This document shows, in pieces, positions 1 to 64,000 of a stretch of DNA of 64,000 nucleotides. Source of the stretch: Halogeometricum sp. S3BR5-2 (GTDB taxonomy: Archaea; Halobacteriota; Halobacteria; Halobacteriales; Haloferacaceae); assembly GCF_031624635.1 (NCBI RefSeq), contig NZ_JAMQOQ010000002.1, positions 434,001-498,000 on the forward strand, in the 5' to 3' direction. The translations under genes were made by a program, and so were the position numbers. How positions within the stretch are numbered: the stretch's first letter is position 1; each line of letters opens with the position of its first letter. The notes beneath the pieces are model-generated. The model made no database searches. It worked only from the letters and a program-made list of their open reading frames with translations, and was not told the origin of the DNA.

Positions 1-2
1 AC

Positions 3-257
3 TCGACCGTCGAGGAGTTCCGCATCTCGCGCAACCCGCGCGCCGGCCCCATCTACGAACGCGGCTACCTCGACATGGTCGTCCCCTACGACCTCGCCGA
101 GGACGTGGCCGACGGCGTCTACTACGCGGGGATGGCCTCGGCGGCGCAGTACCCCGAACGCTCCCTGAACGGCGGCATCGTCGCCGGCTACGAGTGCGCC
201 GACCGCATCGCCGACCGCGCGGACGCGGACACCCCCTCGGCCGTCGCCGACGACTGA
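3..257 (+). CDS. FAD-dependent oxidoreductase, C-terminal fragment
   Basis: The reading frame is open from the left edge of the window, so only the last 84 residues are present and the start lies outside. The fragment ends with a segment reading YPERSLNGGIVAGYECADRI followed by an Asp/Ala-rich tail. A Gly-rich segment of this kind near the C terminus closes the FAD site in amine-oxidase and protoporphyrinogen-oxidase-like flavoproteins, where a YYAG-type strand is followed by the last FAD-binding helix. The exact substrate cannot be told from this piece. The next gene is a separate unit with its own promoter. Confidence 0.6.
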   Translation, partial: STVEEFRISRNPRAGPIYERGYLDMVVPYDLAEDVADGVYYAGMASAAQYPERSLNGGIVAGYECADRIADRADADTPSAVADD

Positions 258-343
258 CGACAAGGCGACCGCCCGACTCTCCGCCGATTCGTTCACGATT
301 GTCTACTTGTCGGAGCGAACCGAAACCCCTTTTGCCGATACTG

Positions 344-361
344 ACTGACTAATCAGTTAGT
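344..361. promoter_or_regulatory. Operator-like inverted repeat overlapping the TetR start codon
   Basis: ACTGACTAATCAGTTAGT forms an inverted repeat in which 7 of 9 half-site positions pair, and it overlaps the GTG start of the TetR gene at 360. The purine-rich CGAAA about 35-40 bases upstream of the start could be a BRE for a leaderless promoter. A palindrome placed on the start of a TetR gene is the usual layout for autorepression. Binding itself is inferred. Confidence 0.55.
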
Positions 362-1001
362 GAGCGAACGAGTAGAAGCGTCGGTACCCGCCGACGTACA
401 CGAGACGATGATGGAGGCGACGTACCGGGCGCTCTGCGCCAACGGGTTCGCCTCCCTGACGATGCAGGACATCGCCGACGAGGCGGACAAGAGCACGTCG
501 CTCCTGCACTACCACTACGACACGAAACAGGACCTCTTGGTCGCCTTCCTCCGCTACCTCATCGAGCGGTTCGAAGAGCGGTTCGAGGACACCGAGGACG
601 AGAGCCCCGAGGAGCGACTCCGCGGCTTCGTCTCGCGGATGGTCCCCGACGAGGACGGCGCGGACGACTACGACCGCTTCGGCCTCGCCATCATGGAACT
701 CCGGATGCGGGCCCCCTACGAGGACGCCTACCGCGAGCAGTTGCGGACGAACGAGGAAGTCATCCGCTCGCGCATCGCGGACGTCGTCCGGGACGGCATC
801 GAGGAAGGCGTCTTCCGCGAGGTGGACCCCGACCGGACGGCGCGTCTCGTCTTCGACGCCCTCGACGGCGCGCGGAGCGAACGCGTGACCGTCGGCGCCG
901 ACGAGGCGCCCGCCGAGGTGGCGGCCGCGTTGGACGAGTTCGTGCTCTCGTCGCTGCTCGCCGCGCCGGACGAATCGGACGAGGAGGGCGAAACGGAGTG
1001 A
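360..1001 (+). CDS. TetR/AcrR family transcriptional regulator
   Basis: A 213-residue protein with a TetR-type helix-turn-helix near residues 15-60, recognisable by the run from [15 protein letters not shown] through [16 protein letters not shown]. The rest is a helical ligand-binding and dimerisation domain with a C-terminal Asp/Glu-rich tail typical of haloarchaea. The GTG start at 360 is chosen because the TetR fold begins within a few residues and the operator-like palindrome sits on it. Its stop overlaps the GTG start of the MATE exporter by four bases (GTGA), so the two are co-translated. The likely role is a drug- or metabolite-responsive repressor of this two-gene operon. The ligand is unknown. 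Confidence 0.88.
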
Positions 1002-2479
1002 GTTCGCGCGACGTGACCCTCACCGAGGGCGGGATGCTGAAACCCCTCCTCGTGCTCTCGCTTCCCATCGTCCTCTCGCAGTTGATGCAGGTGTGCTACA
1101 ACCTGGCCGATACGTTCTGGGTCGGCCGCGTCGGCGAGAGCGCCGTCTCGGCGCTCTCCTTCGCCTGGCCCATCGTCTTCTTGATGATATCCATCGGCGG
1201 CGGCTTCACCGTCGCCGGTACCGTCCTCGTCGCGCAGAACAAGGGCGCGGGCCGCGACGACAGGGTCGACCACGTCGCGGGTCAGACCATCGCGTTCGTC
1301 ACCCTCCTCTCCGTCCTGTTCTCCGCGCTGGGCTACCTCCTCGCGCCCTCGCTCCTGCCCCTCATCGGCACGACGCCCGGCACCGAGGTGCACTCCCTGG
1401 CCGTGACGTACACGCGCACCATCTTCCTCGGCGTCTACTTCATGTTCGGCTTCTTCATCTTTCAAGCGCTGCTGCGCGGGTGGGGCGACACCCGGACGCC
1501 GATGTATCTCATGGCGTTCGGCGTCGTCCTCAACGTCGTCCTCGACCCGTTCCTCATCCTCGGGTTCCAGGGCAACCCCCTCTTCGGGATGGTCGGTCTG
1601 GAGGGCCTCCAGTCGTCGCTGTACGCGGCGACGGGGTTCGCCGGCCTCGGCGTGCAGGGCGCCGCCGTCGCCACCGTGTTCTCCCGCGGCGTGGGCGCCC
1701 TCCTCGGCTTCGGACTGCTGTTCTCCGGACGCGTCGGCATCCACCTCTCGAAGGAGGACCTGCTGCTCAAGGCCGAGACGGTGAAGAAAATCGTCCGCAT
1801 CGGCGCGCCGACGAGCGTCGAGCAGTCGACGCGGGCGCTCGGGGTGACGGCCCTCACGGCTCTCGTCGCCTACGCGGGCGCGACGGTGGCCGGCGTCGAC
1901 ACCTCCGCGACGGTGGCCGCCTTCGGTATCGGGAACCGCCTGAACTCGCTGGTGTTCCTACCCGCTATCGGCCTCCAACAGGGCGTCGAGACGGTGGTCG
2001 GACAGAACCTCGGCGCGGGCAAACCCGAGCGCTCGGAGCGCGCGGTCCACCTCGGCGTCGGACTCATCACCGCCGCCCTCGCCGGCGTGAGCGTCCTCGC
2101 GTACGCCTTCGCCGGGCCCATCGTCGCGGTGTTCATCCCCGGCGAACCGAACGTGGTCGCCATCGGCGTCGACTATCTCAGGATCATCGCGCCGTCGTTC
2201 GCCTTCCTCGGTATCTTCAGGGTCGTCTCCGGCGGCTTCCGGGGAAGCGGTTCGACCCGCACGGCGATGGCGTTCTCGCTCCTGTCGCTGTGGGTGCTCC
2301 GCATCCCGCCCGCCTACGCGCTGGTCGAGTGGACGGGCCTCGGCGTGAACGGCATCTGGTACGCAACGGCGTTCTCGAACGTCGCCGCCGCCGTCCTCGC
2401 GGGCCTCTGGTTCACGCGCGGGACGTGGCGGAACGGCGTCGTCGACCGGACGCGTGCGGCGCCTGCGACGGACGATTAG
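998..2479 (+). CDS. MATE family efflux transporter
   Basis: A 493-residue, very hydrophobic protein with about 12 predicted membrane segments, the size and layout of a MATE (multidrug and toxic compound extrusion) antiporter. Characteristic stretches are the first helix ending [22 protein letters not shown] and the duplicated second half beginning [24 protein letters not shown] proteins export cationic drugs or metabolites in exchange for Na+ or H+. The GTG start at 998 overlaps the TetR stop by four bases, so expression is coupled to the regulator. The substrate cannot be read from sequence. Confidence 0.93.
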
Positions 2480-2591
2480 AACGGGTCGTCGGGGGTCGAC
2501 TTCGCACCGTTCGTCCCCCCGTTCCTGGAGCCGAGTTCTGACAGCCACGCAACAATAAAGGCGTCGTGGGGACGAGATACGCGTTCAGACG

Positions 2592-2780
2592 ATGACTGAA
2601 CCCGAGATTCCGGAAGACGACCCGGAGACGAGGCACGACCCCTCGGCTCTCGGATGGGTGTCGATACTGGGCGTCGTCGCCTTCGTCGGATTGGTCGCGT
2701 TCGCGTGGACCGACAGCGCCCTCCTCTCGGCGGGAACCGCGGCCGTCGTCGGTCTGTTTCTCGCGTGGACGCTCGGCTGA
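2592..2780 (+). CDS. Small membrane protein of unknown function
   Basis: A 62-residue protein with an acidic, charged N-terminal 18 residues followed by two hydrophobic segments (about residues 22-38 and 43-61) that look like a helical hairpin in the membrane. It stands alone between the MATE gene and a convergent reverse-strand gene. An AT-rich ACAATAAAGG stretch about 35 bases upstream could serve as a promoter element. The acidic bias fits a real haloarchaeal gene. No family is recognised. Confidence 0.6.
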   Translation: MTEPEIPEDDPETRHDPSALGWVSILGVVAFVGLVAFAWTDSALLSAGTAAVVGLFLAWTLG

Positions 2781-2834
2781 GCGCTCGTCGTCCGATTCGA
2801 TTTCGACGGACCGCTCGGCGATTCCCGTCCGTCT

Positions 2835-3440
2835 CTACGCTTCGCTCTCGTCGACGTCGGTGTCGGCGTCGCGCATCCCCGGCGCGGCGTTCACGTCGAC
2901 GTCTCTGGGCTCGTCCTGTCCGCCGACGCGTACCTCGCCGTCCTCGCCCTCGACGTACACGTCGTCGGCGAACCCGCCCTCCGCGTGGGGGTGCTCGGGG
3001 TTCTCCAGTTTCTCCGGCGTCGACGGCGCCTCGGGCACGTCGCGCGTGCGGAAGTCTCCGAGGGGGTTCGCGATGTCGATGCCGTAGCGCCGGAAGAACT
3101 TCTCGTAGCGCTCGTAGTGGGCTTCGAGTTCGTCGGCCGGGAACTCCATCATCTCCGTCCAGCCGTGGTTGTAGAAGTCGAAGTTGGCCTGCACGTGGGT
3201 TATCTCTCGCGCCTCCGCCTCCGTGTAGCCCTCTTCGAGGGCGGCGACGTAGGTGTCGAACGTGCAGTCGAAGAACGCCTCCAGGTGGGGTTCGCGCTCC
3301 TCGCGGTGGGCGGGGTCCGCCTTCTCGCCGAACACCCGCACGTGTAGGTCGACCAGTTTCTCCGTGGCGATGTCGCCGACGACGGGCATCGTCAGCGCCT
3401 TCTTCGCGGCGAAGTGACGGATGTTCTGTCTGAGCTTCAT
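2835..3440 (-). CDS. Conserved haloarchaeal protein (probably DUF6149)
   Basis: A 201-residue soluble, acidic protein. The start is the ATG of MKLRQNIRHFAAKKALTMPV at 3440. A longer open frame upstream is rejected because it reads through the promoter and into the neighbouring divergent gene. The first about 130 residues are helical and well ordered, with HVRVFGEKADPAHREEREPHLEAFFD and several Trp/Tyr/Phe-rich helices. The last 70 residues are an acidic, Pro/Gly-rich tail. The overall pattern resembles the haloarchaeal family DUF6149, named from memory. No catalytic motif is visible and the function is unknown. It is transcribed divergently from the following ArsR-like regulator. Confidence 0.75.
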   Translation of the reverse strand: MKLRQNIRHFAAKKALTMPVVGDIATEKLVDLHVRVFGEKADPAHREEREPHLEAFFDCTFDTYVAALEEGYTEAEAREITHVQANFDFYNHGWTEMMEFPADELEAHYERYEKFFRRYGIDIANPLGDFRTRDVPEAPSTPEKLENPEHPHAEGGFADDVYVEGEDGEVRVGGQDEPRDVDVNAAPGMRDADTDVDESEA

Positions 3441-3534
3441 CTGTCCCCGGATTAGGACCGAACGGACTTCAAGGGTGTGCGTCCCGGTGACCCGGGGGGA
3501 GGTATTTTGTCCGCGGGGTGTGATTTCACGCCCA

Positions 3535-4431
3535 ATGAGCGAAACGGACGCCGCCGACGACGGCCTCCTCACGGACTGCGTCGACTGCATCGACCCCGCC
3601 GAGGCGTTCGCCGTCGTCGGCAACGAGACGCGACTCGCCATCCTCGAAGCGCTCTGGCGTTCGGCCGACCGTCCGGTGGCGTTCTCGGAACTCCGCCGGC
3701 GCGTCGGCATGCGCGACAGCGCGCAGTTCAACTACCACCTCGGCAAACTCACCGGCCAGTTCGTCGCGAAGACAGACGACGGCTACGAGTTCCGACACGC
3801 CGGCGAGAAAGTCGTCCGCGCCGTGCTCTCGGGGAGTTTCAACGAGAGCCCGACGGTCGAACCGTTCGACGTCCCCGGCGCGTGCGCCGACTGCGGCGGG
3901 GCGCTCACGGCGTCGTACGTCGACGAACACCTCTCCGTCGGCTGTCGGGACTGCGGGCGCCTCCACGCCCACGCGCCGTTCCCGCCGGGCGGACTGACCG
4001 ACCGCTCCGACGAGGAAGTCGCGCACGCGTTCGACCAGCGGGTCCGGCACCTGCACTGCCTCGCCGCCGACGGCGTCTGCCCGGAGTGCGGCGGCCGCAT
4101 GGCGACGACGCTCTCCGAGGAGACGAGTCCGCTCGACGTGGCCGTCTGTTCGGTCCACCGCTGCGACCGCTGCGACCACCGCATCCGCTCGCCCGTCGGC
4201 CTCAGTCTGCTCGACCAGTCCGACGTGGTCACCTTCCACGCGGCGCACGGCGTCGACCTGAAGGACGGCCCGCACTGGCTGTTCGAGTGGTGCGTCGGCG
4301 ACCGGACGACGGTGCTCGACGACGACCCGTGGCGCGTCCGCGTCGACATCGAACTGGACGCCGAGGAACTCCGCGTGACGCTCGACGACGCCCTCGCCGT
4401 CGTCGCCGTCGAGCGGCGACGCGTCGGATGA
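3535..4431 (+). CDS. ArsR-like winged-helix regulator with zinc-ribbon domains
   Basis: A 298-residue protein starting at the ATG of MSETDAADDGLL. An in-frame upstream extension to 3421 is rejected because it runs through the promoter. Residues 20-105 form an ArsR-like winged helix (FAVVGNETRLAILEALWR, then SAQFNYHLGKLTG). Behind it come paired CxxC knuckles: CADCGG, CRDCGR, CPECGG and CDRCDH, suggesting two zinc ribbons, and then a C-terminal beta-rich domain. This matches the haloarchaeal architecture of winged helix plus zinc-ribbon domains found in many uncharacterised regulators. DNA binding is well supported by the fold. The signal sensed is unknown. Confidence 0.8.
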   Translation: MSETDAADDGLLTDCVDCIDPAEAFAVVGNETRLAILEALWRSADRPVAFSELRRRVGMRDSAQFNYHLGKLTGQFVAKTDDGYEFRHAGEKVVRAVLSGSFNESPTVEPFDVPGACADCGGALTASYVDEHLSVGCRDCGRLHAHAPFPPGGLTDRSDEEVAHAFDQRVRHLHCLAADGVCPECGGRMATTLSEETSPLDVAVCSVHRCDRCDHRIRSPVGLSLLDQSDVVTFHAAHGVDLKDGPHWLFEWCVGDRTTVLDDDPWRVRVDIELDAEELRVTLDDALAVVAVERRRVG

Positions 4432-4526
4432 GTTACTGAAACTCGCTCCGGTAAGCGCCGCTACAGAAATTAACTTCAGATTACACTTTTCCCCGTTTCG
4501 GCCGTCTCTCCACGTGTGAGACGACC

Positions 4527-4862
4527 ATGACGAGACGACTTCCCCCCGCCGGCCGCACCGCTCGCTCGCCGCCGTCCAGTCCGTCGGTTCCGGACGCGTC
4601 GCCGCTCGCCGTCGTGGCGAGCACGCTGTCGACGCTCGCCGCGTTCACCGCGTTCGTCCTCCTCGCGGGGGCGCTCGAACCGCTCCTGTCGCCGTCCGCG
4701 ACGCTCCTCGGATTCTGGCTCGTCGGCCTACCGGCGGCGTTCGCCGCCCCCGTCGTCGGCGTGCGACTCGCCGCCCGCGCGCGCCGCCGACTCCGACGGT
4801 TCGCCTGCGCTCGCTGGCGCGTCGGCTGCGAACCGCTCGACGGCGCCGGACGGGCCGCCTGA
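4527..4862 (+). CDS. Hypothetical small membrane protein
   Basis: A 111-residue reading frame with a Ser/Pro/Arg-rich N terminus, two or three hydrophobic segments (about residues 27-50 and 57-84) and a basic Arg-rich C-terminal tail. Such a tail would be cytoplasmic by the positive-inside rule. No family is recognised. The composition is less acidic than that of its neighbours, so it could be spurious, but an AT-rich stretch at about 4460-4500 upstream and the membrane-like pattern favour a real gene. Confidence 0.45.
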   Translation: MTRRLPPAGRTARSPPSSPSVPDASPLAVVASTLSTLAAFTAFVLLAGALEPLLSPSATLLGFWLVGLPAAFAAPVVGVRLAARARRRLRRFACARWRVGCEPLDGAGRAA

Positions 4863-5055
4863 CTCCCTACCGTCTCTCGACCGCTCGGCGTCGCGCTTCG
4901 GCGCCTCGGCGTCCGAACCGGGCGGCGAGCGGGGCGGACGGTGGACGAACGCTGACCCGACGGGCGCGCGCGAACGTGATTGACACACCCAGAAGGCGCA
5001 CGAAGGATGATGTGGATAGCAATTCACATTAACCCCGGAGTCGAAGCTTCCGCGT

Positions 5056-6300
5056 ATGACTCAGTCGTACGTCATCATCGGCGACGGTATCGCGGGGAGT
5101 TCCGCCGCCGAAACCCTCCGCGAGGAGGAGCCAGACGCCGACATCACCGTCGTGACCGACGAGGGTGAGGCCCTGTACAACCGCATCCTGATCAAGGAGT
5201 TCGCCAAGGGCAAACTCCCGGAGGCGCCCATCTCCATCCACGACCCCGAGTGGTACGACGAACGCGACATCGAGCTGAAGATGAACACGCTCGTCACCGA
5301 CGTCGACCCCGAGGGCCACACCATCGAGACGCACGAAGGGGAGACGCTCTCGTGGGACAAACTGCTCGTCTCCGTGGGAGGGACGCCGACGCAGTTGCCC
5401 GTCGACAACTCCGACGCCGAGGGCGTCCACCACTTCTGGACGTTCCAGGACGCCCGCAAGATTCGCTCGCACATGGAGGAGGCCGACAGTTCCGTCATCG
5501 TGGGAGCCGGTCTGCTCGGCATCGACCTCGCGGCCATCACCGCCGCGCAGGACGTCGAGGGCAAGTACCTCATGCGCGGGAACTGCTGGTGGCGCTACGC
5601 GCTCTCCGAGGATGGGGCGGAGATAATCCACGAGGCGCTGCGCGAGCGTAACGTCGAACCCGTCTTCGACTCCGGCGTCGACCACTTCGAGGTGGACGAG
5701 GAGAACAACGTGACGACGGCCGTCGACCCGAACGGCGACGAGTACGACGCCGACTTCGTCGGCATCGCCATCGGCCTCGACTTCAACACCGAGATTCTAC
5801 AGGGGACCGACATCGAAGTCGACGGCGGCATCGTCGTCGACGAGTACATGCGGACGAATCACGACGACATCTTCGCCGCCGGCGACATCACGCAGTTCCA
5901 CGACACCATCCTCGGCGAACGCGCGCAGAACGGGGCGTGGGGCTCCGCGAAGGAGCAGGGCACCATCGCCGCGAAGAACATGGTCGACTACGAGTCCGAG
6001 GCGTTCCGCTGGGTCTCCTCGTACTCCATCACGCACTTCGACTTCCCGTTCCTCTCGTTCGGCCACCCCACCCTGGGCGACGACGAGGCGGAGGCGAAAC
6101 ACTCCGATAGCGAGTGGCGCCGCCTCGCGTTCAAGGACGGGAAGATATGCGGCGGCGTCCTCATCGGCGACCTCGCCCCGCAGTCGAAGTACAAGAAGCT
6201 CATGCGCGAGGAGCGAGTCGTCGCCGACCAGAAGGACGTGCTGATGCAGGAGGAGTTCGACATCGAGGACCTCGACCTCGAAGAGGCGCCCGCGGAGTAG
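5056..6300 (+). CDS. NAD(P)/FAD-dependent oxidoreductase
   Basis: A 414-residue flavoprotein with two Rossmann nucleotide-binding motifs: GDGIAGSSAAETL for FAD at residues 9-21 and VGAGLLGIDLAA, at about 149-160, for NAD(P)H. The FAD-closing motif FAAGD is at 273-277. There is no redox-active CxxC pair, so it belongs with NADH:ferredoxin/rubredoxin or nitrite-reductase-type reductases rather than with disulfide reductases. The first half has the YNRILIKEFAKG segment common in that group. The likely role is electron transfer from NAD(P)H to an unidentified acceptor in the cytoplasm. It is monocistronic. Confidence 0.85.
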   Translation: MTQSYVIIGDGIAGSSAAETLREEEPDADITVVTDEGEALYNRILIKEFAKGKLPEAPISIHDPEWYDERDIELKMNTLVTDVDPEGHTIETHEGETLSWDKLLVSVGGTPTQLPVDNSDAEGVHHFWTFQDARKIRSHMEEADSSVIVGAGLLGIDLAAITAAQDVEGKYLMRGNCWWRYALSEDGAEIIHEALRERNVEPVFDSGVDHFEVDEENNVTTAVDPNGDEYDADFVGIAIGLDFNTEILQGTDIEVDGGIVVDEYMRTNHDDIFAAGDITQFHDTILGERAQNGAWGSAKEQGTIAAKNMVDYESEAFRWVSSYSITHFDFPFLSFGHPTLGDDEAEAKHSDSEWRRLAFKDGKICGGVLIGDLAPQSKYKKLMREERVVADQKDVLMQEEFDIEDLDLEEAPAE

Positions 6301-6483
6301 CGCGGCCCGTTCTGAAGGTCAGTTCTCCCGTTTCGCCCGACTCGGCGCCACGCGCTCTCGCTTTCGTTTCTCCCCGTCCGACCCGCTCGGCCGACAAATT
6401 CCCCGCAGAGACCGATTCTCTCTTCGATTCGAACCCTCGCTGGTTCCCCAATCTTTATCAAAAGTCGTGTTGTTTGTTACCCT

Positions 6484-6720
6484 ATGTCACGAACCGCGCG
6501 CGGCGCGCAGGGGGATGCTTCGACCGATGGCGTGACCGTCGTCCGGACGGGTCCGGCGGACATCGACGCGGACGCGACGGTCCGCCACTACGACCAACTC
6601 TCTGAACGGGGCCGGCGGGCCGTCGCCGAGGCGGCCGCCGGATTGGACCCGACCGTTCGGGCGCCGGACCTCGCGCCCGGCGACGTCGTCCGCTTCACCG
6701 ACTACTACGTCGTCCGCTGA
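6484..6720 (+). CDS. Small conserved haloarchaeal protein (DUF7979-like)
   Basis: A 78-residue soluble protein beginning MSRTARGAQGDAS. Its core has the pattern ATVRHYDQLSERGRRAV followed by PGDVVRFTDYYVVR at the very C terminus. This recalls a family of small haloarchaeal proteins (DUF7979 by memory) in which a [V/K]HYD-LS helix is followed by a terminal DVV+FTDYY strand. No catalytic residues can be assigned. An AT-rich promoter stretch (TTTATCAAAAG, about 6452) lies about 30 bases upstream. Confidence 0.65.
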   Translation: MSRTARGAQGDASTDGVTVVRTGPADIDADATVRHYDQLSERGRRAVAEAAAGLDPTVRAPDLAPGDVVRFTDYYVVR

Positions 6721-6858
6721 CGCCGACACCGACGGCCCGCACCTTCGCGCTCTCCGGTCCCCGTCGCTCGCGCCGTCTCTCGTCCCCCGTCGCTGAGAGT
6801 CGTCAGCGGCGTCCGCCGAACCGAAGCGGTTTTGCGTCCCACGCGACCACGTTTCTCC

Positions 6859-7275
6859 ATGGACGGAGGCGGCTCGACAGACATGACGCTGGCGTTCGAG
6901 TTGGAGGCGCTGAAGGCGCTCGCCGACCCGACCGCCGTGTTCAACGACGCGCGACAGTGGACGGAGTACGTCGGCGTGGTGAGCGAGAAGCCCACCTACG
7001 TCGTCACGAACTTCACCCGGAAACACCGCGTCCGTCAGGATTTCTTCTCGGGGCCCCGCGGCGTCAAGGAGAGCCTGGAGAACGTGAAACGCCAGTTCGA
7101 CACCGACCGGCACGTGTTCGTCGGCACCTCCGAAGAGGACCGCGCGCTGGCCGAGGAGACGGACTGGGAGTACCTCCCGCTCGAACAGGCCTCCGAGGCG
7201 GCCGACTGGGCGCTGGCCGGCGAAACGGAAGAAGACGACCCGTTCGACTCGGAGACGCGGGACGACTGGCCCTGA
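6859..7275 (+). CDS. Conserved haloarchaeal protein of unknown function
   Basis: A 138-residue acidic soluble protein. The start at 6859 (MDGGGSTDMTLAFE) is preferred to an in-frame ATG at 6832 because of position and composition. The Met at 6883 (MTLAFELEALKALADP) is an alternative. The protein has a compact alpha/beta pattern (WTEYVGVVSEKPTYVVTNFT, then RHVFVGTSEEDRALAEETDW) and an acidic tail ending in DDWP. It resembles a haloarchaeal DUF that I believe is DUF7124, with low certainty on the number. It sits about 100 bases upstream of mptA in the same direction, but a separate promoter region lies between them. Confidence 0.7.
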   Translation: MDGGGSTDMTLAFELEALKALADPTAVFNDARQWTEYVGVVSEKPTYVVTNFTRKHRVRQDFFSGPRGVKESLENVKRQFDTDRHVFVGTSEEDRALAEETDWEYLPLEQASEAADWALAGETEEDDPFDSETRDDWP

Positions 7276-7374
7276 CCTCGACGCGAGGGAGACGCCTCGT
7301 ATCGCTCGAATTCGCGGTAGAGAGGGGTTCCCGTAACGAAAGCGTTAATCGACCCCAAACTAACCGTTGGTACG

Positions 7375-8313
7375 ATGAGTCACCAGTTGCCTGACGTGCA
7401 GGCAAGCCAACCCGACGTCACCGTCGGACTGAGTCAGGTGGGAGTGACGGGCGTCGACAAACTCGTCAAAATCGCCCGCGACGGCAAGCGACCGCTGATT
7501 CTGATGGCGGAGTTCGAGGTGTTCGTCGACCTGCCGAGCGGCCGGAAAGGTATCGACATGAGCCGCAACATGCAGGTCATCGACGAGGTGCTCGAAGCGG
7601 CCGTCGCCGAACCGACCTACCGCGTCGAGGATATGTGCGGCGACGCCGCCGAACGACTCCTCGCGAAGCACGACTACACCTCGAAGGCCGAGGTGCGGAT
7701 GACCGCCGAACTCGTCCTCAAAGAGGAGACGCCGGCGTCGGGGCTGCCGACGCAGAGCACGACGGACATCATCGCCAGCGCCGTCGCCACCGACGAGGGC
7801 ACCCGCGAGGAGATCGGGGCCGAGGTCGTCGGCATGACGGTCTGCCCGTGTTCGCAGGGGATGTCCGCTTCGCGCGCCCGCGACGTGCTCCGCGACTTGG
7901 AAGTCGACGACGACACCATCGAGGAGTTCTTAGAGCAAGTGCCGCAACCGGGCCACTCCCAGCGCGGACACGCGACGCTGACCGTCGAGACGGAGGGGTC
8001 GCCCGACGTCGACCTCATCGACCTCGTGGACGTCGCCCGCGACTCGATGTCCGCGCGCATCTACAACCTCGCGAAGCGCCCCGACGAGGACCACATGACC
8101 TACCACGCCCACGCCGACGCGAAGTTCGTCGAGGACTGCGTCCGCTCGATGGCCGAACAGGTCGTCGAGCAGTTCGACCATCTCGACGACGACGCCGTGG
8201 TCCACATGAAGCAGTCGAACGACGAATCCATCCACCAGCACAACGCCCACGCGGAACGCGTCGCTCCGCTCGGCGAACTTCGCGACGAGGTCGAGGTCGC
8301 CGACCGCTCGTAG
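7375..8313 (+). CDS. mptA: GTP cyclohydrolase MptA (FolE2-like)
   Basis: A 312-residue protein of the archaeal MptA / bacterial FolE2 (COG1469) family. MptA is an Fe(II)-dependent enzyme that converts GTP to 7,8-dihydroneopterin 2',3'-cyclic phosphate, the first step of the pterin part of archaeal folate or methanopterin-type cofactors. The signature [16 protein letters not shown] with its metal-binding Cys is at about residue 155. The His-rich segments [10 protein letters not shown] and [15 protein letters not shown] follow as expected. Length and motifs match the family throughout. The start ATG follows an AT-rich promoter region (GCGTTAATCGACCCCAAACTAA). Confidence 0.95.
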
Positions 8314-8555
8314 TCGCCCTCGACGGGTCGGGGCTCTCTGTACTCCGTTACTTCCGCTGCCGCTACGCCCGCCCGCCGGGCGCGATGACCGCTTTCAGTA
8401 TTCTGTCCTCCTCGGCCTCCGCGATGTCCGGCGCGTCGAAGCAGGCGCGGACGACCTTGCAGGTAAGGAGCACACGGGGTCGAGCGCGCCGAGGGCTGGC
8501 GATTTAGCCGGCGGTGGAATCCGCTTAGCAGTCCGTCGAGCTCGGAGCAGCCCTC

Positions 8556-9380
8556 TCAGCCGTCTGCGTCGACCGTCGAGAGCGACAGCACGTCGGCGTC
8601 CGCCCAGCGCGGGTCGAACATCTCCCGGATGTCGGCGGCGAAGTCGGCGTCCTTCAGGTCGATCATCGCGAACGCCTCGCCGGGGTCCAGCGGGTTGGGA
8701 ACTTCGATGCACACCTCCACGTCGTCGATGAGGTTGAACGTCCCCGGAAGCTGTTCGGTCGTCCGCACCTCGAACCGGGGATGGTCCTCCAGTCGCTCCA
8801 CGTAGCGCTGGCCGACGCTCCGCGGGAGGGAGTCGACGATTTCCGGCGACATCAGCACCGACACCTCGACGCCGCGGTCCAGGGCGGCCTCCAACTCCCC
8901 GGTGACGAGTTCGCCGACGCGCCCGAGGTCGAACTGCGGCGAGAGCGCCCCGGCGACGATGACGAGCGAATCGTCGGCCGCCGAGAGGCGTTCGAGAAGC
9001 AGGTCCACCGACTCGTCCATGCCGACCGCGGCGGTCCAGAACTGCCCCTGCACCGGTTCGGCCGTCTCGAGTTCGTCCGTCAGGTCGTCGACGACCGACT
9101 GGTACTGTTCGGCCTTCTCCTCTAACTCCCGCCGCTTCGTTTCCAGGAGGCGGTCCAGCGCCGTGTCGGGTTCGACGGCGACGTACTTCTTCGGCCGACT
9201 GGCGGCCTGACTCCGCACGAGGCTGTGCTGTTCGAGGCTGTTCAGAACGTCGTAGATTCGGCCCATCGGCACGTCGCTGGCGCGCGACAACTCTTTGGCT
9301 GTTGTCGCACCGGTCCGAAGCAGCGAGCGGTACGCGCGCGCTTCGTACTCCGACAATCCGAGGTCCCGGAGGCTGGCCAT
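8556..9380 (-). CDS. TrmB family transcriptional regulator
   Basis: A 274-residue protein starting at the ATG of MASLRDLGLSEYEARAYRSL. A GTG three codons upstream is possible. Residues 1-75 are the TrmB winged helix (AKELSRASDVPMGRIYDVLNSLEQ), followed by a coiled coil at about 85-115. The C-terminal domain has the phospholipase-D-like fold that binds sugars in TrmB proteins, ending in a short beta-rich part. The haloarchaeal TrmB group regulates central carbon metabolism, and sugar sensing here is inference. It is monocistronic and convergent with mptA. A run of AAAACAAATCGG lies upstream of the start. Confidence 0.88.
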   Translation of the reverse strand: MASLRDLGLSEYEARAYRSLLRTGATTAKELSRASDVPMGRIYDVLNSLEQHSLVRSQAASRPKKYVAVEPDTALDRLLETKRRELEEKAEQYQSVVDDLTDELETAEPVQGQFWTAAVGMDESVDLLLERLSAADDSLVIVAGALSPQFDLGRVGELVTGELEAALDRGVEVSVLMSPEIVDSLPRSVGQRYVERLEDHPRFEVRTTEQLPGTFNLIDDVEVCIEVPNPLDPGEAFAMIDLKDADFAADIREMFDPRWADADVLSLSTVDADG

Positions 9381-9465
9381 ACCGCTCACACAGTCTCCAC
9401 CGGTAAAAACAAATCGGAGGTTTACACGGTTCGGTCGTTCACCCGTCCGCTTCTCTTCTGCGGGT

Positions 9466-11106
9466 TCAGGCGCCGTCGGTGAGGTCGGAGACGGCGGTCA
9501 TCAACTGCTCCGGTGTGGTCGCCGCCCGTTCGCGCTCTCCGACGCGAACGACGGCCTCCTCGGGCGAGACGCCGTCGGCGCCGGGGAGGACGACCTTCTC
9601 GTGGTCGGCGACGCGCAGGGCCGCGCGGTGGAGGTCCGACCCCGCGGTCGCGCCGACGGCGACGGTCAGCGTCGGGCGCGTCAACCGGGCGGCGACCGAC
9701 CCGTAGCCTGCGACCTGCACGCCGATGCGGTCCCACGCGCCCGCGAAGGCGCCGACGGCCCCGCGGGCCGCCTCTTCGTACCCTCCCTCGCCGGTCGCCG
9801 CCGCGAGGTCGACCAGCGCGTCCGCCATCTCGACGTTCCCGTCGAGGGGGCGGAGCGGTCGGTCGAGGAGGCCCAACCCGGACGCCGGGCCGTCGCGGAA
9901 CGCGCCGTCGTCCGACCGCAGTTCGTCGACGGCCGCGTCCGCGACGGCGCGCGCCCGGTCGAGATATCGCTCGTCGCCGAGCACCTGCCGGGCGCGGACG
10001 AACGCGCCCACGGTCCGCGCGTGGTCCTCCAAGAGGAGCGTCTCGCCCGACTCGTCGGCCGCCTCGAAGTGCGTCACGACGCCGTCGTCGACGAGGCGGT
10101 CCGCGAGGTAGTCAAGCGTCCGCGCCGCGTACTCGCGGGCGTCCTCGTCGTCGGTGTACGCGGTCAGCGTCAGGAGGGCGTCGGCGGCGAGGGCGTTCGC
10201 GCCCGCGTAGGCCGTCAGGTCGCGGCGCGGGCCGGCCCCCTCGGCGCGTTCGGCGGCGTCGCCGTCGTGGTAGTCGTCGTCGCCGGGGCCGACGCTCCCG
10301 CCGAACGCGGCGCCGTTCCAGAGTCGGTCGACGAGGAACCCGCGGGTCCGCCGGGCCGGGTCGAGGAGGGCGTCGTCGCCGGTGTAGAGGTAGCCGTTGG
10401 CGAACGCGCGGACGAGGGCGGCGTTCGCGTCGAGCAGTTTCTCGCGGTGGGGCTCCGACCAGTCGCGGCCGTCGGCGTAGCGGAAGAACCCGCCGGCGAC
10501 GTCGTCGAACAGCGTCTCGCCTATCGTCCGGAGCGTCTCGACCGCCTGCCGGTTCGACCGTTTGAGGGCGAACTCTATCGTCCGCGGCATCGGGAACTTC
10601 GCCTCGTCGCCCCACCCGGCGAACCGGTCGTCGTACTTCTCGTCGAGTTGGCCCGCGAGGTGCTCTTCGATGTGGGTGTCGACCGGTCCCGAAGGGGTCG
10701 GGTCGCCGGCGAGGGCGCGGGGAATGCGTCCGGACTCGGCGCCCTTCTCGGTCCAGGTCTGCCGCACGCGGTTCAACACCTGTCGCATCCCGTCGGGGCC
10801 GAGGTACATCGCGCCGGTGATGAGTTCGCCCGCGGGCGTGCAGAACACCGTCGAGGGGAACCCGCCCATGTTGTAGCGCTCCCGGACGCGCGGGTGGCGG
10901 TCCACGTCGACGCGGACGGGGACGAAGTCGTCGTTCACGTTCGCGGCGATGCGCGGTTCGCCGTACGTCTCGACGTCCATCTCGTGACAGCCGTCACACC
11001 ACGTCGCCGTGAGCGAGAGCAACAGCGGCTTTTCGGCCGTCTCGGCCTCCTCGAACGCCTCCGGCCCCCACTCGCGCCACTCGACGCGCGTCTCGTCGTC
11101 CGTCAT
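9466..11106 (-). CDS. Thioredoxin-domain protein DUF255 (YyaL/SPATA20-like)
   Basis: A 546-residue protein. The start is the ATG of MTDDETRVEWREWGPEAFEE, two codons after an alternative GTG. Residues about 15-130 are a DUF255 thioredoxin-like domain with the redox pair CDGC in SLTATWCDGCHEM and a cis-Pro region GGFPSTVF. The rest is an alpha/alpha six-hairpin glycosidase-like toroid (KFPMPRTIEFALKR, then DGNVEMADALVDLAAATG). Family members such as bacterial YyaL and human SPATA20 have no settled reaction. The protein is shorter than many relatives (about 600-700 residues). It has no signal peptide and is thus cytoplasmic. Confidence 0.88.
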   Translation of the reverse strand: MTDDETRVEWREWGPEAFEEAETAEKPLLLSLTATWCDGCHEMDVETYGEPRIAANVNDDFVPVRVDVDRHPRVRERYNMGGFPSTVFCTPAGELITGAMYLGPDGMRQVLNRVRQTWTEKGAESGRIPRALAGDPTPSGPVDTHIEEHLAGQLDEKYDDRFAGWGDEAKFPMPRTIEFALKRSNRQAVETLRTIGETLFDDVAGGFFRYADGRDWSEPHREKLLDANAALVRAFANGYLYTGDDALLDPARRTRGFLVDRLWNGAAFGGSVGPGDDDYHDGDAAERAEGAGPRRDLTAYAGANALAADALLTLTAYTDDEDAREYAARTLDYLADRLVDDGVVTHFEAADESGETLLLEDHARTVGAFVRARQVLGDERYLDRARAVADAAVDELRSDDGAFRDGPASGLGLLDRPLRPLDGNVEMADALVDLAAATGEGGYEEAARGAVGAFAGAWDRIGVQVAGYGSVAARLTRPTLTVAVGATAGSDLHRAALRVADHEKVVLPGADGVSPEEAVVRVGERERAATTPEQLMTAVSDLTDGA

Positions 11107-11306
11107 GTCCACACGTGGGCGGCGGCCGGGGGTAAGCCCTTCGAGGCGTCGCTCGGTTCGGCGCCAACGAACGCGAGGCGCGCCGATGCGAAAGCCGCCG
11201 GGTGTTCCGCGAGGGAGGTAGTCAGATGGGAGAGACTGTCTCGGACGAGAGTTAGTTTCCGCGGCGGCGTGTTTTAAGACAAGGCGAGTGATACTGTACG
11301 GCGAGC

Positions 11307-11465
11307 ATGCCCTCTCAGTTCGAGTGTTTCCAAGACGGTTGCAACTTCATGGTCCGCGCGGACAGCGACGAGGAGGTCGTCCACCTCGTCCAAGAACACG
11401 CGCGGTTCACGCACGACATCTCCCTCGACGGCGACACCATCGAGTCGGAGATCGAACACGTCTGA
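11307..11465 (+). CDS. DUF1059 small protein
   Basis: A 52-residue protein starting MPSQFECFQDGCNFMVRADS and ending SEIEHV. The paired Cys in ECFQDGCNF, the DEEVVHLVQEHARFTH helix and the length match the DUF1059 family of small, possibly zinc-binding proteins that are common in haloarchaea. Function is unknown. A TTTTAAGA stretch about 30 bases upstream looks like a TATA element. It is followed after 58 bases by a helix-turn-helix regulator in the same direction. Confidence 0.8.
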   Translation: MPSQFECFQDGCNFMVRADSDEEVVHLVQEHARFTHDISLDGDTIESEIEHV

Positions 11466-11523
11466 TGCGTGCGCTCCCGGTGCGCTCCGTGTCCGAGCGC
11501 GATTCCGAACTCACTCCCTCCAC

Positions 11524-12276
11524 ATGGACGACGACGACCTCGTCGAGGTAGTCAAGCGCCTCCCCATCCTCGAAGCCCTCCGGAACGGGCCGCAGAGCGC
11601 GGGGGGTCTGGAGGAACGGCTCTCCTTCTCTCGGTCCACGGTCCACCGGGCCACGAACGCCCTCGGCGCCTTAGGGATGATCCGCAAGCGCGACGGCGAG
11701 TTCGAGTTGACCTCGTTCGGCCGCGTCGCGGTCCGACGCCTGTCGGAGTGCCGACGCGACCTCGACATCGCCGACCGCCTGTCGCCGTTTCTCAACGCCG
11801 TCGACGCCGACGTGGCGTTCCCCGTCGCCGCCCTCTCGGACGCCGCGGTCACCTCGCCGGACCGCGGGCAGGCCCACTTCGCCGTCAAGCGCGTCTCCGA
11901 CCTGATGAGGGAGTCCAAGTCGCTCCGCACCTTCTCGGCCGTCGTCTCCCCGGTGTACGTCGACATCTGCTGTCGACAGGCGCGACGGGGCGCGAGCGTC
12001 GAGGCCGTCTTCGACAGACGCGTCGTCGACATCCTGTTCGACGAGTACGGTCCGGAGGCGCGCGAGGCGATACGGGGCGGCGACCTGGAGGTGCTCATCT
12101 GCGACGACTGCCCCTTCGAACTGTTCGTCTTCGACGACTGCGTGGCGATGACGGCGCACGGTTCCGGCGGCGAGCGAACGCCGTTCGTCGAGTCGTCGAA
12201 CCCCGACCTCTACGAGTGGGCCGAAGACCTGTTCGTGCGATACAAATCCGACGCGGAGTTCGCCACCGTCTTCTGA
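11524..12276 (+). CDS. Winged-helix regulator with C-terminal effector domain (MarR/FilR1-like)
   Basis: A 250-residue protein. Residues 1-70 are a winged helix (LPILEALRNGPQSAGGLEE, then FSRSTVHRATNALGALG), and the remainder is an alpha/beta domain with DICCRQARRGASVEAVFD and a Cys pair in LICDDCPFELFVFDD. This resembles the methanogenesis-regulator FilR1 middle domain type found in many archaeal one-component regulators, with a C-terminal domain that ends YKSDAEF. The effector is unknown. It lies just downstream of the DUF1059 gene and could share its transcript. Confidence 0.8.
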   Translation: MDDDDLVEVVKRLPILEALRNGPQSAGGLEERLSFSRSTVHRATNALGALGMIRKRDGEFELTSFGRVAVRRLSECRRDLDIADRLSPFLNAVDADVAFPVAALSDAAVTSPDRGQAHFAVKRVSDLMRESKSLRTFSAVVSPVYVDICCRQARRGASVEAVFDRRVVDILFDEYGPEAREAIRGGDLEVLICDDCPFELFVFDDCVAMTAHGSGGERTPFVESSNPDLYEWAEDLFVRYKSDAEFATVF

Positions 12277-12435
12277 GCCGTCGCGCCGTCCAGCCGAAGT
12301 GACCTGTTCGATCACTCTTCCCAGATTTGAAACGGCTCTCACCGGCCGAACCGTTTTCTAAACTGAACAAACGTGCAAATTTTGTCCGCCACACCGACGT
12401 ATATTTGTGTGTTCGTCCAAGGTGGTGAACGAAGG

Positions 12436-12777
12436 ATGTCAGCCGACACTGGGGATGGAGACGGACCGTCGGTTCCGTTCAAAACGATAGACGACTTCCG
12501 ATACGACGACCAGATGGGGATGTACCGAGCGAGATACGACGCCGCGTCCGCGCACGAACTCCTCGTGGATATCGTCCTCGCCGTCGCGGACATCGAGGGC
12601 GCCACGACCGACGATATCGACCCGGCGTACCGGAGTATCGACGCGGACGCCTTCGAGACGCTGGTGCGCGCGAACGCGGGCGAGGACCTCTCGGCCGGAC
12701 CGCTGACGTTCCCGCTCGGCGGACATCGAGTGACCGTGGTCGCGGGCGAGGTCACGTTCGAGCGCCGACCCCCCTGA
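12436..12777 (+). CDS. HalOD1 output domain protein
   Basis: A 113-residue protein starting at the ATG of MSADTGDGDGPSVPF. Upstream in-frame codons run through the promoter and are rejected. The body has the HalOD1 pattern: an ELLVDIVLAVADIEG helix, then DIDPAYRSIDADAFETLV, then a terminal beta hairpin GHRVTVVAGEVTFER. HalOD1 is a small haloarchaeal domain that often acts as an output module in signalling proteins; here it is the whole protein. A TATA-like GTATATTT lies about 35 bases before the start and a GGTGGTGA ribosome-site-like stretch about 12 bases before it. Confidence 0.85.
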   Translation: MSADTGDGDGPSVPFKTIDDFRYDDQMGMYRARYDAASAHELLVDIVLAVADIEGATTDDIDPAYRSIDADAFETLVRANAGEDLSAGPLTFPLGGHRVTVVAGEVTFERRPP

Positions 12778-12940
12778 CCGACCGGCGGCCGCCGCCTCCG
12801 CCTTCGTCGCCGTCGTCGTCGGGACCGGGGTCGCCGGCGAACGTCTTATCGGTAGAGCGACGAATCGGCTGTCAGAAGATGTTTTAGGCACGCCCGTGCT
12901 ACGTTCGGGTAGTCGGGCGCCCCCCGTCGCCCCGTCGAAC

Positions 12941-13333
12941 ATGAGACCAGAACTCTACCGAGAGACTCGAACCCGGAGCCCGAACCACGTCCAGACGGAC
13001 GGCGGCGAGCCCTCGCTCGATACCGTCTTCCAGATACTCAGCAACCGTCGTCGCCGCTTCGTCCTCTACTTTCTCACCGAAATCGACGACCCCGTCGGGC
13101 GCGAGGAGTTGGCGAGGCGCATCGCGACGTGGGAACGAGACGAGGACATCGGCGACGTCCCGAGCGACGAAATCGCCCGCGTCACCGTCTCGCTCGACCA
13201 CGCGCATCTCCCGCGACTCGAAGACGGCGGCGTCGTCTCGTACGACCGCGAAGAGCGAGAGATAGCGGCGACGGACGCCGTCGACCGCTTCCTGCCGTAT
13301 CTCGACTTGGCTCGATCCGAAGACTTCGACTGA
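12941..13333 (+). CDS. DUF7344 winged-helix protein
   Basis: A 130-residue acidic protein beginning MRPELYRETRTRSPNHV. The segment TVFQILSNRRRRFVLYFL followed by DDPVGREELARRIATWE and DHAHLPRLEDGGVVSYDREE is the common haloarchaeal DUF7344 winged helix, which resembles ArsR-like DNA-binding domains. It is likely a transcription regulator of unknown target. It stands alone between the HalOD1 gene and fxsA. Confidence 0.8.
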   Translation: MRPELYRETRTRSPNHVQTDGGEPSLDTVFQILSNRRRRFVLYFLTEIDDPVGREELARRIATWERDEDIGDVPSDEIARVTVSLDHAHLPRLEDGGVVSYDREEREIAATDAVDRFLPYLDLARSEDFD

Positions 13334-13453
13334 CGCCGCCGCCGTCCGCGTTCGCGTCCGCATCCGCACCCGCACCCGCACCCGGTCGTCCAGTCCCGCG
13401 GTCGGCGCCCCGCGGGACACAAGGGCTATGAACGACGACCGAAAAGAGGGGGT

Positions 13454-13936
13454 ATGCAGACGCGCTGGGTCATCGCGGCACTCCTCGCGATTCCGCTCTT
13501 GGACACGCTGCTGTTGATTCCGCTGTCCGGGTTCATCGGGTTCACGTCGACGGTGCTCCTGGTCGTTCTGACCGGTCTCGTCGGGATGCTCCTCGTCCGC
13601 GCCGAGGGGCGTCACACCCTCTCGAAACTCCAGCGGAAGGCCGCGACGGGCACGTTGCCGACGAACGAACTGCTGGATGGCGGCCTGCTCATCGCCGCGG
13701 GCGCATTTCTGCTCACGCCCGGTATCGTCACCGACCTCCTCGGGTTCGTCCTGGCCGTCCCAGTGACGCGCTATCCGCTCCGCGAGGCGCTGAAACGCTT
13801 CGTCGTCCGCCCGTACCTCGAAAAGCAGACCGAGGGGTTCTTCTCGGGCGACGTCTGGGTCGGCGGGTTCCCCGACGACGACGTCATCAACCTCGACCCC
13901 GAGAACTACGGTCGCCCGGACGACGATAACTCCTGA
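13454..13936 (+). CDS. fxsA: FxsA family membrane protein
   Basis: A 160-residue protein with three to four hydrophobic segments and the hallmark FxsA features: IPLLDTLLLIPL near residues 13-24, the central LDGGLLIAAGAFLLTPGIVTD and the FVLAVPVTRYPLREAL stretch. In E. coli FxsA suppresses exclusion of phage T7 by the F plasmid when overproduced. Its normal role is unknown. The length matches the family. The C-terminal 50 residues are soluble and acidic. Confidence 0.92.
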   Translation: MQTRWVIAALLAIPLLDTLLLIPLSGFIGFTSTVLLVVLTGLVGMLLVRAEGRHTLSKLQRKAATGTLPTNELLDGGLLIAAGAFLLTPGIVTDLLGFVLAVPVTRYPLREALKRFVVRPYLEKQTEGFFSGDVWVGGFPDDDVINLDPENYGRPDDDNS

Positions 13937-14421
13937 TCCACGACTGACCTCCGGACTCGTCCGTTCTCATCCGCGTTTACCCGTCTTCGTCCTCGTCCTC
14001 CGTCAGATACCCCTCTCATAAACGATCTGGAATCTTAGAGGCTTTTCTGTCGATAAACTGGGCTTCATGTAGTCCTCTGTTCCCATATCTGAAGTTAGAT
14101 ATGATGGTGATAAAAACACATCTATCTATCGAGAGATGTTGTCTCAATTTTGAATCTATATCTCCGGAGACGGACACGAGAGGCCGTTGGTCGAAAGCTA
14201 TACCCGAGGAGAGTAATCAGATACCGAACCCTCGCCGTTCGGCCGGCGGTCTGCGGCCGCCACCGGCTCGCGGTGACTCGGAATTCCCGACGGCGTGCCA
14301 ACCGTTCCCATTACGGACGTATACCTGTAACTAGCCCCGTCACGAGTGACTGGGGCCCTCACGGGTCCGTTCGTCGACGCTGCCCTGCGGGGTCCGGTGG
14401 TTCGGTCGTTAGGCGACGTGA
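13937..14421. other. AT-rich gene-free spacer with inverted repeats
   Basis: This 485-base stretch between fxsA and the first PadR gene is markedly AT-rich from about 14000 to 14170 and holds no convincing gene. It contains ATATCT/AGATAT at 14085-14102 (six-base arms, six-base spacer) and ACATCT/AGATGT at 14118-14139 (six-base arms, ten-base spacer). Open frames crossing it have Arg/Pro-rich, non-acidic translations unlike local proteins. Confidence 0.5.
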
Positions 14422-14718
14422 CTACTGGTCCGCGAGCGCCGGAACGGTTTCGTTCTCCCACCGTCGGCGCTTCTCCAACGCCTCGCGGCCGGCCTCGGAG
14501 AGCGTGTAGTAGTTCGTCCGTCGGTCGAGTTGTCCCTTCTCGACTAGTCCGTTCTCCACGACCACGTCGAGGTTCGGATAGAGGCGACCGTGGTTCACTT
14601 CGTCGATCTCCTTTTCGATCTCCTCTTTGACGGTCTGACCCGACGGCTTCTCCAGTCCCGCGATCACCGTCAGCAGGTCCCGTTGGAACCCGGTCAACTC
14701 GAACATATCGTTCGTCAT
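14422..14718 (-). CDS. PadR family transcriptional regulator, copy 1
   Basis: A 98-residue one-domain regulator with the PadR winged helix: FELTGFQRDLLTVIAGLE, then QTVKEEIEKEI, then the wing LVEKGQLDRRTNYYTLSE. It lacks the long C-terminal dimerisation helix of PadR-s1 proteins and is like the small archaeal PadR type. It is about 86 per cent identical to copy 2 located 115 bases upstream on the same strand, and the DNA is also closely similar, so this is a recent tandem duplication. Differences cluster in the last 20 residues. No target gene lies next to it. Confidence 0.9.
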   Translation of the reverse strand: MTNDMFELTGFQRDLLTVIAGLEKPSGQTVKEEIEKEIDEVNHGRLYPNLDVVVENGLVEKGQLDRRTNYYTLSEAGREALEKRRRWENETVPALADQ

Positions 14719-14832
14719 CGAGCATCTCTTCTCGCGACGAACATATATATTCGACTAATGTTCTATATTGATGACTGTACCATATCCTTGTATGACTGCA
14801 CTACCGGAACCCGGCCGACGGCCGAGGCCCGG

Positions 14833-15129
14833 TCAGTCTTCGGTGAGGCTCGGAACGGTTTCGTTCTCCCACTGCCGGCGGTTCGCGAGCGCTTCGCGCC
14901 CCGACTCGGAGAGCGCGTAGTAGTTCGTCCGTCGGTCGAGTTGTCCCTTCTCGACCAGACCGTTCTCGACGAGGGCGTCGAGGTTCGGATAGAGGCGGCC
15001 GTGGTTCACCTCGTCGATCTCCTTTTCGATCTCCTCTTTGACGGTCTGACCCGACGGCTTCTCCAGTCCCGCGATTACGGTGAGAACGTCTCGCTGAAAT
15101 CCCGTCAACTCGAACACGTCGTCTGTCAT
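14833..15129 (-). CDS. PadR family transcriptional regulator, copy 2
   Basis: A 98-residue protein starting MTDDVFELTGFQRDVLTVIA. The frame extends nine codons further upstream, but this Met aligns with copy 1. It is a tandem paralogue with 14 differences in 98 residues, several conservative. The central part from EKPSGQTVKEE to NHGRLYPNLD is unchanged, so DNA recognition is probably shared, while the C-terminal end has drifted. An AGTAT-N8-ATACT repeat lies upstream (separate entry). The two copies have separate AT-rich promoters rather than one operon. Confidence 0.9.
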   Translation of the reverse strand: MTDDVFELTGFQRDVLTVIAGLEKPSGQTVKEEIEKEIDEVNHGRLYPNLDALVENGLVEKGQLDRRTNYYALSESGREALANRRQWENETVPSLTED

Positions 15130-15168
15130 CGCTAGCCGTTCTCCGCTGAACGGCAAATAAGTATGGAG

Positions 15169-15186
15169 AGTATAGACAAGAATACT
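15169..15186. promoter_or_regulatory. PadR operator-like inverted repeat AGTAT-N8-ATACT
   Basis: Five-base perfect arms AGTAT and ATACT flank an eight-base spacer 40 bases before the start of PadR copy 2. Outward of the arms GGAG and GTCTC extend partial symmetry. PadR proteins bind sites of the ATGT-N8-ACAT type, so both spacing and arm composition fit an autoregulatory site. Occupancy is inferred. Confidence 0.45.
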
Positions 15187-15736
15187 GTCTCATTATATGA
15201 CTAGTAACGGGTCGCGACCCCGAGCGAATCCGCCGAGCGCTGAAGTGGCCGTCTTCGACGGTATCCCTGCCGGTCGACTCGAACCTCGGAGCGACCGTTC
15301 CGAACACGTACTCGCTCGGGCCGCCGAGAGCGGCGTGACCGACGCGGTTTCGAGGCAGTGACAGAGAGGGCTTCTCGGCTCTCCGCTCGCGCCACCGGGG
15401 ATGCGGTTTCGGAGAACCGACTTAGGCCCTCGGGGCGATTGAGATCTCTTAGATAGTATCTATAACTATCTAAGCATCATCTCGTCTCGTAAGTTCGTAT
15501 CTAGAGCTTTTTAACCGCGCTAAAGTGATAATTTTTCGATTGTGTACTCAAATACGCACTAGTCACATCTATAGTCCCCGATATATAGGTATATAGGTAG
15601 TCTCTGCGGTTGGTATCGAAATAGCCGGAATCGACGCCCCTCCGGTGGCAGTGCGTCGGTACGTATCACCCGGCGGAGTCGCCTCGAAAAGAAACTCTTA
15701 AACGAATCCTCGAACAACGACTGAATGCGCTCACCT
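15187..15736. other. Gene-free spacer with AT-rich island before tRNA-Ile
   Basis: No gene is supported in this stretch. The first 230 bases are of normal GC. From about 15440 to 15610 the composition falls to a level unlike the rest of the window and includes a strong stem-loop (separate entry), a run of Ts (GCTTTTTAACC) and the direct repeat TATATAGG at about 15588 and 15596. This may be promoter DNA of the tRNA, a small RNA gene or a remnant of transferred DNA. Confidence 0.4.
15448..15474. repeat. Perfect ten-base inverted repeat (stem-loop)
   Basis: CTTAGATAGT is followed after a seven-base spacer ATCTATA by its exact complement ACTATCTAAG. A second overlapping palindrome TAGATA-G-TATCTA exists in the left half, so alternative foldings are possible. 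It lies in the AT-rich island upstream of tRNA-Ile, with no T run directly after it, so it is not an obvious terminator. A protein-binding site or RNA structure is possible. Confidence 0.7.
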
Positions 15737-15810
15737 GGGCCAATAGCTCAGTCAGGTTGAGCGCTCGGCTGATAACCGGGAGGTCCGCGGTTCAAATCCG
15801 CGTTGGCCCA
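15737..15810 (+). tRNA. tRNA-Ile (anticodon GAU)
   Basis: A 74-base cloverleaf. The acceptor stem GGGCCAA pairs with TTGGCCC near the 3' end, followed by discriminator A. The anticodon arm CTCGG-CTGATAA-CCGGG carries GAT at positions 34-36, so it decodes AUC/AUU. The T arm has CGCGG-TTCAAAT-CCGCG. The CCA end is not encoded (TCC follows). No intron is visible. Confidence 0.96.
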
Positions 15811-16101
15811 TCCACTGCGCGAGCGGTCTTCGACCGTTCCGCGTTAGGGGCTGAGAACTCCCCAGCCACCTAACTTCGTTGTACTTACTCCCGAAGGGGT
15901 TCCGGTATCTCCGTCGAACATCGCTCCGCGACGAACCGGCGACGTCGGCGCGTTCACGCCCCAACTCGATAGCTCCGAAAGCGGCGCGTCCGGTGTTTCG
16001 GCGGTCCGCAGGATTCGCGCTTAGTCGTCCGTCTTACCCGGGCGGCCCGTAGAACGGAAGCTCTCTTTCGGCCGGCCTAAAAACCGAAGCAACTATGATG
16101 T
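15811..16101. other. Gene-free spacer between tRNA-Ile and the DtxR gene
   Basis: I see no supportable gene here. A reverse-strand open frame covers the tRNA and this spacer, but its translation (GFEPRTSRLSAE) is the familiar artefact of reading a tRNA gene backwards. No integrase or repeated tRNA 3' end is seen, so there is no evidence of an integrated element. Confidence 0.5.
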
Positions 16102-16117
16102 TTTAGGTGTCCCTAAA
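16102..16117. promoter_or_regulatory. DtxR/SirR-type metal box
   Basis: TTTAGG-TGTC-CCTAAA is a perfect six-base-arm palindrome located 48 bases before the ATG of the DtxR-family gene. TTAGG/CCTAA palindromes are the operator type of DtxR/IdeR/MntR iron or manganese repressors. The position and the downstream gene make metal-dependent autoregulation likely. Confidence 0.65.
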
Positions 16118-16164
16118 GACATGGCGAGAGCGAGTTCGGGTCGGGAGGTGCCGATTCGGCGCGG

Positions 16165-16569
16165 ATGAGCGAGCGCTCGCAGTATCTCCTCGCGCTGTAC
16201 ATCGTCGAGCACCGGCACCGACCGCCGGTCGCGCCCGGTCGGGTCGCCGAACTCGTCGGCCGCACGCCGGCGACGGCCATCGAGGCGTTCCACCGGTTCG
16301 ACGACGAGGGGTTGGTCGACTACGAACCCTACGAGGGCGTCGAACTCACGGGCCGAGGTCGAGCGGTCGCGTCGGACCTCCACGAGACGTACGTGACGCT
16401 CTCGTGGTTCTTCCGGAGCGTCCTTGAACTCGACGACTACGAGGGCGAAGCGATGCAGATGGCGGGCGTCCTCAGCCCCCACGTCGCCGGGCGACTCGCG
16501 TCGACGCTCCCGTACGAGGGCCCGGACGGGGAGGAGGGCGCGGCGTCGATGCGAAACGGCGAGGAGTGA
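16165..16569 (+). CDS. DtxR family metal-dependent regulator
   Basis: A 134-residue protein. Residues 1-60 form the DtxR winged helix (QYLLALYIVEHRHRPPVAPG, then GRTPATAIEAFHRFDDEGLV). Residues 70-125 resemble the metal-binding and dimerisation helices (LTGRGRAVASDLHETYVTLSWFFRSVLEL), but there is no C-terminal SH3-like domain. In a classical family member the helix after the wing carries Glu/His metal ligands, and here a His (SDLHETY) and acidic residues are present. The start at 16165 follows the metal box. It probably senses Fe2+ or Mn2+. The regulon beyond itself is not visible here. Confidence 0.85.
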   Translation: MSERSQYLLALYIVEHRHRPPVAPGRVAELVGRTPATAIEAFHRFDDEGLVDYEPYEGVELTGRGRAVASDLHETYVTLSWFFRSVLELDDYEGEAMQMAGVLSPHVAGRLASTLPYEGPDGEEGAASMRNGEE

Positions 16570-16734
16570 CGAACACGTCCGCGCCCCGCCCGTCGATGCT
16601 TCGGCGCGGCGTCCCTACCGACGACGTCGTCGTTCCCGAAGGTAGCGGATAGTCGAGAAACGCGCGTAGAAGTGTGGGTCCCATCCCGACGGGACGCTCG
16701 CGGAGAGAGGCGGCGTCCCGAGTTCGGATCGCCG

Positions 16735-17730
16735 CTACTTTCGCAGGCGAGTCTGCATCAGTCGACTCGCCGTGTAGTAGCTCTCAGTGAGCACGTATCT
16801 GCTCGCTTTCAGCGAGAACGCGACCGGGTCCTCGCTGAACTGCGCGGCGTAGTCGGTGCTCTTGTTCTGGATGCGGTCGACGTAGCCCGGATTCATCAGT
16901 TCGTTCGTCTCGTAGCAGAGCACGGGCTGCTTCGAGCGCTCGCAGATGACGGCGGCCTGCTTCGGCGAACTCTCGATGAACAGCTTCGTGTCCGTGTTCC
17001 GGTAGACGTTCGCCTTGTACTCGGCGTGGTTCCCCGCCCGCTGTCGAGCCTCCTTCGAGGGGTGGTCCATCATCACCAAGTTCTCGTACTCGACGCCGTG
17101 TTCGTTCAGCCACGCCTCAGTCTCTTCGCGGTACTTCTCCAGCCGGCACGTCACCAGCCACCCGATGGTCTCGGTGGGGACGACTCGCGGCTCGACGCTC
17201 TGCAGGAACTCGCGGTAGCGCGGGCCGTCGTCGTTCTCCTCGCGCGTCGGGTCGCGGCAGAGCACGCCGTCGATGTCGACGCAGGAGTGTTTCAGGTCGG
17301 GGTGATGCATCACGTTCCACTCGAACACGCGCGGTTTGTCGACCACGTCGACCCAGTAGTCGACGAACTGGTGTCCCTTCGAGGAGACGTAGACCGCTGC
17401 GTACTCGATGTCGAAATCGAGATTCTTCTCGGCCAACTGCGCCTTCGTCTCCCGCATCTGCCGTCCCGAGTCCACCGAGTCGTCGACGACGAGCACCCGC
17501 TCTACGTCGTCGAACGACGCCTCGCCGTCGTACCGGTGGCCGGTCTGGAGTACGCGTCCCTCGCACAACCCCTCTACGTCGGTCATCGGCACGTCGAGAT
17601 TCAAACAGAGCAGGTTCGCGGCGAGCAGGCCGCTCCGCGGGATACCGACCACGAGGTCCACCCCACGTGGAACCTTCTGTGAGAGCCGGCGCGCCCCTCT
17701 GTTCAACTCGGCCACACTTCTGTAGTTCAC
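16735..17730 (-). CDS. Phosphoribosyltransferase-HAD fusion protein
   Basis: A 331-residue two-domain protein. Residues 1-125 have a type I phosphoribosyltransferase fold with LVVGIPRSGLLAANLL and the PRPP loop VLVVDDSVDSGRQM at about 77-90. From about residue 145 there is a HAD-like domain beginning with the nucleophile motif CVDIDGVLCRD, followed by IGWLVTCRLEKYREETEAWL (motif II region) and further helices ending in basic MQTRLRK. The fusion occurs in some archaeal and bacterial polysaccharide loci. The substrates are unknown. A 5'-phosphoribosyl intermediate made and then dephosphorylated by the same protein is one reading. It is monocistronic, preceded by an AT-rich promoter. Confidence 0.75.
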   Translation of the reverse strand: MNYRSVAELNRGARRLSQKVPRGVDLVVGIPRSGLLAANLLCLNLDVPMTDVEGLCEGRVLQTGHRYDGEASFDDVERVLVVDDSVDSGRQMRETKAQLAEKNLDFDIEYAAVYVSSKGHQFVDYWVDVVDKPRVFEWNVMHHPDLKHSCVDIDGVLCRDPTREENDDGPRYREFLQSVEPRVVPTETIGWLVTCRLEKYREETEAWLNEHGVEYENLVMMDHPSKEARQRAGNHAEYKANVYRNTDTKLFIESSPKQAAVICERSKQPVLCYETNELMNPGYVDRIQNKSTDYAAQFSEDPVAFSLKASRYVLTESYYTASRLMQTRLRK

Positions 17731-18020
17731 TATACGATGTTCAGAGGGTTTGACCGTATTATTCTAACTATGATAACGCCGATTAGGAGGGGGAAAATCT
17801 GTCATCCGGACGGAAGTCGCGTGAAACAGAACCGCCTCTTGATAAGCCGGAGGGTCCTACGAGGGCCTACCCGGGGGAGCGTACGGTCTCTTCTCGTCCG
17901 GAACCCGACGCAGTCGGCCGATTCGCTGCCCGAGCGGACGAGCGCGGCCGACGGACTGCCCGAATTTACTCTGTTCCGTATCACAGTAGTATTATCTGTG
18001 TGAACGTCGTACACGGGTCG
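17731..18020. other. Divergent promoter region, no gene seen
   Basis: The left 60 bases are AT-rich (GTATTATTCTAACTATGATAACG) and suit a promoter for the leftward PRTase-HAD gene. The right end holds TTTACT and AGTATTATCTGTG, suitable for the small rightward gene at 18021. Between them nothing is recognised. Confidence 0.4.
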
Positions 18021-18155
18021 ATGCCCGAGATACGCGTCTCCGACAGCCTGTACAGACAGCTCGTCTCCGCCTCCGAGGCGGAGGGCGGCGACCTCGACAA
18101 GGCGATGTGGAAGATGGTCGCGCGCTACGGCCGCGGCAACCACCCTGGCGACTGA
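18021..18155 (+). CDS. Small ribbon-helix-helix-like protein
   Basis: A 44-residue protein running MPEIRVSDSLYRQLVSASEA to GNHPGD. One N-terminal strand (EIRVSD) followed by two short helices (YRQLVSASEAE, then DLDKAMWKMVARY) is the ribbon-helix-helix or antitoxin pattern seen in many tiny haloarchaeal proteins. It has no linked toxin. The gene lies 118 bases before the aIF1 gene. Confidence 0.55.
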   Translation: MPEIRVSDSLYRQLVSASEAEGGDLDKAMWKMVARYGRGNHPGD

Positions 18156-18273
18156 TACTCTCTGTTGGCGACCAGTACCGCCGGGTCGCCGGAACGGGAT
18201 GAGGAACCGGCGGTCGTTCGCACCGCGCGCACGCCGGGGCAACCGGTATATCCGCTCGGCGCGTAGGGCGGAC

Positions 18274-18579
18274 GTGGCAAACAACGACGACCTGTCATCC
18301 ATCGCCGGACTCCCCGAAGAGCTCGGCATCGACCAGGACCTCTCGAAATCCCAACAGCAGCTCTCGGTCCACGTGGACACCCGCCGCTACGGGAAGGCGG
18401 TCACCGTCGTCAGCGGCTTCGACCTCTCGAAGGACGACCTGCGGGACGTGGCCTCGCAGTTGAAGAGCAAACTCGCGTGCGGCGGGACCGTCGAGGACGA
18501 CTCGGTGGAACTACAGGGCGACCACACCGGCCGTATCGGCGACATCCTCCGCGACATGGGCTACGAACTGCAGACCTGA
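18274..18579 (+). CDS. Translation initiation factor aIF1 (SUI1)
   Basis: A 101-residue SUI1-domain protein. The GTG start at 18274 gives ANNDDLSSIAGLPEELGI, matching the usual length of about 97 residues, while longer in-frame options read through the promoter (GGTATATCC). The core RRYGKAVTVVSGFD, LKSKLACGGTVEDDSVELQG and DHTGRIGDILRDMG are diagnostic. aIF1 binds the small ribosomal subunit and enforces accurate start-codon selection. Confidence 0.93.
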   Translation: MANNDDLSSIAGLPEELGIDQDLSKSQQQLSVHVDTRRYGKAVTVVSGFDLSKDDLRDVASQLKSKLACGGTVEDDSVELQGDHTGRIGDILRDMGYELQT

Positions 18580-18639
18580 GCGGTCCGCGACGACCGACGC
18601 TGACGGACGCGCGACTGTTTTTCGCCGGTATCGTCTCCG

Positions 18640-19677
18640 CTATCCGACGAGCGACGTGACCCCGAGGCTCTCGGCGACCAACCAGACGATGAACGCGCCG
18701 TAGAGGGCGACGAGGAGGTACGCCTCGCGGTGGGAGAGACGCATGTCCGTCCGAAGGACGGCGAAGAACGCCACCGACGCGGCGACGAGAAAGCCCATCA
18801 TGGGCACCACCTCCGAGAGCGATATCGTCGCCCGTCCGGCGGCGAAGACGCCGGCAGGGAGGACAACCAACAGCGCGAAGATGTTGCTGCCGAGGACGTT
18901 CGCGAGACTCACGTCGGCGTTGCCGCGGCGCGCGGCGACGACGCTGACGAACGTGTCGGGGAGGCTCGTTCCGGCGGCGACGACGGTGAGTCCCCACAGG
19001 AACGTCGACGTGCCGAAGGCGTTACCGAAGCCGATGGCGGCGCGGACGAGCAACTCCGCGGAGACGACGATGACCGCGAGGGAGGCGAGCAGTCGAACCC
19101 ACTCGCGTCCGACGTTCACGGCGTCCGGGTCGACGTTGAACGGCGAGTCCAGCCGGTGTTCGAGGGTGTCCGTGTACTGGATGAAGAGATAGAGCCCGTA
19201 CAGGAGGAAGGGGACGGCGCCGAGCGCGGGTGTCATCGTCCCGGTGAACGGGTCGCCGTCGGGCGTCCCGTCGTAGAGGACGGCCAGTGTGAAGGCGAGG
19301 AATACCACCGCGACGGAGAGCAGGTAGAACTGCGCCTCCTTGAACACCAGGTCGCGGTTCGACGCGAGCGACCCCTCGCCCGCCAGCGCGGAGATGGCCG
19401 GGATGACGAGGATGTTGAATACCGCCGACCCGACGACGGCGCCGACGCCGATGTCGAACGCGCCGTACCGGGCGGCGGCGATGACGGTGCTCGACAGTTC
19501 GGGGAAACTCGAACCGACGGCCGCGACGACGGCCCCCTGCACGACGGGCGGGAGGCGGTAGTACGCGCCGAGGCTATCGGCCGCCTCGACCAGCAGTTCG
19601 CCGCCCCGGAACGCGAGTCCCGCGCCGACGACGGCGGCTCCGAGATACAGCGCCAGCGTGAACGCCGTGACGGCCAC
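18640..19677 (-). CDS. Na+/Ca2+ exchanger-like cation antiporter (CaCA)
   Basis: A 345-residue membrane protein with about ten helices and the two inverted alpha-repeats of the CaCA superfamily. The first has VGSSFPELSSTVIAAARYG near residue 54 and the second has VVAAGTSLPDTFVSVVAARR near residue 228. The Glu/Asp and Ser/Thr of these motifs coordinate the ion. It probably exchanges Na+ or H+ for Ca2+ or a related cation at the cell membrane. It begins three bases after the stop of the upstream GNAT gene, so the two form an operon. Confidence 0.93.
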   Translation of the reverse strand: MAVTAFTLALYLGAAVVGAGLAFRGGELLVEAADSLGAYYRLPPVVQGAVVAAVGSSFPELSSTVIAAARYGAFDIGVGAVVGSAVFNILVIPAISALAGEGSLASNRDLVFKEAQFYLLSVAVVFLAFTLAVLYDGTPDGDPFTGTMTPALGAVPFLLYGLYLFIQYTDTLEHRLDSPFNVDPDAVNVGREWVRLLASLAVIVVSAELLVRAAIGFGNAFGTSTFLWGLTVVAAGTSLPDTFVSVVAARRGNADVSLANVLGSNIFALLVVLPAGVFAAGRATISLSEVVPMMGFLVAASVAFFAVLRTDMRLSHREAYLLVALYGAFIVWLVAESLGVTSLVG

Positions 19678-19680
19678 CGT

Positions 19681-20910
19681 TCAGAACCCTTCTCTGAAGA
19701 ACGTTCGTTCGCGCGGGAACAGCGCGTCGAGCGCCTCTCGCACCGACGCGTCCGCGACGGTCAGGTCGCCGGTGCGTTCGAGTCCGTCGGAGTCGCGCGC
19801 GCCGACGGCCAACTGCGAGAGCGCGCCGATATCGAGTTCGGCGTCCGGGCTCTCGGCAGCGTCCCCGTCGAGACGGCTCACGTGCCCGCCCGCGGCGTCC
19901 GCGCGGAGTTCGAACGTCCCGTCGTTCCACGCGCAGCGGTCGTCGTCGACGTCGAGGACGACCGACTCCCGCGCGTCGTACGGCAGCGTCGAGAGCGCCT
20001 CGGCCACGTCGACGATGCGGACCATCGGTCCGGGCTTCACCTCCAGCGTCGCCGCCCGCGGGTCGGTCAGTTCGTCGATGGGGCGCGCCCATTCGGGGAG
20101 CGCGCGGAACGTCACCGAATCCACCTGCGAGTCGTGGTCGCGGCAGAACCGCAGCAGGTGCCCGCGCGCCTCGCCGTCGACGGCGGCGCGTTCCCACACG
20201 CGCATCTCGCGGCCGTCGCCGTCGTCCTCGTCGATGCTGTAGACGAGGTAGCCCCGCAGCGACCCCTCCTCGTCCGCCCAGCCGAAGGCGTAGGGGTTCT
20301 TTCGCCACCCGCGGAAGACGCGCTCGCGCCACCAGCCCTCCGTCCGGCGGACCGCGAGCGACTCCGTCGCCCACGCCTCGTGAACCGCGCGCATCGCCGG
20401 GAGGTCCTCGTCCGGCGTCAACCGTCGGAACTCCCCGCGCGGGTCGGGGACGACGTCCGCGAGTTGCTCGGGCGGGAGCGTCGCCTCGGCGTGGTTACAG
20501 CAGGTGGCCCACCCCAGTCGGCGGTAGAACGGGTACTCGAACGGCCACAGCGCCGAGAACGCCGCTCCCCCCTCCCGGTAGCGGGCGAGGAGGGCGTCGA
20601 GCATGGCGCCGACGGTTCCACGTCGGCGGCCTTCCGGCGGGGAGGCGACGGCGGAGACGCCGGGCATCGAGCGCCACTCGCCGCGCACGCGGACGGTGAA
20701 ATCGTAGCTGCCGCAGACGGTGCGGAGGGCCGAAGCGTCGGGGTCGGACCCGGCGTCGGGGGCCGCGTCGTAGAAGCCGAGCGGGGTGAACAGGTCGGGG
20801 TCCTCGCGGTCGCGGTCCTCCCAGTCGGGCCCGTCCTCCGGCCGGAAGGCGTAGTTCACCATCTCGCGGAAGGCGTCGCGGTGGTCCGCCGGTAACTGAC
20901 GCAGGTGCAC
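19681..20910 (-). CDS. Eis-like GNAT N-acetyltransferase
   Basis: A 409-residue protein with the three-part Eis architecture. A degenerate GNAT domain is at residues 1-150 (YEFTVRVRG-type strand, GVSAVASPPEGRRRGTVGAML for acetyl-CoA binding, ALWPFEYPFYRRLGWATC). A second GNAT-like domain follows, and an SCP2/sterol-carrier-like domain is at the C terminus (ELDIGALSQLAVGARDSDGL). Eis proteins acetylate amines of small molecules or proteins at several positions. The native substrate here is unknown. It is the first gene of an operon with the CaCA antiporter. Confidence 0.9.
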   Translation of the reverse strand: MHLRQLPADHRDAFREMVNYAFRPEDGPDWEDRDREDPDLFTPLGFYDAAPDAGSDPDASALRTVCGSYDFTVRVRGEWRSMPGVSAVASPPEGRRRGTVGAMLDALLARYREGGAAFSALWPFEYPFYRRLGWATCCNHAEATLPPEQLADVVPDPRGEFRRLTPDEDLPAMRAVHEAWATESLAVRRTEGWWRERVFRGWRKNPYAFGWADEEGSLRGYLVYSIDEDDGDGREMRVWERAAVDGEARGHLLRFCRDHDSQVDSVTFRALPEWARPIDELTDPRAATLEVKPGPMVRIVDVAEALSTLPYDARESVVLDVDDDRCAWNDGTFELRADAAGGHVSRLDGDAAESPDAELDIGALSQLAVGARDSDGLERTGDLTVADASVREALDALFPRERTFFREGF

Positions 20911-21067
20911 GTCAACTCCCTCTTCGCGGACGGTGAAAAACGCTCCCCGTCCGTGCGAGCGCGGGGCACGCCGGACCCGGGTCGGTCCCGGGGCGGACCG
21001 GTAGAGCGGGCGACGACGACCGGCGCCGGACCGAGCGATTCAGGGTCGTGCGGTCCCGAGCGGACGT

Positions 21068-21325
21068 ATGGGTCAAGACGAGGCTCCCGTTCGGGACGAC
21101 GGGGAGTCGTCGGGCATGTTCGAGCTCACGCGCGACAAACTGCTCCTGTTGGCGGTGCTGTTCGTCGGTATCGCCGGCACGGGGCTCGTCCGACGGTTCC
21201 TCGGCGAACTCGGCTACAACGGCGTCGGCCGCATCGTGTTCGTGCTCGGCTACGGAGGGATGGTGTTCATCATCTGGTACGGCTGGATTCGGCCGATGGA
21301 CATCACCGGTCCCGGCGAGGGGTGA
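21068..21325 (+). CDS. Small membrane protein of unknown function
   Basis: An 85-residue protein with an acidic N terminus (MGQDEAPVRDDGESSG) and two hydrophobic helices (about residues 24-42 and 53-73) joined by a loop with RFLGELGYNGVGR. No known family is recognised. The acidic first part and clean hydrophobic pattern support a real gene. It is followed after 69 bases by another small membrane protein in the same direction. Confidence 0.65.
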   Translation: MGQDEAPVRDDGESSGMFELTRDKLLLLAVLFVGIAGTGLVRRFLGELGYNGVGRIVFVLGYGGMVFIIWYGWIRPMDITGPGEG

Positions 21326-21394
21326 CGGGGGCGCCCGTTCGGCCGGAGAGAACGGAACTTTAATACTCGATTCGCGCCGAATTTCGCGGTAAGG

Positions 21395-21646
21395 ATGCTC
21401 CCCCTACAGCTCATCGACAGCTTTCTGCTGGACTACAACGTCGGGCAGGCGCTGTTGCTCGTCTTCGTCTTGGCGACGCTGGGCGCGCTACCGCTGAAAT
21501 CCGCGAAGGTGGTCGCCCTCAACACGATGGCGTTCGGCGTCATCTTCCTCTTGACGCCCCAGTCGCTGGTTCCGATCCACTACCTGTTCCTCGGCATCGC
21601 GCTCGTCATCATCGGTCCGCTACTGTGGACCACCTCGCGGAACTGA
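21395..21646 (+). CDS. Small three-helix membrane protein
   Basis: An 83-residue protein with three hydrophobic stretches (about residues 18-35, 42-55, 63-78) and very few charged residues: VGQALLLVFVLATLGALPLK, then NTMAFGVIFLLTP, then HYLFLGIALVIIGPLLW. It lies behind a TTTAATACTC promoter-like stretch. Conservation in haloarchaea is probable, but no function is known. Confidence 0.65.
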   Translation: MLPLQLIDSFLLDYNVGQALLLVFVLATLGALPLKSAKVVALNTMAFGVIFLLTPQSLVPIHYLFLGIALVIIGPLLWTTSRN

Positions 21647-21781
21647 CCGCGGCGCGAGGCGCCGGCCGCATCCTTTCGCCCGTCCGGGCGGCGACGGCGG
21701 GCACAGACGCCGGCGCGGGCGCAGGACGCGAACGCGAACGCGAACGCGACGTTTAACCCACCGCGACGACAACGGCGGCAC

Positions 21782-22315
21782 ATGGCACAACCGCGCGTCC
21801 CCGGCGGTCCCGGCGAGGACCTCGAACTCCCGTGCGGGGAGACGAAGCCGGTCCGGAGCCTCGACCTCGGCCTCCGGGAGTTCGACTGCCCGTGCGGCGA
21901 GTCGCACGCCGTGGTGATGGACGTGCACCCGCCGGAGCGCTTCCTGCCCGACTTCCTCGTCGAGGTTCTCCAAGAAGCGGTCGAGACGACGAGCGAGGAG
22001 ATGCCGGAGTTCGGCACGGCGCATCTGATGGGTATCGTCCTCGAGGAGTTCCCCCGGAAGGTCGTCTCCGAGGACGTGAGCGACGACGGCGACGTGGGCG
22101 CGGGCATCGTCTGGGTGACCGACTTCGACTCGCGTCGCCTCCACGAGATAATCGTCGAACTGGTCGTCGAACTGATGGAACACGCCGTCTCCCACGCCGA
22201 GGACGACGCCGCGGTCTCCGACTTCGAGACGAAGATGCTCGACTTCGACGTGGGCGAGTTCGTCGAACAGTACCGCGCGCAACGCGACCTGTCAGAAGAC
22301 GACGTGTACGCGTAG
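21782..22315 (+). CDS. DUF5815 family protein
   Basis: A 177-residue acidic, soluble protein. The N-terminal part has two CG pairs (LELPCGETKPV and FDCPCGESHAV) that look like a minimal zinc-binding ribbon. The C-terminal two thirds are helices with RRLHEIIVELVVELMEHAVSH. The overall pattern is that of haloarchaeal DUF5815, assigned from memory. Function is unknown. It stands alone upstream of carB with its own promoter. Confidence 0.75.
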   Translation: MAQPRVPGGPGEDLELPCGETKPVRSLDLGLREFDCPCGESHAVVMDVHPPERFLPDFLVEVLQEAVETTSEEMPEFGTAHLMGIVLEEFPRKVVSEDVSDDGDVGAGIVWVTDFDSRRLHEIIVELVVELMEHAVSHAEDDAAVSDFETKMLDFDVGEFVEQYRAQRDLSEDDVYA

Positions 22316-22539
22316 GCGCGGGCGGCCCGAATCGGGCCGGGCCGGACGAACCGGACGCGCGCGAACCCGGCACTGCTTTCTTCCCTTGTCTCTCACACGC
22401 ACACCGCCCAGCGGCGCGTCTCGACCCGTGAGAGCGCCGATTCGGCCGCGTCGAACCCTGTCTACGATATTCGAAACTCTGTTTCGTATCTCGTAGCGAT
22501 TCGCCGGGCTTATTACGATGTGCTGATTTCGTTTCCACG

Positions 22540-25500
22540 ATGACCGACGAGGACACCTCGACTGGCTCTCAGGCAGAGGGCGAGAACAGGACCATACTGC
22601 TCATCGGGAGCGGGCCCATTCAGATCGGACAGGCGGCCGAGTTCGACTACTCCGGCGCGCAGGCGTGCCGGGCGTTACAGGAGGAAGGGGCACGAGTCGT
22701 CCTCGTCAACTCGAACCCGGCGACGATTATGACCGACCCGGAGATGGCCGACAAGGTGTACATCGAACCCATCACCACCGAGGCCATCTCGGAGGTCATC
22801 CGCAAGGAGAACCCCGACGGCGTCATCGCCGGTCTCGGGGGCCAGACGGGGCTGAACGTCACGGCCGAACTCGCAGAGGAGGGAATCCTCGAGGAGTTCG
22901 ACGTGGAGATAATGGGAACGCCGCTGGATACCATCTACGCGACGGAGGACCGCGACCTGTTCCGCCAGCGCATGGAGGACATCGGGCAACCGGTCCCCGC
23001 CTCGACGACCATCTCGCTCGACGAGGACGAGTCCGTCTCCGCGGTCACGGAGGAGGACCTCGCGGACCGCGTCGAGTCCGCGGTGGACGCCGTCGGCGGC
23101 CTCCCCGTCATCTCGCGGACGACCTACACCCTCGGCGGGTCGGGGTCGGGCGTCGTCGACGACATGGAGGAACTGAAACGCCGCGTGCGCAAGGGCCTCC
23201 GCCTCTCGCGCAACAGCGAGGTGCTCATCACCGAGTCCATCTCGGGGTGGGTCGAACTGGAGTACGAGGTGATGCGCGACGCCGACGACTCCTGTATCAT
23301 CATCTGCAACATGGAGAACATCGACCCGATGGGCATCCACACCGGCGAGTCGATGGTCGTCACCCCCTCGCAGGTGATTCCGGACGAGGGTCACCAGGAG
23401 ATGCGCGACGCCGCCCTCGAAGTCATCCGCGACCTCGGGATTCAGGGCGGGTGTAACATCCAGTTCGCGTGGCACGACGACGGCACCCCGGGCGGCGAAT
23501 ACAGGGTGGTCGAGGTGAACCCGCGCGTCTCCCGTTCCTCGGCGCTGGCCTCGAAGGCGACGGGCTACCCCATCGCCCGCGTCACGGCCAAAGTCGCCCT
23601 CGGCAAGCGCCTCCACGAGATAGAGAACGAGATTACGGGCGAGACCACCGCCGCCTTCGAACCGGCCATCGACTACGTGGTGACGAAGATTCCGCGGTGG
23701 CCCAAAGACAAGTTCGACGACGTGGACTTCACGCTCTCGACGGCGATGAAGTCGACCGGCGAGGCGATGTCCATCGGGCGGACGTTCGAGGAGTCGATGC
23801 TGAAGGCGCTCCGCTCCACCGAGTACGACCCGGTCGCGGAGTGGTCCGAAGTCTCCGACGAGGAACTCGAAGCCGACTACCTCGAACGCCCGACGCCCGA
23901 CCGCCCGTACGCCATCTTCGAGGCGTTCGAGCGCGGGTACTCCGTCGACGACGTCGTGGAGATGACGGACATGAAGACGTGGTACGTCGAGCGGTTCAAG
24001 CGCATCACCGACTCCGTCGCCGCCGCCCAGGAGGGCGACTTCACCGCGGCGGCCACCGCCGGCCACACGAACGCCGAAATCGCCGCCGCGACGGGCAGCG
24101 ACGTCGGCACCGTCGAGACGCAGGTGCCCGGCCGGACGTACAAACAGGTCGACACCTGCGCCGGCGAGTTCGCCGCGCAGACGCCGTACTACTACTCCTC
24201 GCGCAAGCCGGAGTTCTTCTCCGGTCCCTACGAGGGCGACGCCGCGGCGGGCGAACTCCGCGTCGACCGCGACGTGGAGAGCGTCGTCGTCGTCGGCGGC
24301 GGTCCCATCCGCATCGGACAGGGCGTCGAGTTCGACTACTGCTCGGTCCACGCCGTGCGCGCCCTCCGCGAGATGGGCATCGACGCGCACGTCGTGAACA
24401 ACAACCCCGAGACCGTCTCGACTGACTACGACACCTCCGACGGCCTGTTCTTCGAGCCGATAACGGCCGAGGAAGTCGCCGACGTCATCGAGGCGGCCGA
24501 CGCCGACGGCGTGATGGTCCAGTTCGGTGGCCAGACCTCCGTCAACATCGGCGAGAAACTGGAGGACGAACTCGACCGCCGCGGCGTCGACTGCGAGATT
24601 CTCGGGACGACCGTGGACGCGATGGACCTCGCGGAGGACCGCGACCGGTTCAACGTCCTGATGGACGAGTTGGAGATTCTCCAACCCGAAGGCGGGTCCG
24701 CCCGCAGCAAGGAGGAGGCCTTGGAACTCGCGCGCGACATCGGCTACCCCGTCCTCGTGCGCCCGTCGTACGTCCTCGGCGGCCGCGCGATGGACGTGGT
24801 GCACGACGACGACGAACTGGAGACGTACATCGAGGAGGCCGTGCGCGTCTCGCCGGACAAACCCATCCTCGTGGACGAGTTCCTCGCGGACGCCGTCGAA
24901 CTCGACGTCGACGCCGTCTCCGACGGCCGTCGCACCCTCATCGGCGGCGTGATGGAACACGTCGAGAGCGCGGGCGTCCACTCGGGCGACTCGGCCTGCA
25001 TGATTCCGCCGCGCGCGCTGGACGAGGAGACGATGGCGCGCGTCCGCGAGGTGACCGAAGAGATAGCCGCCGCCCTCGACACGGTGGGTCTGCTGAACGT
25101 CCAACTCGCCGTCAAGGACGGCGAGGTGTACGTGCTCGAAGCCAACCCGCGCTCCTCGCGGACGGTGCCGTTCGTCTCGAAGGCGACGGGCGTCCCCATC
25201 GCCAAACTCGCCGCGAAGGTGATGGCCGGCGAGACGCTGGCGTCGCTGGACGTCGAGGAGCAGATTCCCGAGCACACCTCGGTGAAAGAGGTCGTCCTGC
25301 CGTTCGACCGCCTGCCGAACTCCGACCCGCGCCTCGGCCCCGAGATGAAGTCGACGGGCGAGGTGATGGGCACCGCGCGGTCGTTCGCCAAGGCGTACGA
25401 CAAGGCGCAGGACGCGACGAGCAAGGCGGTTCCGGCCGGCGGCACCGCCATCGTCGACCTCTCGGCCGAGGAGTTCCCGGACCTCGACACCGAGGCGGGC

Positions 25501-25776
25501 GCGGCCCTCCGCGACGGCTTCGCCGACTACTTCGACCTCGCCTCCTTCGAGGACGCCGAGGAACGCGACGCCGCCATCCGCGAGGGGAAGATAGACCTCG
25601 TGGTGTCGCGGAACCGCGACATGCTCGAACTCTGCGTCGAAGAGGAGATAACCTACTTCTCGACGCACGCCTCCGCGTCGGCGGCGCTCGAAGCCATCGG
25701 CGCGAAGGACGACCCCCTCGACGTGCTGGCCGTCTCCGACCGTCCGAAGCGGACGGCCGAGTGGGGCGGCGAGTAG
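22540..25776 (+). CDS. carB: Carbamoyl-phosphate synthase large subunit
   Basis: A 1078-residue protein, full length for CarB. It has the two duplicated ATP-grasp halves: ILLIGSGPIQIGQAAEFDYS at residue 24 and VVVVGGGPIRIGQGVEFDYC in the second half, with VEVNPRVSRSSALASKATGY and LEANPRSSRTVPFVSKATG as the paired metal-binding motifs. The last about 150 residues are the allosteric MGS-like domain. CarB makes carbamoyl phosphate from ammonia, bicarbonate and two ATP for pyrimidines and arginine. The small subunit gene carA is not in the window, so the two are not adjacent in the way seen in many genomes unless it lies elsewhere. Confidence 0.98.
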   Translation: MTDEDTSTGSQAEGENRTILLIGSGPIQIGQAAEFDYSGAQACRALQEEGARVVLVNSNPATIMTDPEMADKVYIEPITTEAISEVIRKENPDGVIAGLGGQTGLNVTAELAEEGILEEFDVEIMGTPLDTIYATEDRDLFRQRMEDIGQPVPASTTISLDEDESVSAVTEEDLADRVESAVDAVGGLPVISRTTYTLGGSGSGVVDDMEELKRRVRKGLRLSRNSEVLITESISGWVELEYEVMRDADDSCIIICNMENIDPMGIHTGESMVVTPSQVIPDEGHQEMRDAALEVIRDLGIQGGCNIQFAWHDDGTPGGEYRVVEVNPRVSRSSALASKATGYPIARVTAKVALGKRLHEIENEITGETTAAFEPAIDYVVTKIPRWPKDKFDDVDFTLSTAMKSTGEAMSIGRTFEESMLKALRSTEYDPVAEWSEVSDEELEADYLERPTPDRPYAIFEAFERGYSVDDVVEMTDMKTWYVERFKRITDSVAAAQEGDFTAAATAGHTNAEIAAATGSDVGTVETQVPGRTYKQVDTCAGEFAAQTPYYYSSRKPEFFSGPYEGDAAAGELRVDRDVESVVVVGGGPIRIGQGVEFDYCSVHAVRALREMGIDAHVVNNNPETVSTDYDTSDGLFFEPITAEEVADVIEAADADGVMVQFGGQTSVNIGEKLEDELDRRGVDCEILGTTVDAMDLAEDRDRFNVLMDELEILQPEGGSARSKEEALELARDIGYPVLVRPSYVLGGRAMDVVHDDDELETYIEEAVRVSPDKPILVDEFLADAVELDVDAVSDGRRTLIGGVMEHVESAGVHSGDSACMIPPRALDEETMARVREVTEEIAAALDTVGLLNVQLAVKDGEVYVLEANPRSSRTVPFVSKATGVPIAKLAAKVMAGETLASLDVEEQIPEHTSVKEVVLPFDRLPNSDPRLGPEMKSTGEVMGTARSFAKAYDKAQDATSKAVPAGGTAIVDLSAEEFPDLDTEAGAALRDGFADYFDLASFEDAEERDAAIREGKIDLVVSRNRDMLELCVEEEITYFSTHASASAALEAIGAKDDPLDVLAVSDRPKRTAEWGGE

Positions 25777-26054
25777 GGAGTCGGAGCGCGTAACCCGGAC
25801 GGAGAGACGCGCGACTCGGTTCTCCGTCCCCTCTATCTTCTCTCGCCGCCCGTTCGCCCACGTCCGCGTCCGACGAGCTCATTGCCTCGTGGTACCTATT
25901 CTCATCTGCGGGGCGACGTCGCCCGCTTGGGAAGCGGTGACCTGGTCACCTTGGGTACGCCGCGGGCGCCCGCTCCCGCCCTGCGCTCTCCCCGGAGAAC
26001 GCGGATTTTGTGCGCGAACGAACCGTTATATGCGCTCGGGAGCCACGGTAGCGT

Positions 26055-26843
26055 ATGTCGTTTTCACGCGGCCGGGTGCTGGTCGCCGGCGCGACGGGCG
26101 GGACGGGTCGGCGCGTGCTCGATACGCTCCGGTCGCTCGACGCCCACGTGACCGTCCGCGCGCTGACGCGGTCCGCCGACGAGGAGTCCGCGCTCCGCGG
26201 GCGGGGGGCCGACGAAGTGGTCGTCGGCGACGCCCTCTCCGCCGAGGACGCCGCCCGCGCCGTCGAGGGCTGCGACGCCGTCGTCTGCGCCCTCGGAACC
26301 TCGCTCGGACTCGGCTCTCTCACCGGCGACCACGCCGACGGGCGTGGGGTGGAGAACCTCGTCGACGCCGCCCGCGACGCCGGCGTCGAGCGGTTCGTCC
26401 TCGTCTCCTCCATCGGCGTCGGCGACTCGAAGCCGGGGATGCAACTCGGCCTCCGCCTCCTCCTCCGCGGCCTCGGCGTTCTCCCGGCGAAGGCCCGCGC
26501 AGAGGCGCACCTCCGCTCGTCGGGTCTCGCGTACACCATTCTCCGGCCCGGTGGGTTGACGAACGCCGAGGCGACGGGCGACGTGGTCGTCGGCGAGGGC
26601 GGCGACACCGTCTCGGGGTCGGTTCCCCGCGCCGACGTGGCGGGGCTCTGCGTCGCCTCGCTGTTCACGCCGGCGGCGGAGAACAGGACGTTCGAGGTGG
26701 TTTCCCGACGGGGCCTCCGCGGCAACCCCGAGGGCGTGGTCGAGGTGGACTGGCGGATGCGTCCCTCCGACTCCGAGCGACGGTCCGCGTCCGGGGACGC
26801 GCCAGAGGACGCCGCCGTCGAGGAGAGCGAGTCGGCGGACTGA
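26055..26843 (+). CDS. NAD(P)-binding SDR-like protein
   Basis: A 262-residue atypical short-chain dehydrogenase with NAD(P)-binding motif VLVAGATGGTGRRVLDTL at residues 9-26. Further family marks are DAVVCALGTSLGLG, the segment VERFVLVSSIGVGDSKPG and TILRPGGLTNAEATG. It belongs to the NmrA/SDR_a5-like group that includes NADH-binding regulators and flavin or quinone-related reductases. The catalytic Tyr-xxx-Lys pair of classical SDRs is absent. Its C-terminal 35 residues are acidic and disordered. Confidence 0.85.
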   Translation: MSFSRGRVLVAGATGGTGRRVLDTLRSLDAHVTVRALTRSADEESALRGRGADEVVVGDALSAEDAARAVEGCDAVVCALGTSLGLGSLTGDHADGRGVENLVDAARDAGVERFVLVSSIGVGDSKPGMQLGLRLLLRGLGVLPAKARAEAHLRSSGLAYTILRPGGLTNAEATGDVVVGEGGDTVSGSVPRADVAGLCVASLFTPAAENRTFEVVSRRGLRGNPEGVVEVDWRMRPSDSERRSASGDAPEDAAVEESESAD

Positions 26844-26868
26844 ACGCCGAATCGACCGGCCGAGTCGC

Positions 26869-27693
26869 TCAGTCGAGTTTTCCGAGCGCCTCGAAGAAGT
26901 CGGAGGGCGACCCCGCGAGGCGAACCGGGGCGTTCGCGGACGCGACGGTCACCTCGGCGGGCGGCGTCAGGTACGTGCGCCGCCTGCCGTCGGTGACGAC
27001 GACGGCCTCCTCGGCGCCGGTCACGGAGACGGTCACCTCCGCGTCCGGCGAGACGACAAGCGGCGGCATCCCGTCCTCGGCGACCATCTCGTTGACGACG
27101 AGGCCGCCGACGCTCGGGTGGACGAGCGGTCCGCGTTCGCTGAGGTTGTACGCCGTGCTCCCGGTGGGCGTCGCCACGAGGACGCCGTCGACGTGCCCGT
27201 CGCTGTACAGGGAGCCGTCGACGCGAACCTCGACGTCGACGCCGCCGCCGTGACCGCGCCGGGGACCCTGCACGACCACCTCGTTCATCGCGGGCCGTTC
27301 GGTCCAGCCGTCGCCGCTGGCGGCGATGCGCGGCACCTCCCGGACCGCCAGCGGTTCCCCGCGTCGGAACTGCGCTACCTCCTTCATTACCGCCTCGACG
27401 GCCTCTTCGGGGCCGACGGCGTTCAGGAACCCGACCTCGCCGAGATTGACTCCGAGGACGGGCGTCCCGCCCGCGCCGCGCGCGGCGAACAGGAACGTGC
27501 CGTCGCCGCCGATGCTCACCGCGAGGTCTGCCGACTCGAACGTCTCGACGTCGTGGCCGGCGACGCCAAGCGTTTCCGCCGTGTCCGCGTCGACGCGCAC
27601 GTCGACGCCCGCCCCTTCGAGTCGCTCCCGGAGGTCGTCGGCCACCCGCGCGGCCCGGTCGTTCCCCCGTTGTGCGACGATGGCCACCTGCAT
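26869..27693 (-). CDS. nadK: NAD kinase
   Basis: A 274-residue NAD kinase. The GGDGTF motif at residues 62-67, the NEVVV segment and the [10 protein letters not shown] motif together form the ATP and NAD site. The enzyme phosphorylates NAD to NADP in the cytoplasm. The start [17 protein letters not shown] fits the family N terminus. It is convergent with the SDR gene and divergent from the KaiC-like gene. Confidence 0.95.
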
Positions 27694-27849
27694 GCTCGTC
27701 TGCCGGGTTCGCTCTCACCGGGCAAAAGCCCACCGTCACCCGATTCCCTTCCGGTTCCCTCGGTTCGACCCCCGCTCGTCGACCGGCGGGCGAACCAGTC
27801 GCTACGGGTAACATTCATACATACTGGCGACTATCTATCCACGACTGCG

Positions 27850-27918
27850 ATGGAACCGACCGCTTCGCGTTCGCGTTCGCGCGCGACACGACACGACGAC
27901 CGGGGGGACGACGCGTGA
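27850..27918 (+). CDS. Possible leader peptide coupled to the KaiC-like gene
   Basis: A 22-codon frame starting MEPTASRSRSRATRHD whose stop TGA overlaps the GTG start of the KaiC-like gene (GTGA). The preceding ACATTCATACATACTGGCG stretch looks like a promoter about 35-40 bases upstream, which would place the transcript start before this ORF. It may be translated to couple initiation at the GTG, or the KaiC gene may simply have an untranslated leader. Weak evidence. Confidence 0.25.
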   Translation: MEPTASRSRSRATRHDDRGDDA

Positions 27919-29216
27919 GCGACGACGACTGGTTCGAGCGCGCGTTCGCGGGCGAGGGGTCCGACGCCGACACCGACCCCGACTCCGACTCCGAATCCGA
28001 ATCCGGCGCCGATATCGACGCCGACGCTGACTCCGAGGCCACGGCCGACGAGGAGATGGAGGCGGACGGGGTCGACGCCGCGCGACCGAACGCGGGTCCC
28101 GAGGGGGCCGGAACGGACGAGAGGCCCGACGGCGCGGCCGACGACGGGGACGACTTCGAGCGCGCGTTCGGGGCCGACCCGGACGACGGGAACGAGGACG
28201 GGTTCGGCTTCGACGTCGGTCCACCCTCGAACGAGGACGAGTCGGACGCCGCTCGGACCGACGCCACCGACCCGTTCGGCGGCGTCCGCGGCGGGCGGGC
28301 GGACGACCGAGAGCGAGGCGGCGCCGGGACCAGCGACGAAAAGCACGACCCGTTCCCCGACGACTTCGCGGCGGCGATGGAGAGCGCACCGGGGTTCGGC
28401 GGCCCGGACGACGACTTCGCGGCGGCGATGGAGAACGCGCCGGAGTTCGGCGGCCCAGACGCCGGGTTCGGCGGTCCGGGCGGCGAGGAGACGTTCGACG
28501 ACGAGGCGTTCGAGTCCGACATCGAACGCCTCGACATCGGTATCGAGGGACTGGACGAGATGATTCTGGGCGGCGTTCCCACCCGGTCGCTCATGGTCGC
28601 CATCGGGTCGGCCGGGACGGGCAAGACGACGTTCGGCCTCCAGTTCCTCAACCGGGCGCTCGAAGACGGCGAGAAGGCCGTCTACATCACGCTGGAGGAG
28701 AGCCGACAGCGCATCTTCGACACCGCCGAGGAGAAGGGGTGGGCGTTCCGCGAACACGCCGAGGCGGACCGACTCGTCGTCATCGACCTCGACCCCGTCG
28801 AGATGGCCAACAGCCTCGCCAGCATCCAGAACGACCTCCCGCGCCTCGTCTCGGAGTTCGGCGCCCAGCGACTCGTCCTCGACTCGGTCTCGCTCTTGGA
28901 GATGATGTACGACCACCCCTCCGAGCGCCGGAGTCAGGTGTTCGACTTCGCCCGCGCGCTGAAAGAGGCGGGCGTGACGACGCTTCTCACCTCCGAGGCG
29001 AAGGAGAGCAACCCCTACGCCTCCCGGCACGGACTCGTCGAGTACCTCGCCGACGCCGTGTTCGTCCTCCAGTACGTCCGCCCGAGCGACTTCCGGGAGA
29101 CGCGACTCGCCATCGAAATCCAGAAGATACGGGACGCCAACCACTCCCGCGAGACGAAGCCGTACGAACTCACGAGCGACGGGATCAGCGTCTACCGGCA
29201 GGCGAACATCTTCTGA
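27915..29216 (+). CDS. KaiC-like (HTR-like) RecA-superfamily ATPase
   Basis: A 433-residue protein from the GTG at 27915 (SDDDWFERAFAGEGSDADTD). Residues 1-195 are extremely acidic and of low complexity. From about 210 to the end is a single KaiC domain with Walker A GSAGTGKTTFG, ALEDGEKAVYITLEES, and the Walker B region RLVLDSVSLLEMM. In haloarchaea such proteins are called HTR-like and are thought to work in signalling, but their partners are unknown. Two 17-residue tandem repeats lie just before the ATPase domain. An upstream extension in frame is rejected because it is Arg-rich and crosses the promoter. Confidence 0.85.
   Translation: MSDDDWFERAFAGEGSDADTDPDSDSESESGADIDADADSEATADEEMEADGVDAARPNAGPEGAGTDERPDGAADDGDDFERAFGADPDDGNEDGFGFDVGPPSNEDESDAARTDATDPFGGVRGGRADDRERGGAGTSDEKHDPFPDDFAAAMESAPGFGGPDDDFAAAMENAPEFGGPDAGFGGPGGEETFDDEAFESDIERLDIGIEGLDEMILGGVPTRSLMVAIGSAGTGKTTFGLQFLNRALEDGEKAVYITLEESRQRIFDTAEEKGWAFREHAEADRLVVIDLDPVEMANSLASIQNDLPRLVSEFGAQRLVLDSVSLLEMMYDHPSERRSQVFDFARALKEAGVTTLLTSEAKESNPYASRHGLVEYLADAVFVLQYVRPSDFRETRLAIEIQKIRDANHSRETKPYELTSDGISVYRQANIF
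28359..28460 (+). repeat. Tandem 51-base repeats within the KaiC-like gene
   Basis: Two in-frame 17-codon units (DDFAAAMESAPGFGGPD and DDFAAAMENAPEFGGPD) follow one another directly, then a shortened third piece (AGFGGPGG). They sit at the end of the acidic low-complexity tail. Each has the same amphipathic FAAAME helix between acidic and Gly/Pro-rich parts, so it may be a short linear binding motif. Confidence 0.85.
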
Positions 29217-29218
29217 GG

Positions 29219-29577
29219 CGTTCGGTCCGGCGCTCCGGCCCCGGACCGCTCGGTCCGTCGCTGCCCGCCGTCCTGACAGATATTCGAAAAAGAGTGTTTT
29301 TGTTTCACTACTATCTTCGAAGATTCGTTTGGTAGGGTACCCGTTTAGGATGACTTCGCGGGAACGACCCGTACGACTGGTGGGCGAGTCGAAGGCCGGA
29401 CGCGCGCGATGCCGCGCCGTCGCGGCGTTCCTTCGACCTGCCCCGCGAGAGCGCGGACACGACAGCGCGCCACTTTTACGAGTATTTACAAATAAGTGCT
29501 ACTAGTACGGCCAATTGTCTAATTATTAGCCAAGAGTCCGCAGTATTTATGGTGTTTTGTTATCCAATCACGGAGCG
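29219..29577. other. Spacer with T-rich terminator and promoter
   Basis: Behind the KaiC-like gene is GTGTTTTTGTTTC at about 29295, a typical archaeal T-rich terminator. A perfect 12-base palindrome ATCTTCGAAGAT is at 29313-29324. The right end is AT-rich, with GTATTTATGG about 30 bases before the next start. A 51-codon frame beginning at 29350 is not convincing. Confidence 0.5.
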
Positions 29578-29727
29578 ATGCCTGACGGAACCAGCGTCGA
29601 TTTGACCTTGCTGTTCGGACCGTTCGTGCTCTACTTCGTGTTACTCGTCGTCTACTACGTCTGGGAGGGGCGGCGGGAGCGCCGGATGCGCGAGCGATAC
29701 GAGTCGGAGGGCGGCCGTGCCCAGTAG
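29578..29727 (+). CDS. Small accessory subunit of solute:sodium symporter
   Basis: A 49-residue single-helix membrane protein: MPDGTSVDLTLLFGPFVLYF, then a second hydrophobic stretch to VYYVWEGRRERRMRE and a charged tail. Its stop overlaps the GTG start of the SSS transporter by 11 bases, so it is translated with it. Small proteins of this kind (DUF3311 and DUF4212 types) precede many SSS genes in bacteria and archaea and may be a subunit or assembly factor. The function here is inferred from that position. Confidence 0.75.
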   Translation: MPDGTSVDLTLLFGPFVLYFVLLVVYYVWEGRRERRMRERYESEGGRAQ

Positions 29728-31453
29728 CGGCATCGCGGGGTCCGCGGGGACGTGGGTCCTCGGGACGTTCGCGGCCTACCTCGTCGTCCTCCTCGGCATC
29801 GGCCTGTACTCCTCGCAGTTGATGGACACCGTCGACGACTACGTCATCGGCGGGCGGGAGATCGGTCCGGTCGTCACCGGCTTTTCCGAACGCGCCTCCG
29901 AGATGAGCGGATGGCTCACGCTGGGCGTCCCCGGCGACGCGTTCAACACCGGGGTCATGGCGTTCTACAACGGTCTCGGGATGATACCCGCCGACCTCCT
30001 CGCGTGGGCCGGGATGGCCAAGCGCCTGCGGAAGTACTCCGAAATCGTCCGCGCCGTCACGCTCCCGACGTTCTTCGCCACGCGCCTGCAGGACGACTCG
30101 GGCGTCGTGAAGGGCGTCTCGTCGGTGATGCTGATGCTGTTCGAGGGCGGCTACGTCGGCGCGCAGATCGTCGCCGCCGGGACGCTCCTGCAGGTGCTGA
30201 CCGGGGTTTCCCCCCTCGTCGGCATCCTCGCGGGCGGCGTCATCGTCGTCGGTTACACGATGCTCGGCGGCTACTTCGCCGTCGCGTGGTCCGACTACTT
30301 CCAGGGCGCCATCATCCTCGCCGCGTTCGTCGCCCTGCCCGTGCTGGCGTTCACCTCCTACGGACTGCCGTTCGACGACCTCGCGTCGATGGGCGGCGGC
30401 CTCGCCAGCGTCACCGCCGGGATGACCGGGTGGGCGGCGCTGTTCGGCATCATCAGCTACGCCGCCATCGGTCTCGGCGTCCCCGGCAACCCGCACATCA
30501 TGGTGCGCTTCATGGGTATCGACGAGGTGCGGAACGTCCGCCACGCGGCGCTCGTCGCGCAGTTGTTCATGTTCGTCGCCTACATCGGCGCCGGCCTCGT
30601 CGGCGTGTACGGCCTCATCATCTTCGGGCAAGGTGGCATCACCAATACGGACAACGTGATGCCGATGCTGACGCTGGACCTCCTCCCCGGCGCCCTCGCG
30701 GGCGTCGTTCTCGCCGCCGCGCTCGCGGCCATGATGTCCAGCGCCGACTCCCAACTGCTCGTCGCCACGAGCGCCGTCGTCGAGGACGTCTACCACGGCT
30801 TCGTCAATCCCGACGCCAGCCAGGCCCAACTGGTCCGCTACTCCCAGATAGTGACGCTCGGACTCGGCGGGGCGAGCATCGCCTTCGCCTACGTCGCCCG
30901 GAGCACGCCCATCTACACGCTCGTCCTCGACTACGCGTGGGGCGGCCTCGGCGCGGCCATCGGTCCGACGCTCATCGCCTCGCTGTGGTGGAAGCGTCTC
31001 ACCACCGCGGGCGCCGTCGCGAGCATGATCGTGGGCGCGACGACGATGATACTCTGGACGCAGCTCTCGACGCTGTTCGCCGCGTTCGGGATGGCCGGGC
31101 TGCTGGAGGGCTCCGGCTTCCTCGCGAGTCTCCTCGGCGTCTACGGACTCTTCCCGGCGTTCATCCTGTCGACGCTCACGCTCGTCGTCGTCTCCCTCTT
31201 CACCCGCCCGCCGGAGGGCGTCGAAGACCACTTCGAGACGTTCAACCAACCCTGGATGGAGGTCGACGACGCCGGCGGCGCCTCGGGGTACGCGACCGAC
31301 GGCGGTCGAGTGAGCGACCGAAGCGCCTCCTCGGACGCGCGGTCCGACGGCGGCGACCCCCGCGACCGCGACCGCGACCGCTCCCCGAAGGCCGTCACCG
31401 AGACCGACAACATCCGGGCGCACGTCCGCGCGTCGGACTACTGGGGGAAGTGA
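29717..31453 (+). CDS. Sodium/solute symporter (SSS, PutP-like)
   Basis: A 578-residue protein with about 13 hydrophobic helices and typical SSS family stretches: YVIGGREIGPVVTGFSERAS near the start, VGYTMLGGYFAVAWSDYFQG (the family signature around the Na+ site) and ALAAMMSSADSQLLVATSAV. It imports a small solute such as proline, another amino acid or a carboxylate using Na+. The last about 70 residues are acidic and cytoplasmic. GTG is the start, overlapped by the small subunit gene, and the stop overlaps the next gene by one base. Confidence 0.93.
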   Translation: MPSSGIAGSAGTWVLGTFAAYLVVLLGIGLYSSQLMDTVDDYVIGGREIGPVVTGFSERASEMSGWLTLGVPGDAFNTGVMAFYNGLGMIPADLLAWAGMAKRLRKYSEIVRAVTLPTFFATRLQDDSGVVKGVSSVMLMLFEGGYVGAQIVAAGTLLQVLTGVSPLVGILAGGVIVVGYTMLGGYFAVAWSDYFQGAIILAAFVALPVLAFTSYGLPFDDLASMGGGLASVTAGMTGWAALFGIISYAAIGLGVPGNPHIMVRFMGIDEVRNVRHAALVAQLFMFVAYIGAGLVGVYGLIIFGQGGITNTDNVMPMLTLDLLPGALAGVVLAAALAAMMSSADSQLLVATSAVVEDVYHGFVNPDASQAQLVRYSQIVTLGLGGASIAFAYVARSTPIYTLVLDYAWGGLGAAIGPTLIASLWWKRLTTAGAVASMIVGATTMILWTQLSTLFAAFGMAGLLEGSGFLASLLGVYGLFPAFILSTLTLVVVSLFTRPPEGVEDHFETFNQPWMEVDDAGGASGYATDGGRVSDRSASSDARSDGGDPRDRDRDRSPKAVTETDNIRAHVRASDYWGK

Positions 31454-31956
31454 TGCGAGCCGACCCGAGCGCGGCGACCCCGCCGAGCGAGCGGTCGCCC
31501 GAGACGGCGACGCTCCCAGTCGTCCCGCCGACGCGCACCCGTGAGTCGGTCGAGTCGGCGGGCCGCGTCGGCGCCGTCGCCTACCCGTACCGGGTGTACG
31601 AAGCGTCCGCGACCGTGGGGCGGTCGTTCCTCCCCGAGCGGGAACTCTCGTACGTCGCCAGTGTCGACCGGTCGCGCCGCCTCGTCCTCCGGGCCGACGC
31701 CGTCCCCGAGACGGAGACGCGAACCGTCGAGGACGTGTTGGTCCTGCCGGCCGACCTCTCCGAGGACGAGTGCGACGAGCGCGTTCGGAGCACCGTCTTC
31801 GAGTGGACGATGCGGAAGTTCGCGCTGGGGAGCCCCCCCGAGGTGTCGTTCGGGCGCGTCGTCGACGCCTACAAACTGTTCTGGGTCGCCGAGCGGCCCG
31901 ACGGAGACGTCATCGTCGACAGCGTCCGAGACGAGGAGTCGCCGCTGGACGGCTGA
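31453..31956 (+). CDS. Unknown protein, third gene of the symporter operon
   Basis: A 167-residue soluble protein whose ATG at 31453 shares one base with the TGA of the symporter gene, so it is translated from the same transcript. It begins MRADPSAATPPSERSPETAT, has no hydrophobic helix, and shows an alpha/beta pattern ending RVVDAYKLFWVAERPDGDVI. No family is recognised. The coupling suggests a cytoplasmic partner or regulator of the transporter. Confidence 0.65.
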   Translation: MRADPSAATPPSERSPETATLPVVPPTRTRESVESAGRVGAVAYPYRVYEASATVGRSFLPERELSYVASVDRSRRLVLRADAVPETETRTVEDVLVLPADLSEDECDERVRSTVFEWTMRKFALGSPPEVSFGRVVDAYKLFWVAERPDGDVIVDSVRDEESPLDG

Positions 31957-32028
31957 GGTCGGTCGCCGGCGCGAGAACCTCCCGCGCGGGCGGAAAGAGA
32001 AGAAGCGTTCGGCGAGGGTGCTGCTGCG

Positions 32029-33420
32029 CTACTCCTCGCGCCGAAGCGTGAGCCAACAGACCAGCAGGCTCATCGCCGCGAGCGAGACGACGAAGCCGAA
32101 GCCGGGCGTGGAACCGCTCGTCTCCGTGCCGCCGGCGCCGACTTCGGTGTTTACCTCCGTCGCGGGCGCGGCCGTCTCCTCCGCCTCAGTCGCGGACGCC
32201 GCCGTCGGCGTGGCCGTCGACTCCGCCGTCGCGGCGGCCGTTTCGGTCGCCGTCGGCTCGTTCGCGGCGACGGTCACGGTGCCGGCGGCGATGGAGTTGA
32301 CGCCGAGGGCGTACGTGCCGGGGGTGTCGAAGGTGATGGAGAAGTTCACCCTGCGGCTCTCCCCCTCGTCTATCTCGACGGCTCGGCTGTACTCCGTCTC
32401 GTTGCCGTCGACGTACAGTCGCGCGTCGAACTCGCCGTCGGCGTCGCCGGAGTTCTCGACGAGCGCCGAGACGAGCACCGCGTCCCCGACGCTCCCGTTC
32501 GTCGCGTTGAGTTCGACCGACTCGACGGAGAACTCCGGTTCGTCCGCCGAGTAGCCGCCGCCTCCGCCGCCGCTACTCCTGCTACTGCTGTCGTCGTCAT
32601 CGCTGCTGCTGTCGTCGTCATCGTCGTCGCTGCTACTGCTGTCGTCGTCCTCTTCGGCCGGAACCGGGGTTTCGGTTTCCGTTTCGGTCTCGGTCTCAGT
32701 CTCCGTTGCCGTCTCAGTCGCGGTTTCCGTTTCGGTCTCCGTAGCCGTTTCAGTCTCCGTTTCGGTCTCCGTAGCCGTTTCAGTCTCCGTTTCGGTTTCT
32801 GTCTCCGTTGCTGTCTCAGTTTCCGTCTCGGTCGCGGTTTCGGTTTCTGTCTCCGTAGCCGTCTCCGTCTCGGTCTCGGTCTCGGTCGCAGTCGGCGTCT
32901 CGGTCTCGGCCGCCTCGACGCTCACGGTCACGTCGTTGAACGTTTCTGGGACGACCGTCTCGCCGTCGGCGGAGGCGAACTTCGTCTCGGACTCGTCGAA
33001 CGAGAGCGCCGCGCTCTCGCCGTCCTCGCCGGTCACTTCGAGCGTTATCTCGGCCAGCACGGGACCGTCGACGTTCGACCCGCGAATCTGGTTGAACGCG
33101 ACGCTACCGTCCTCGTTGTCGACGTTCGCGATTGGGTCGCCGAAGTCGTCGCTCCCCGAGACGTCAGTCACTTGGACAACGTCAGCGTCGTAGGTGAGCG
33201 TCGTCTGATAGCCGCTCACGTCCGTGGCGTCCGCCCACACGCTCACCGTGACGGTCTCGCCCGGTTCGGCGGTGAGCGTCCCGTCCGGCGACGACGTGAC
33301 CTCCTCGCCGACGCTGATGGTGGAGGCGGTCTGCGCCCCGACCGGGGCCGCGCCGGCCGGTAGACCGACGAGCAGTGCGAGGACGACTCCGAGCACCAGC
33401 GCCCGGTTCGCGCCGCTCAT
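32029..33420 (-). CDS. Cell-surface protein with cohesin-like domain, CARDB-like domain and PGF-CTERM anchor
   Basis: A 463-residue secreted protein. Signal peptide at 1-29 (ALVLGVVLALLVGLPAGAAP). Residues about 34-170 read as a cohesin-like beta domain: ISVGEEVTSSPDGTLTAEPG, SGYQTTLTYDADVVQVTDVS and AEITLEVTGEDGESAALSF. A Thr/Glu repeat linker (170-250), an Asp/Ser block with a Gly run (255-283) and a CARDB-like domain (LVENSGDADGEFDARLYVDG) follow. The end, TPGFGFVVSLAAMSLLVCWL with RREE, is a PGF-CTERM signal processed by archaeosortase A, so it is anchored in the membrane lipid. Its start overlaps the stop of the upstream dockerin-bearing phosphoesterase (ATGA). Probable role: docking platform at the surface. 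Confidence 0.85.
   Translation of the reverse strand: MSGANRALVLGVVLALLVGLPAGAAPVGAQTASTISVGEEVTSSPDGTLTAEPGETVTVSVWADATDVSGYQTTLTYDADVVQVTDVSGSDDFGDPIANVDNEDGSVAFNQIRGSNVDGPVLAEITLEVTGEDGESAALSFDESETKFASADGETVVPETFNDVTVSVEAAETETPTATETETETETATETETETATETETETATETETETETETATETETETETATETETETATETATETETETETETETPVPAEEDDDSSSSDDDDDDSSSDDDDSSSRSSGGGGGGYSADEPEFSVESVELNATNGSVGDAVLVSALVENSGDADGEFDARLYVDGNETEYSRAVEIDEGESRRVNFSITFDTPGTYALGVNSIAAGTVTVAANEPTATETAAATAESTATPTAASATEAEETAAPATEVNTEVGAGGTETSGSTPGFGFVVSLAAMSLLVCWLTLRREE
32660..32915 (-). repeat. Thr-Glu coding repeat tract
   Basis: About 250 bases of short repeats built from GTCTCGGTTTC-type hexamer variants encode a (TE)n(TAT)-like linker in the cohesin protein. 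Adjacent DNA (about 32560-32655) codes an Asp/Ser block and a Gly run. Such tracts can vary in length between strains by slippage. The linker is probably O-glycosylated, since Thr is repeated. Confidence 0.8.
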
Positions 33421-34619
33421 TGTCCCCCCTCGCTGATGTTCCGCACGCGAATCGCATCGCCGATGTCCACGTCGCCGTCGTCGTCGACGTCCGCGGCCTC
33501 CGTGTCGATGTCGACGTCCTCGCCGGCGATGGAGCGCTGGATGGCTTCGACGTCGTCATCGTCCACGTCGCCGTCGCCGTCGGCGTCGCCCGCGAGCGGT
33601 CCGTCCGAAGCGGACCCGAAGCGGGCGTCGAAGTCGAGGTCGAAACCGAACTCGCTGTCCCCGTCTTCGAGGTACTCGTCCTCGCTGGGCGAGTACGTCT
33701 GGACCTGAATGCGGTCGGGGTCGTCCCCGCTTCCGCCGCCCGGTTGGAACCGAATCTGTCGGAGCAGTCCGTACCCGCCGTTGTCGCGGTCCTGGAAGTT
33801 CGACAGCAGTTCGTACACATCCTCGCCGTCGTCGTTCGAGGAGACCTGGTCGGCTTCGCCGTCCCCCCTGTGCCAGTGGCCGCAGAGGACCATGAACACC
33901 TGCGAGTTCGGCGAGATGAGCTCTTCCCACACCGTCTGGCCCTCGGTTCCGATGCCGTTCTCTTCCTGTACCTGCAGGGTCCGGCGCTGCGGGGAGTCCC
34001 GGAGGTACGAGTGCGTGCTGACGATGGTCGGTCGGTCGGGGTACTGTTCGAGGACGCTCTGCGCCCACCCCAACGCGGTCGAGGCGTCGTCTATGTCCCC
34101 CGGAATCTCCCACTCCAAGGCGAGGTGGAGGAAGTCGTAGCCGCCCGCGGAGAACAGTTGGTAGCTGTTGAGGTCCTCCGGTCCCGCGTTCTGGGACGCC
34201 CCGAAGTACTGCCGGTAGTTCTCGATGGACGACGTGCGGTCGCCCTGCGTCGCCCAGTCGTGGTTGCCGGGGAGCGTCGAGAAGGAGATGTCGTCGAGGG
34301 GTGCGAGCGCCTCCGCCATGTGCTCCCACTCCGCCTCGACGTCGCCGTTCTCGACCACGTCGCCGAGGTGGCTGACGTGGACGATGTTCTCCGAACCGAC
34401 GTTGTCGACGACCCACTCGGCCTGGTCCCGCGGATACGACGTCCTGTCCTCGGCATAGAACTGCGTGTCGGGGAGGGCGACGACCGTCCACGGCTCCGCG
34501 CTCTGAGCGGCCCCGGCCGTCGCGCCGATTCCCGCCAGCGTCGCGCCCGCACCCAACGCACGCAGAACGGTTCGTCTCGTCGGACCCGACCACCCCGTCG
34601 TCTCGGGGTCGACAGTCAT
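33417..34619 (-). CDS. Tat-exported metallophosphoesterase with C-terminal dockerin
   Basis: A 400-residue exported enzyme. Twin-arginine signal at residues 12-44 (TRRTVLRALGAGATLAGIGA). The calcineurin-like phosphoesterase core has VVALPDTQFYAE, HVSHLGDVVENGD, LPGNHDWATQGD, VSTHSYL and LCGHWH, i.e. the five metal-binding blocks. A linker leads to the last about 57 residues, which hold two Ca-binding loop segments, DADGDGDVDDDD and DVDDDGDVDIGD, each followed by a short helix (VEAIQRSI and AIRVRN). This is the dockerin type I pattern. The next gene, coupled by ATGA, encodes a cohesin-like anchor. The substrate (phospho-mono- or diester) is unknown. Confidence 0.87.
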   Translation of the reverse strand: MTVDPETTGWSGPTRRTVLRALGAGATLAGIGATAGAAQSAEPWTVVALPDTQFYAEDRTSYPRDQAEWVVDNVGSENIVHVSHLGDVVENGDVEAEWEHMAEALAPLDDISFSTLPGNHDWATQGDRTSSIENYRQYFGASQNAGPEDLNSYQLFSAGGYDFLHLALEWEIPGDIDDASTALGWAQSVLEQYPDRPTIVSTHSYLRDSPQRRTLQVQEENGIGTEGQTVWEELISPNSQVFMVLCGHWHRGDGEADQVSSNDDGEDVYELLSNFQDRDNGGYGLLRQIRFQPGGGSGDDPDRIQVQTYSPSEDEYLEDGDSEFGFDLDFDARFGSASDGPLAGDADGDGDVDDDDVEAIQRSIAGEDVDIDTEAADVDDDGDVDIGDAIRVRNISEGGQ

Positions 34620-35021
34620 GCTATCACGCGTTCACGTCGCAGGTCGGTCCGGCAGGCGGCCGCCCGCGCCACGGTGCGTCGGCGCGTCGCCCGAGACTGC
34701 TCTGTCGGACTCGACCGCGCGCCGTAACCACTGTGGGGACTCGTTGATATTCGGCTCATAGGCGCTTCTTATCTCGAATGTAATTCCTCGTTGACGGATA
34801 GTTATATATGAGTTAAGTACGCGGCGCCGAATCGACGCTTCGTGTTAATCGGAGTGCCACGTATCGGTCCCCGTCGGCGCCGCGAGAATTGGTCTCCCTA
34901 ACGAACGCGCCAGACCGGTCACTCGGGCTCCGACACCCCCGATGCGGACGTTCCCGTCGATAAAGGGGAGGCTGTCACCGAGCATCGTCTCGGACGCGGC
35001 TTCGATTTCGGTCCGTTCGAA
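34620..35021. other. Upstream region of the cohesin-dockerin operon, no gene
   Basis: No gene is supported. The stretch 34770-34815 is AT-rich with CGGATAGTTATATATGAG, which read on the reverse strand gives a good TATA element for the phosphoesterase operon but far (about 180 bases) from its start, so a leader or a second promoter is likely. The right part of the stretch is the terminator side of the HprK-like gene. Confidence 0.4.
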
Positions 35022-36158
35022 TCAGTCGGACGCTTCGACTGCTCTCCGCGGTTCGAGCGAGTCTATCATCTCGACGACTTCGGTGTCGAGTCCGTGCTCG
35101 GTCCAGTTACGCTCCCGCGGGATTCGGGCGCAGTACGTTCCGACGTCCTCGAACAGTTCCTCGAACACCTCGCGTTCGCGCCGAATCACCTCGTCCAGCG
35201 ACTCGATCATGGCGCCGTCGCCGACGAGGGAGTCGTAGGCGTGGAAGTACTCTCTGAGCCGACCGTCCCACTCGAAGTTGCAGATGGAGGTGATTCCCTT
35301 CATCGCCTCCTCGGTCGAGAGGGGTTCGCTGGTGACGTGACGGTTGTTGGGCGCCGCCTGCAGGAAGACGATGTTGTCGACCGAGGAGCGTTCGACGTAC
35401 TCGGCGGTGGAGTACAGCGAGCCGACGTCCGTGAAGTCGCGGCCGTCGTCGGAGAGGAACTTCCCGTTCAAGTAGAGAAGCGCCGTCGCCGGCAGTTGAT
35501 CCGCACCGCCGAACCGGTCGTCGACGTACTCGTGGACCTCGTGGCGGAGTCGGTCCTTCAGCGAGTCGTGCGTGAGTTCCACCTCGGAGAACGACTCGAT
35601 GTTGTAGGGCTGGAGGTTCACGCCCAACGGGTAGCCGAACGCCTCCCCGTCCGCGCCGACCCAGAGCCGGTCGTCCGAGAGGAAGTTCGCGCCCTCGCGG
35701 AGCAGGGAGAGGAGCGTGTTCGTCTTACCGGCCCCGCGCCAGGCGGGGAACAGCGTCGTCTTCCCGTTCAACTGGACTCCGGAGGCGTGTACGAGCGCTC
35801 TGCCCTCCTCGACCATCCGCTTGCGTATCTCGAACTCCATCGGGTAGATGGCGTAGAACGGCTCGAATCCCGGCGTGACTTGGATGTGGTCCCATCCGGG
35901 GGTGACCGCCATGAACGAGGTGCCGTTGCGGATTACGAACTGCTCGCCCGTCCAGCCGTAGTAATCCTTCGGGTCGCCGAGGACGACGTCGGGGTCGACG
36001 TCCTTCGTCGTCTCCTCGATGACTATGTCGGGTTCGCGCCCCGGCGACGCCACCCGGAAGTGGTCGTACATCTTCCGAAACTGTTCGTCCGTCCGTCCGC
36101 CGGAGCCGCTCACCTCGACCAACAGACCGTCGAAGAACTCGTAGTGATGTTTGTTCAT
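35022..36158 (-). CDS. HPr-kinase-like ATPase
   Basis: A 378-residue protein. The P-loop WRGAGKTNTLLSL begins at about residue 140, followed by FLSDDRLWVG (Asp pair after the P-loop) and ALVHASGVQLNGKTTLFPA directly before it, the layout of the HprK/P C-terminal kinase domain. There is no N-terminal HprK domain and no PTS system nearby. HprK-related kinases occur in polysaccharide and lasso-peptide loci, where they phosphorylate a Ser/Thr or a sugar; the substrate here is not known. Its gene is followed leftward by the phosphoesterase-cohesin operon and starts the surface-glycan locus. The start is preceded by an imperfect palindrome. Confidence 0.75.
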   Translation of the reverse strand: MNKHHYEFFDGLLVEVSGSGGRTDEQFRKMYDHFRVASPGREPDIVIEETTKDVDPDVVLGDPKDYYGWTGEQFVIRNGTSFMAVTPGWDHIQVTPGFEPFYAIYPMEFEIRKRMVEEGRALVHASGVQLNGKTTLFPAWRGAGKTNTLLSLLREGANFLSDDRLWVGADGEAFGYPLGVNLQPYNIESFSEVELTHDSLKDRLRHEVHEYVDDRFGGADQLPATALLYLNGKFLSDDGRDFTDVGSLYSTAEYVERSSVDNIVFLQAAPNNRHVTSEPLSTEEAMKGITSICNFEWDGRLREYFHAYDSLVGDGAMIESLDEVIRREREVFEELFEDVGTYCARIPRERNWTEHGLDTEVVEMIDSLEPRRAVEASD

Positions 36159-36175
36159 ATCTGTAGACTATAGAT
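36159..36175. promoter_or_regulatory. Palindrome directly upstream of the HprK-like gene
   Basis: ATCTGTAGACTATAGAT is a 17-base imperfect palindrome: arms ATCTGTAG and CTATAGAT with seven of eight positions paired around one centre base. It directly precedes the ATG. On the reverse strand it also resembles a promoter element (TCTATAGTC). It could be a repressor site or chance. Confidence 0.3.
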
Positions 36176-36685
36176 TCTCTGCTGGAAGGCGGTCCGTGAG
36201 TTCGGAAACCTCATGACTGGACACACGCCCAGAGTCTATATTGTTATACAACCCAAAAAGCGTCAGTCCGAATTCTGGTCGGATTAGCATCAGGTTTCCT
36301 GCTTCGTCTACCGGTGAGATACCGTCCCACGGAACGCCGCAAACGCTCCGTTTCGACCCCGGAACGCCGACGTACGGGCTGATACTCGTCCGTCGCCAGC
36401 CTGCCGGGCGAGGGGAGGGGTGCGCTCCGCCGCAGTCGCCCGGTTGGGTCCCGGCGCGCGCCGCTCGGAACGCTCTCGACGCCGCGACGAACTGGCGACG
36501 GTTCCCCCCTCGCCTTCACAGCGCGGACATCCCCCCGCCGCAGGTCCGGCGGTTCCGCGGGCCCGCGTCGGCGTTCGTCGCGACTCCGCGACGTCGACGG
36601 CGGTCGCTGGAGGGAGAGAGCCGGATAAGCGTCGGAAAACGAGTCAGCGAGTCCGACCGGGAAGCAAGAAGTGAGGGAGCGTACT
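36176..36685. other. Gene-free spacer with AT-rich promoter
   Basis: Only 36225-36260 stands out: GTCTATATTGTTATACAACCCAAAA, which read leftward could be a promoter for the HprK-like gene about 75 bases upstream of its start. The remaining about 430 bases have normal GC and no convincing gene. Reverse-strand frames here are Ser/Arg/Pro-rich shadows. Confidence 0.4.
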
Positions 36686-37051
36686 TCAGGGCAACAGCAC
36701 GGGGAGCTGTCGGAGGACCAGATAGCCGAAGACGACGAACCCGGTGCGCACGACCCAGTTGAGGCGGCTCCACCAGGCCGGGATTCGGTCGGTCGGAGCG
36801 AGGACGGTCCGGATGGCGAGGAGAGCGAGGAACGAGACGACGAAGTATAGCTCCGGCGTCCACATCTCCATGGCGAACAGGGCCACCCCAAGAAGCACCA
36901 TCGCCGCCGCCTGCGCGACGGCGAAGATACGGAACCGCTCCCCGCCGTCGGACCACTGCTGTCGCTTCGGCGTCGCGGTGCGGTAGCCTCCCGACCCGTC
37001 GGGTGCGATCCGTTCGGTCTCTTCTCCGTCAGACGTGCTGTTCTCGTGCAT
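36686..37051 (-). CDS. Small membrane protein of glycan locus
   Basis: A 121-residue protein with a hydrophilic, acidic N terminus of about 45 residues and three hydrophobic helices (IFAVAQAAAMVLLGVALFAM, then YFVVSFLALLAIRTVL, then WVVRTGFVVFGYLVLRQL). No family is recognised. It follows the flippase gene on the same strand after about 95 bases and may serve glycan export. Confidence 0.65.
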   Translation of the reverse strand: MHENSTSDGEETERIAPDGSGGYRTATPKRQQWSDGGERFRIFAVAQAAAMVLLGVALFAMEMWTPELYFVVSFLALLAIRTVLAPTDRIPAWWSRLNWVVRTGFVVFGYLVLRQLPVLLP

Positions 37052-37146
37052 TGTGTCTCTTCGTCATCGGTTTTCGTTCGTGCGGACGTTCGTGTCGGGC
37101 GGTGTTCAATATTTCGACTGTCATGAATTTGTGCCGAGAGGGGGTT

Positions 37147-38667
37147 TCAGATCATGTCGCGGATGTCTTTGATGTCGTGGAGGATGTTCCAGTTGATGCG
37201 CGAGTCGAGCACCACGACGGCCGCGGCGTACGTCACCACGCCGATGAGGACGAGGACGATGAGTTCGACGAACGCCGGAACCGACGTCACGACCTGTCGG
37301 GTCCAGTAGACGGCGGCGCCCATAAACACCGCCGCCGGCAGGGGGTAGGCGAACTCCAGCAGTAGCCGTCGGAAGTCGGCCTCGACGGACTTCGCCGCCA
37401 GGTAGGTGTCGAGCGGGAACATGATCACCGCGTAGACCGCCGTGATGACGAACGCGGTGCCGGTGAGGCCGTACTCGACCGTGGCCGGGTAGATGGGAAT
37501 CGCCATGAAGACGATGGCGACGAGTTGGAGTTTCACCAGGTAGTCGGGGTGGCCGGTCGCCTGCCAGACCGACCCGTACGCGGAGACGAACCCGCGTATC
37601 ATCCCGTAGACGGCGAGAATCTGCATCGGGACGACCATCGGCATCCACTGCTCGCCGAGGACGGCCTCGACGAACGTCGGCGCGACCATCGCGATACCGA
37701 TGGCCATCGGGGCCGCCAGGAACGAGGAGATTCGCACCGTCTTGTAGAACGCCGGTCTGAGCCGGTCCAAGTCGCCCTGTATCTCCGAGTAGGCCGGGAA
37801 GGAGACCGACGAGATGACGTGCGTCACCTCCGTCGCGGGCGCGTTCGAGAGCCGGTACGCCATCTGGTAGAACCCGAGCGAACTCGCCGCGAGGAGCCAT
37901 CCGACGAAGTGGTCGTCCCCCTCGTTCCGGATGTAGTTGGTGATGCTCGCGCCCGTGATCCACTTACCGTAGTCGAACATCTCGCGAGCGCGTTCGACGT
38001 CGAAGCGCGGCCGCGGACGGTAGCCGTGGAGGATGTAGGACAGAATCGTCCGAATCACGTTCCGGGCGAGGTAGCCGACGACGAGCGCCCACGCCGTCGG
38101 ACTCCAGAGCGCGTACGCGAACGCGGCGATGAAGTACGCCGCCTCCCCGCCCACGTCGTACACGAACTCCTTGTGGAAGACCAGGTCCTTCCGGAAGTAG
38201 AGTATCGCCGGGTTCCGAAGCCCGAGGACGAGCGGTCCGAGCGCCATCACCGGAAGGATGTCCACGACGACCGACTCGCTGTAGAAGCGGCCGATGAAGG
38301 GGGCGCTGAGGTAGAGTAGTCCCGCGAGGACGGCCCCGCGAACCGCGTTCATCATCCACGCGGTGTCGAGGTACGGGTCGACGTTCGACTCCCGGTTGTA
38401 GATGAGCGCCTCGTCGAGGCCGAGTTTCGAGAAGCGCTCGAGGCCGATGATGACCAGCATGCCGATAGCGACGATACCGAACGCTTCCGGCGTGAGGAGC
38501 CGGGCGAGCAGAATCGCCGTCAGGAGCTGGAAGACGCGCCCGGAGACGTTGAGCGCCGTCGCCCAGATTCCGCCGGTGACGGCCCGCTCCCCGAGCGTCC
38601 CGCCGGGCGTGAGCACCTGCTTGAGTCGGACGAACGCGTTCCGGAACCAGTCGATGATGTTCGGCAT
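37147..38667 (-). CDS. Wzx-type lipopolysaccharide/oligosaccharide flippase
   Basis: A 506-residue protein with about 14 hydrophobic helices of the MATE/Wzx (polysaccharide transport) superfamily. The start MPNIIDWFRNAFVRLKQVLT is followed by GGIWATALNVSGRVFQLLTA, the usual first helix of RfbX/PST proteins. The half-way repeat begins at ASITNYIRNEGDDHFVGWLL. Wzx flippases move lipid-linked oligosaccharides to the outside of the membrane. In this locus it would export the repeat unit made by the adjacent glycosyltransferases. Confidence 0.92.
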   Translation of the reverse strand: MPNIIDWFRNAFVRLKQVLTPGGTLGERAVTGGIWATALNVSGRVFQLLTAILLARLLTPEAFGIVAIGMLVIIGLERFSKLGLDEALIYNRESNVDPYLDTAWMMNAVRGAVLAGLLYLSAPFIGRFYSESVVVDILPVMALGPLVLGLRNPAILYFRKDLVFHKEFVYDVGGEAAYFIAAFAYALWSPTAWALVVGYLARNVIRTILSYILHGYRPRPRFDVERAREMFDYGKWITGASITNYIRNEGDDHFVGWLLAASSLGFYQMAYRLSNAPATEVTHVISSVSFPAYSEIQGDLDRLRPAFYKTVRISSFLAAPMAIGIAMVAPTFVEAVLGEQWMPMVVPMQILAVYGMIRGFVSAYGSVWQATGHPDYLVKLQLVAIVFMAIPIYPATVEYGLTGTAFVITAVYAVIMFPLDTYLAAKSVEADFRRLLLEFAYPLPAAVFMGAAVYWTRQVVTSVPAFVELIVLVLIGVVTYAAAVVVLDSRINWNILHDIKDIRDMI

Positions 38668-39172
38668 CTACCCGGACACTCTATTCTGCCTGTCGGTTTC
38701 GATCCGGTCACCGTCTCCGCACCGCCGACCGCGGACGCTCCGGTCCCGCCCGTCCCGCGTCCGCGGGCCGCCTCCGTGAGTACGGAGGCGACGCGGGGGC
38801 GATTCCGGTACGCGACCGATTCGGACAGTCTCGTTCATGTTTTTCGTCAGTTGTGATTTTAGCCAGTTAGTTAATTAGTGTAAACCCGGACTGAACGACT
38901 CGTAAAACCGAGGAATCAAGTCCGTAACGGTCGTACCCTCCGATAACGGGTAGGTGGGTCGATTACGCCTGAATGTCGGCTAACGGCTACCTACCCCGCG
39001 AACGGTCGGTCAAAATACATAGTAGGAGCGAATTAACAAACCCGAATCATATCTCATACTTCGTTCATGGACAGAAGATTCTCCCGAGACGCGGGGAGGC
39101 CTCCGTCGCCCTCCGTACGCGGTGGTATCGCACAGAGCCGCGCCGGCGGGCGCGGAACGGAGACGCTCGACG
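38668..39172. other. Divergent promoter region of flippase and GT4 operon
   Basis: About 500 bases without a gene, AT-rich at 38840-38890 (TTTTAGCCAGTTAGTTAATTAG) and at 39010-39070 (ACATAGTAGGAGCGAATTAAC), which suit promoters of the leftward flippase and rightward GT operon. An eight-base inverted repeat GGGTAGGT/ACCTACCC spans 38948-38996 with a 33-base spacer. Confidence 0.45.
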
Positions 39173-40507
39173 ATGGCTGACTCGCGCGACCGCATCGTCG
39201 TCGTCTCCCAGCAGTTCCCGCCCGACACGAGCGGTCACGCCTCGCGGATGCGTGACATGACGACGAACCTCCAGCGGATGGGCTGGGACGTCGACGTCCT
39301 CGTCCCGCCGCCGAGTTTCCCCCACGGGGAGTTCGAGCAGCGGTGGAGCCGAAGCGAGACGCGGGAGATGGACGGGGTTACCGTCCGTCAACTGTGGAGT
39401 TGGCAGCCGACAGAGTCCGACCCGCACGCCCTCTCGCGGCTCGCGTACTACATCACGTTCGCACTTCACGCGACGCTGTGGCTGCTGTTCAACGCCCGCC
39501 GATACGACGTGGTCCTCACGACCACGCCGCCCATCTTCACCGGGATGGCGGGGTTCGTTCCCTCGCTCACCGGTACCCGGTGGGTCGTCGACGTCCGTGA
39601 CCTCTGGATCGACGCCTCCGTCTCCCTCGGCTTCATCGAGGAAGGCGGGATTCTGGAACGGGCCAGCCGGGCGTTCCAGCGGCGGGTGCTGAGACGCGGC
39701 GACCGCATCGCCGTGACGACCGAGATGCTCGGCGAGGAACTCTGCGAGCAGTACGGCGGGGAGTTGGCCGAGAAGATGCTCGTCGTCCCCAACGGCGTCG
39801 ACATGTCCCGGTTCGGCGTCGAAGTCGGGTCGAAGGACGCCTCGAAGGTTTCCGTCCCCGCCGGCGGCGCCGACTCCGCCGAGTCGACCGGCTCGCCGTC
39901 GTCGGACGAGCGCCCGGTCATCGTCTACGTCGGGAACATCGGTCACGCGCAGGACCTTCCCGCCTGCATCCGCGCGATGAACCTCATCGACAACGACGCG
40001 GAACTCAAACTCGTCGGCGGCGGCGACACCGTCCCGCAGCTCCGACGGCTCGTCGAGGAGGAGTCCCTCGAAGACCGGGTGACGTTCGTCGACCCGGTCC
40101 CCCGCGAGGAGGTTCCCGAACTCCTCTCGGAGGCGGATATCGGCATCGCGCCGCTCGTCAAGGACGAGGAACTCGCCTACGCCATGCCGACGAAGGTGTA
40201 CGAGTACTTCGGCTGCGGGCTCCCCATCGTCGTCACCGGCTGCGGCGAACTGCGGCGGTTCGTCGAGGAGTCCGGCGGCGGCATCCACGTCGACAACGAC
40301 CCGAGTCGTATCGCCGCCGCGTTCGACAGACTGCTCGAAGACGAGGCGCTGCGCACCGAAATGGGCACCCGCGGGCACGAGTTCGTCCGGACGCGGTACG
40401 ACCGCCGCCGCATCGCCGAGCGGTTGGACGACAGCGTCCGGCAGCTCATCGGGAGGCGCGGACCGGCCGACGGCTCCGCGCCGGCGGCCAGCCGTGATCT
40501 GTCGTGA
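39173..40507 (+). CDS. Glycosyltransferase family 4 (WbuB-like)
   Basis: A 444-residue GT-B enzyme from the ATG of MADSRDRIVVVSQQFPPDTS. The N-terminal Rossmann domain has GHASRMRDMTTNLQRMGWDV; the C-terminal nucleotide-sugar half starts at VIVYVGNIGHAQDLP and carries the family EX7E-like acidic segment in TKVYEYFGCGLPIVVTGCGE. This matches WbuB-type sugar transferases of surface glycan loci. It overlaps the heparinase-like gene by four bases (GTGA). The donor and acceptor sugars are not readable. Confidence 0.92.
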   Translation: MADSRDRIVVVSQQFPPDTSGHASRMRDMTTNLQRMGWDVDVLVPPPSFPHGEFEQRWSRSETREMDGVTVRQLWSWQPTESDPHALSRLAYYITFALHATLWLLFNARRYDVVLTTTPPIFTGMAGFVPSLTGTRWVVDVRDLWIDASVSLGFIEEGGILERASRAFQRRVLRRGDRIAVTTEMLGEELCEQYGGELAEKMLVVPNGVDMSRFGVEVGSKDASKVSVPAGGADSAESTGSPSSDERPVIVYVGNIGHAQDLPACIRAMNLIDNDAELKLVGGGDTVPQLRRLVEEESLEDRVTFVDPVPREEVPELLSEADIGIAPLVKDEELAYAMPTKVYEYFGCGLPIVVTGCGELRRFVEESGGGIHVDNDPSRIAAAFDRLLEDEALRTEMGTRGHEFVRTRYDRRRIAERLDDSVRQLIGRRGPADGSAPAASRDLS

Positions 40508-42435
40508 GCGGCGACTCCTCCTCGCGCCGGTTCGCGGACGTGCGGACGCTCTCGCTGCTGTTCCGGACGGTGTCGAACATGGAACCCAGACAGCTCGCCG
40601 GCGTGGCCGACCGGAAGCTCCGACACGCCGTCGTCCCGCGGTCGCCGGTCGATTTCGACGCCCGGTACGACCGGCGAGTCCCCGACGACCTCACGTGCAC
40701 GCCGGGACCCCTCCGAGCGAACACGACCGTGCTGCGCCGGAGCCTCTCGGACGCGGACCGCTCTGACTTCCGCGCCCGCGCGGCCGAGGCGGCGGACGGC
40801 GAGGTCACCTTCCTCGACCGCACGATTCGCGTCGAGGGCCCCGACGGGGTCGGGTGGCACAGCGAGGCGGTGTACGAACCGCCGGCGCTCTGGGCGCTGA
40901 AGTTCCACGGGTTCGAGTTCCTCCGAGGGGCGTACCTCGGCCACGACGACCCGACCGACTGCCCGGCCGCGACCGAGACGTTCCCGCGCTGGATCGCCGA
41001 CTGGCAGGCCGACGAGAGCACGGACATCGGGACCGAGGCCTACCTCCGGCGCGCGTGGACGCCCCACTCCGTCTCGTTCCGCCTCCTGAACGCGGCGCGG
41101 TACTACGCGTGGGTCGGGGCCGACGAGCGGCATCCGGCGCTCGCGGAGCGGTTGCACCGCCTCCTCTACCGCAACGCCTCGTTCCTCTCGAACCACGTCG
41201 AACACGACATCGGCGGGAACCACCTCATCGAGAACGGCATCGCCCTCGTGGTCGCGGGACTGCTGGTCGACGACGCCGGCGACCCATGGGTCGACGCGGG
41301 CGTCGAGGTGCTGGCCGACGCCGCCGACCAGTTCCTGGCCGACGGCGGCCACTTCGAGCTGAGTCCGATGTACCACGTGCTCACGCTGACGCGGTATCTG
41401 ACCGCGCTCGACCTCCTTCGGCGGTACGGGCGGACGCCGCCGGCCGAGATTCGAGAGGCCGCCGAGCGGGGGACCGCGTTCCTGCGCGCCATCGCGCCGC
41501 CGGACGGGCGGCTTCCGCTCCTCAACGACTCCGTCCACGGGGAGTCGCTGTCGCTCCGGGCGTGTCTCCGCTACGCCAGCGCGGTCGGCGTCGACCCCGG
41601 GCCGTCGACGACGACGGCGCTGCCGGACTCCGGCTACTACTGGCTCGGCCGGAGGGACGACGCGATGCTGGTCGACGCCGGCGGAATCGGCCCCCCGCAC
41701 CTCCCGGCGCACTCGCACAACGACCAGTTTTCGGTCCTGCTGTGGGTCGACGGCCGGTCGGTTCTAACGGACACCGGGACGTACGAGTACGCGCCGACCG
41801 ACAGGCGACAGCGCACCCGGAGCGTCGCCGCCCACAACACGGTGCAGTACGGCGACGTCGAACCGATAGACATCGCGGGGAGCTACCTGATGGGCCGGCG
41901 CTTCGACCCGAGGGTACGCTACGGCGTCGCCGACGGCGTCACCGCGTTCGACGGCGCCTACCGGCGGACGGGTCGCGACGCCTACGCCCACCGCCGCCGC
42001 ATCTACGCCGCCGACGACTGGTGGCTCGTCTGGGACCGCGTTGCCGCCGACGAGGCCCGCCCGGTCCGCAGCAGACTCCACGTCGACCCGGACATCGCCG
42101 TCGACGCTCCGGCGTCCGCCGACGCAGACGCGGGCGCGGCCGGCCTCGAACTCCGGCCGGACGACGGCGACGGCGCGGACCCGCTCGCCTACCTGTACCC
42201 GCTCGACGCGGCGGAGACGACCGTCGGGACCAGCCCGTACTTCCCCTCGTTCCTGACCGAGGTCGAGCGGCCGTCGGTCACGCTCCGCTCGTCCGGCGCG
42301 GACGTCTCGTTCGGCTTCCTGTTGTCGACGCGCCCGCACGAGACCGTCGCGCTCGAACGCGACGGCGACGACCCGCGCGCGCTGTCGCTCGACGGGAGCG
42401 ACCGCTCGCTCCCGGACTCGGACCGACTCTCCTGA
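40504..42435 (+). CDS. Heparinase II/III family polysaccharide lyase
   Basis: A 643-residue protein with the alpha-toroid N-terminal lyase domain (GNHLIENGIALVVAGLLVDD, typical of the (alpha/alpha) barrel) and a C-terminal heparinase II/III beta domain with AHSHNDQFSVLLWVDGRSVL and TDTGTYEYAPTDRR. Family members cleave uronic-acid polysaccharides by beta-elimination. There is no signal peptide. GTG start at 40504, overlapping the GT4 stop by four bases, so it is produced with a synthesis enzyme. In such loci it may trim or edit the polymer rather than degrade it. Confidence 0.87.
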   Translation: MSGDSSSRRFADVRTLSLLFRTVSNMEPRQLAGVADRKLRHAVVPRSPVDFDARYDRRVPDDLTCTPGPLRANTTVLRRSLSDADRSDFRARAAEAADGEVTFLDRTIRVEGPDGVGWHSEAVYEPPALWALKFHGFEFLRGAYLGHDDPTDCPAATETFPRWIADWQADESTDIGTEAYLRRAWTPHSVSFRLLNAARYYAWVGADERHPALAERLHRLLYRNASFLSNHVEHDIGGNHLIENGIALVVAGLLVDDAGDPWVDAGVEVLADAADQFLADGGHFELSPMYHVLTLTRYLTALDLLRRYGRTPPAEIREAAERGTAFLRAIAPPDGRLPLLNDSVHGESLSLRACLRYASAVGVDPGPSTTTALPDSGYYWLGRRDDAMLVDAGGIGPPHLPAHSHNDQFSVLLWVDGRSVLTDTGTYEYAPTDRRQRTRSVAAHNTVQYGDVEPIDIAGSYLMGRRFDPRVRYGVADGVTAFDGAYRRTGRDAYAHRRRIYAADDWWLVWDRVAADEARPVRSRLHVDPDIAVDAPASADADAGAAGLELRPDDGDGADPLAYLYPLDAAETTVGTSPYFPSFLTEVERPSVTLRSSGADVSFGFLLSTRPHETVALERDGDDPRALSLDGSDRSLPDSDRLS

Positions 42436-42598
42436 CTCGCGGCGTCCCCGGCGACGTCCACGAGACGCCCCGGGACGCCCGTTCGCGGGCGTATGCCGTC
42501 TATAACAATGCCCCGTCTGTCCCACCCTACGACCAGGACCGGCCGCGGCGCAGCGTCGCGGTCACGCACGGCGATTCGCCGTGCCGACGGAGACTGAC

Positions 42599-43372
42599 AT
42601 GGTAGACATCTCAATCATCATCCCGACGCTCGAAACCGACCCGACGTTCGGTTGGGAAGAACAGCTCGAAGCCGCGTCCGTCGAGGGGGAGGTCATCCTC
42701 CGCGGCGACGCGACGGCATCGGCGGCCCGGAACGAGGGTATCCGGCGGGCGAACGCCGACAAACTGGTGTTCCTCGACGACGACTCCGACCCGCGACCGG
42801 GCTACTTCGACCGCGTGTCCGCGCTCTTGGACGAGCATCCGGCGGTGACGGGTCGAATCATCGACACCGGCGCGCAGATAACCCGCGGGCTCTCCTCGCA
42901 GTACGACCAGGGCGCGGAGGGGCACGTCACCGACGTCGTCGTCGGCTGTAACATGGCCGTCCGGCGCTCCGTGCTGGAGGACGTGGGCGGGTTCGACGAA
43001 CGCCTCCCGTACGGCCACGAGGAGACCGAACTCGCGAACCGCGTCTCCGAGAAGTACGACTTCTGGTACGACCCGGACCTCGTCGTCGCCCACCCGTTCG
43101 CGGACTCGCTGTGGGACTACTACGGCAAGGCCTACCGGCACGGCCGGGAAGCCGTCCCGTACTACCTCATCCGGGGAGAGAACGTCCGCCTGCGACTCCT
43201 CACGCAGATTCTCCTCCCGACGAACTACCTCGGCGACTCGCCGCGGGAGACGCTGTTCGAGGCGACCAGTCAGGTCGCTCGGTCGGTGGGGCTCGTCCAC
43301 GGCTACCTGAAGTACGCGCGGGACGGACGGTCGGCGGCGTACGCCGGACGAAAGCGGACGATAGAAGAGTGA
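42599..43372 (+). CDS. Glycosyltransferase family 2
   Basis: A 257-residue GT-A fold enzyme. The start is the ATG of MVDISIIIPTLETDPTFGWE; an upstream in-frame start would add six residues. It has FLDDDSDPRPGYFDRVSALL (DXD metal and nucleotide motif), VVVGCNMAVRRSVLEDVGGF and the acceptor motif YGHEETELANR. It transfers a sugar from a nucleotide donor to a lipid- or sugar-linked acceptor. The gene lies 163 bases after the lyase gene in the same direction. Confidence 0.92.
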   Translation: MVDISIIIPTLETDPTFGWEEQLEAASVEGEVILRGDATASAARNEGIRRANADKLVFLDDDSDPRPGYFDRVSALLDEHPAVTGRIIDTGAQITRGLSSQYDQGAEGHVTDVVVGCNMAVRRSVLEDVGGFDERLPYGHEETELANRVSEKYDFWYDPDLVVAHPFADSLWDYYGKAYRHGREAVPYYLIRGENVRLRLLTQILLPTNYLGDSPRETLFEATSQVARSVGLVHGYLKYARDGRSAAYAGRKRTIEE

Positions 43373-43484
43373 CCGCATCCTCACCCGTTCCCCTCGCGTC
43401 GGCCCCCGCGAAACCGGTTTCTGGGGACGTTAGCCGCTTCCTACCGAGCGATGCTTTTAGACGGATCAGGTACATTCTCCAGCT

Positions 43485-44483
43485 ATGGTAAGTCGCTCCC
43501 TCGGAGAGCAGGCGCCGGAGGCGAGCGCCGCGGCGGCGTTCCTCGACCTCGCCGTCGCCGCCGTCCTCGCCGTCGCCGCCTTCGGTCTCGCGGTGGCGGT
43601 CGGCCCCTCCGCGCTCCTCGCTCCGGTCGCAGTCGTCCTCGGCGCACTGTACGTACTCGTGCTTCCCGGGTACGCGCTCACCGCCGCGCTCTTCCCCGCG
43701 CGGTCGCCGTCCCCGGAGACCGTCCCCGTGAACCACCCGACCGTCTCCGCGGCGGAGCGGGCGGCCCTCGCCGTCGGACTGAGTCTGATGGCCACCCCGT
43801 TGGTCGTGCTCGGGCTGAACTTCACCGAGTTCGGCATCACGCGGCTATCCGTGCTCGTCGGACTCTTCGCCGTCGTCGCCGTCGGCCTCGTCGTCGCCGC
43901 CGTCCGACGCGCGAGAGTCCCGCCCCGCGAGCGGTTCCGACTCCCGCTCTCCCGCCTCACGGGCGGGCCCGGGGGTATCGGCTCCCTCCCGAAGACGCAC
44001 CTCCTGATCGCCGCGTTCCTCCTCGCGTCGGCCGGACTCGCCGGCGCGACGCTCGCGGAACCGCAGAACGGGGAGCGCTACACGGAATTCTACTTGCTAA
44101 CCGCCAACGGCGAGAACGGCACCCTGGTCGCCGACCAGTTCCCGTCGCAACTCAGCCCGACCGAACCCCGGTCCATCTACGTCGGCATCGGCAACCACGA
44201 GGAACGGACCGTCGAGTACACCGTCGTCACCGAACTGCAGCGGCTCGAAACGGTCGACGGTCAACGCCGCGTCGCCGCGGAGAGCGAACTCGAGCGGTTC
44301 TCCACGACGCTGCAAGCGGGCCAGACGTTCCGCGGGCAGCGCGAACTCAGGTCCCGTTCGTCGGTGACCGGCGAGCGCCTCCGACTCATCTTCCTCCTCT
44401 ACCGGGGGTCGCCGCCGGAGAACCCGACGGAGGAGAACGCGTACCGCTCGACCCACGTGTGGGTGAACGCGACGGCGTCCTGA
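43485..44483 (+). CDS. DUF1616 family membrane protein
   Basis: A 332-residue protein. The N-terminal half has four or five membrane helices (LDLAVAAVLAVAAFGLAVAV, then PVAVVLGALYVLVLPGYALTA with AAERAALAVGLSLM, the DUF1616 hallmark), and from about residue 175 is an outside domain beginning after the last helix. The domain has EFYLLTANGENGTLVADQFP and FRGQRELRSRSSVTGERLRL. DUF1616 proteins are common in archaeal S-layer and glycan loci; their role is unknown. It is followed by two coupled small and large genes. Confidence 0.87.
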   Translation: MVSRSLGEQAPEASAAAAFLDLAVAAVLAVAAFGLAVAVGPSALLAPVAVVLGALYVLVLPGYALTAALFPARSPSPETVPVNHPTVSAAERAALAVGLSLMATPLVVLGLNFTEFGITRLSVLVGLFAVVAVGLVVAAVRRARVPPRERFRLPLSRLTGGPGGIGSLPKTHLLIAAFLLASAGLAGATLAEPQNGERYTEFYLLTANGENGTLVADQFPSQLSPTEPRSIYVGIGNHEERTVEYTVVTELQRLETVDGQRRVAAESELERFSTTLQAGQTFRGQRELRSRSSVTGERLRLIFLLYRGSPPENPTEENAYRSTHVWVNATAS

Positions 44484-44494
44484 ACTCTCGAACC

Positions 44495-44569
44495 ATGAAC
44501 GACAACACATTCGACCGACCGAACCGCCTTCCGACCGACCGTCCGACGAGCGGAGGGGCCGAACGATGA
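44495..44569 (+). CDS. Possible 24-residue coupled small ORF
   Basis: MNDNTFDRPNRLPTDRPTSG runs to a TGA that overlaps the ATG of the next gene (ATGA). The position and the hydrophilic composition would suit translational coupling, but nothing independent confirms expression. Confidence 0.25.
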   Translation: MNDNTFDRPNRLPTDRPTSGGAER

Positions 44570-46398
44570 GCGCGTCGTCGGTCCGCAGACCGGACACGGG
44601 ATGGGTCGTGACCGCCGGGTTCGCGCTCGTCGTCGCGCTGACGTACATCCTGTTCTCGACGCCCTCGGCGAGCGCCTACGAGATGTCCATCTACGAGGCG
44701 TACCCGTGGTACTTCTGGGCGCTGGCGGTGCTCGCGCTCCTCATCGGCCACTACGCAGTCCTCGAACGCGTCTTCGGCGGCGAGTCCGAAGGCGGGGCGT
44801 GGCGACTCGGCCTGCTGTTGATACTGGTCGTCGAGGCGCTCCTCCTGTTGCTCCCGTACTTCCGGGGCTACCCGGTGTTCGGGCGCGGGGACGTGCTGAC
44901 CCACGTGGGTCAGATCGTCACCATTCAGGCGACGGGTATCGCCGGCCAGCAGGACATCTACCCGAACCTGCACTTCCTCGTGCTGAGCCTCTCGTACGCC
45001 AGCGGCGTCGAACCGATGCACCTCATCAACTCCGTCGGCGTCGTCATCTCGCTGTTCTCGCTCGTGGCGTCGTTCGCCCTGGTGACGACGGTGTACGACC
45101 GGACGCGCGCGTTCCTGTCGCTGCCGTTCGTGACGCTTCTCATCGGCGGGACGGCGCACGTGAACCCCTCGCCGTACCCGCAGAGCGTCCTGCTCGTCCC
45201 GTTCGTCCTCTACCTGTTCTTCAAAGAACAGCGGACCCGGTCGACGGCGGTGCGCGTCGCTCTCGTCGTCACCGCCGCGGCGATGGTCGTCTACCACCCC
45301 CTGACGACGCTGTTCCTCCTGTTCGTCTTCGGCGTCTACACCGCGGCGAAGTTCGTCCACGACCGGGGGCTGCTGCCCGGCGCGTCGGGGGAGTCCGGCG
45401 AGTGGCGTAGCGCGGTCGGCGCGACGCCCGTCGCCCACCTCGCGCTCGGGATGTTCGCCGCGTGGTACTTCGACTTCTCGCAGGTGACCGGGAAGATACA
45501 GACTGTCGTACAGACGTTCCTCACCACCGAGAGCGGGACGTCCACGCTCGACTCCTACAGTTCCACCGTCTCGGAGGCCAGTCCGGCGCTGATAGACCTC
45601 GTCCGTATCGGACTCGTCCAGTACGGCGTGTCGGCCATCCTGCTCTCGCTCGCGGGGCTCTACGCGCTCTGGGCCCTCTCGTCGGCGGAGCGCCGCCGCG
45701 ACCTCGGCGTCTACCGGACGACGTTCCTCGGCGGGTTCGCGCTGTTCGCCGGCCTCGCGGTTCCGTTCCTCGTTATGGACCTCGTGGTCGGGTTCGGCCG
45801 ACCGCTCATGCTCGCCCGCATCTTCGCCGCCCTGCTCGTCGGGTCGCTGTTCTACGCGCTCTACCGCTCGGCCGACGCGGGCGGCAAGCGTATCGTTCAG
45901 GTCGGCTGTTACGTCGTGCTGGCGTGTCTCGTCGTCATCAGTACGTTCGGGCTCTACTACTCGCCGTACGCCATCGAGCGGAACCACCAGGTGACGAACG
46001 CCGAACTCGACGGCGCCGACTGGACGCTGGAGTTCCGAGAGCCCGACAACCCGACGATACAGTACGGCATCAACCTCCGCCGGTTCCGCGACGCGCTGTA
46101 CGGGACGGCGGGTTACACCGAGGACGAGGTGATTCCGGCGAGCACCACCGTCGGACCCCCGCCGCACTTCAACTACACCGAGCACGACACGCTGGGTGCG
46201 AGCTATGACGAGAATCGGTACATGATCATCACCCGGAGCGGACGCATCTTCTACGAGGAGATGTACCCCGACTACCGGGAGTTCTGGCAGTTCGACGACG
46301 GCGACTACGCGCGCCTCGAACGCGACGGGACGGTGTCGCACGTCTACGCCAACGGCGGCTACGACACCTACCTCGTCAACAGCACCCAGACCGCGTAG
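44566..46398 (+). CDS. Multi-pass membrane protein, GT-C-like
   Basis: A 610-residue protein with about 12-14 hydrophobic helices in the first 450 residues and a C-terminal soluble domain of about 150. After the second helix comes the segment YFRGYPVFGRGDVLTHVGQI, whose Asp in an outside loop resembles the catalytic acidic motif of GT-C transferases. The rest of the membrane part (SQVTGKIQTVVQTFLTTESG, then GYTEDEVIPAS) gives no clear family. It may transfer a sugar from a lipid-phosphate donor. It ends the operon on this strand. Confidence 0.65.
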   Translation: MSASSVRRPDTGWVVTAGFALVVALTYILFSTPSASAYEMSIYEAYPWYFWALAVLALLIGHYAVLERVFGGESEGGAWRLGLLLILVVEALLLLLPYFRGYPVFGRGDVLTHVGQIVTIQATGIAGQQDIYPNLHFLVLSLSYASGVEPMHLINSVGVVISLFSLVASFALVTTVYDRTRAFLSLPFVTLLIGGTAHVNPSPYPQSVLLVPFVLYLFFKEQRTRSTAVRVALVVTAAAMVVYHPLTTLFLLFVFGVYTAAKFVHDRGLLPGASGESGEWRSAVGATPVAHLALGMFAAWYFDFSQVTGKIQTVVQTFLTTESGTSTLDSYSSTVSEASPALIDLVRIGLVQYGVSAILLSLAGLYALWALSSAERRRDLGVYRTTFLGGFALFAGLAVPFLVMDLVVGFGRPLMLARIFAALLVGSLFYALYRSADAGGKRIVQVGCYVVLACLVVISTFGLYYSPYAIERNHQVTNAELDGADWTLEFREPDNPTIQYGINLRRFRDALYGTAGYTEDEVIPASTTVGPPPHFNYTEHDTLGASYDENRYMIITRSGRIFYEEMYPDYREFWQFDDGDYARLERDGTVSHVYANGGYDTYLVNSTQTA

Positions 46399-47070
46399 AC
46401 CGACCGCGGCGGCCCTCGCTCGTCTTGTAACTGGCCTCGTTCTTCGATGCTCGACGCCCGACGCTTTTCGTTCCGTCACCGCCCGTCTCCGAAGACGGGC
46501 GCGTCCCCTCCGCGGGCGACGACGCGCCGGCGATTACGTCGCCGCGGCGCGTTTCGTATACCGACTCCACTGGGCGACGTGCCTTCCGGTACCACACCGC
46601 CGGGCACCGCTCCGTCGAGCATCGTCTCGGTCGGTCCCCCGCGGTGACACGGTGACCGTGTCTCGCCTCGCTCGTCGTTCGGACGACTTCGGGACGACGC
46701 GGCAGCGTCCGAGTCACTCCCGCACCGAACGCGGCCGCCGGACCGCTTCGACCGCGACCCGAAGACCCACTCCCTCGTGAGCGTCCGCTCCGTCGGAGGT
46801 TTCGTAGTAGAGGGGACGGCGTCCGCGGTGTGCGACGAGGAACTCGTTCGCGTCCGTCCGCGTCTTCGTCTCCGCGTCTCTTCCAGCACTCTTCGAACGC
46901 CGCCGTCGCACGTCCGGTTCTCGCGGGAGGCGCGTCGCCGCGCGACTCGCGAGGGCACGAGTCATCCGCTCGTCGACGGCCGAAGCGCCGAACGGCGACA
47001 GCCGTCGACTCGTCGAACCGTCGAGAGAAGAGCGTCCGGTCGGGAATCGTCGCGCGTCCGAATCTGCGGG
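46399..47070. other. 672-base gene-free spacer between convergent operons
   Basis: No gene is convincing here. Several short frames on either strand (for example 46714-46965 reverse, beginning MTRALASRAATRLP) give basic, Arg-rich translations not like haloarchaeal proteins. A strong stem-loop at 46480-46501 probably ends the rightward operon. The remainder may be a decayed gene. Confidence 0.45.
46480..46501 (+). terminator. Strong GC stem-loop behind the membrane protein gene
   Basis: CGCCCGTCT and AGACGGGCG are exact complements with a four-base loop CCGA: a nine-base-pair stem 80 bases after the stop codon. There is no long T run after it, so it may stabilise the 3' end or bind a factor rather than terminate in the classic way. 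Confidence 0.5.
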
Positions 47071-48174
47071 CTACCGGCCGGAGACGATAGCGTCGATGGC
47101 GGCGACGAGTTGGTGCCCGATTGTCTCGGGGTCGTTCTCCGCTCGTACTCGCGTCCGGGCGTTCTCGCCGAGGCGTGCGCGGTCGTCGTCGTCCAGCAGT
47201 CGCGTCACCTGCGCCGCCACCTGTTCGGACGTCGCCTCCTTCAGGACGACGCCGGTCTCGCCGTCCTCGACCTGTTCGACCATCCCGTGAGCGGCGTTGA
47301 CCATCGCGGGGAGCGCGGATTGCTGTGCTTCGAGCACCGACCGCGGGTAGCCGTCGATGTGCGAGACGTAGACGAAGGCGTCCGCGAGGGCGTAGAGGTC
47401 CGCGACGTTCTCCACGAAGCCGAGCGCGTGGATGCGGCCGCGGACGGCCGGGTCGGCGATGGCGTCGACCGCCGCCCGCACGTCGTCGAGGTAGGCGCCG
47501 CCGCCGGCGACGACGTAGGCCACGTCCTCGTGCGAGGCGAGCACGGACTCCATCCCCTCGACGATAGTGCGGACGCCGTCGTACTTGCTGGGGTATTTGA
47601 GGTTCGTCACGGTCAGCAGCACCGTCTCCGCCTCGATACCGAACCGCTCTCTCGCCGCCCGCGCCGACCCGTCCTCCCGGTCGGGGACGAGGGGCACGTG
47701 GACGACGTGCACCTGCTCCGGCCGACAGCCCGTGCGCTCGACGACCACGTCTTTCAGTTCCGCGGAGACGACGACGTAGCCGCGGGCCGACCGGTAGATT
47801 GCCTCGTCGAGGGCGTACGTGAGGTAGTATCGAAGCTTCGTCGCGAAGCCGTCGTCCTTCCCCGTCCGGTATATCTCCTCTAACCCCTGCCAGTGGTTGC
47901 CCTTGAAGCGGAAGACGAACGGGACGCCCCGGAGGACGCAGATGGCGGCGACGAGGAACCCGAGCAGTCCGAGGCAGTCCGACAGCACGGCGTCCGGCTT
48001 GGGGTCGCTGGTCAGTTCGAGCAGCCGAGTGACCGTGTTCAGGTTCCGTTCGAGGAAGCCGTCAGAGGGGTCGATATCGACGAGTTGGACCGTGCCGTCG
48101 GCCAGCGACAGCGGTTCGGCTACCTCGTGGGAGCGGTGCGCAGTCACCGCCGCGATGCGGAGCGCGTCGGTCAT
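47071..48174 (-). CDS. Glycosyltransferase family 4
   Basis: A 367-residue GT-B enzyme. The start is the ATG of MTDALRIAAVTAHRSHEVAE at 48174; a longer open frame upstream is the shadow of the neighbour gene. It has the GT1/GT4 C-terminal marks: VLLTVTNLKYPSKYDGVRTIV, VYVSHIDGYPRSVLEAQQSA (EX7E region) and VEDGETGVVLKEAT. The N-terminal part (FRFKGNHWQGLEEIYRTGKD) is usual for this group. The stop of the upstream GT4 gene overlaps its start by four bases (ATGA), so they are coupled. Confidence 0.9.
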   Translation of the reverse strand: MTDALRIAAVTAHRSHEVAEPLSLADGTVQLVDIDPSDGFLERNLNTVTRLLELTSDPKPDAVLSDCLGLLGFLVAAICVLRGVPFVFRFKGNHWQGLEEIYRTGKDDGFATKLRYYLTYALDEAIYRSARGYVVVSAELKDVVVERTGCRPEQVHVVHVPLVPDREDGSARAARERFGIEAETVLLTVTNLKYPSKYDGVRTIVEGMESVLASHEDVAYVVAGGGAYLDDVRAAVDAIADPAVRGRIHALGFVENVADLYALADAFVYVSHIDGYPRSVLEAQQSALPAMVNAAHGMVEQVEDGETGVVLKEATSEQVAAQVTRLLDDDDRARLGENARTRVRAENDPETIGHQLVAAIDAIVSGR

Positions 48175-49355
48175 TCCAGCGCCTCGCGGTGGAGTCGGTG
48201 CACCCGTTCGGCGTGGTCGTCCCACGTCCACCCCTGTTCGAGGAGGCGCTCGCGCCCCTTGCGACCCATCTCCAGCAACCGTTCCCGGTCGCCGGCCAAC
48301 TCGGTCAGCGCCTCGCGGAGCGCACCGGTGTCGCCCGGCGGTATCAGCACGCCCGTCTCGCCGTCCGCGACCTGTTCGGGGATACCCCCGACGGTTGTCG
48401 AGAGCACGGCCGTCTCCGACGCCATCGCCTCGTAGATGACGGTCGGCCGTCCCTCGGCGTGGCTGGGGAGGACGAGCACGTCTGCGACGGCCAGCCATCG
48501 GCGCAGTGCCATCGAGGTGATGCCGGTGTACACGTGGCGGGCGGAGAACCGACTCGACGCGAGGGAGCGCCGGAGCGTCCACTCCTCGTCGCCGCCGTGG
48601 CCCACGAACACGAACTCGGTGTTCGGGAGGTCGAGGTCCGGGAGGACGTCGGCCAGTTCGGGGATGCCCTTTCGCTCGCAGAACTCCCCGACGAACAGCG
48701 CTACCGTCGCGTCCGGGTCGATGCCGAGTTCCTCGCGGAGTTCCGTCTTCCGTTCGACGGGGTACCGGGAGGGCGTCGCTCCGATGGGAACGACTTCGAC
48801 CTTCGAGCGCGGGACGCGCCGCGCGGCCTTCTCCGCGAGGGCGTCGCTGACGCAGAGCACCTTTTCCGCGGCGTCGAGCGTCTCGTCCACCTTCTCTCGC
48901 ACGTCGTCGGCCAACTCGTCGTACTCGTTCATGAAGTGCCCGTGCGAGACGACGAACAGGGGGACGTCGTGCCGTTCGCAGTAGTCGACCATGCCGTAGC
49001 CGTCGAGGTAGATGTGGCAGGCGTGGACCACGTCCGGAACGTCGAACGTCTTCTCGACGTACCGGGGAACCCGCTTCGCGAAGGAGTCGCCGGCCCGTCC
49101 GTAGAACAGTCGCTTCGGCAGCAGGTAGAAGAACCGGGGGTGGTGGACGCCGTAGCCGTCCCACTCCTCGACTGTCGGGAGCATCGAATACTCCGAGTGT
49201 GGGCCGACCGGCGGCGCGAACGGCCGCGGCGAGACGACGTCGACGTCCATCCCGCGCCGCATGAGCGACTGGACGATCCGTTGGTTGAACAGTCCGATGT
49301 ACGGATTGATGGCGTCCGGATGGTTGACTGCGCTCGCCAGAACGCTGTGAGTCAT
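48171..49355 (-). CDS. Glycosyltransferase family 4
   Basis: A 394-residue GT-B enzyme beginning MTHSVLASAVNHPDAINPYI. The C-terminal half has ATVALFVGEFCERKGIPELA, VLPSHAEGRPTVIYEAMASE (the EX7E acid pair) and VADGETGVLIPPGDTGALRE. It is the first gene of a two-gene operon with another GT4 downstream, with the promoter in the AT-rich stretch before 49355 (GTAGAATTCGCCCTAAGTTATA). The sugar donor is unknown. Confidence 0.92.
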   Translation of the reverse strand: MTHSVLASAVNHPDAINPYIGLFNQRIVQSLMRRGMDVDVVSPRPFAPPVGPHSEYSMLPTVEEWDGYGVHHPRFFYLLPKRLFYGRAGDSFAKRVPRYVEKTFDVPDVVHACHIYLDGYGMVDYCERHDVPLFVVSHGHFMNEYDELADDVREKVDETLDAAEKVLCVSDALAEKAARRVPRSKVEVVPIGATPSRYPVERKTELREELGIDPDATVALFVGEFCERKGIPELADVLPDLDLPNTEFVFVGHGGDEEWTLRRSLASSRFSARHVYTGITSMALRRWLAVADVLVLPSHAEGRPTVIYEAMASETAVLSTTVGGIPEQVADGETGVLIPPGDTGALREALTELAGDRERLLEMGRKGRERLLEQGWTWDDHAERVHRLHREALE

Positions 49356-49596
49356 TGCGGTATCTAGGGTAGAATTCGCCCTAAGTTATATCACACCTAC
49401 TGAACGAATCCTCGGGTCTGCGTCCCGCGCGACCGGGTCTCTCGGTGCCCCCGATACGCCCGAAAGCGGCAGACTGCGCCGGGCGTGCGAAGCTGCGTCG
49501 GCGTCGCAGCCATCGGGTCGCCTCCTCCGCATCTCGAACACGACGGGCGGATAGAGAGTAAGTAACTATTTGGGTAAGATAACTGAAGTATGCTAC

Positions 49597-51357
49597 ATGT
49601 CAGGATTGGTTGGAAGCCCCTCGCTCGCGGACTGCGAGGACGCGGCCGACGACACCCCCGTGCACGGCGTCTCCGAGGAGACCGAAGAGCGGACCGAGCG
49701 GGAGACCACCTCCATCTACGCCCGACTCCCCGTCTCCGACTCGAAGGGCGTCAAGACGCTCGTCGACGGCGACCGGACGCTGTTCGTCTACGGCGCCGTC
49801 ACCGGACGCGAGTGGCGCGAGACGGACGACGAGCGACTCGTCGAGGAGTTCTTCGAAGAGCCCGTGGCCACCGCAGAGCGGACCGACGGGACGTTCCTCC
49901 TCGTGGGCGTCGACGACGGTGCGGACCGCCTCCTCGTCGCGACGGACAAACTGGGCGCCCGTTCGTGTTTCCTCGTCGACGACCGGCCCGCGTTCTCGAC
50001 GTCGGTCGCGGCGTGTCTCCCGTTCGTCGACGACCCGACGATAGACGAGCAGGCCGTCTCGGACTTCCTCTTGATGGGGCTGCTCTGGGGCACCCGGACG
50101 CTCGTCTCGGAGGTGTCGATGGCGCGTCCCGCGACGGTGTACGAGTTCGAGGACGGCGAGTGGCGCGGCGAGCGCTACTGGAAGCCCCGGTACGACGAGG
50201 CCGACCCCGACGGCGCGTACCTCGACGAACTCGCCTCGCGCTTCAGGACGGCCGTCGACCGCACCGCCTCGACGCTCCCCGAGGAGGCGAGCATCTGGCT
50301 CTCCGGCGGGTTGGACAGCCGAAACACGAGTTCCGCGCTCTGTAAGTCGGCCGCCTCCGGCGACCACGAGTTCGAGACGCTGTCGGCGTACACCTACGAC
50401 GCGAACCCGCCGACGGGCGACAACATCGAAATCGCCCGCGAGGTGGCCGACCGCCTCGGCATGGAACTCACCGAGTTGGACCTGCTGCCGTCGCCCGAGC
50501 GCATCGAGCGACTCGTCGACGTCTGCGGCGGGATGGTCGCCTGGCACATCACGAAGAACCTCTCGGGGTCGTACGACATCGAGGATTCGAACGTGTTCAT
50601 GGAGGGCGTCGAGGGGTCGCTGTTGGGCGACCACCTCCTCCAGTCGCACTTCAGCCGGTACAACTCGGCGGTCGAGTCGCAGATAGCCAGCGAGGCCGCC
50701 CTCGACATCGGCCTCGTCGAGGACTGCCTCGCCGTCAGCGTCGACCCCGTCAGGACGTTCCGGCACGAGGCCGAGGAGAGCGACGAGAACACGTTCCACC
50801 ACAAGGTGTTGGACATCCACTTCAAGAACTACTACAACCGCTGCGCGATGGCCTCGAACGCCATCATCCGCGACGTGGGCGGCGACAGGGTCGTCTACAC
50901 CGACGGCGACTTCCTGGAGTGGTGCGCCCGCATCCCGACGAAGTACCGCAAGGGGACGTTCCCGTTCACGACGAAGATTCCGATGGGCACCTCGCGGGCG
51001 AAACTCGGGATGACCAAGCGCGTCGCCCCGGAACTCGCGGACATCACCTACGAGCGCACGAAACTGCCGCCGAAGTACCCCTACCCGGCGCACGTCCTCG
51101 GCTTCGTCGCCAACGTGGGCCTCGGACGGCTCCGATCGGAACAGACGTACGGAAACGGACAGCTCTCCGACATCTGGCTCCGGATGGACACCGACCTGGC
51201 CGACTGGGCCGAGACGTACCTGCGGCAGGCGGCCGAGCGAGACGTGTTCGCCGACGACCTTTACGACCTCTGGACGCGCCACCAGCGGGGGGAGAACCTC
51301 TCGCCGGTCATCGCCCACATCACGTCGCTGGAGTACTGGCTCGACACGTACCTGTGA
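49597..51357 (+). CDS. Asparagine-synthase-like amidotransferase with Ser in place of the catalytic Cys
   Basis: A 586-residue protein. The start is the ATG of MSGLVGSPS at 49597; nine codons further upstream another Met exists. Residues 1-200 look like the class-II glutaminase fold, but the N-terminal MCGI signature is here MSGL, so the nucleophile Cys2 is a Ser. From about residue 236 is the ATP-pyrophosphatase motif SIWLSGGLDSRNTSSAL and the Asn-synthase domain ending at residue 586. In glycan loci such proteins amidate a uronic acid of the polysaccharide. With Ser it may use free ammonia. The upstream AT-rich stretch (AGTAACTATTTGGG) is a promoter. Confidence 0.82.
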   Translation: MSGLVGSPSLADCEDAADDTPVHGVSEETEERTERETTSIYARLPVSDSKGVKTLVDGDRTLFVYGAVTGREWRETDDERLVEEFFEEPVATAERTDGTFLLVGVDDGADRLLVATDKLGARSCFLVDDRPAFSTSVAACLPFVDDPTIDEQAVSDFLLMGLLWGTRTLVSEVSMARPATVYEFEDGEWRGERYWKPRYDEADPDGAYLDELASRFRTAVDRTASTLPEEASIWLSGGLDSRNTSSALCKSAASGDHEFETLSAYTYDANPPTGDNIEIAREVADRLGMELTELDLLPSPERIERLVDVCGGMVAWHITKNLSGSYDIEDSNVFMEGVEGSLLGDHLLQSHFSRYNSAVESQIASEAALDIGLVEDCLAVSVDPVRTFRHEAEESDENTFHHKVLDIHFKNYYNRCAMASNAIIRDVGGDRVVYTDGDFLEWCARIPTKYRKGTFPFTTKIPMGTSRAKLGMTKRVAPELADITYERTKLPPKYPYPAHVLGFVANVGLGRLRSEQTYGNGQLSDIWLRMDTDLADWAETYLRQAAERDVFADDLYDLWTRHQRGENLSPVIAHITSLEYWLDTYL

Positions 51358-51524
51358 GCCGGCAGTCGGCCGTACCGCACCGAGAGACCTCCCGCCGCCT
51401 CGCGCTCTCCCGACAGAACGCCTCCGAGACGCGCTCTGCGCGGAGTTAGGTGGCGGCTTCGCTTCACGAATCAACTTATGCACTGCAAAAATAAAGCCAC
51501 CGAACGCATCGATACGGTAGAACA

Positions 51525-52949
51525 ATGACCGACACTCGCCCAAACATCGTCTGGCTGAACCTGGACAGCATCCGGGCGGACCGGACCTCGCTGGCGGGGT
51601 ACCACCGCGACACGACGCCGAACATGCGACGCATCGCGGAGGGCCCCACGAGCAAGGCGCTCACGAACTGCGTCTCGCACGCGATGTGGTCGCTCCCCTC
51701 CGACTCGTCCATCCTCACGGGCACGTACCCCTCCCACCACGGCACCGGCCTCTGGAACGACGTGCTGCCCGAGGGCATCACGACGATTCCGGAGCGGTTC
51801 GCCGAGTTGGGCTACCGAACGGTCGGCCTCTCGCAGAACGCCTACTGCAGCGAATCGACGGGGCTCGACCGGGGCTTTCAGGACTTCACCTGGATGGACA
51901 AGTCCAACCTCCTCCAGACCGCCGGGCCGAAGATACTGCTGAAGTACCTCCTCGGCATCCGAAAACACTCGGCGGGCTTTACCACCGACGCCAGCCGGCA
52001 CCGGCCCGAGTTCATCGCCACCGAGTTGGCGAAGCGTCGCATCAGCGACTACGGCGGGTCCGACGAACCGTTCTTCATGTTCGTGCACACGCAGGGTGCG
52101 CACCTGCCGTACATCCCGCCGCTGCCGTACCGCGACGCCTTCACCGACGACATCGAGATGTCCACCGAGGAGGCAGCCGACGTCGCGTTCGACCGGAGCA
52201 TGAACTACTACCGCGAGATAGCGAACGGCTGTGAGTTCTCGCCCGCGGAGAAGGAGGCCATCGACGCGATGTACGACGGCGTCCTCGCATACGCGGACCA
52301 GCAGGTGGGCGACCTCTACGACCACATCCAGTCGCTCGACATGGGTCCGACCGTCTTCGTCGTCACCGGCGACCACGGCGACCTCTTGGGCGAACACGGC
52401 GTGCTCGGCCACCAGTTCTCGCTACACGACGGACTGGTCAACGTCCCCACCGTCGTCCACGGACTCCCGTCCGTCACCGACCTCCCCGAGGACGCCTTGG
52501 TGCAGCATATCGACGTGATGCAGATGCTCCTCGACGAGGCCGGGGCGTCCGAGGAGACGCTGGCGGAACTGCAGGGCATCGACCCGCGAGAGGAGACGCG
52601 GACGTACGCGCTCAGCCAACGCGGCAACGAGACGTACGAGACGGCCGTCGAGCAGGTCAGAAAGCACAACCCGGACGCTGACCTCGACCGGTTCCAGTCG
52701 GGGTTGGTCCACGCCGTCCGCAGCGACGACTACAAGTGGCTCCGCGGGGACCGCGGCGACGAACTCTACCGCCTCGACGACGAGGACACCGACGTGTCGG
52801 CCGACAACCCGGACGTCGCCGACGACCACCGCGAGTTCTTCGAGACGTTCTCCGAGCGACTCGGCCGCGGCGAACGGAACGCCGAGCAGCGGGAGATGTC
52901 CGACGCGATGAAGAAACAGCTCTCCGACCTCGGCTACGTGATGGACTGA
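51525..52949 (+). CDS. Sulfatase-like hydrolase of the alkaline phosphatase superfamily
   Basis: A 474-residue protein with the fold marks of the sulfatase group: NIVWLNLDSIRADRTSLAGY (first metal-binding Asp pair), SHAMWSLPSDSSILTGTYPS and VVTGDHGDLLGEHGVLGHQF (second metal site). At the position of the Cys that becomes formylglycine in true sulfatases it has Ser (SLPSD), so a serine nucleophile like alkaline phosphatase or a transferase is likely. It has no signal peptide. It may remove or transfer a sulfate or phosphate group of the surface glycan. It follows the amidotransferase gene on the same strand after 167 bases. Confidence 0.87.
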   Translation: MTDTRPNIVWLNLDSIRADRTSLAGYHRDTTPNMRRIAEGPTSKALTNCVSHAMWSLPSDSSILTGTYPSHHGTGLWNDVLPEGITTIPERFAELGYRTVGLSQNAYCSESTGLDRGFQDFTWMDKSNLLQTAGPKILLKYLLGIRKHSAGFTTDASRHRPEFIATELAKRRISDYGGSDEPFFMFVHTQGAHLPYIPPLPYRDAFTDDIEMSTEEAADVAFDRSMNYYREIANGCEFSPAEKEAIDAMYDGVLAYADQQVGDLYDHIQSLDMGPTVFVVTGDHGDLLGEHGVLGHQFSLHDGLVNVPTVVHGLPSVTDLPEDALVQHIDVMQMLLDEAGASEETLAELQGIDPREETRTYALSQRGNETYETAVEQVRKHNPDADLDRFQSGLVHAVRSDDYKWLRGDRGDELYRLDDEDTDVSADNPDVADDHREFFETFSERLGRGERNAEQREMSDAMKKQLSDLGYVMD

Positions 52950-53183
52950 TCCGCCGCTCCCGGTCCGTCCGACGCGCCGCTCCCTTCTCTCGGTTCCCTT
53001 CGCGCCGCCGCGAGTCCGCCGACGAGCAGTCGCGTCGTCGAGCGGCTTCCTTCCCTTCTCGACCACCGGACGGGGCCCACGCGGCGCTGAGCGGTCGCAG
53101 CGTGCGCTGGGCGCCGACGAGCGACCAATCACACGAATGCGGGCGGCGGACCGAGAAGGAGAGCCGTTCGGGCGTCGATTCGA

Positions 53184-54176
53184 CTACAGGTAGCCGAGTT
53201 CTTCCAGTCGCTCCTGGACGTCGTAGTCCGCGTCGGTCTGTCTGGCCGTGTCGACGTCCGGGACGACTTCGCCGGTGTCGGTGCCGGTGGCGAGGGCCCA
53301 CGGGACGCGTTTCAGGTCGGGGTGGACGAACCCCTCGGGGTGGCCGTAGCCGCCCATCTCCCCGAACAGGTCGCCGTGGTCGGCCGTGATGACGACGCGC
53401 TTGGCGTCGATGTTTTCGAGGAGTCTCCCGATGTCGTCGAGGACGAAGCGCAGGTTGTCCATGTACAGTTCCCACGCCTCCTCCCTGGTGGCGCGGCCCT
53501 GCATCATCTCGCGCCACGGGTCGTCCTCCAGCGGCGTCAGCGTCCGCTTCTCGCGGTGCGCCTCCGAGATGTACGGCGTGTGCGGCTGGAAGTAGTGCAG
53601 CACCATCCGCTCTGCGGGGTCCTCGCGCGCCATCTGGATGGCGTAGTCGGTGACAACCTCCGGCGGCGGGGCGGCGAAGTACTCGTCGTAGTCGTGTCGG
53701 TGTATCTGCAGGAGGTTCTGGAACGTCGACTTCTCGACCACGTCCCACTTCCCCGACATGAACGGGATGGCGTACGCCTTCGGCGGGAACACGCGGTCGT
53801 CGAACGTCTGCGGGACGAACGGGTTCGTCGTGACGAGCGACGTGTTCTCTATCTCCGAGCGGTACTCGTTGGTGAACGTCTTGCAGATCCACTCGTGGGA
53901 GGCGCTCCCGACCGACCAGATGGAGCTGACGAGTTCGATGTAATCGTACTCGGGGGCGACCGCCCGAAGGGCGTCCAGTCGACAGGCGTCGAGGACGATG
54001 AGGAGGTCCCACTCCCGTTCGTAGATGTTGGTTCCGAGGGGGTATCGAGTCGTGAGCGAGAAGTACGGTCCGTTGAACGCGCCGCGGAGGGACTTCAACA
54101 GGGCTTGCTTCGGACTGCTCCCGCTTTTGACTTCCGAGGGGAACTCTCTGAGCCACGCTCGGATGTCGGTGTGCAT
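53184..54176 (-). CDS. Alkaline-phosphatase-superfamily enzyme, short type 1
   Basis: A 330-residue protein. The metal-binding Asp is in DLLIVLDACRLDALRAVAPE and the second metal site is in RVVITADHGDLFGEMGGYG, with HYFQPHTPYISEAHREKR in the middle. The possible nucleophile region reads SSIWSVGSASHEW, with no Cys. It shares the LDACR-D and GSAS segments with the divergent gene at 54491 (its paralogue in this locus). It is shorter than sulfatases (about 470) and has no signal peptide. Function is likely in group transfer or hydrolysis on the glycan; the substrate is unknown. Confidence 0.8.
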   Translation of the reverse strand: MHTDIRAWLREFPSEVKSGSSPKQALLKSLRGAFNGPYFSLTTRYPLGTNIYEREWDLLIVLDACRLDALRAVAPEYDYIELVSSIWSVGSASHEWICKTFTNEYRSEIENTSLVTTNPFVPQTFDDRVFPPKAYAIPFMSGKWDVVEKSTFQNLLQIHRHDYDEYFAAPPPEVVTDYAIQMAREDPAERMVLHYFQPHTPYISEAHREKRTLTPLEDDPWREMMQGRATREEAWELYMDNLRFVLDDIGRLLENIDAKRVVITADHGDLFGEMGGYGHPEGFVHPDLKRVPWALATGTDTGEVVPDVDTARQTDADYDVQERLEELGYL

Positions 54177-54350
54177 GTGGCTACAGGGTACGGCGGATAG
54201 CGGATATAGTTATGGAGCGTACAATTCTGAATTCGGCCCCCTCCGGGCGTGAAACTATCGTTTCGCGAAGATGTCCGCGACACCGCCGGCGCCGGTCGAC
54301 GGTCGGTGAGAGGCTCCATACTTTTAGGGACCGAGAGGGTTCTTCGTACC
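54177..54350. promoter_or_regulatory. Divergent promoter between the two short AP-type genes
   Basis: The leftward gene has ATAACTATATCC about 26-37 bases before its ATG, a good TATA position for a leaderless transcript. The rightward side has CATACTTTTAGG at about 54317, about 30 bases before the ATG at 54351. Confidence 0.4.
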
Positions 54351-54494
54351 ATGGCGCTCTCCATTCCCCGTGGACGCTCGTTCGTCGGCGCTGCCGACGT
54401 GATTCGCGGACGCCCGGTCACGACGACGGCGACCGTTCGAGAGCCGACCGCATCGACCGAGGGTCGAACCGCGACCGACGGAACTCGCCGATGA
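54351..54494 (+). CDS. Possible 47-residue leader ORF of the short AP-type gene
   Basis: A frame beginning MALSIPRGRSFVGAADVIRG ends with a TGA overlapping the ATG at 54491 (ATGA). It begins just behind a TATA-like CATACTTTTA (about 54317). It is therefore well placed to be translated and coupled to the next gene, but the composition is Arg/Thr-rich and the product unrecognised. Confidence 0.35.
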   Translation: MALSIPRGRSFVGAADVIRGRPVTTTATVREPTASTEGRTATDGTRR

Positions 54495-55399
54495 TACTCT
54501 GGGACCGCATCCGGGAGAACCCGGAACTGCTCACCCGCGCCCTTCGGGACCCCGGTCTGATCGGACTCGGACTCAACCGGGCGTACTACGACTACACCGG
54601 TGACGGCCAGTACAACGCGAGGGGGGTGGACGTCTTCGAGGAGGACTGGGACAACCTCATCCTCCTCGACGCCTGCCGGGCGGACACCTACGCCGAGATG
54701 ACGCCCTTCGCGGGCGCCCCCGAGACGCGGCAGTCTCGCGGGAGCGCGAGCAAACAGTTCGTCCGCGGAAACTTCCAGGACAAGCGGCTCCACGACGTGG
54801 TGTACATCTCCGGAAACCGCTGGTACCTCCAGCTACAGGAGCAACTGAACTGCGAACTCCACGCGTACCACGACGTCGAACGGGACGTCGCGGACGGGTT
54901 CGTTCCCAGCCCCGAGGCGGTCACTCGGGCGGTGCTCGACCTCAAGGACGAGTATCCGAACAAGCGGCTCCTCATCCACTACATGCAGCCGCACTACCCG
55001 TACCTCGACACCGACAACGACGCGTTCGAACTCGACAGGACCGGCCTCCGGGAGACGGTCCGCCGGAGCGACGTGAGCTACGAGGACGTCCAGGAGGCGT
55101 ACCGCTCGAACCTCCGGTACGCCCTCGAACACGTTCAGACCCTCGTCGAGGAACTCGACGGCAAGACCGTCATCAGTTCTGACCACGGCGAGATGCTCGG
55201 CGACCGACTCACGCCGTTCCCGGTCCGCTGGGTCGGCCACCCGCCGGGCATCTTCACCGACAAACTGGTCACGGTTCCGTGGCACGTCGTCGCCGACGGT
55301 CCGCGCCGGACCATCAGAGCCGACCCGCCGGTCGAGTCGGACGCTATCGACATGGCCGAGGTCGAACAGAACCTCAAAGACCTCGGCTACAAGGTGTAG
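54491..55399 (+). CDS. Alkaline-phosphatase-superfamily enzyme, short type 2
   Basis: A 302-residue protein, the divergent relative of the one at 53184. The first metal site is in DNLILLDACRADTYAEMTPF, the nucleophile-like region in RQSRGSASKQFVRGNF, and the second metal site in VISSDHGEMLGDRLTPFPVR. The middle has RLLIHYMQPHYPYLDTDNDA, as in the other. The C terminus, VEQNLKDLGYKV, also resembles the paralogue's VQERLEELGYL and the larger sulfatase's LSDLGYVMD, suggesting a common ancestor. No signal peptide. The start is the ATG of MILWDRIRENPELL, coupled to a short upstream frame. Confidence 0.8.
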   Translation: MILWDRIRENPELLTRALRDPGLIGLGLNRAYYDYTGDGQYNARGVDVFEEDWDNLILLDACRADTYAEMTPFAGAPETRQSRGSASKQFVRGNFQDKRLHDVVYISGNRWYLQLQEQLNCELHAYHDVERDVADGFVPSPEAVTRAVLDLKDEYPNKRLLIHYMQPHYPYLDTDNDAFELDRTGLRETVRRSDVSYEDVQEAYRSNLRYALEHVQTLVEELDGKTVISSDHGEMLGDRLTPFPVRWVGHPPGIFTDKLVTVPWHVVADGPRRTIRADPPVESDAIDMAEVEQNLKDLGYKV

Positions 55400-55519
55400 T
55401 CGTCGGTTTCGGACTCGATTCGACTCGGTTCGACCCGTATCGGAGTCGCCGCGCGCGCCGAACCCCGCCGGTGCGCGCCGGGACCCCGGGGAATGCCAGA
55501 AAGAGGGTCGAGCGTCGGT

Positions 55520-56845
55520 TCAGTGCTGTTCTTCGAGCTGCTGCACCCGCGCGAGGAGTTCGAGCACGTCGTCTTCTATCTTGACGAAGTTCTCGTTCAG
55601 CGGGACGTGCCAGTCGACGGTGCCCGGTTCGGGGAGCACGTAGCCGCCGTACGTCTCGGGGTCGGCGGGCGCCGGTTCCGAGGTTTCCGGGTCCGCGCCG
55701 TCGCTCGCTCCGGGGCCCACCTCGGACTCGCTGGGGACGGAGGGTTCGAGGGGACTCCCTCGAACCGTGGACTTGACGATGCCGCGGTCGCGGCCGAGCG
55801 AGATGCCCGACCCGTGGATGATCTCGTCGATGGAACCGCTCGCGCTGTCGGTGAAGTTGACCATCGTGTCGGTGCCGTGGACGGAGACGCGTCCGCCGAC
55901 GACCTCCATCTGGTCGGTGTAGATGCCCGCGCCGTCGCGGTGACCGCCCTGCCCGACGTTCTTGATGGCCACCTCGTTCAGTTCGAGGCGCCCGGGCACG
56001 GGGAAGTCGATGCCGGGGAACTTCCCGCCGTCGATGATGCAGTTCTCCAGAGCGACCGTCCCGATGGACGCGTCGGAGGGGTTCGCCTTCACCGGGATTT
56101 CGGTGTCGGAGTTCCCGATCATGATGGTGTTGCGGATGGTCGTCTTCGCGTTCTCCTGCGTCATCTTGAGGCTCCCCCGGTAGGAGTCCCGCATCACGCA
56201 GTTCTCGATGAGGACCGTCTGCCAGTCTTTCGGCTTCGCGTGCCCCACGTCGACGTCGGCGCCCTTCTGGTCGGTGAACAGGCACTTCCGGATGTTCGTC
56301 GTCGTCTTCGCGGTCTGGTTGGGCGAGATGCCGTGACCGCCGTTCCAGACGTAGCCGGCGTTGTGGAAGTGCGAGTAGGTTATCTCCGAGTCCATGTGCC
56401 CGGAGTGTTTGAGGTTCGCGTTCTGCGCGTTCATGAGCCGGCAGTTGTGCATCTTGAACAGCCCCTCGGCCTCCGTGAGAACGCACAGCCCGACGCTGTC
56501 GTTCGGCTGCTGGTCCTTGTTGCCGTCGACGGTCAGTCCGTCGAATGTCACGTCCCGCGGGGACTGCGAGCCCTTCACCAGGAAGACGAAGTGCGCCTTC
56601 GTGTGGCCGCCGGCCATCTTGATGACGGTCTCGTCCGCACCGGCGCCCTTCCAGGTCAGGTCGTCCCAGCTTCCGTCGCCGGGGTACGCCAACGGGATGC
56701 GGCTGTCGGAGCCGACGAGATACGTCCCGGGCGGGAAGTAGACCGTCCCGCCGGGCCCCGCCGCGTCCGCGGCCTCCCGTATAGCGTCCGTGTCGTCGCG
56801 CGATCCGTCACCGACCGCACCGAAGTCTGTAACTTTCTTCACCAT
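55520..56845 (-). CDS. Parallel beta-helix (pectate-lyase-like) protein without signal peptide
   Basis: A 441-residue protein. The ATG of MVKKVTDFGAVGDGSRDDTD at 56845 is chosen because it begins with the pectate-lyase superfamily segment VTDFGAVGDG; an extension to 56962 adds no signal peptide. The body is a right-handed parallel beta-helix with N-terminal GTVYFPPGTYLV and repeated short strands. The C-terminal part has PGTVDWHVPLNENFVKIEDD and ends in a coiled coil (ARVQQLEEQH). It may bind or cleave a polysaccharide. Close relative of the gene upstream on the same strand. Confidence 0.8.
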   Translation of the reverse strand: MVKKVTDFGAVGDGSRDDTDAIREAADAAGPGGTVYFPPGTYLVGSDSRIPLAYPGDGSWDDLTWKGAGADETVIKMAGGHTKAHFVFLVKGSQSPRDVTFDGLTVDGNKDQQPNDSVGLCVLTEAEGLFKMHNCRLMNAQNANLKHSGHMDSEITYSHFHNAGYVWNGGHGISPNQTAKTTTNIRKCLFTDQKGADVDVGHAKPKDWQTVLIENCVMRDSYRGSLKMTQENAKTTIRNTIMIGNSDTEIPVKANPSDASIGTVALENCIIDGGKFPGIDFPVPGRLELNEVAIKNVGQGGHRDGAGIYTDQMEVVGGRVSVHGTDTMVNFTDSASGSIDEIIHGSGISLGRDRGIVKSTVRGSPLEPSVPSESEVGPGASDGADPETSEPAPADPETYGGYVLPEPGTVDWHVPLNENFVKIEDDVLELLARVQQLEEQH

Positions 56846-57120
56846 GATACTGCTCTCAGTTGTTCCGCTCCGCGGTCGAACGGGAGGTCTCGTGTCGGTC
56901 GTCCGCTCGCTTCTGGAGGCACCCGATGGCGCCGCGTTCTGCGTCCATACCTCCGAATTCACCGTTCAGTGAATAACTCTTCTTTCCACATGTCATCCCG
57001 AACGTGTCCGGTGGTAGTGAGATGTAGCCGGGTACTCGCGATTTGATTATCGCTTGAATACCAGAACGGGCCGTTCGGGTTCGCGCACGTCGCGGCCGCG
57101 GCCGACGCGGATGGTGGCCG

Positions 57121-58545
57121 TCACGACGCGGACCGCGGACCGACGTTTTCCCGGGCGACGACGTTCGGTTCCAGCGGTTCGCCGCGGGTGGTCTGCTTCA
57201 CGTCGACGCCCTGGCTCTTGCCCACGCCGGAGACGTTGCCGTAGACGAGTTCGGCTATCGAACCCGCCCCGTCCTCGATGTTGAGGGCAATGCTCTCGTT
57301 GTTTCGACCGACGTTGTGAATGGAGATTCGACCGGAGTCGCGGAAGTCGATGTCGCGGGTGAATATCCCGCCCCGGTCCTGTCCGCGCTGTCGGTTGTTC
57401 TGGTCGACGTTCATGATGGCGACGTTGTCGAGACGCAGGCGTCCGGGACACGGCAGGTCGATTCCCGGCCATCCCCCGCCGTCGATGAGCACGTCTTCGA
57501 GAACGAGGTCGTCGATGCTGATGTCCGTCGGGTTGACCTTGACCGGAATCGTCGTCGCGTCGCCGCCCAGCATCTGCGTGCGGCGAACGGTCGTCAGTTT
57601 GTTCTGCGTCGAGAGCTTCAGCGACGCGAGGCTGTTCTCCAGAATGCACTCGTCGATGAGAACGGTCTGTAGCTCCGTATCGGCCGTCTGCCCGACGTCG
57701 ACGGACGCCCCGCCCGAGTTGTGGCAGTGACACCGCCTGATGACCGTCTCCGACTGCCGCCGGACCTGGTTCGGCGAGATGTCGTGGCCGCCGTTCGACC
57801 GCATTCCGTTGTCGCTGAACTCGCAGTACTGGATGTCGGCGTCCATCCCGCCGGACAGTTTCACGCCCGCGTTCAGCCACGAGGTGACGTGGCAGTCGCG
57901 CATGATGAGCGTCCCCTCGGCCTCCGTCCGGACGCCCAGACCGGGGTTGACTCCCTGATTCCGCTTGTTGCCGACGATGGTGAGGCGTTCGAGTCGGACG
58001 GTCCCGACGCTGTTCCCCGGGTCCGTCCCGATGTACACCGCGCTGTGGACGCCCTCGTGCCCGGGGGCCAACACCAGCCTCGTCTCCCCCGACTCCGGGC
58101 CGGCGCCCCGGAGCGTGACGTTCCTGTTCGAGGCGTTGAGTCGGATGGCCTTGGAGTCGGTGTCGCGCGCGTCGAGGAGGATGTTCCCCGGCGGGAGGTA
58201 CACCACGCCGCCCGGAGAGGCCGCCCGTACCGCTCGCATGATGGCGGGAGCGTCGTTGGTCTGTCCGTCTATCGCCGCGCCGTAGTCCCGGATATCTTCG
58301 CCCTCGGGCACCTGCTCGTCGGTCTCGGTCGGCGTCGGGGATATCGGGGTCGGCGCCTCCGAATCGACGTCGTCGTCCCCGTCCGAGAAGAGATACGAGA
58401 GCCCGAGCGTCGCGGTACCGACGACGCCCGCAGTCGCCGCTACGATGGTCTCTCGGCGCGTTATCGTCTCCTCTCCGGTCCGCTCTCCTTCTCCGTCGAC
58501 GCCCCCGTCTTCGGCCTCCGCTCGGCGCTCCGCGTCCTCACTCAT
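57121..58545 (-). CDS. Tat-exported parallel beta-helix protein
   Basis: A 474-residue protein with an acidic N terminus, a twin-arginine signal ITRRETIVAATAGVVGTATL at residues 28-47, and then a Pro/Thr linker. The beta-helix begins at IRDYGAAIDGQTNDAPAIMR and GGVVYLPPGNILL. It shares landmark stretches with the downstream paralogue: HDISPNQ against HGISPNQ, IPVKVNPTDISI against IPVKANPSDASI and PGIDLPCPGRLRLDNVAIMN against PGIDFPVPGRLELNEVAIKN. Predicted role: surface or secreted lyase or binding protein acting on the exported glycan. Confidence 0.85.
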   Translation of the reverse strand: MSEDAERRAEAEDGGVDGEGERTGEETITRRETIVAATAGVVGTATLGLSYLFSDGDDDVDSEAPTPISPTPTETDEQVPEGEDIRDYGAAIDGQTNDAPAIMRAVRAASPGGVVYLPPGNILLDARDTDSKAIRLNASNRNVTLRGAGPESGETRLVLAPGHEGVHSAVYIGTDPGNSVGTVRLERLTIVGNKRNQGVNPGLGVRTEAEGTLIMRDCHVTSWLNAGVKLSGGMDADIQYCEFSDNGMRSNGGHDISPNQVRRQSETVIRRCHCHNSGGASVDVGQTADTELQTVLIDECILENSLASLKLSTQNKLTTVRRTQMLGGDATTIPVKVNPTDISIDDLVLEDVLIDGGGWPGIDLPCPGRLRLDNVAIMNVDQNNRQRGQDRGGIFTRDIDFRDSGRISIHNVGRNNESIALNIEDGAGSIAELVYGNVSGVGKSQGVDVKQTTRGEPLEPNVVARENVGPRSAS

Positions 58546-58998
58546 CTCTCGTCCGCACCCCTCGCTGTCCTGCCCCTGTTCGCTCGGCCGGCGCGTCCTC
58601 CGCTCCGCCGAACGCCGTCGGATATCTCGTGTCTGTATTCATGGTTCTGGGGTTGCCAGGTCCGCCGACCGCGTGTCCGTTTGCTATCCGGAAGGTCCCC
58701 ATCGGTTAAAGGTATACGCTCCGTAGACGACCGACTGCGGTGGTGTACGCCTCGAATCTCCCGCTTCGGCCGGATTCGCCGCCGCCGCGGTTCGTATCCG
58801 AAGATTAGTAGCAATGTAACTAATTTCTCGCCTCAATCATAAACTTCCTGTCCTTTGTTTCGCGTCGCTCGGCGGCCCCGCTCGTTCCGTAATAACACGC
58901 ATAACAGTATGCGCACGCCGGGAGAGAACGGACGAGAACGATGTCCGGATCGAACGCCACGCAACCGCGCTCGCGACGCCCGCCCGTCCGGTGACCCG
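58546..58998. other. Divergent spacer between beta-helix and GT2 genes
   Basis: No gene is supported in these 453 bases. AT-rich parts at 58800-58855 (AGATTAGTAGCAATGTAACTA) and a nearby weak TTAGT/ACTAA repeat suit promoters. An in-frame ATG at 58909 could lengthen the GT2 protein but its added residues are Arg/Pro-rich. Confidence 0.4.
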
Positions 58999-59964
58999 AT
59001 GAGCCGAACCGACTCCCGCGCCGACGACCCCTTGGTCACGGTGATCATCACCACGTACGACCGTCCGACGTATCTGCGGACGGCCGTAGAAACCGTCTCC
59101 GACCAGGAGTACGCGCCCGTCGAACTGATAGTCGTCGACGACTGCTCGGAGGTGCCGGCGAGCGAGGCGCTCGACGGCGTCTCCCCGGACGTGCACTCCT
59201 TCGAGATACGCCGGCACTCGGAGAACCGCGGCGCCAACGCCGCCCGGAACACGGGCGTCGAGGCGGCGACGGGCGAGTACATCGCCTTCCTCGACGACGA
59301 CGACCGGTGGGACCCCGAGAAGCTCTCGAAACAGGTCGCCCGCTTCCGGACCGCCGGCGACGACGTCGGCCTCGTCTACGTCGGTCGTAAAGGAGAGATG
59401 GACGGCAACGTCCGCGACGTGGTCATCCCCGACCCCGTCGACGGCGACGTCACGAAGGCGGTGCTCTGCCGGAACGTCGTCGGCACCCAGTCGGCGGTGA
59501 TGGTCCGCTCGGACCTCGCCAAGGAGACGCCGTTCGACGAGCGGTTCAAGCGGTGGGCCGACCTGGAGTGGTACGTCGCCCTCTCGACGAAGTGCGAGTT
59601 CGAACCCATCGGAGAGGCGCTCGTCACCTACGAGTACGACGCGCACAACCGCATCTCCGACGACTACGACAACCTCCTGGAGAGCTACGGGCTGTTCGTC
59701 GAGAAGTACCGCGACCTGGCGGCCGAGTACGGCCCCCTCTTCGAGCGCAAGATGCTCGGCTGGACGGCCTACCGGGTCGGGTCGGCGTCGATAAACGACA
59801 GGAACTACGAGGTGGCCCGCCGGTTCTTCCTGAAGGCGGTCCAACACTACCCCTTCGAACCCACGTTCCTCCTGTACGCCGGCGTGACGCTCGGCGGGCG
59901 GACGACCCACCGACTCGCGCAGGTCGCGAACCGTTTCGTCGCCGGGTCGTCGGTCCCCGAGTGA
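58999..59964 (+). CDS. Glycosyltransferase family 2
   Basis: A 321-residue GT-A enzyme with the classic N terminus: PLVTVIITTYDRPTYLRTAV, the ELIVVDDCSEVPA strand, NRGANAARNTGVEAATGEYI, then FLDDDDRWDP (DXD). Its middle has CRNVVGTQSAVMVRSDLA and FKRWADLEWYVAL. The C-terminal part is helical with FFLKAVQHYPFEPTFLLY. Start at 58999 (MSRTDSRADDPLVTV) is preferred to an in-frame ATG at 58909. It acts in the cytoplasm on nucleotide sugars. Confidence 0.92.
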   Translation: MSRTDSRADDPLVTVIITTYDRPTYLRTAVETVSDQEYAPVELIVVDDCSEVPASEALDGVSPDVHSFEIRRHSENRGANAARNTGVEAATGEYIAFLDDDDRWDPEKLSKQVARFRTAGDDVGLVYVGRKGEMDGNVRDVVIPDPVDGDVTKAVLCRNVVGTQSAVMVRSDLAKETPFDERFKRWADLEWYVALSTKCEFEPIGEALVTYEYDAHNRISDDYDNLLESYGLFVEKYRDLAAEYGPLFERKMLGWTAYRVGSASINDRNYEVARRFFLKAVQHYPFEPTFLLYAGVTLGGRTTHRLAQVANRFVAGSSVPE

Positions 59965-59974
59965 CCCTCGGGTC

Positions 59975-61345
59975 TCAGTTCGACCGCTCGACGCCGCCGT
60001 ATCCCATCTCGCCGTAGCCCTGTAGCCCGTAGTCGTCGAGCGAAGGCGTCGGGGTTGGCGTCGGCGTCGGCGTGGGTGTCGGAGTGGGCGTCGGCGTGAC
60101 GGCCGGTTGGTTGCTCGTGAACTCGATCCAGTTGAGGTTCACGTCGCCGTCGACCACTTCGACCCGCAGCACCTGTTCCCGCCCCTCGGAGAGGACGACG
60201 TCGTCTATCGTCACCGTCTGCCAGGACTGCCAGCCGCCGGTGTTCGGCACCTCGACGACGCCGAGTTCCTCGCGGTCGAGCAGCACGCGGAATCGCTTGC
60301 CGCTGGCGGGCGAGGCGACGCGGAGTTTGATGTCGTACGTCGCGGCCGTCACGTCGACGGTGTACTCGAGCCACTCGCCCTCCTGCATCCATCCGACGTT
60401 GTACGTCCCGGAGTCGTCCTGCGTGTTCTCGATGTCGACCAGTTCGTCCGTCCGGTAGTCGCCGCCCTTGGCCGCGCTCGTGGTGTCGAAGTACGCGACG
60501 CCGGCGCCGCCCTCGTCGAAGTGCTCGGCTTCGATCTGACCCGGAAGCGTCCTGACCTGCCCGCCGAAGGGCGACTGCCCGTCCGTCGGCGCGGGGGTAG
60601 GTGTCGGCGTTGGAGTCGGCGTCGGCGTGGGGGTCGGAGTGGGAGTGGGCGTCGGAGTCGGCGTTTCCGTCTCCGCTCCCTCCCCCGAGACGGCTAACGT
60701 GTAGTCCCCGCCGCCGTTCTCGACGTCGATAACCTGTACGTAGTACGTTCCGGACTGCTCGACCGCGCTTCGGACCGTCACCGGTCCCGAAGCGCCCAGG
60801 TATCGGAGGTCGCTCCACTCGCCGTCGGTGTCGTAGACGACGACCGCGACCACGCCGGCGTCGGCGGCCCGTTCGAAGTCGACGACGAGTTCCTCTCCCG
60901 CCGTCGCGTCCACGGCGTACCAGTCGACCTCCGAGGACGCCAACCGCCCCGACACGGTGGCGCCGAGGTCGACGGCCATCGCCGTCGCCCGACTGTCGTT
61001 CGACTCGGACTCGTCCACGGTGAGGTCGAGCGAGGAGGCCTGCCGGAGGACGGCCGCCCCGCCGTATCCGAACGCCGAGACGGGTTGGACGCTGGCGACG
61101 CTCCCCGACGCCCCGGTACACCCCGCGACGGAGGCCGTCGCCGCGGCGACGCCGACCATCTTCAGATACGAGCGCCGACCGATTTCGACCTGGTCGGGCG
61201 ACGTTTCGTCCGCGTCGGAGTCGGGGTCGGAGTCGGACGCGGTCCGCGTCCGCGGACGCAAGGTCGCCCCCGAAACCCAACTCCTCACGGCCCCCCCGAG
61301 GCCGCTCCGTTCCGTTCGATTTTCGTCGGAAAGTTTTCTACTCAT
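59975..61345 (-). CDS. Tat-exported lipoprotein with PPC domain and CBM6-like domain
   Basis: A 456-residue secreted protein. Twin-arginine signal at about 57-58 (IGRRSYLKMVGVAAATASVA) followed by lipobox GC, so a Tat lipoprotein. Residues about 105-220 resemble the PPC (pre-peptidase C-terminal) domain (ESNDSRATAMAVDLGATVSG). A Pro-Thr repeat linker follows, then a CBM6-type domain (LPGQIEAEHFDEGGAGVAYF, NVGWMQEGEWLEYTVDV), a second Pro-Thr repeat and a short tail DDYGLQGYGEMGYGG. It binds a polysaccharide at the cell surface. Convergent with the GT2 gene. Confidence 0.88.
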   Translation of the reverse strand: MSRKLSDENRTERSGLGGAVRSWVSGATLRPRTRTASDSDPDSDADETSPDQVEIGRRSYLKMVGVAAATASVAGCTGASGSVASVQPVSAFGYGGAAVLRQASSLDLTVDESESNDSRATAMAVDLGATVSGRLASSEVDWYAVDATAGEELVVDFERAADAGVVAVVVYDTDGEWSDLRYLGASGPVTVRSAVEQSGTYYVQVIDVENGGGDYTLAVSGEGAETETPTPTPTPTPTPTPTPTPTPTPTPAPTDGQSPFGGQVRTLPGQIEAEHFDEGGAGVAYFDTTSAAKGGDYRTDELVDIENTQDDSGTYNVGWMQEGEWLEYTVDVTAATYDIKLRVASPASGKRFRVLLDREELGVVEVPNTGGWQSWQTVTIDDVVLSEGREQVLRVEVVDGDVNLNWIEFTSNQPAVTPTPTPTPTPTPTPTPTPSLDDYGLQGYGEMGYGGVERSN

Positions 61346-61492
61346 CCTGAGAAGAAATACAGGAATAGCTTAATTATCGCTTTTGCATACTTAACAGCGA
61401 ACGGTAGATAACTTCTATCCAGATACCGGCGGATAGTTATTAGATAGTTACCAAAATTGCGGTCGAGAGGGTAGACGGTCGCGCCGGCGCGA
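61346..61492. promoter_or_regulatory. AT-rich promoter stretch of the CBM6 lipoprotein gene
   Basis: Read leftward, this holds TAATTAAGCTATTC about 30 bases before the ATG, a good leaderless promoter, and further up CGGATAGTTATTAGATAG (61430-61447), which also occurs in the upstream region of the cohesin-dockerin operon (11 identical bases). Confidence 0.4.
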
Positions 61493-62641
61493 CTACGCGT
61501 CGCCGGACGCGAGCAGTTCGTTCGACTCGACCATCTCTTCGAGCGCGTTTCCGTCGACGTCGAGGGGGAAGACGACCCGTTCGCGCCGGCGCGCGGACTC
61601 CCAAGCGCCGAAGATGAGCTCCGTGGACTGGAGGGCGTTCTCGCCCGAGAGCTCCGAGGGGCGGTCCTCCGCGAGCGCCGTCACGACCTCTTCGATGGCG
61701 CGTTCGATGTACGTCGGCGTCCGGAACCGGTCCTCGGAGACGAACGGAAGCCGCGCGGCGACCTTCCGCGCGGCGACCTGCGGGAGCGAGTCGGTCGGTC
61801 CGTGGGCGCCGTCGCGGCCGGTGTCGACGGATTTCCACCCGCTCGTCGAACCGCTGCGGTACCGGAGCGGCGGGCCGTCGTCGGTGCAGATATCGATGAG
61901 GCCGTCGTCGCCCACGAGACGCATCTGCGCGGGGACGACGCCGTAGTCGCCCGTCGAGGCGATGCCGACGACGCCGTTCTCGTGGCCCCACTGGGCTATC
62001 GCGTTGTTCTCGTTGTGCGCGCCGAACTGGACGTTCTCCTCGCCGTAGTCGACGCCGCAGAGGACCCACTCGGGCGGGGACTGGTCCGTGTAGTAGCCGC
62101 AGAGGTCGAACAGGTGGGTCCCGAAGTCGTAGAGGTTCGGTCCGCCTATCTCGACGCGTTCGAGCGATCCGATGGCGCCGTCGTCGAGCAACCGCTTGGC
62201 CTCGCGGAACGGGCGGCCGAACCGCCGCTGGTGGTTGAACGTGAGTCTGACGCCCGCCTCCTCGCAGGCGGCGACCATCCGCTTCGCGTCGTCCCACGTC
62301 TTCGCCATCGGCTTCTCGCAGTGGACCGCTTGCACCGAGTCGCTCTCGGCGCACTGAAGCACCACGTCGGCGTGGACCGAGGGCGGCACCGTGACGCTCA
62401 CGATATCCGGCTGTACTTCCTGCAGCATCCGTTCGACGTCCTCGTAGACGGTGCTCTCCGCGAGACCCCACGTCTCCGCGAACGCCTCGGCGTTCGGCCG
62501 GATGATGTCCACGCAGGCGGCGAGTCGGCAGTCGTCGAGTCGGTTGTAGGCGGATGCGTGTCGATACCCCATCGCGAAGCCGTCGGTGTCCGGGTCCTCG
62601 GGGTCGGGACCGGTGCCGACGATGGCTACGTCGTACGTCAT
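61493..62641 (-). CDS. Gfo/Idh/MocA family oxidoreductase
   Basis: A 382-residue NAD(P)-dependent sugar oxidoreductase. The N-terminal Rossmann has MTYDVAIVGTGPDPEDPDTD with an acidic insert in the loop, then GYRHASAYNRLDDCRLAACV. The family signature is HCEKPMAKTWDDAKRMVAAC, with the Lys of EKP in the active site. The C-terminal alpha/beta domain has PNLYDFGTHLFDLCGYYTDQ. These enzymes oxidise or epimerise sugars or their nucleotide derivatives, here probably to make a precursor of the glycan. Confidence 0.92.
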   Translation of the reverse strand: MTYDVAIVGTGPDPEDPDTDGFAMGYRHASAYNRLDDCRLAACVDIIRPNAEAFAETWGLAESTVYEDVERMLQEVQPDIVSVTVPPSVHADVVLQCAESDSVQAVHCEKPMAKTWDDAKRMVAACEEAGVRLTFNHQRRFGRPFREAKRLLDDGAIGSLERVEIGGPNLYDFGTHLFDLCGYYTDQSPPEWVLCGVDYGEENVQFGAHNENNAIAQWGHENGVVGIASTGDYGVVPAQMRLVGDDGLIDICTDDGPPLRYRSGSTSGWKSVDTGRDGAHGPTDSLPQVAARKVAARLPFVSEDRFRTPTYIERAIEEVVTALAEDRPSELSGENALQSTELIFGAWESARRRERVVFPLDVDGNALEEMVESNELLASGDA

Positions 62642-62799
62642 CGTACGGACGTAGTGTCCTCGACATATCAGTAGTAATGATATAACCGCCCACGTTTCGA
62701 AGGACGGCGTCCCCTACTCGGGGTCGGAGAACGAGAAGCGGCGAATCCGACCGGTTCGACCGGTCGTCCGGTTTCGGTTTCACGGCGTACCGGGTCCGC

Positions 62800-64000
62800 T
62801 CAGGACTCGTTGTACCAGATGTCGACGTGAGTGTTCGGCTCGTAGGACTTGCCGACGATGTCGAGTCGGCCGTCGCCCGTCATGTCGACGGCCTTCGCCT
62901 CGTGCGTCTCGACGCCGGTGGCGATGACGTGCTCCTCGAACGTCCCGTCGCCCATGTTCTCGAAGATGAGGTGCTGGGGGTCGTCGTTCGTGTCGAGACC
63001 CATCTCCGAGACGTAGATGTCGGGCAGTCCGTTCCCGGTGAAGTCCTCTATCTGGAGCGAGTGGGGGCAGTACATGTCGTCTCTGAGGGTGTGCTGTTCC
63101 CAGTTCGGCGGGTCGAACCACGCGACGCGACCGGGGTGGTTGCCGAGGAGGGGAGAGTCGCCCTCGGTGAACACGACCTCGAGTTCGCCGTCGCCGTCGA
63201 GGTCCGCGACGGCCACGCGCGTCCAGTCCCACCCGGAGACGACCGTCTCGCGCTTCCAGTCCCCGGCCTCGGTCTGTCGGTAGACGTGGGTGCCGGCGAT
63301 GAGTTCGTTCCGCCCGTCGCCGTCGAGGTCGACGATGCAGAGGCCTTCGAGGTCGACCCCAGACTCGATGACGTGCTTCGTCTCCGCGGGCCACGGCGTC
63401 CGCCGCGGGTCGTCGGGGACGTCGTAGTAGAACAGCGTCTCGCTCTCCTGTGAGACGCCGACCAGTTCCGGTTTTCCGTCGTTGTCGACGTCGCCGAAGG
63501 CGAGGTCGTGGTACTTCTCGAAGTCGCTCCGGAGGAGGCGTTTCGTCCACGTCTTCCGCGGGTCAGCGGGTCGCTCGAACCAGTAGATGTCCCCGAAGCC
63601 GAGACCCTGCCCGACGACGACGTCCTCGGAGCCGTCGCCGTCGAAGTCGACCAGCGTGCTCCCCAGCAGTCGGAGTTCGTCGTCGTCGGTCATGTCGTGG
63701 CGCTCCCACGTCGAGTTCTCGTACCAGAACAGGTCCGTCTCGAACCGCTTGAAGAAGTATCCGGGGATGGACGAGCGTTCGACCGTCAGTCCCGGGACGA
63801 ACGTCGAGACGTCCGTCGAACCCATGCCGCCGACGATGAGGTCGGGACGGCCGTCGCCGGTGATGTCCGTCGGGTGGCAGATGAACAGGCGACCGCTCGG
63901 CGGGTTCGCGTCGATTGTCTCGTGTCGGAACCGAAACTCCGTGTCGCTCGTCCCCGGTTCGACGAGCTCGCCCGTCGCCGTCTCGCGACCGTCCGCGGCC
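62800..64000 (-). CDS. FG-GAP/VCBS repeat protein, continues beyond the window
   Basis: The frame is open to the right edge. From the first Met in the window (63825) it has 341 residues, but the sequence read upstream continues the repeat pattern with FICHPTDITGDGRPDLIVGG, so the true start is beyond 64000. It is built of repeated Asp-rich turns (LVDFDGDGSEDVVVGQ, FGDVDNDGKPELVGVS, IVDLDGDGRNELIAG, VADLDGDGELEVVF and MTGDGRLDIVGK), each about 45-55 residues apart, which form calcium-binding beta-propeller blades of FG-GAP/VCBS proteins. Likely a secreted surface adhesin or carbohydrate-binding protein; the N terminus is not visible. Confidence 0.85.
   Translation of the reverse strand, partial: AADGRETATGELVEPGTSDTEFRFRHETIDANPPSGRLFICHPTDITGDGRPDLIVGGMGSTDVSTFVPGLTVERSSIPGYFFKRFETDLFWYENSTWERHDMTDDDELRLLGSTLVDFDGDGSEDVVVGQGLGFGDIYWFERPADPRKTWTKRLLRSDFEKYHDLAFGDVDNDGKPELVGVSQESETLFYYDVPDDPRRTPWPAETKHVIESGVDLEGLCIVDLDGDGRNELIAGTHVYRQTEAGDWKRETVVSGWDWTRVAVADLDGDGELEVVFTEGDSPLLGNHPGRVAWFDPPNWEQHTLRDDMYCPHSLQIEDFTGNGLPDIYVSEMGLDTNDDPQHLIFENMGDGTFEEHVIATGVETHEAKAVDMTGDGRLDIVGKSYEPNTHVDIWYNES

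Follow-up and report, generated by a model that had tools for sequence, protein, structure and literature searches.

A translationally coupled phosphoesterase-dockerin and cohesin-anchor gene pair, a likely surface-display module in Halogeometricum

Cohesin-dockerin pairs are already known, archaeal ones included, for which binding has been established (PMC9012536; PMC9705933). The cohesin and dockerin modules of the non-cellulosomal pair from Archaeoglobus fulgidus associate with high affinity (PMC9705933), and ANME archaea encode scaffoldin-like proteins that bear as many as five cohesins and whose cargo includes, e.g., transporter binding proteins (PMC9012536). The gene pair described here is located in the genome of Halogeometricum sp. 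S3BR5-2, in a window (the whole stretch of DNA that was analysed) of 64,000 nucleotides, and consists of a metallophosphoesterase-dockerin gene (33417..34619, 400 aa) and a cohesin-bearing anchor gene (32029..33420, 463 aa), both encoded, as are all features within them, on the minus strand. Like the A. fulgidus pair, it is archaeal and has a single cohesin and no multi-cohesin scaffoldin, and the A. fulgidus cohesin (2xdh) ranks 23 among the PDB fold matches of its receptor domain (TM 0.65). It differs in having an exported phosphoesterase as the cargo, a CARDB domain and a PGF-CTERM-like tail on the receptor, an ATGA overlap of the two genes, and halophilic proteins.

Bacterial cellulosomes, with their type I and type II cohesins and anchoring scaffoldins, share with this locus the combination of an enzyme-borne calcium-loop dockerin and a cell-surface (here predicted) cohesin, the best profile matches being Acetivibrio ScaB cohesins. 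However, the Halogeometricum anchor carries one cohesin, the cargo is not a glycoside hydrolase, an archaeal tail takes the place of SLH or sortase anchoring, and the two dockerin halves are unlike; instead of a multi-cohesin scaffoldin, the genome encodes just two cohesins that score over the Pfam cut-off. The ANME proteins resemble the present, predicted surface pair as archaeal surface proteins outside cellulose degradation, but no coupled enzyme/anchor gene pair was described in that work (PMC9012536). Some haloarchaeal subtilases (L205, L232) are also exported dockerin enzymes followed by a cohesin gene with a hydrophobic tail, but their cargo is a protease that has its own internal cohesin. 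Genes for such S8 subtilases, in which a single chain contains both domains (L205:1310-5501, L232:430-4582, L212, and L218; the cohesin of one of them scored below the report level), are followed by small cohesin genes that encode hydrophobic tails.

The initial annotation of this DNA had named the pair as its best candidate for a new system. The new element is a module of one enzyme and one anchor, conserved and coupled in translation, that combines a phosphoesterase as cargo with an archaeal tail, whereas the cohesin-dockerin principle is established in archaea as elsewhere and both domains are common in the order. A literature search returned no earlier report joining Halogeometricum and cohesin, with a prior listing in the 2009 survey of non-cellulosomal cohesins being possible.

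The enzyme was matched by the Metallophos family (PF00149) in a full-length hmmscan with an E value of 1.1e-9 and 39.5 bits against a cut-off of 21.5. Its N terminus contains a twin-arginine signal region (TRRTVLRALG..., 34509..34619) in which the TRR is invariant in the 6 aligned copies from the genus and no lipobox cysteine was seen; TIGR01409 scored 11.8 bits here, under its cut-off of 16.7. The calcineurin-like catalytic domain (33630..34490) displays the GD, GNHD, H203, and GHWH motifs; over 32 sequences, D51, Q53, D87, H203, and H248 are invariant, and N119 and H120 nearly so. Motif I reads D-T-Q, a variant of D-x-H, in all 32 relatives, with the other active-site motifs kept, so that both the score and the metal-ligand motifs place the protein among calcineurin-like metallophosphoesterases with a variant motif I. 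An AlphaFold2 model of the enzyme (pLDDT 79.6) matched purple acid phosphatases, Lmo2642, and 5'-nucleotidases, and extracellular hydrolysis of phosphate esters is the probable activity of the cargo. Most of the 24 bacterial relatives of the enzyme have no dockerin; one from Planctomycetota (L079) carries a clear two-loop dockerin, and another (L093) gave a single loop match.

At the C terminus of the enzyme, a type I dockerin domain (PF00404; 33438..33593) scored 25.5 bits in a scan of the last 66 residues alone (cut-off, 22.9) and 24.7 bits, with agreeing coordinates, in a six-frame search of the genome; in the full-length hmmscan, the score of 19.9 fell just under the cut-off. Its two 12-residue calcium loops, DADGDGDVDDDD (33552..33587, residues 345-356) and DVDDDGDVDIGD (33456..33491, residues 377-388), are spaced by 32 residues in 21/21 dockerin-bearing relatives, all of which have Asp at ligand positions 1, 3, 5, 9, and 12 of the first loop and Asp or Asn at the ligand positions of the second. 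Each loop is followed by a helix in the enzyme model (residues 354-365 and 386-398), giving the two loop-helix repeats of a type I dockerin. The initial annotation had thus read this end of the gene correctly as a double Ca-loop with a helix after each loop, and the twin-arginine N terminus and the PF00149 match likewise uphold its description of a Tat metallophosphoesterase. Since both loops keep their acidic ligand positions in 21/21 relatives, binding by the dockerin would be expected to depend on calcium; loop conservation offers no hint of calcium independence, and the unusual binding at high salt that the initial annotation considered is speculative. The two halves differ at recognition positions 10-11 (T/G/S/D/E-D versus I-G) and 17-18, in place of the near-symmetric residues for dual binding that are typical, although not universal, among dockerins. 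A symmetric dual mode therefore appears unlikely, and a single binding orientation likelier. Dockerins with a single binding mode exist (PMC8063739), and for that reason the asymmetry does not exclude membership in the type I group.

A double loop of this kind could also be a calcium-binding stabiliser or a substrate-binding module, in which case the neighbouring cohesin-like domain would be an unrelated beta-sandwich adhesin. Dockerins of haloarchaeal mannanases and of a polysaccharide lyase have indeed been called substrate-binding (PMC10963439; PMC13260240), and an Asp-rich loop can readily evolve in an acidic halophilic protein; nevertheless, Pfam scores over the cut-off for both domains and the cohesin-specific fold matches of the receptor speak against this explanation, which, together with the linkage data below, makes it improbable.

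The anchor gene encodes a probable Sec signal peptide (33331..33420) followed by a cohesin domain (32917..33279; 37.2 bits for PF00963 in the six-frame genome search). A single-domain scan of residues 31-172 gave 37.6 bits and an E value of 3.1e-9 (cut-off, 24.1), a significant match that, with cohesins making up all of the 46 best fold matches, substantiates the cohesin-like N-terminal domain proposed by the initial annotation. The full-length hmmscan of the anchor did not match Cohesin, a false negative, as the domain-alone scan showed, that is probably due to the repetitive linker. A phmmer comparison of the single anchor with PDB sequences yielded just a weak cohesin match (E value of 0.93), and profiles and a fold search were therefore used. 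With a profile built from 21 orthologous cohesins, the top PDB matches were bacterial scaffoldin cohesins, with Acetivibrio ScaB at an E value of 2e-7. The receptor domain was modelled with AlphaFold2 from three sequences, with moderate confidence (pLDDT 72.3, pTM 0.69), and the 46 best PDB matches of the model are all cohesins, led by 4uyp (E value of 2e-9, TM 0.74). As modelled, the domain appears to adopt the nine-stranded jelly-roll fold of cohesins, DSSP assigning about ten short strand elements. Residues Y41, Q42, N80, Q81, and R83 are invariant in the 21 sequences. In profile alignment coordinates, which derive from a weak match (E value of 0.48), Q42 falls on chain position 37 of 2y3n, a type II cohesin whose Gln37 forms a hydrogen bond with its dockerin (PMC8063739); this putative equivalence is a lead, not proof.

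Downstream of the cohesin, a Thr-Glu repeat and an Asp/Ser/Gly-rich linker (32539..32907) are followed by a CARDB domain (PF07705, 33.2 bits; 32296..32538, residues 295-375) that was absent from the initial annotation. The protein ends in a PGF-CTERM-like tail (32032..32121) consisting of PGFGF, a hydrophobic helix, and RR. The PGF-CTERM anchor proposed at the outset holds in part: TIGR04126 scores 19.0 bits on the tail, under its curated cut-off of 24.5, but the tail has the expected layout and the same genome encodes archaeosortase A (TIGR04125, 350 bits). The PGF motif, the hydrophobic helix, the basic end, and the presence of ArtA are together those of an archaeosortase A substrate; in Haloferax, this enzyme cleaves and lipid-anchors PGF-CTERM proteins (PMC8875312).

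The two genes are joined by a 4-base overlap (33417..33420), also part of the original reading, in which the TGA stop of the enzyme gene and the ATG start of the anchor gene share the sequence ATGA, an arrangement for translational coupling. The identical overlap occurs in most of 21 such pairs, and in the others the two genes are at most a few bases apart. These pairs came from a comparison of enzyme relatives drawn, with their flanks, from 392 genomes of the order and from the genus, several of which are drafts; linkage was scored with local cohesin and dockerin profiles, the former built without members of this enzyme-anchor family. Among the 30 haloarchaeal relatives, all 21 enzymes that bear a dockerin are followed immediately 3' by a cohesin gene in the same orientation, which is the orthologue linkage that the initial annotation had made a condition of its proposal, whereas none of the 9 dockerin-less enzymes has a cohesin in the fetched flank (Fisher's exact test, p 7e-8, indicative only, as shared ancestry is ignored).

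In a tree of the catalytic domain, most dockerin-bearing enzymes fall into one clade, and for that reason the 21 pairs are not independent. The tree also contains a well-supported sister pair (97/98), one member of which (G220) has both dockerin and cohesin and the other (G272) neither; at least one joint gain or loss of dockerin and cohesin has therefore taken place in the family. Both the strict pairing (21/21 versus 0/9) and the joint presence or absence in these sisters argue against a stabilising or substrate-binding loop next to an unrelated adhesin. That explanation can draw on the observation that cohesins also stand alone: in 40 other haloarchaeal cohesin regions, a dockerin was present in 11, and in 29 none was nearby. 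Of 20 control regions from the genomes of these 40, none contained either domain. Given that ratio of 11/40 elsewhere, strict pairing is a property of this module and not of haloarchaeal cohesins generally.

The six-frame search of the 4.66-Mb genome detected 2 cohesins and 3 dockerins over the cut-off; each of the two cohesin genes lies immediately after a dockerin gene, a pairing that exceeds chance. Within the order, a cohesin over the cut-off was found in 131/392 genomes and a dockerin in 164/392; both are common in haloarchaea, and the pair is therefore not an isolated oddity. The second pair in the genome (G000:C3, L075) is paralogous, with a phosphoesterase, a CBM96 domain, and a dockerin, followed by a cohesin anchor; its dockerin is nearly identical to that of the first pair and its cohesin is related, so that cross-binding seems likely. 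Both pairs are also present in H. pallidum and in the genome designated G004. In the latter, the anchor gene of the second pair (L074:3500-5448) is interrupted by stop codons downstream of an intact cohesin, and the enzyme and its dockerin are intact, as if the second enzyme could borrow the anchor of the first pair. What looked like a frameshift in the second anchor of H. pallidum (L071) was discounted, as the tract contains undetermined bases and represents an assembly gap.

These paralogues raise the alternative that both domains work but that their main partner is another cohesin or another dockerin protein, with the gene pairing being regulatory only. The near-identical dockerin and related cohesin of the second pair would fit such an arrangement, as would the broken G004 anchor beside its intact enzyme, but the genome has only the two cohesins over the cut-off, each beside its own enzyme, and the third dockerin protein (G000:C4) belongs to a different class, which leaves this alternative very improbable.

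Several other dockerin and cohesin genes were observed in the course of these searches. On contig C4 of the same genome, a protein with PKD repeats (L076:4812-7754) carries a strong dockerin (41 bits), and the adjoining gene encodes a cohesin-like product that has a hydrophobic tail and no match in Pfam; the two perhaps represent a second class of pair. Two haloarchaeal genomes (G091 and G268) carry clusters of 11-12 cohesins with 7-14 dockerins. Several secreted haloarchaeal proteins end in 'V.AINWWAT...V.QL.N.WATG' repeats (e.g., the L191 C terminus and L076:60-4688), which resemble a dockerin-like duplication lacking calcium ligands.

We consider it highly likely that the Halogeometricum pair forms a translationally coupled one-enzyme/one-anchor surface-display module. 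Its observed basis consists of the domains in both proteins, the receptor domain's fold, gene coupling, and the joint gain and loss of dockerin and cohesin; binding, its calcium dependence, surface location, and catalysis belong to the predicted part. Its role is very probably to tether the enzyme to the cell surface. The phosphoesterase would be exported via the Tat pathway and, lacking a membrane anchor itself, would otherwise be released. Through the ATGA overlap, the anchor would be translated in step with the enzyme, yielding a receptor with one cohesin; its tail would be processed or retained at the membrane, and its CARDB domain and Thr-Glu stalk may space the cohesin from the membrane. 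The calcium-loaded dockerin would then dock on the cohesin, placing one enzyme per receptor at the cell surface.

The gene neighbourhood suggests a possible substrate. A gene for an HprK-like P-loop kinase (35022..36158, minus strand, 378 aa), which the initial annotation did not include, recurs next to the pair; its HprK_rel_B score of 31.9 bits is far under the cut-off of 200. It was found near 16 of the 21 pairs, often adjoining genes for glycan synthesis, near 1 of the 9 dockerin-less enzymes (that of G272), and in 0/60 other regions. Within the order, it occurs in 18 of the 392 genomes, beside the pair in 13 of them. Upstream of the module, positions 37147-55399 of the window contain a surface-glycan cluster with a polysaccharide flippase, glycosyltransferases, and a sulfatase, and in some relatives glycosyltransferases, sulfatases, or a polysaccharide flippase are also found near the pair. 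With glycan genes and the HprK-like gene nearby, the enzyme could possibly act on a phosphorylated surface glycan. A more specific three-gene scheme, in which the HprK-like kinase acts in the cell to phosphorylate a surface-glycan precursor or component and the tethered phosphoesterase removes or trims the phosphate at the surface, is rather doubtful. If it were true, the cohesin-dockerin tether would keep trimming local, as a free enzyme would diffuse off in brine.

The proposed surface-display module, with a single enzyme and a single receptor encoded in step, is a small, testable example of how cohesins and dockerins can serve display in a setting other than cellulose breakdown, here in archaea that inhabit molar salt, and a pair adapted to high salt might serve for surface display in Haloferax-type hosts. 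It also suggests that dockerins of haloarchaea, to which recent papers assign substrate binding, can serve to tether proteins to anchored receptors.
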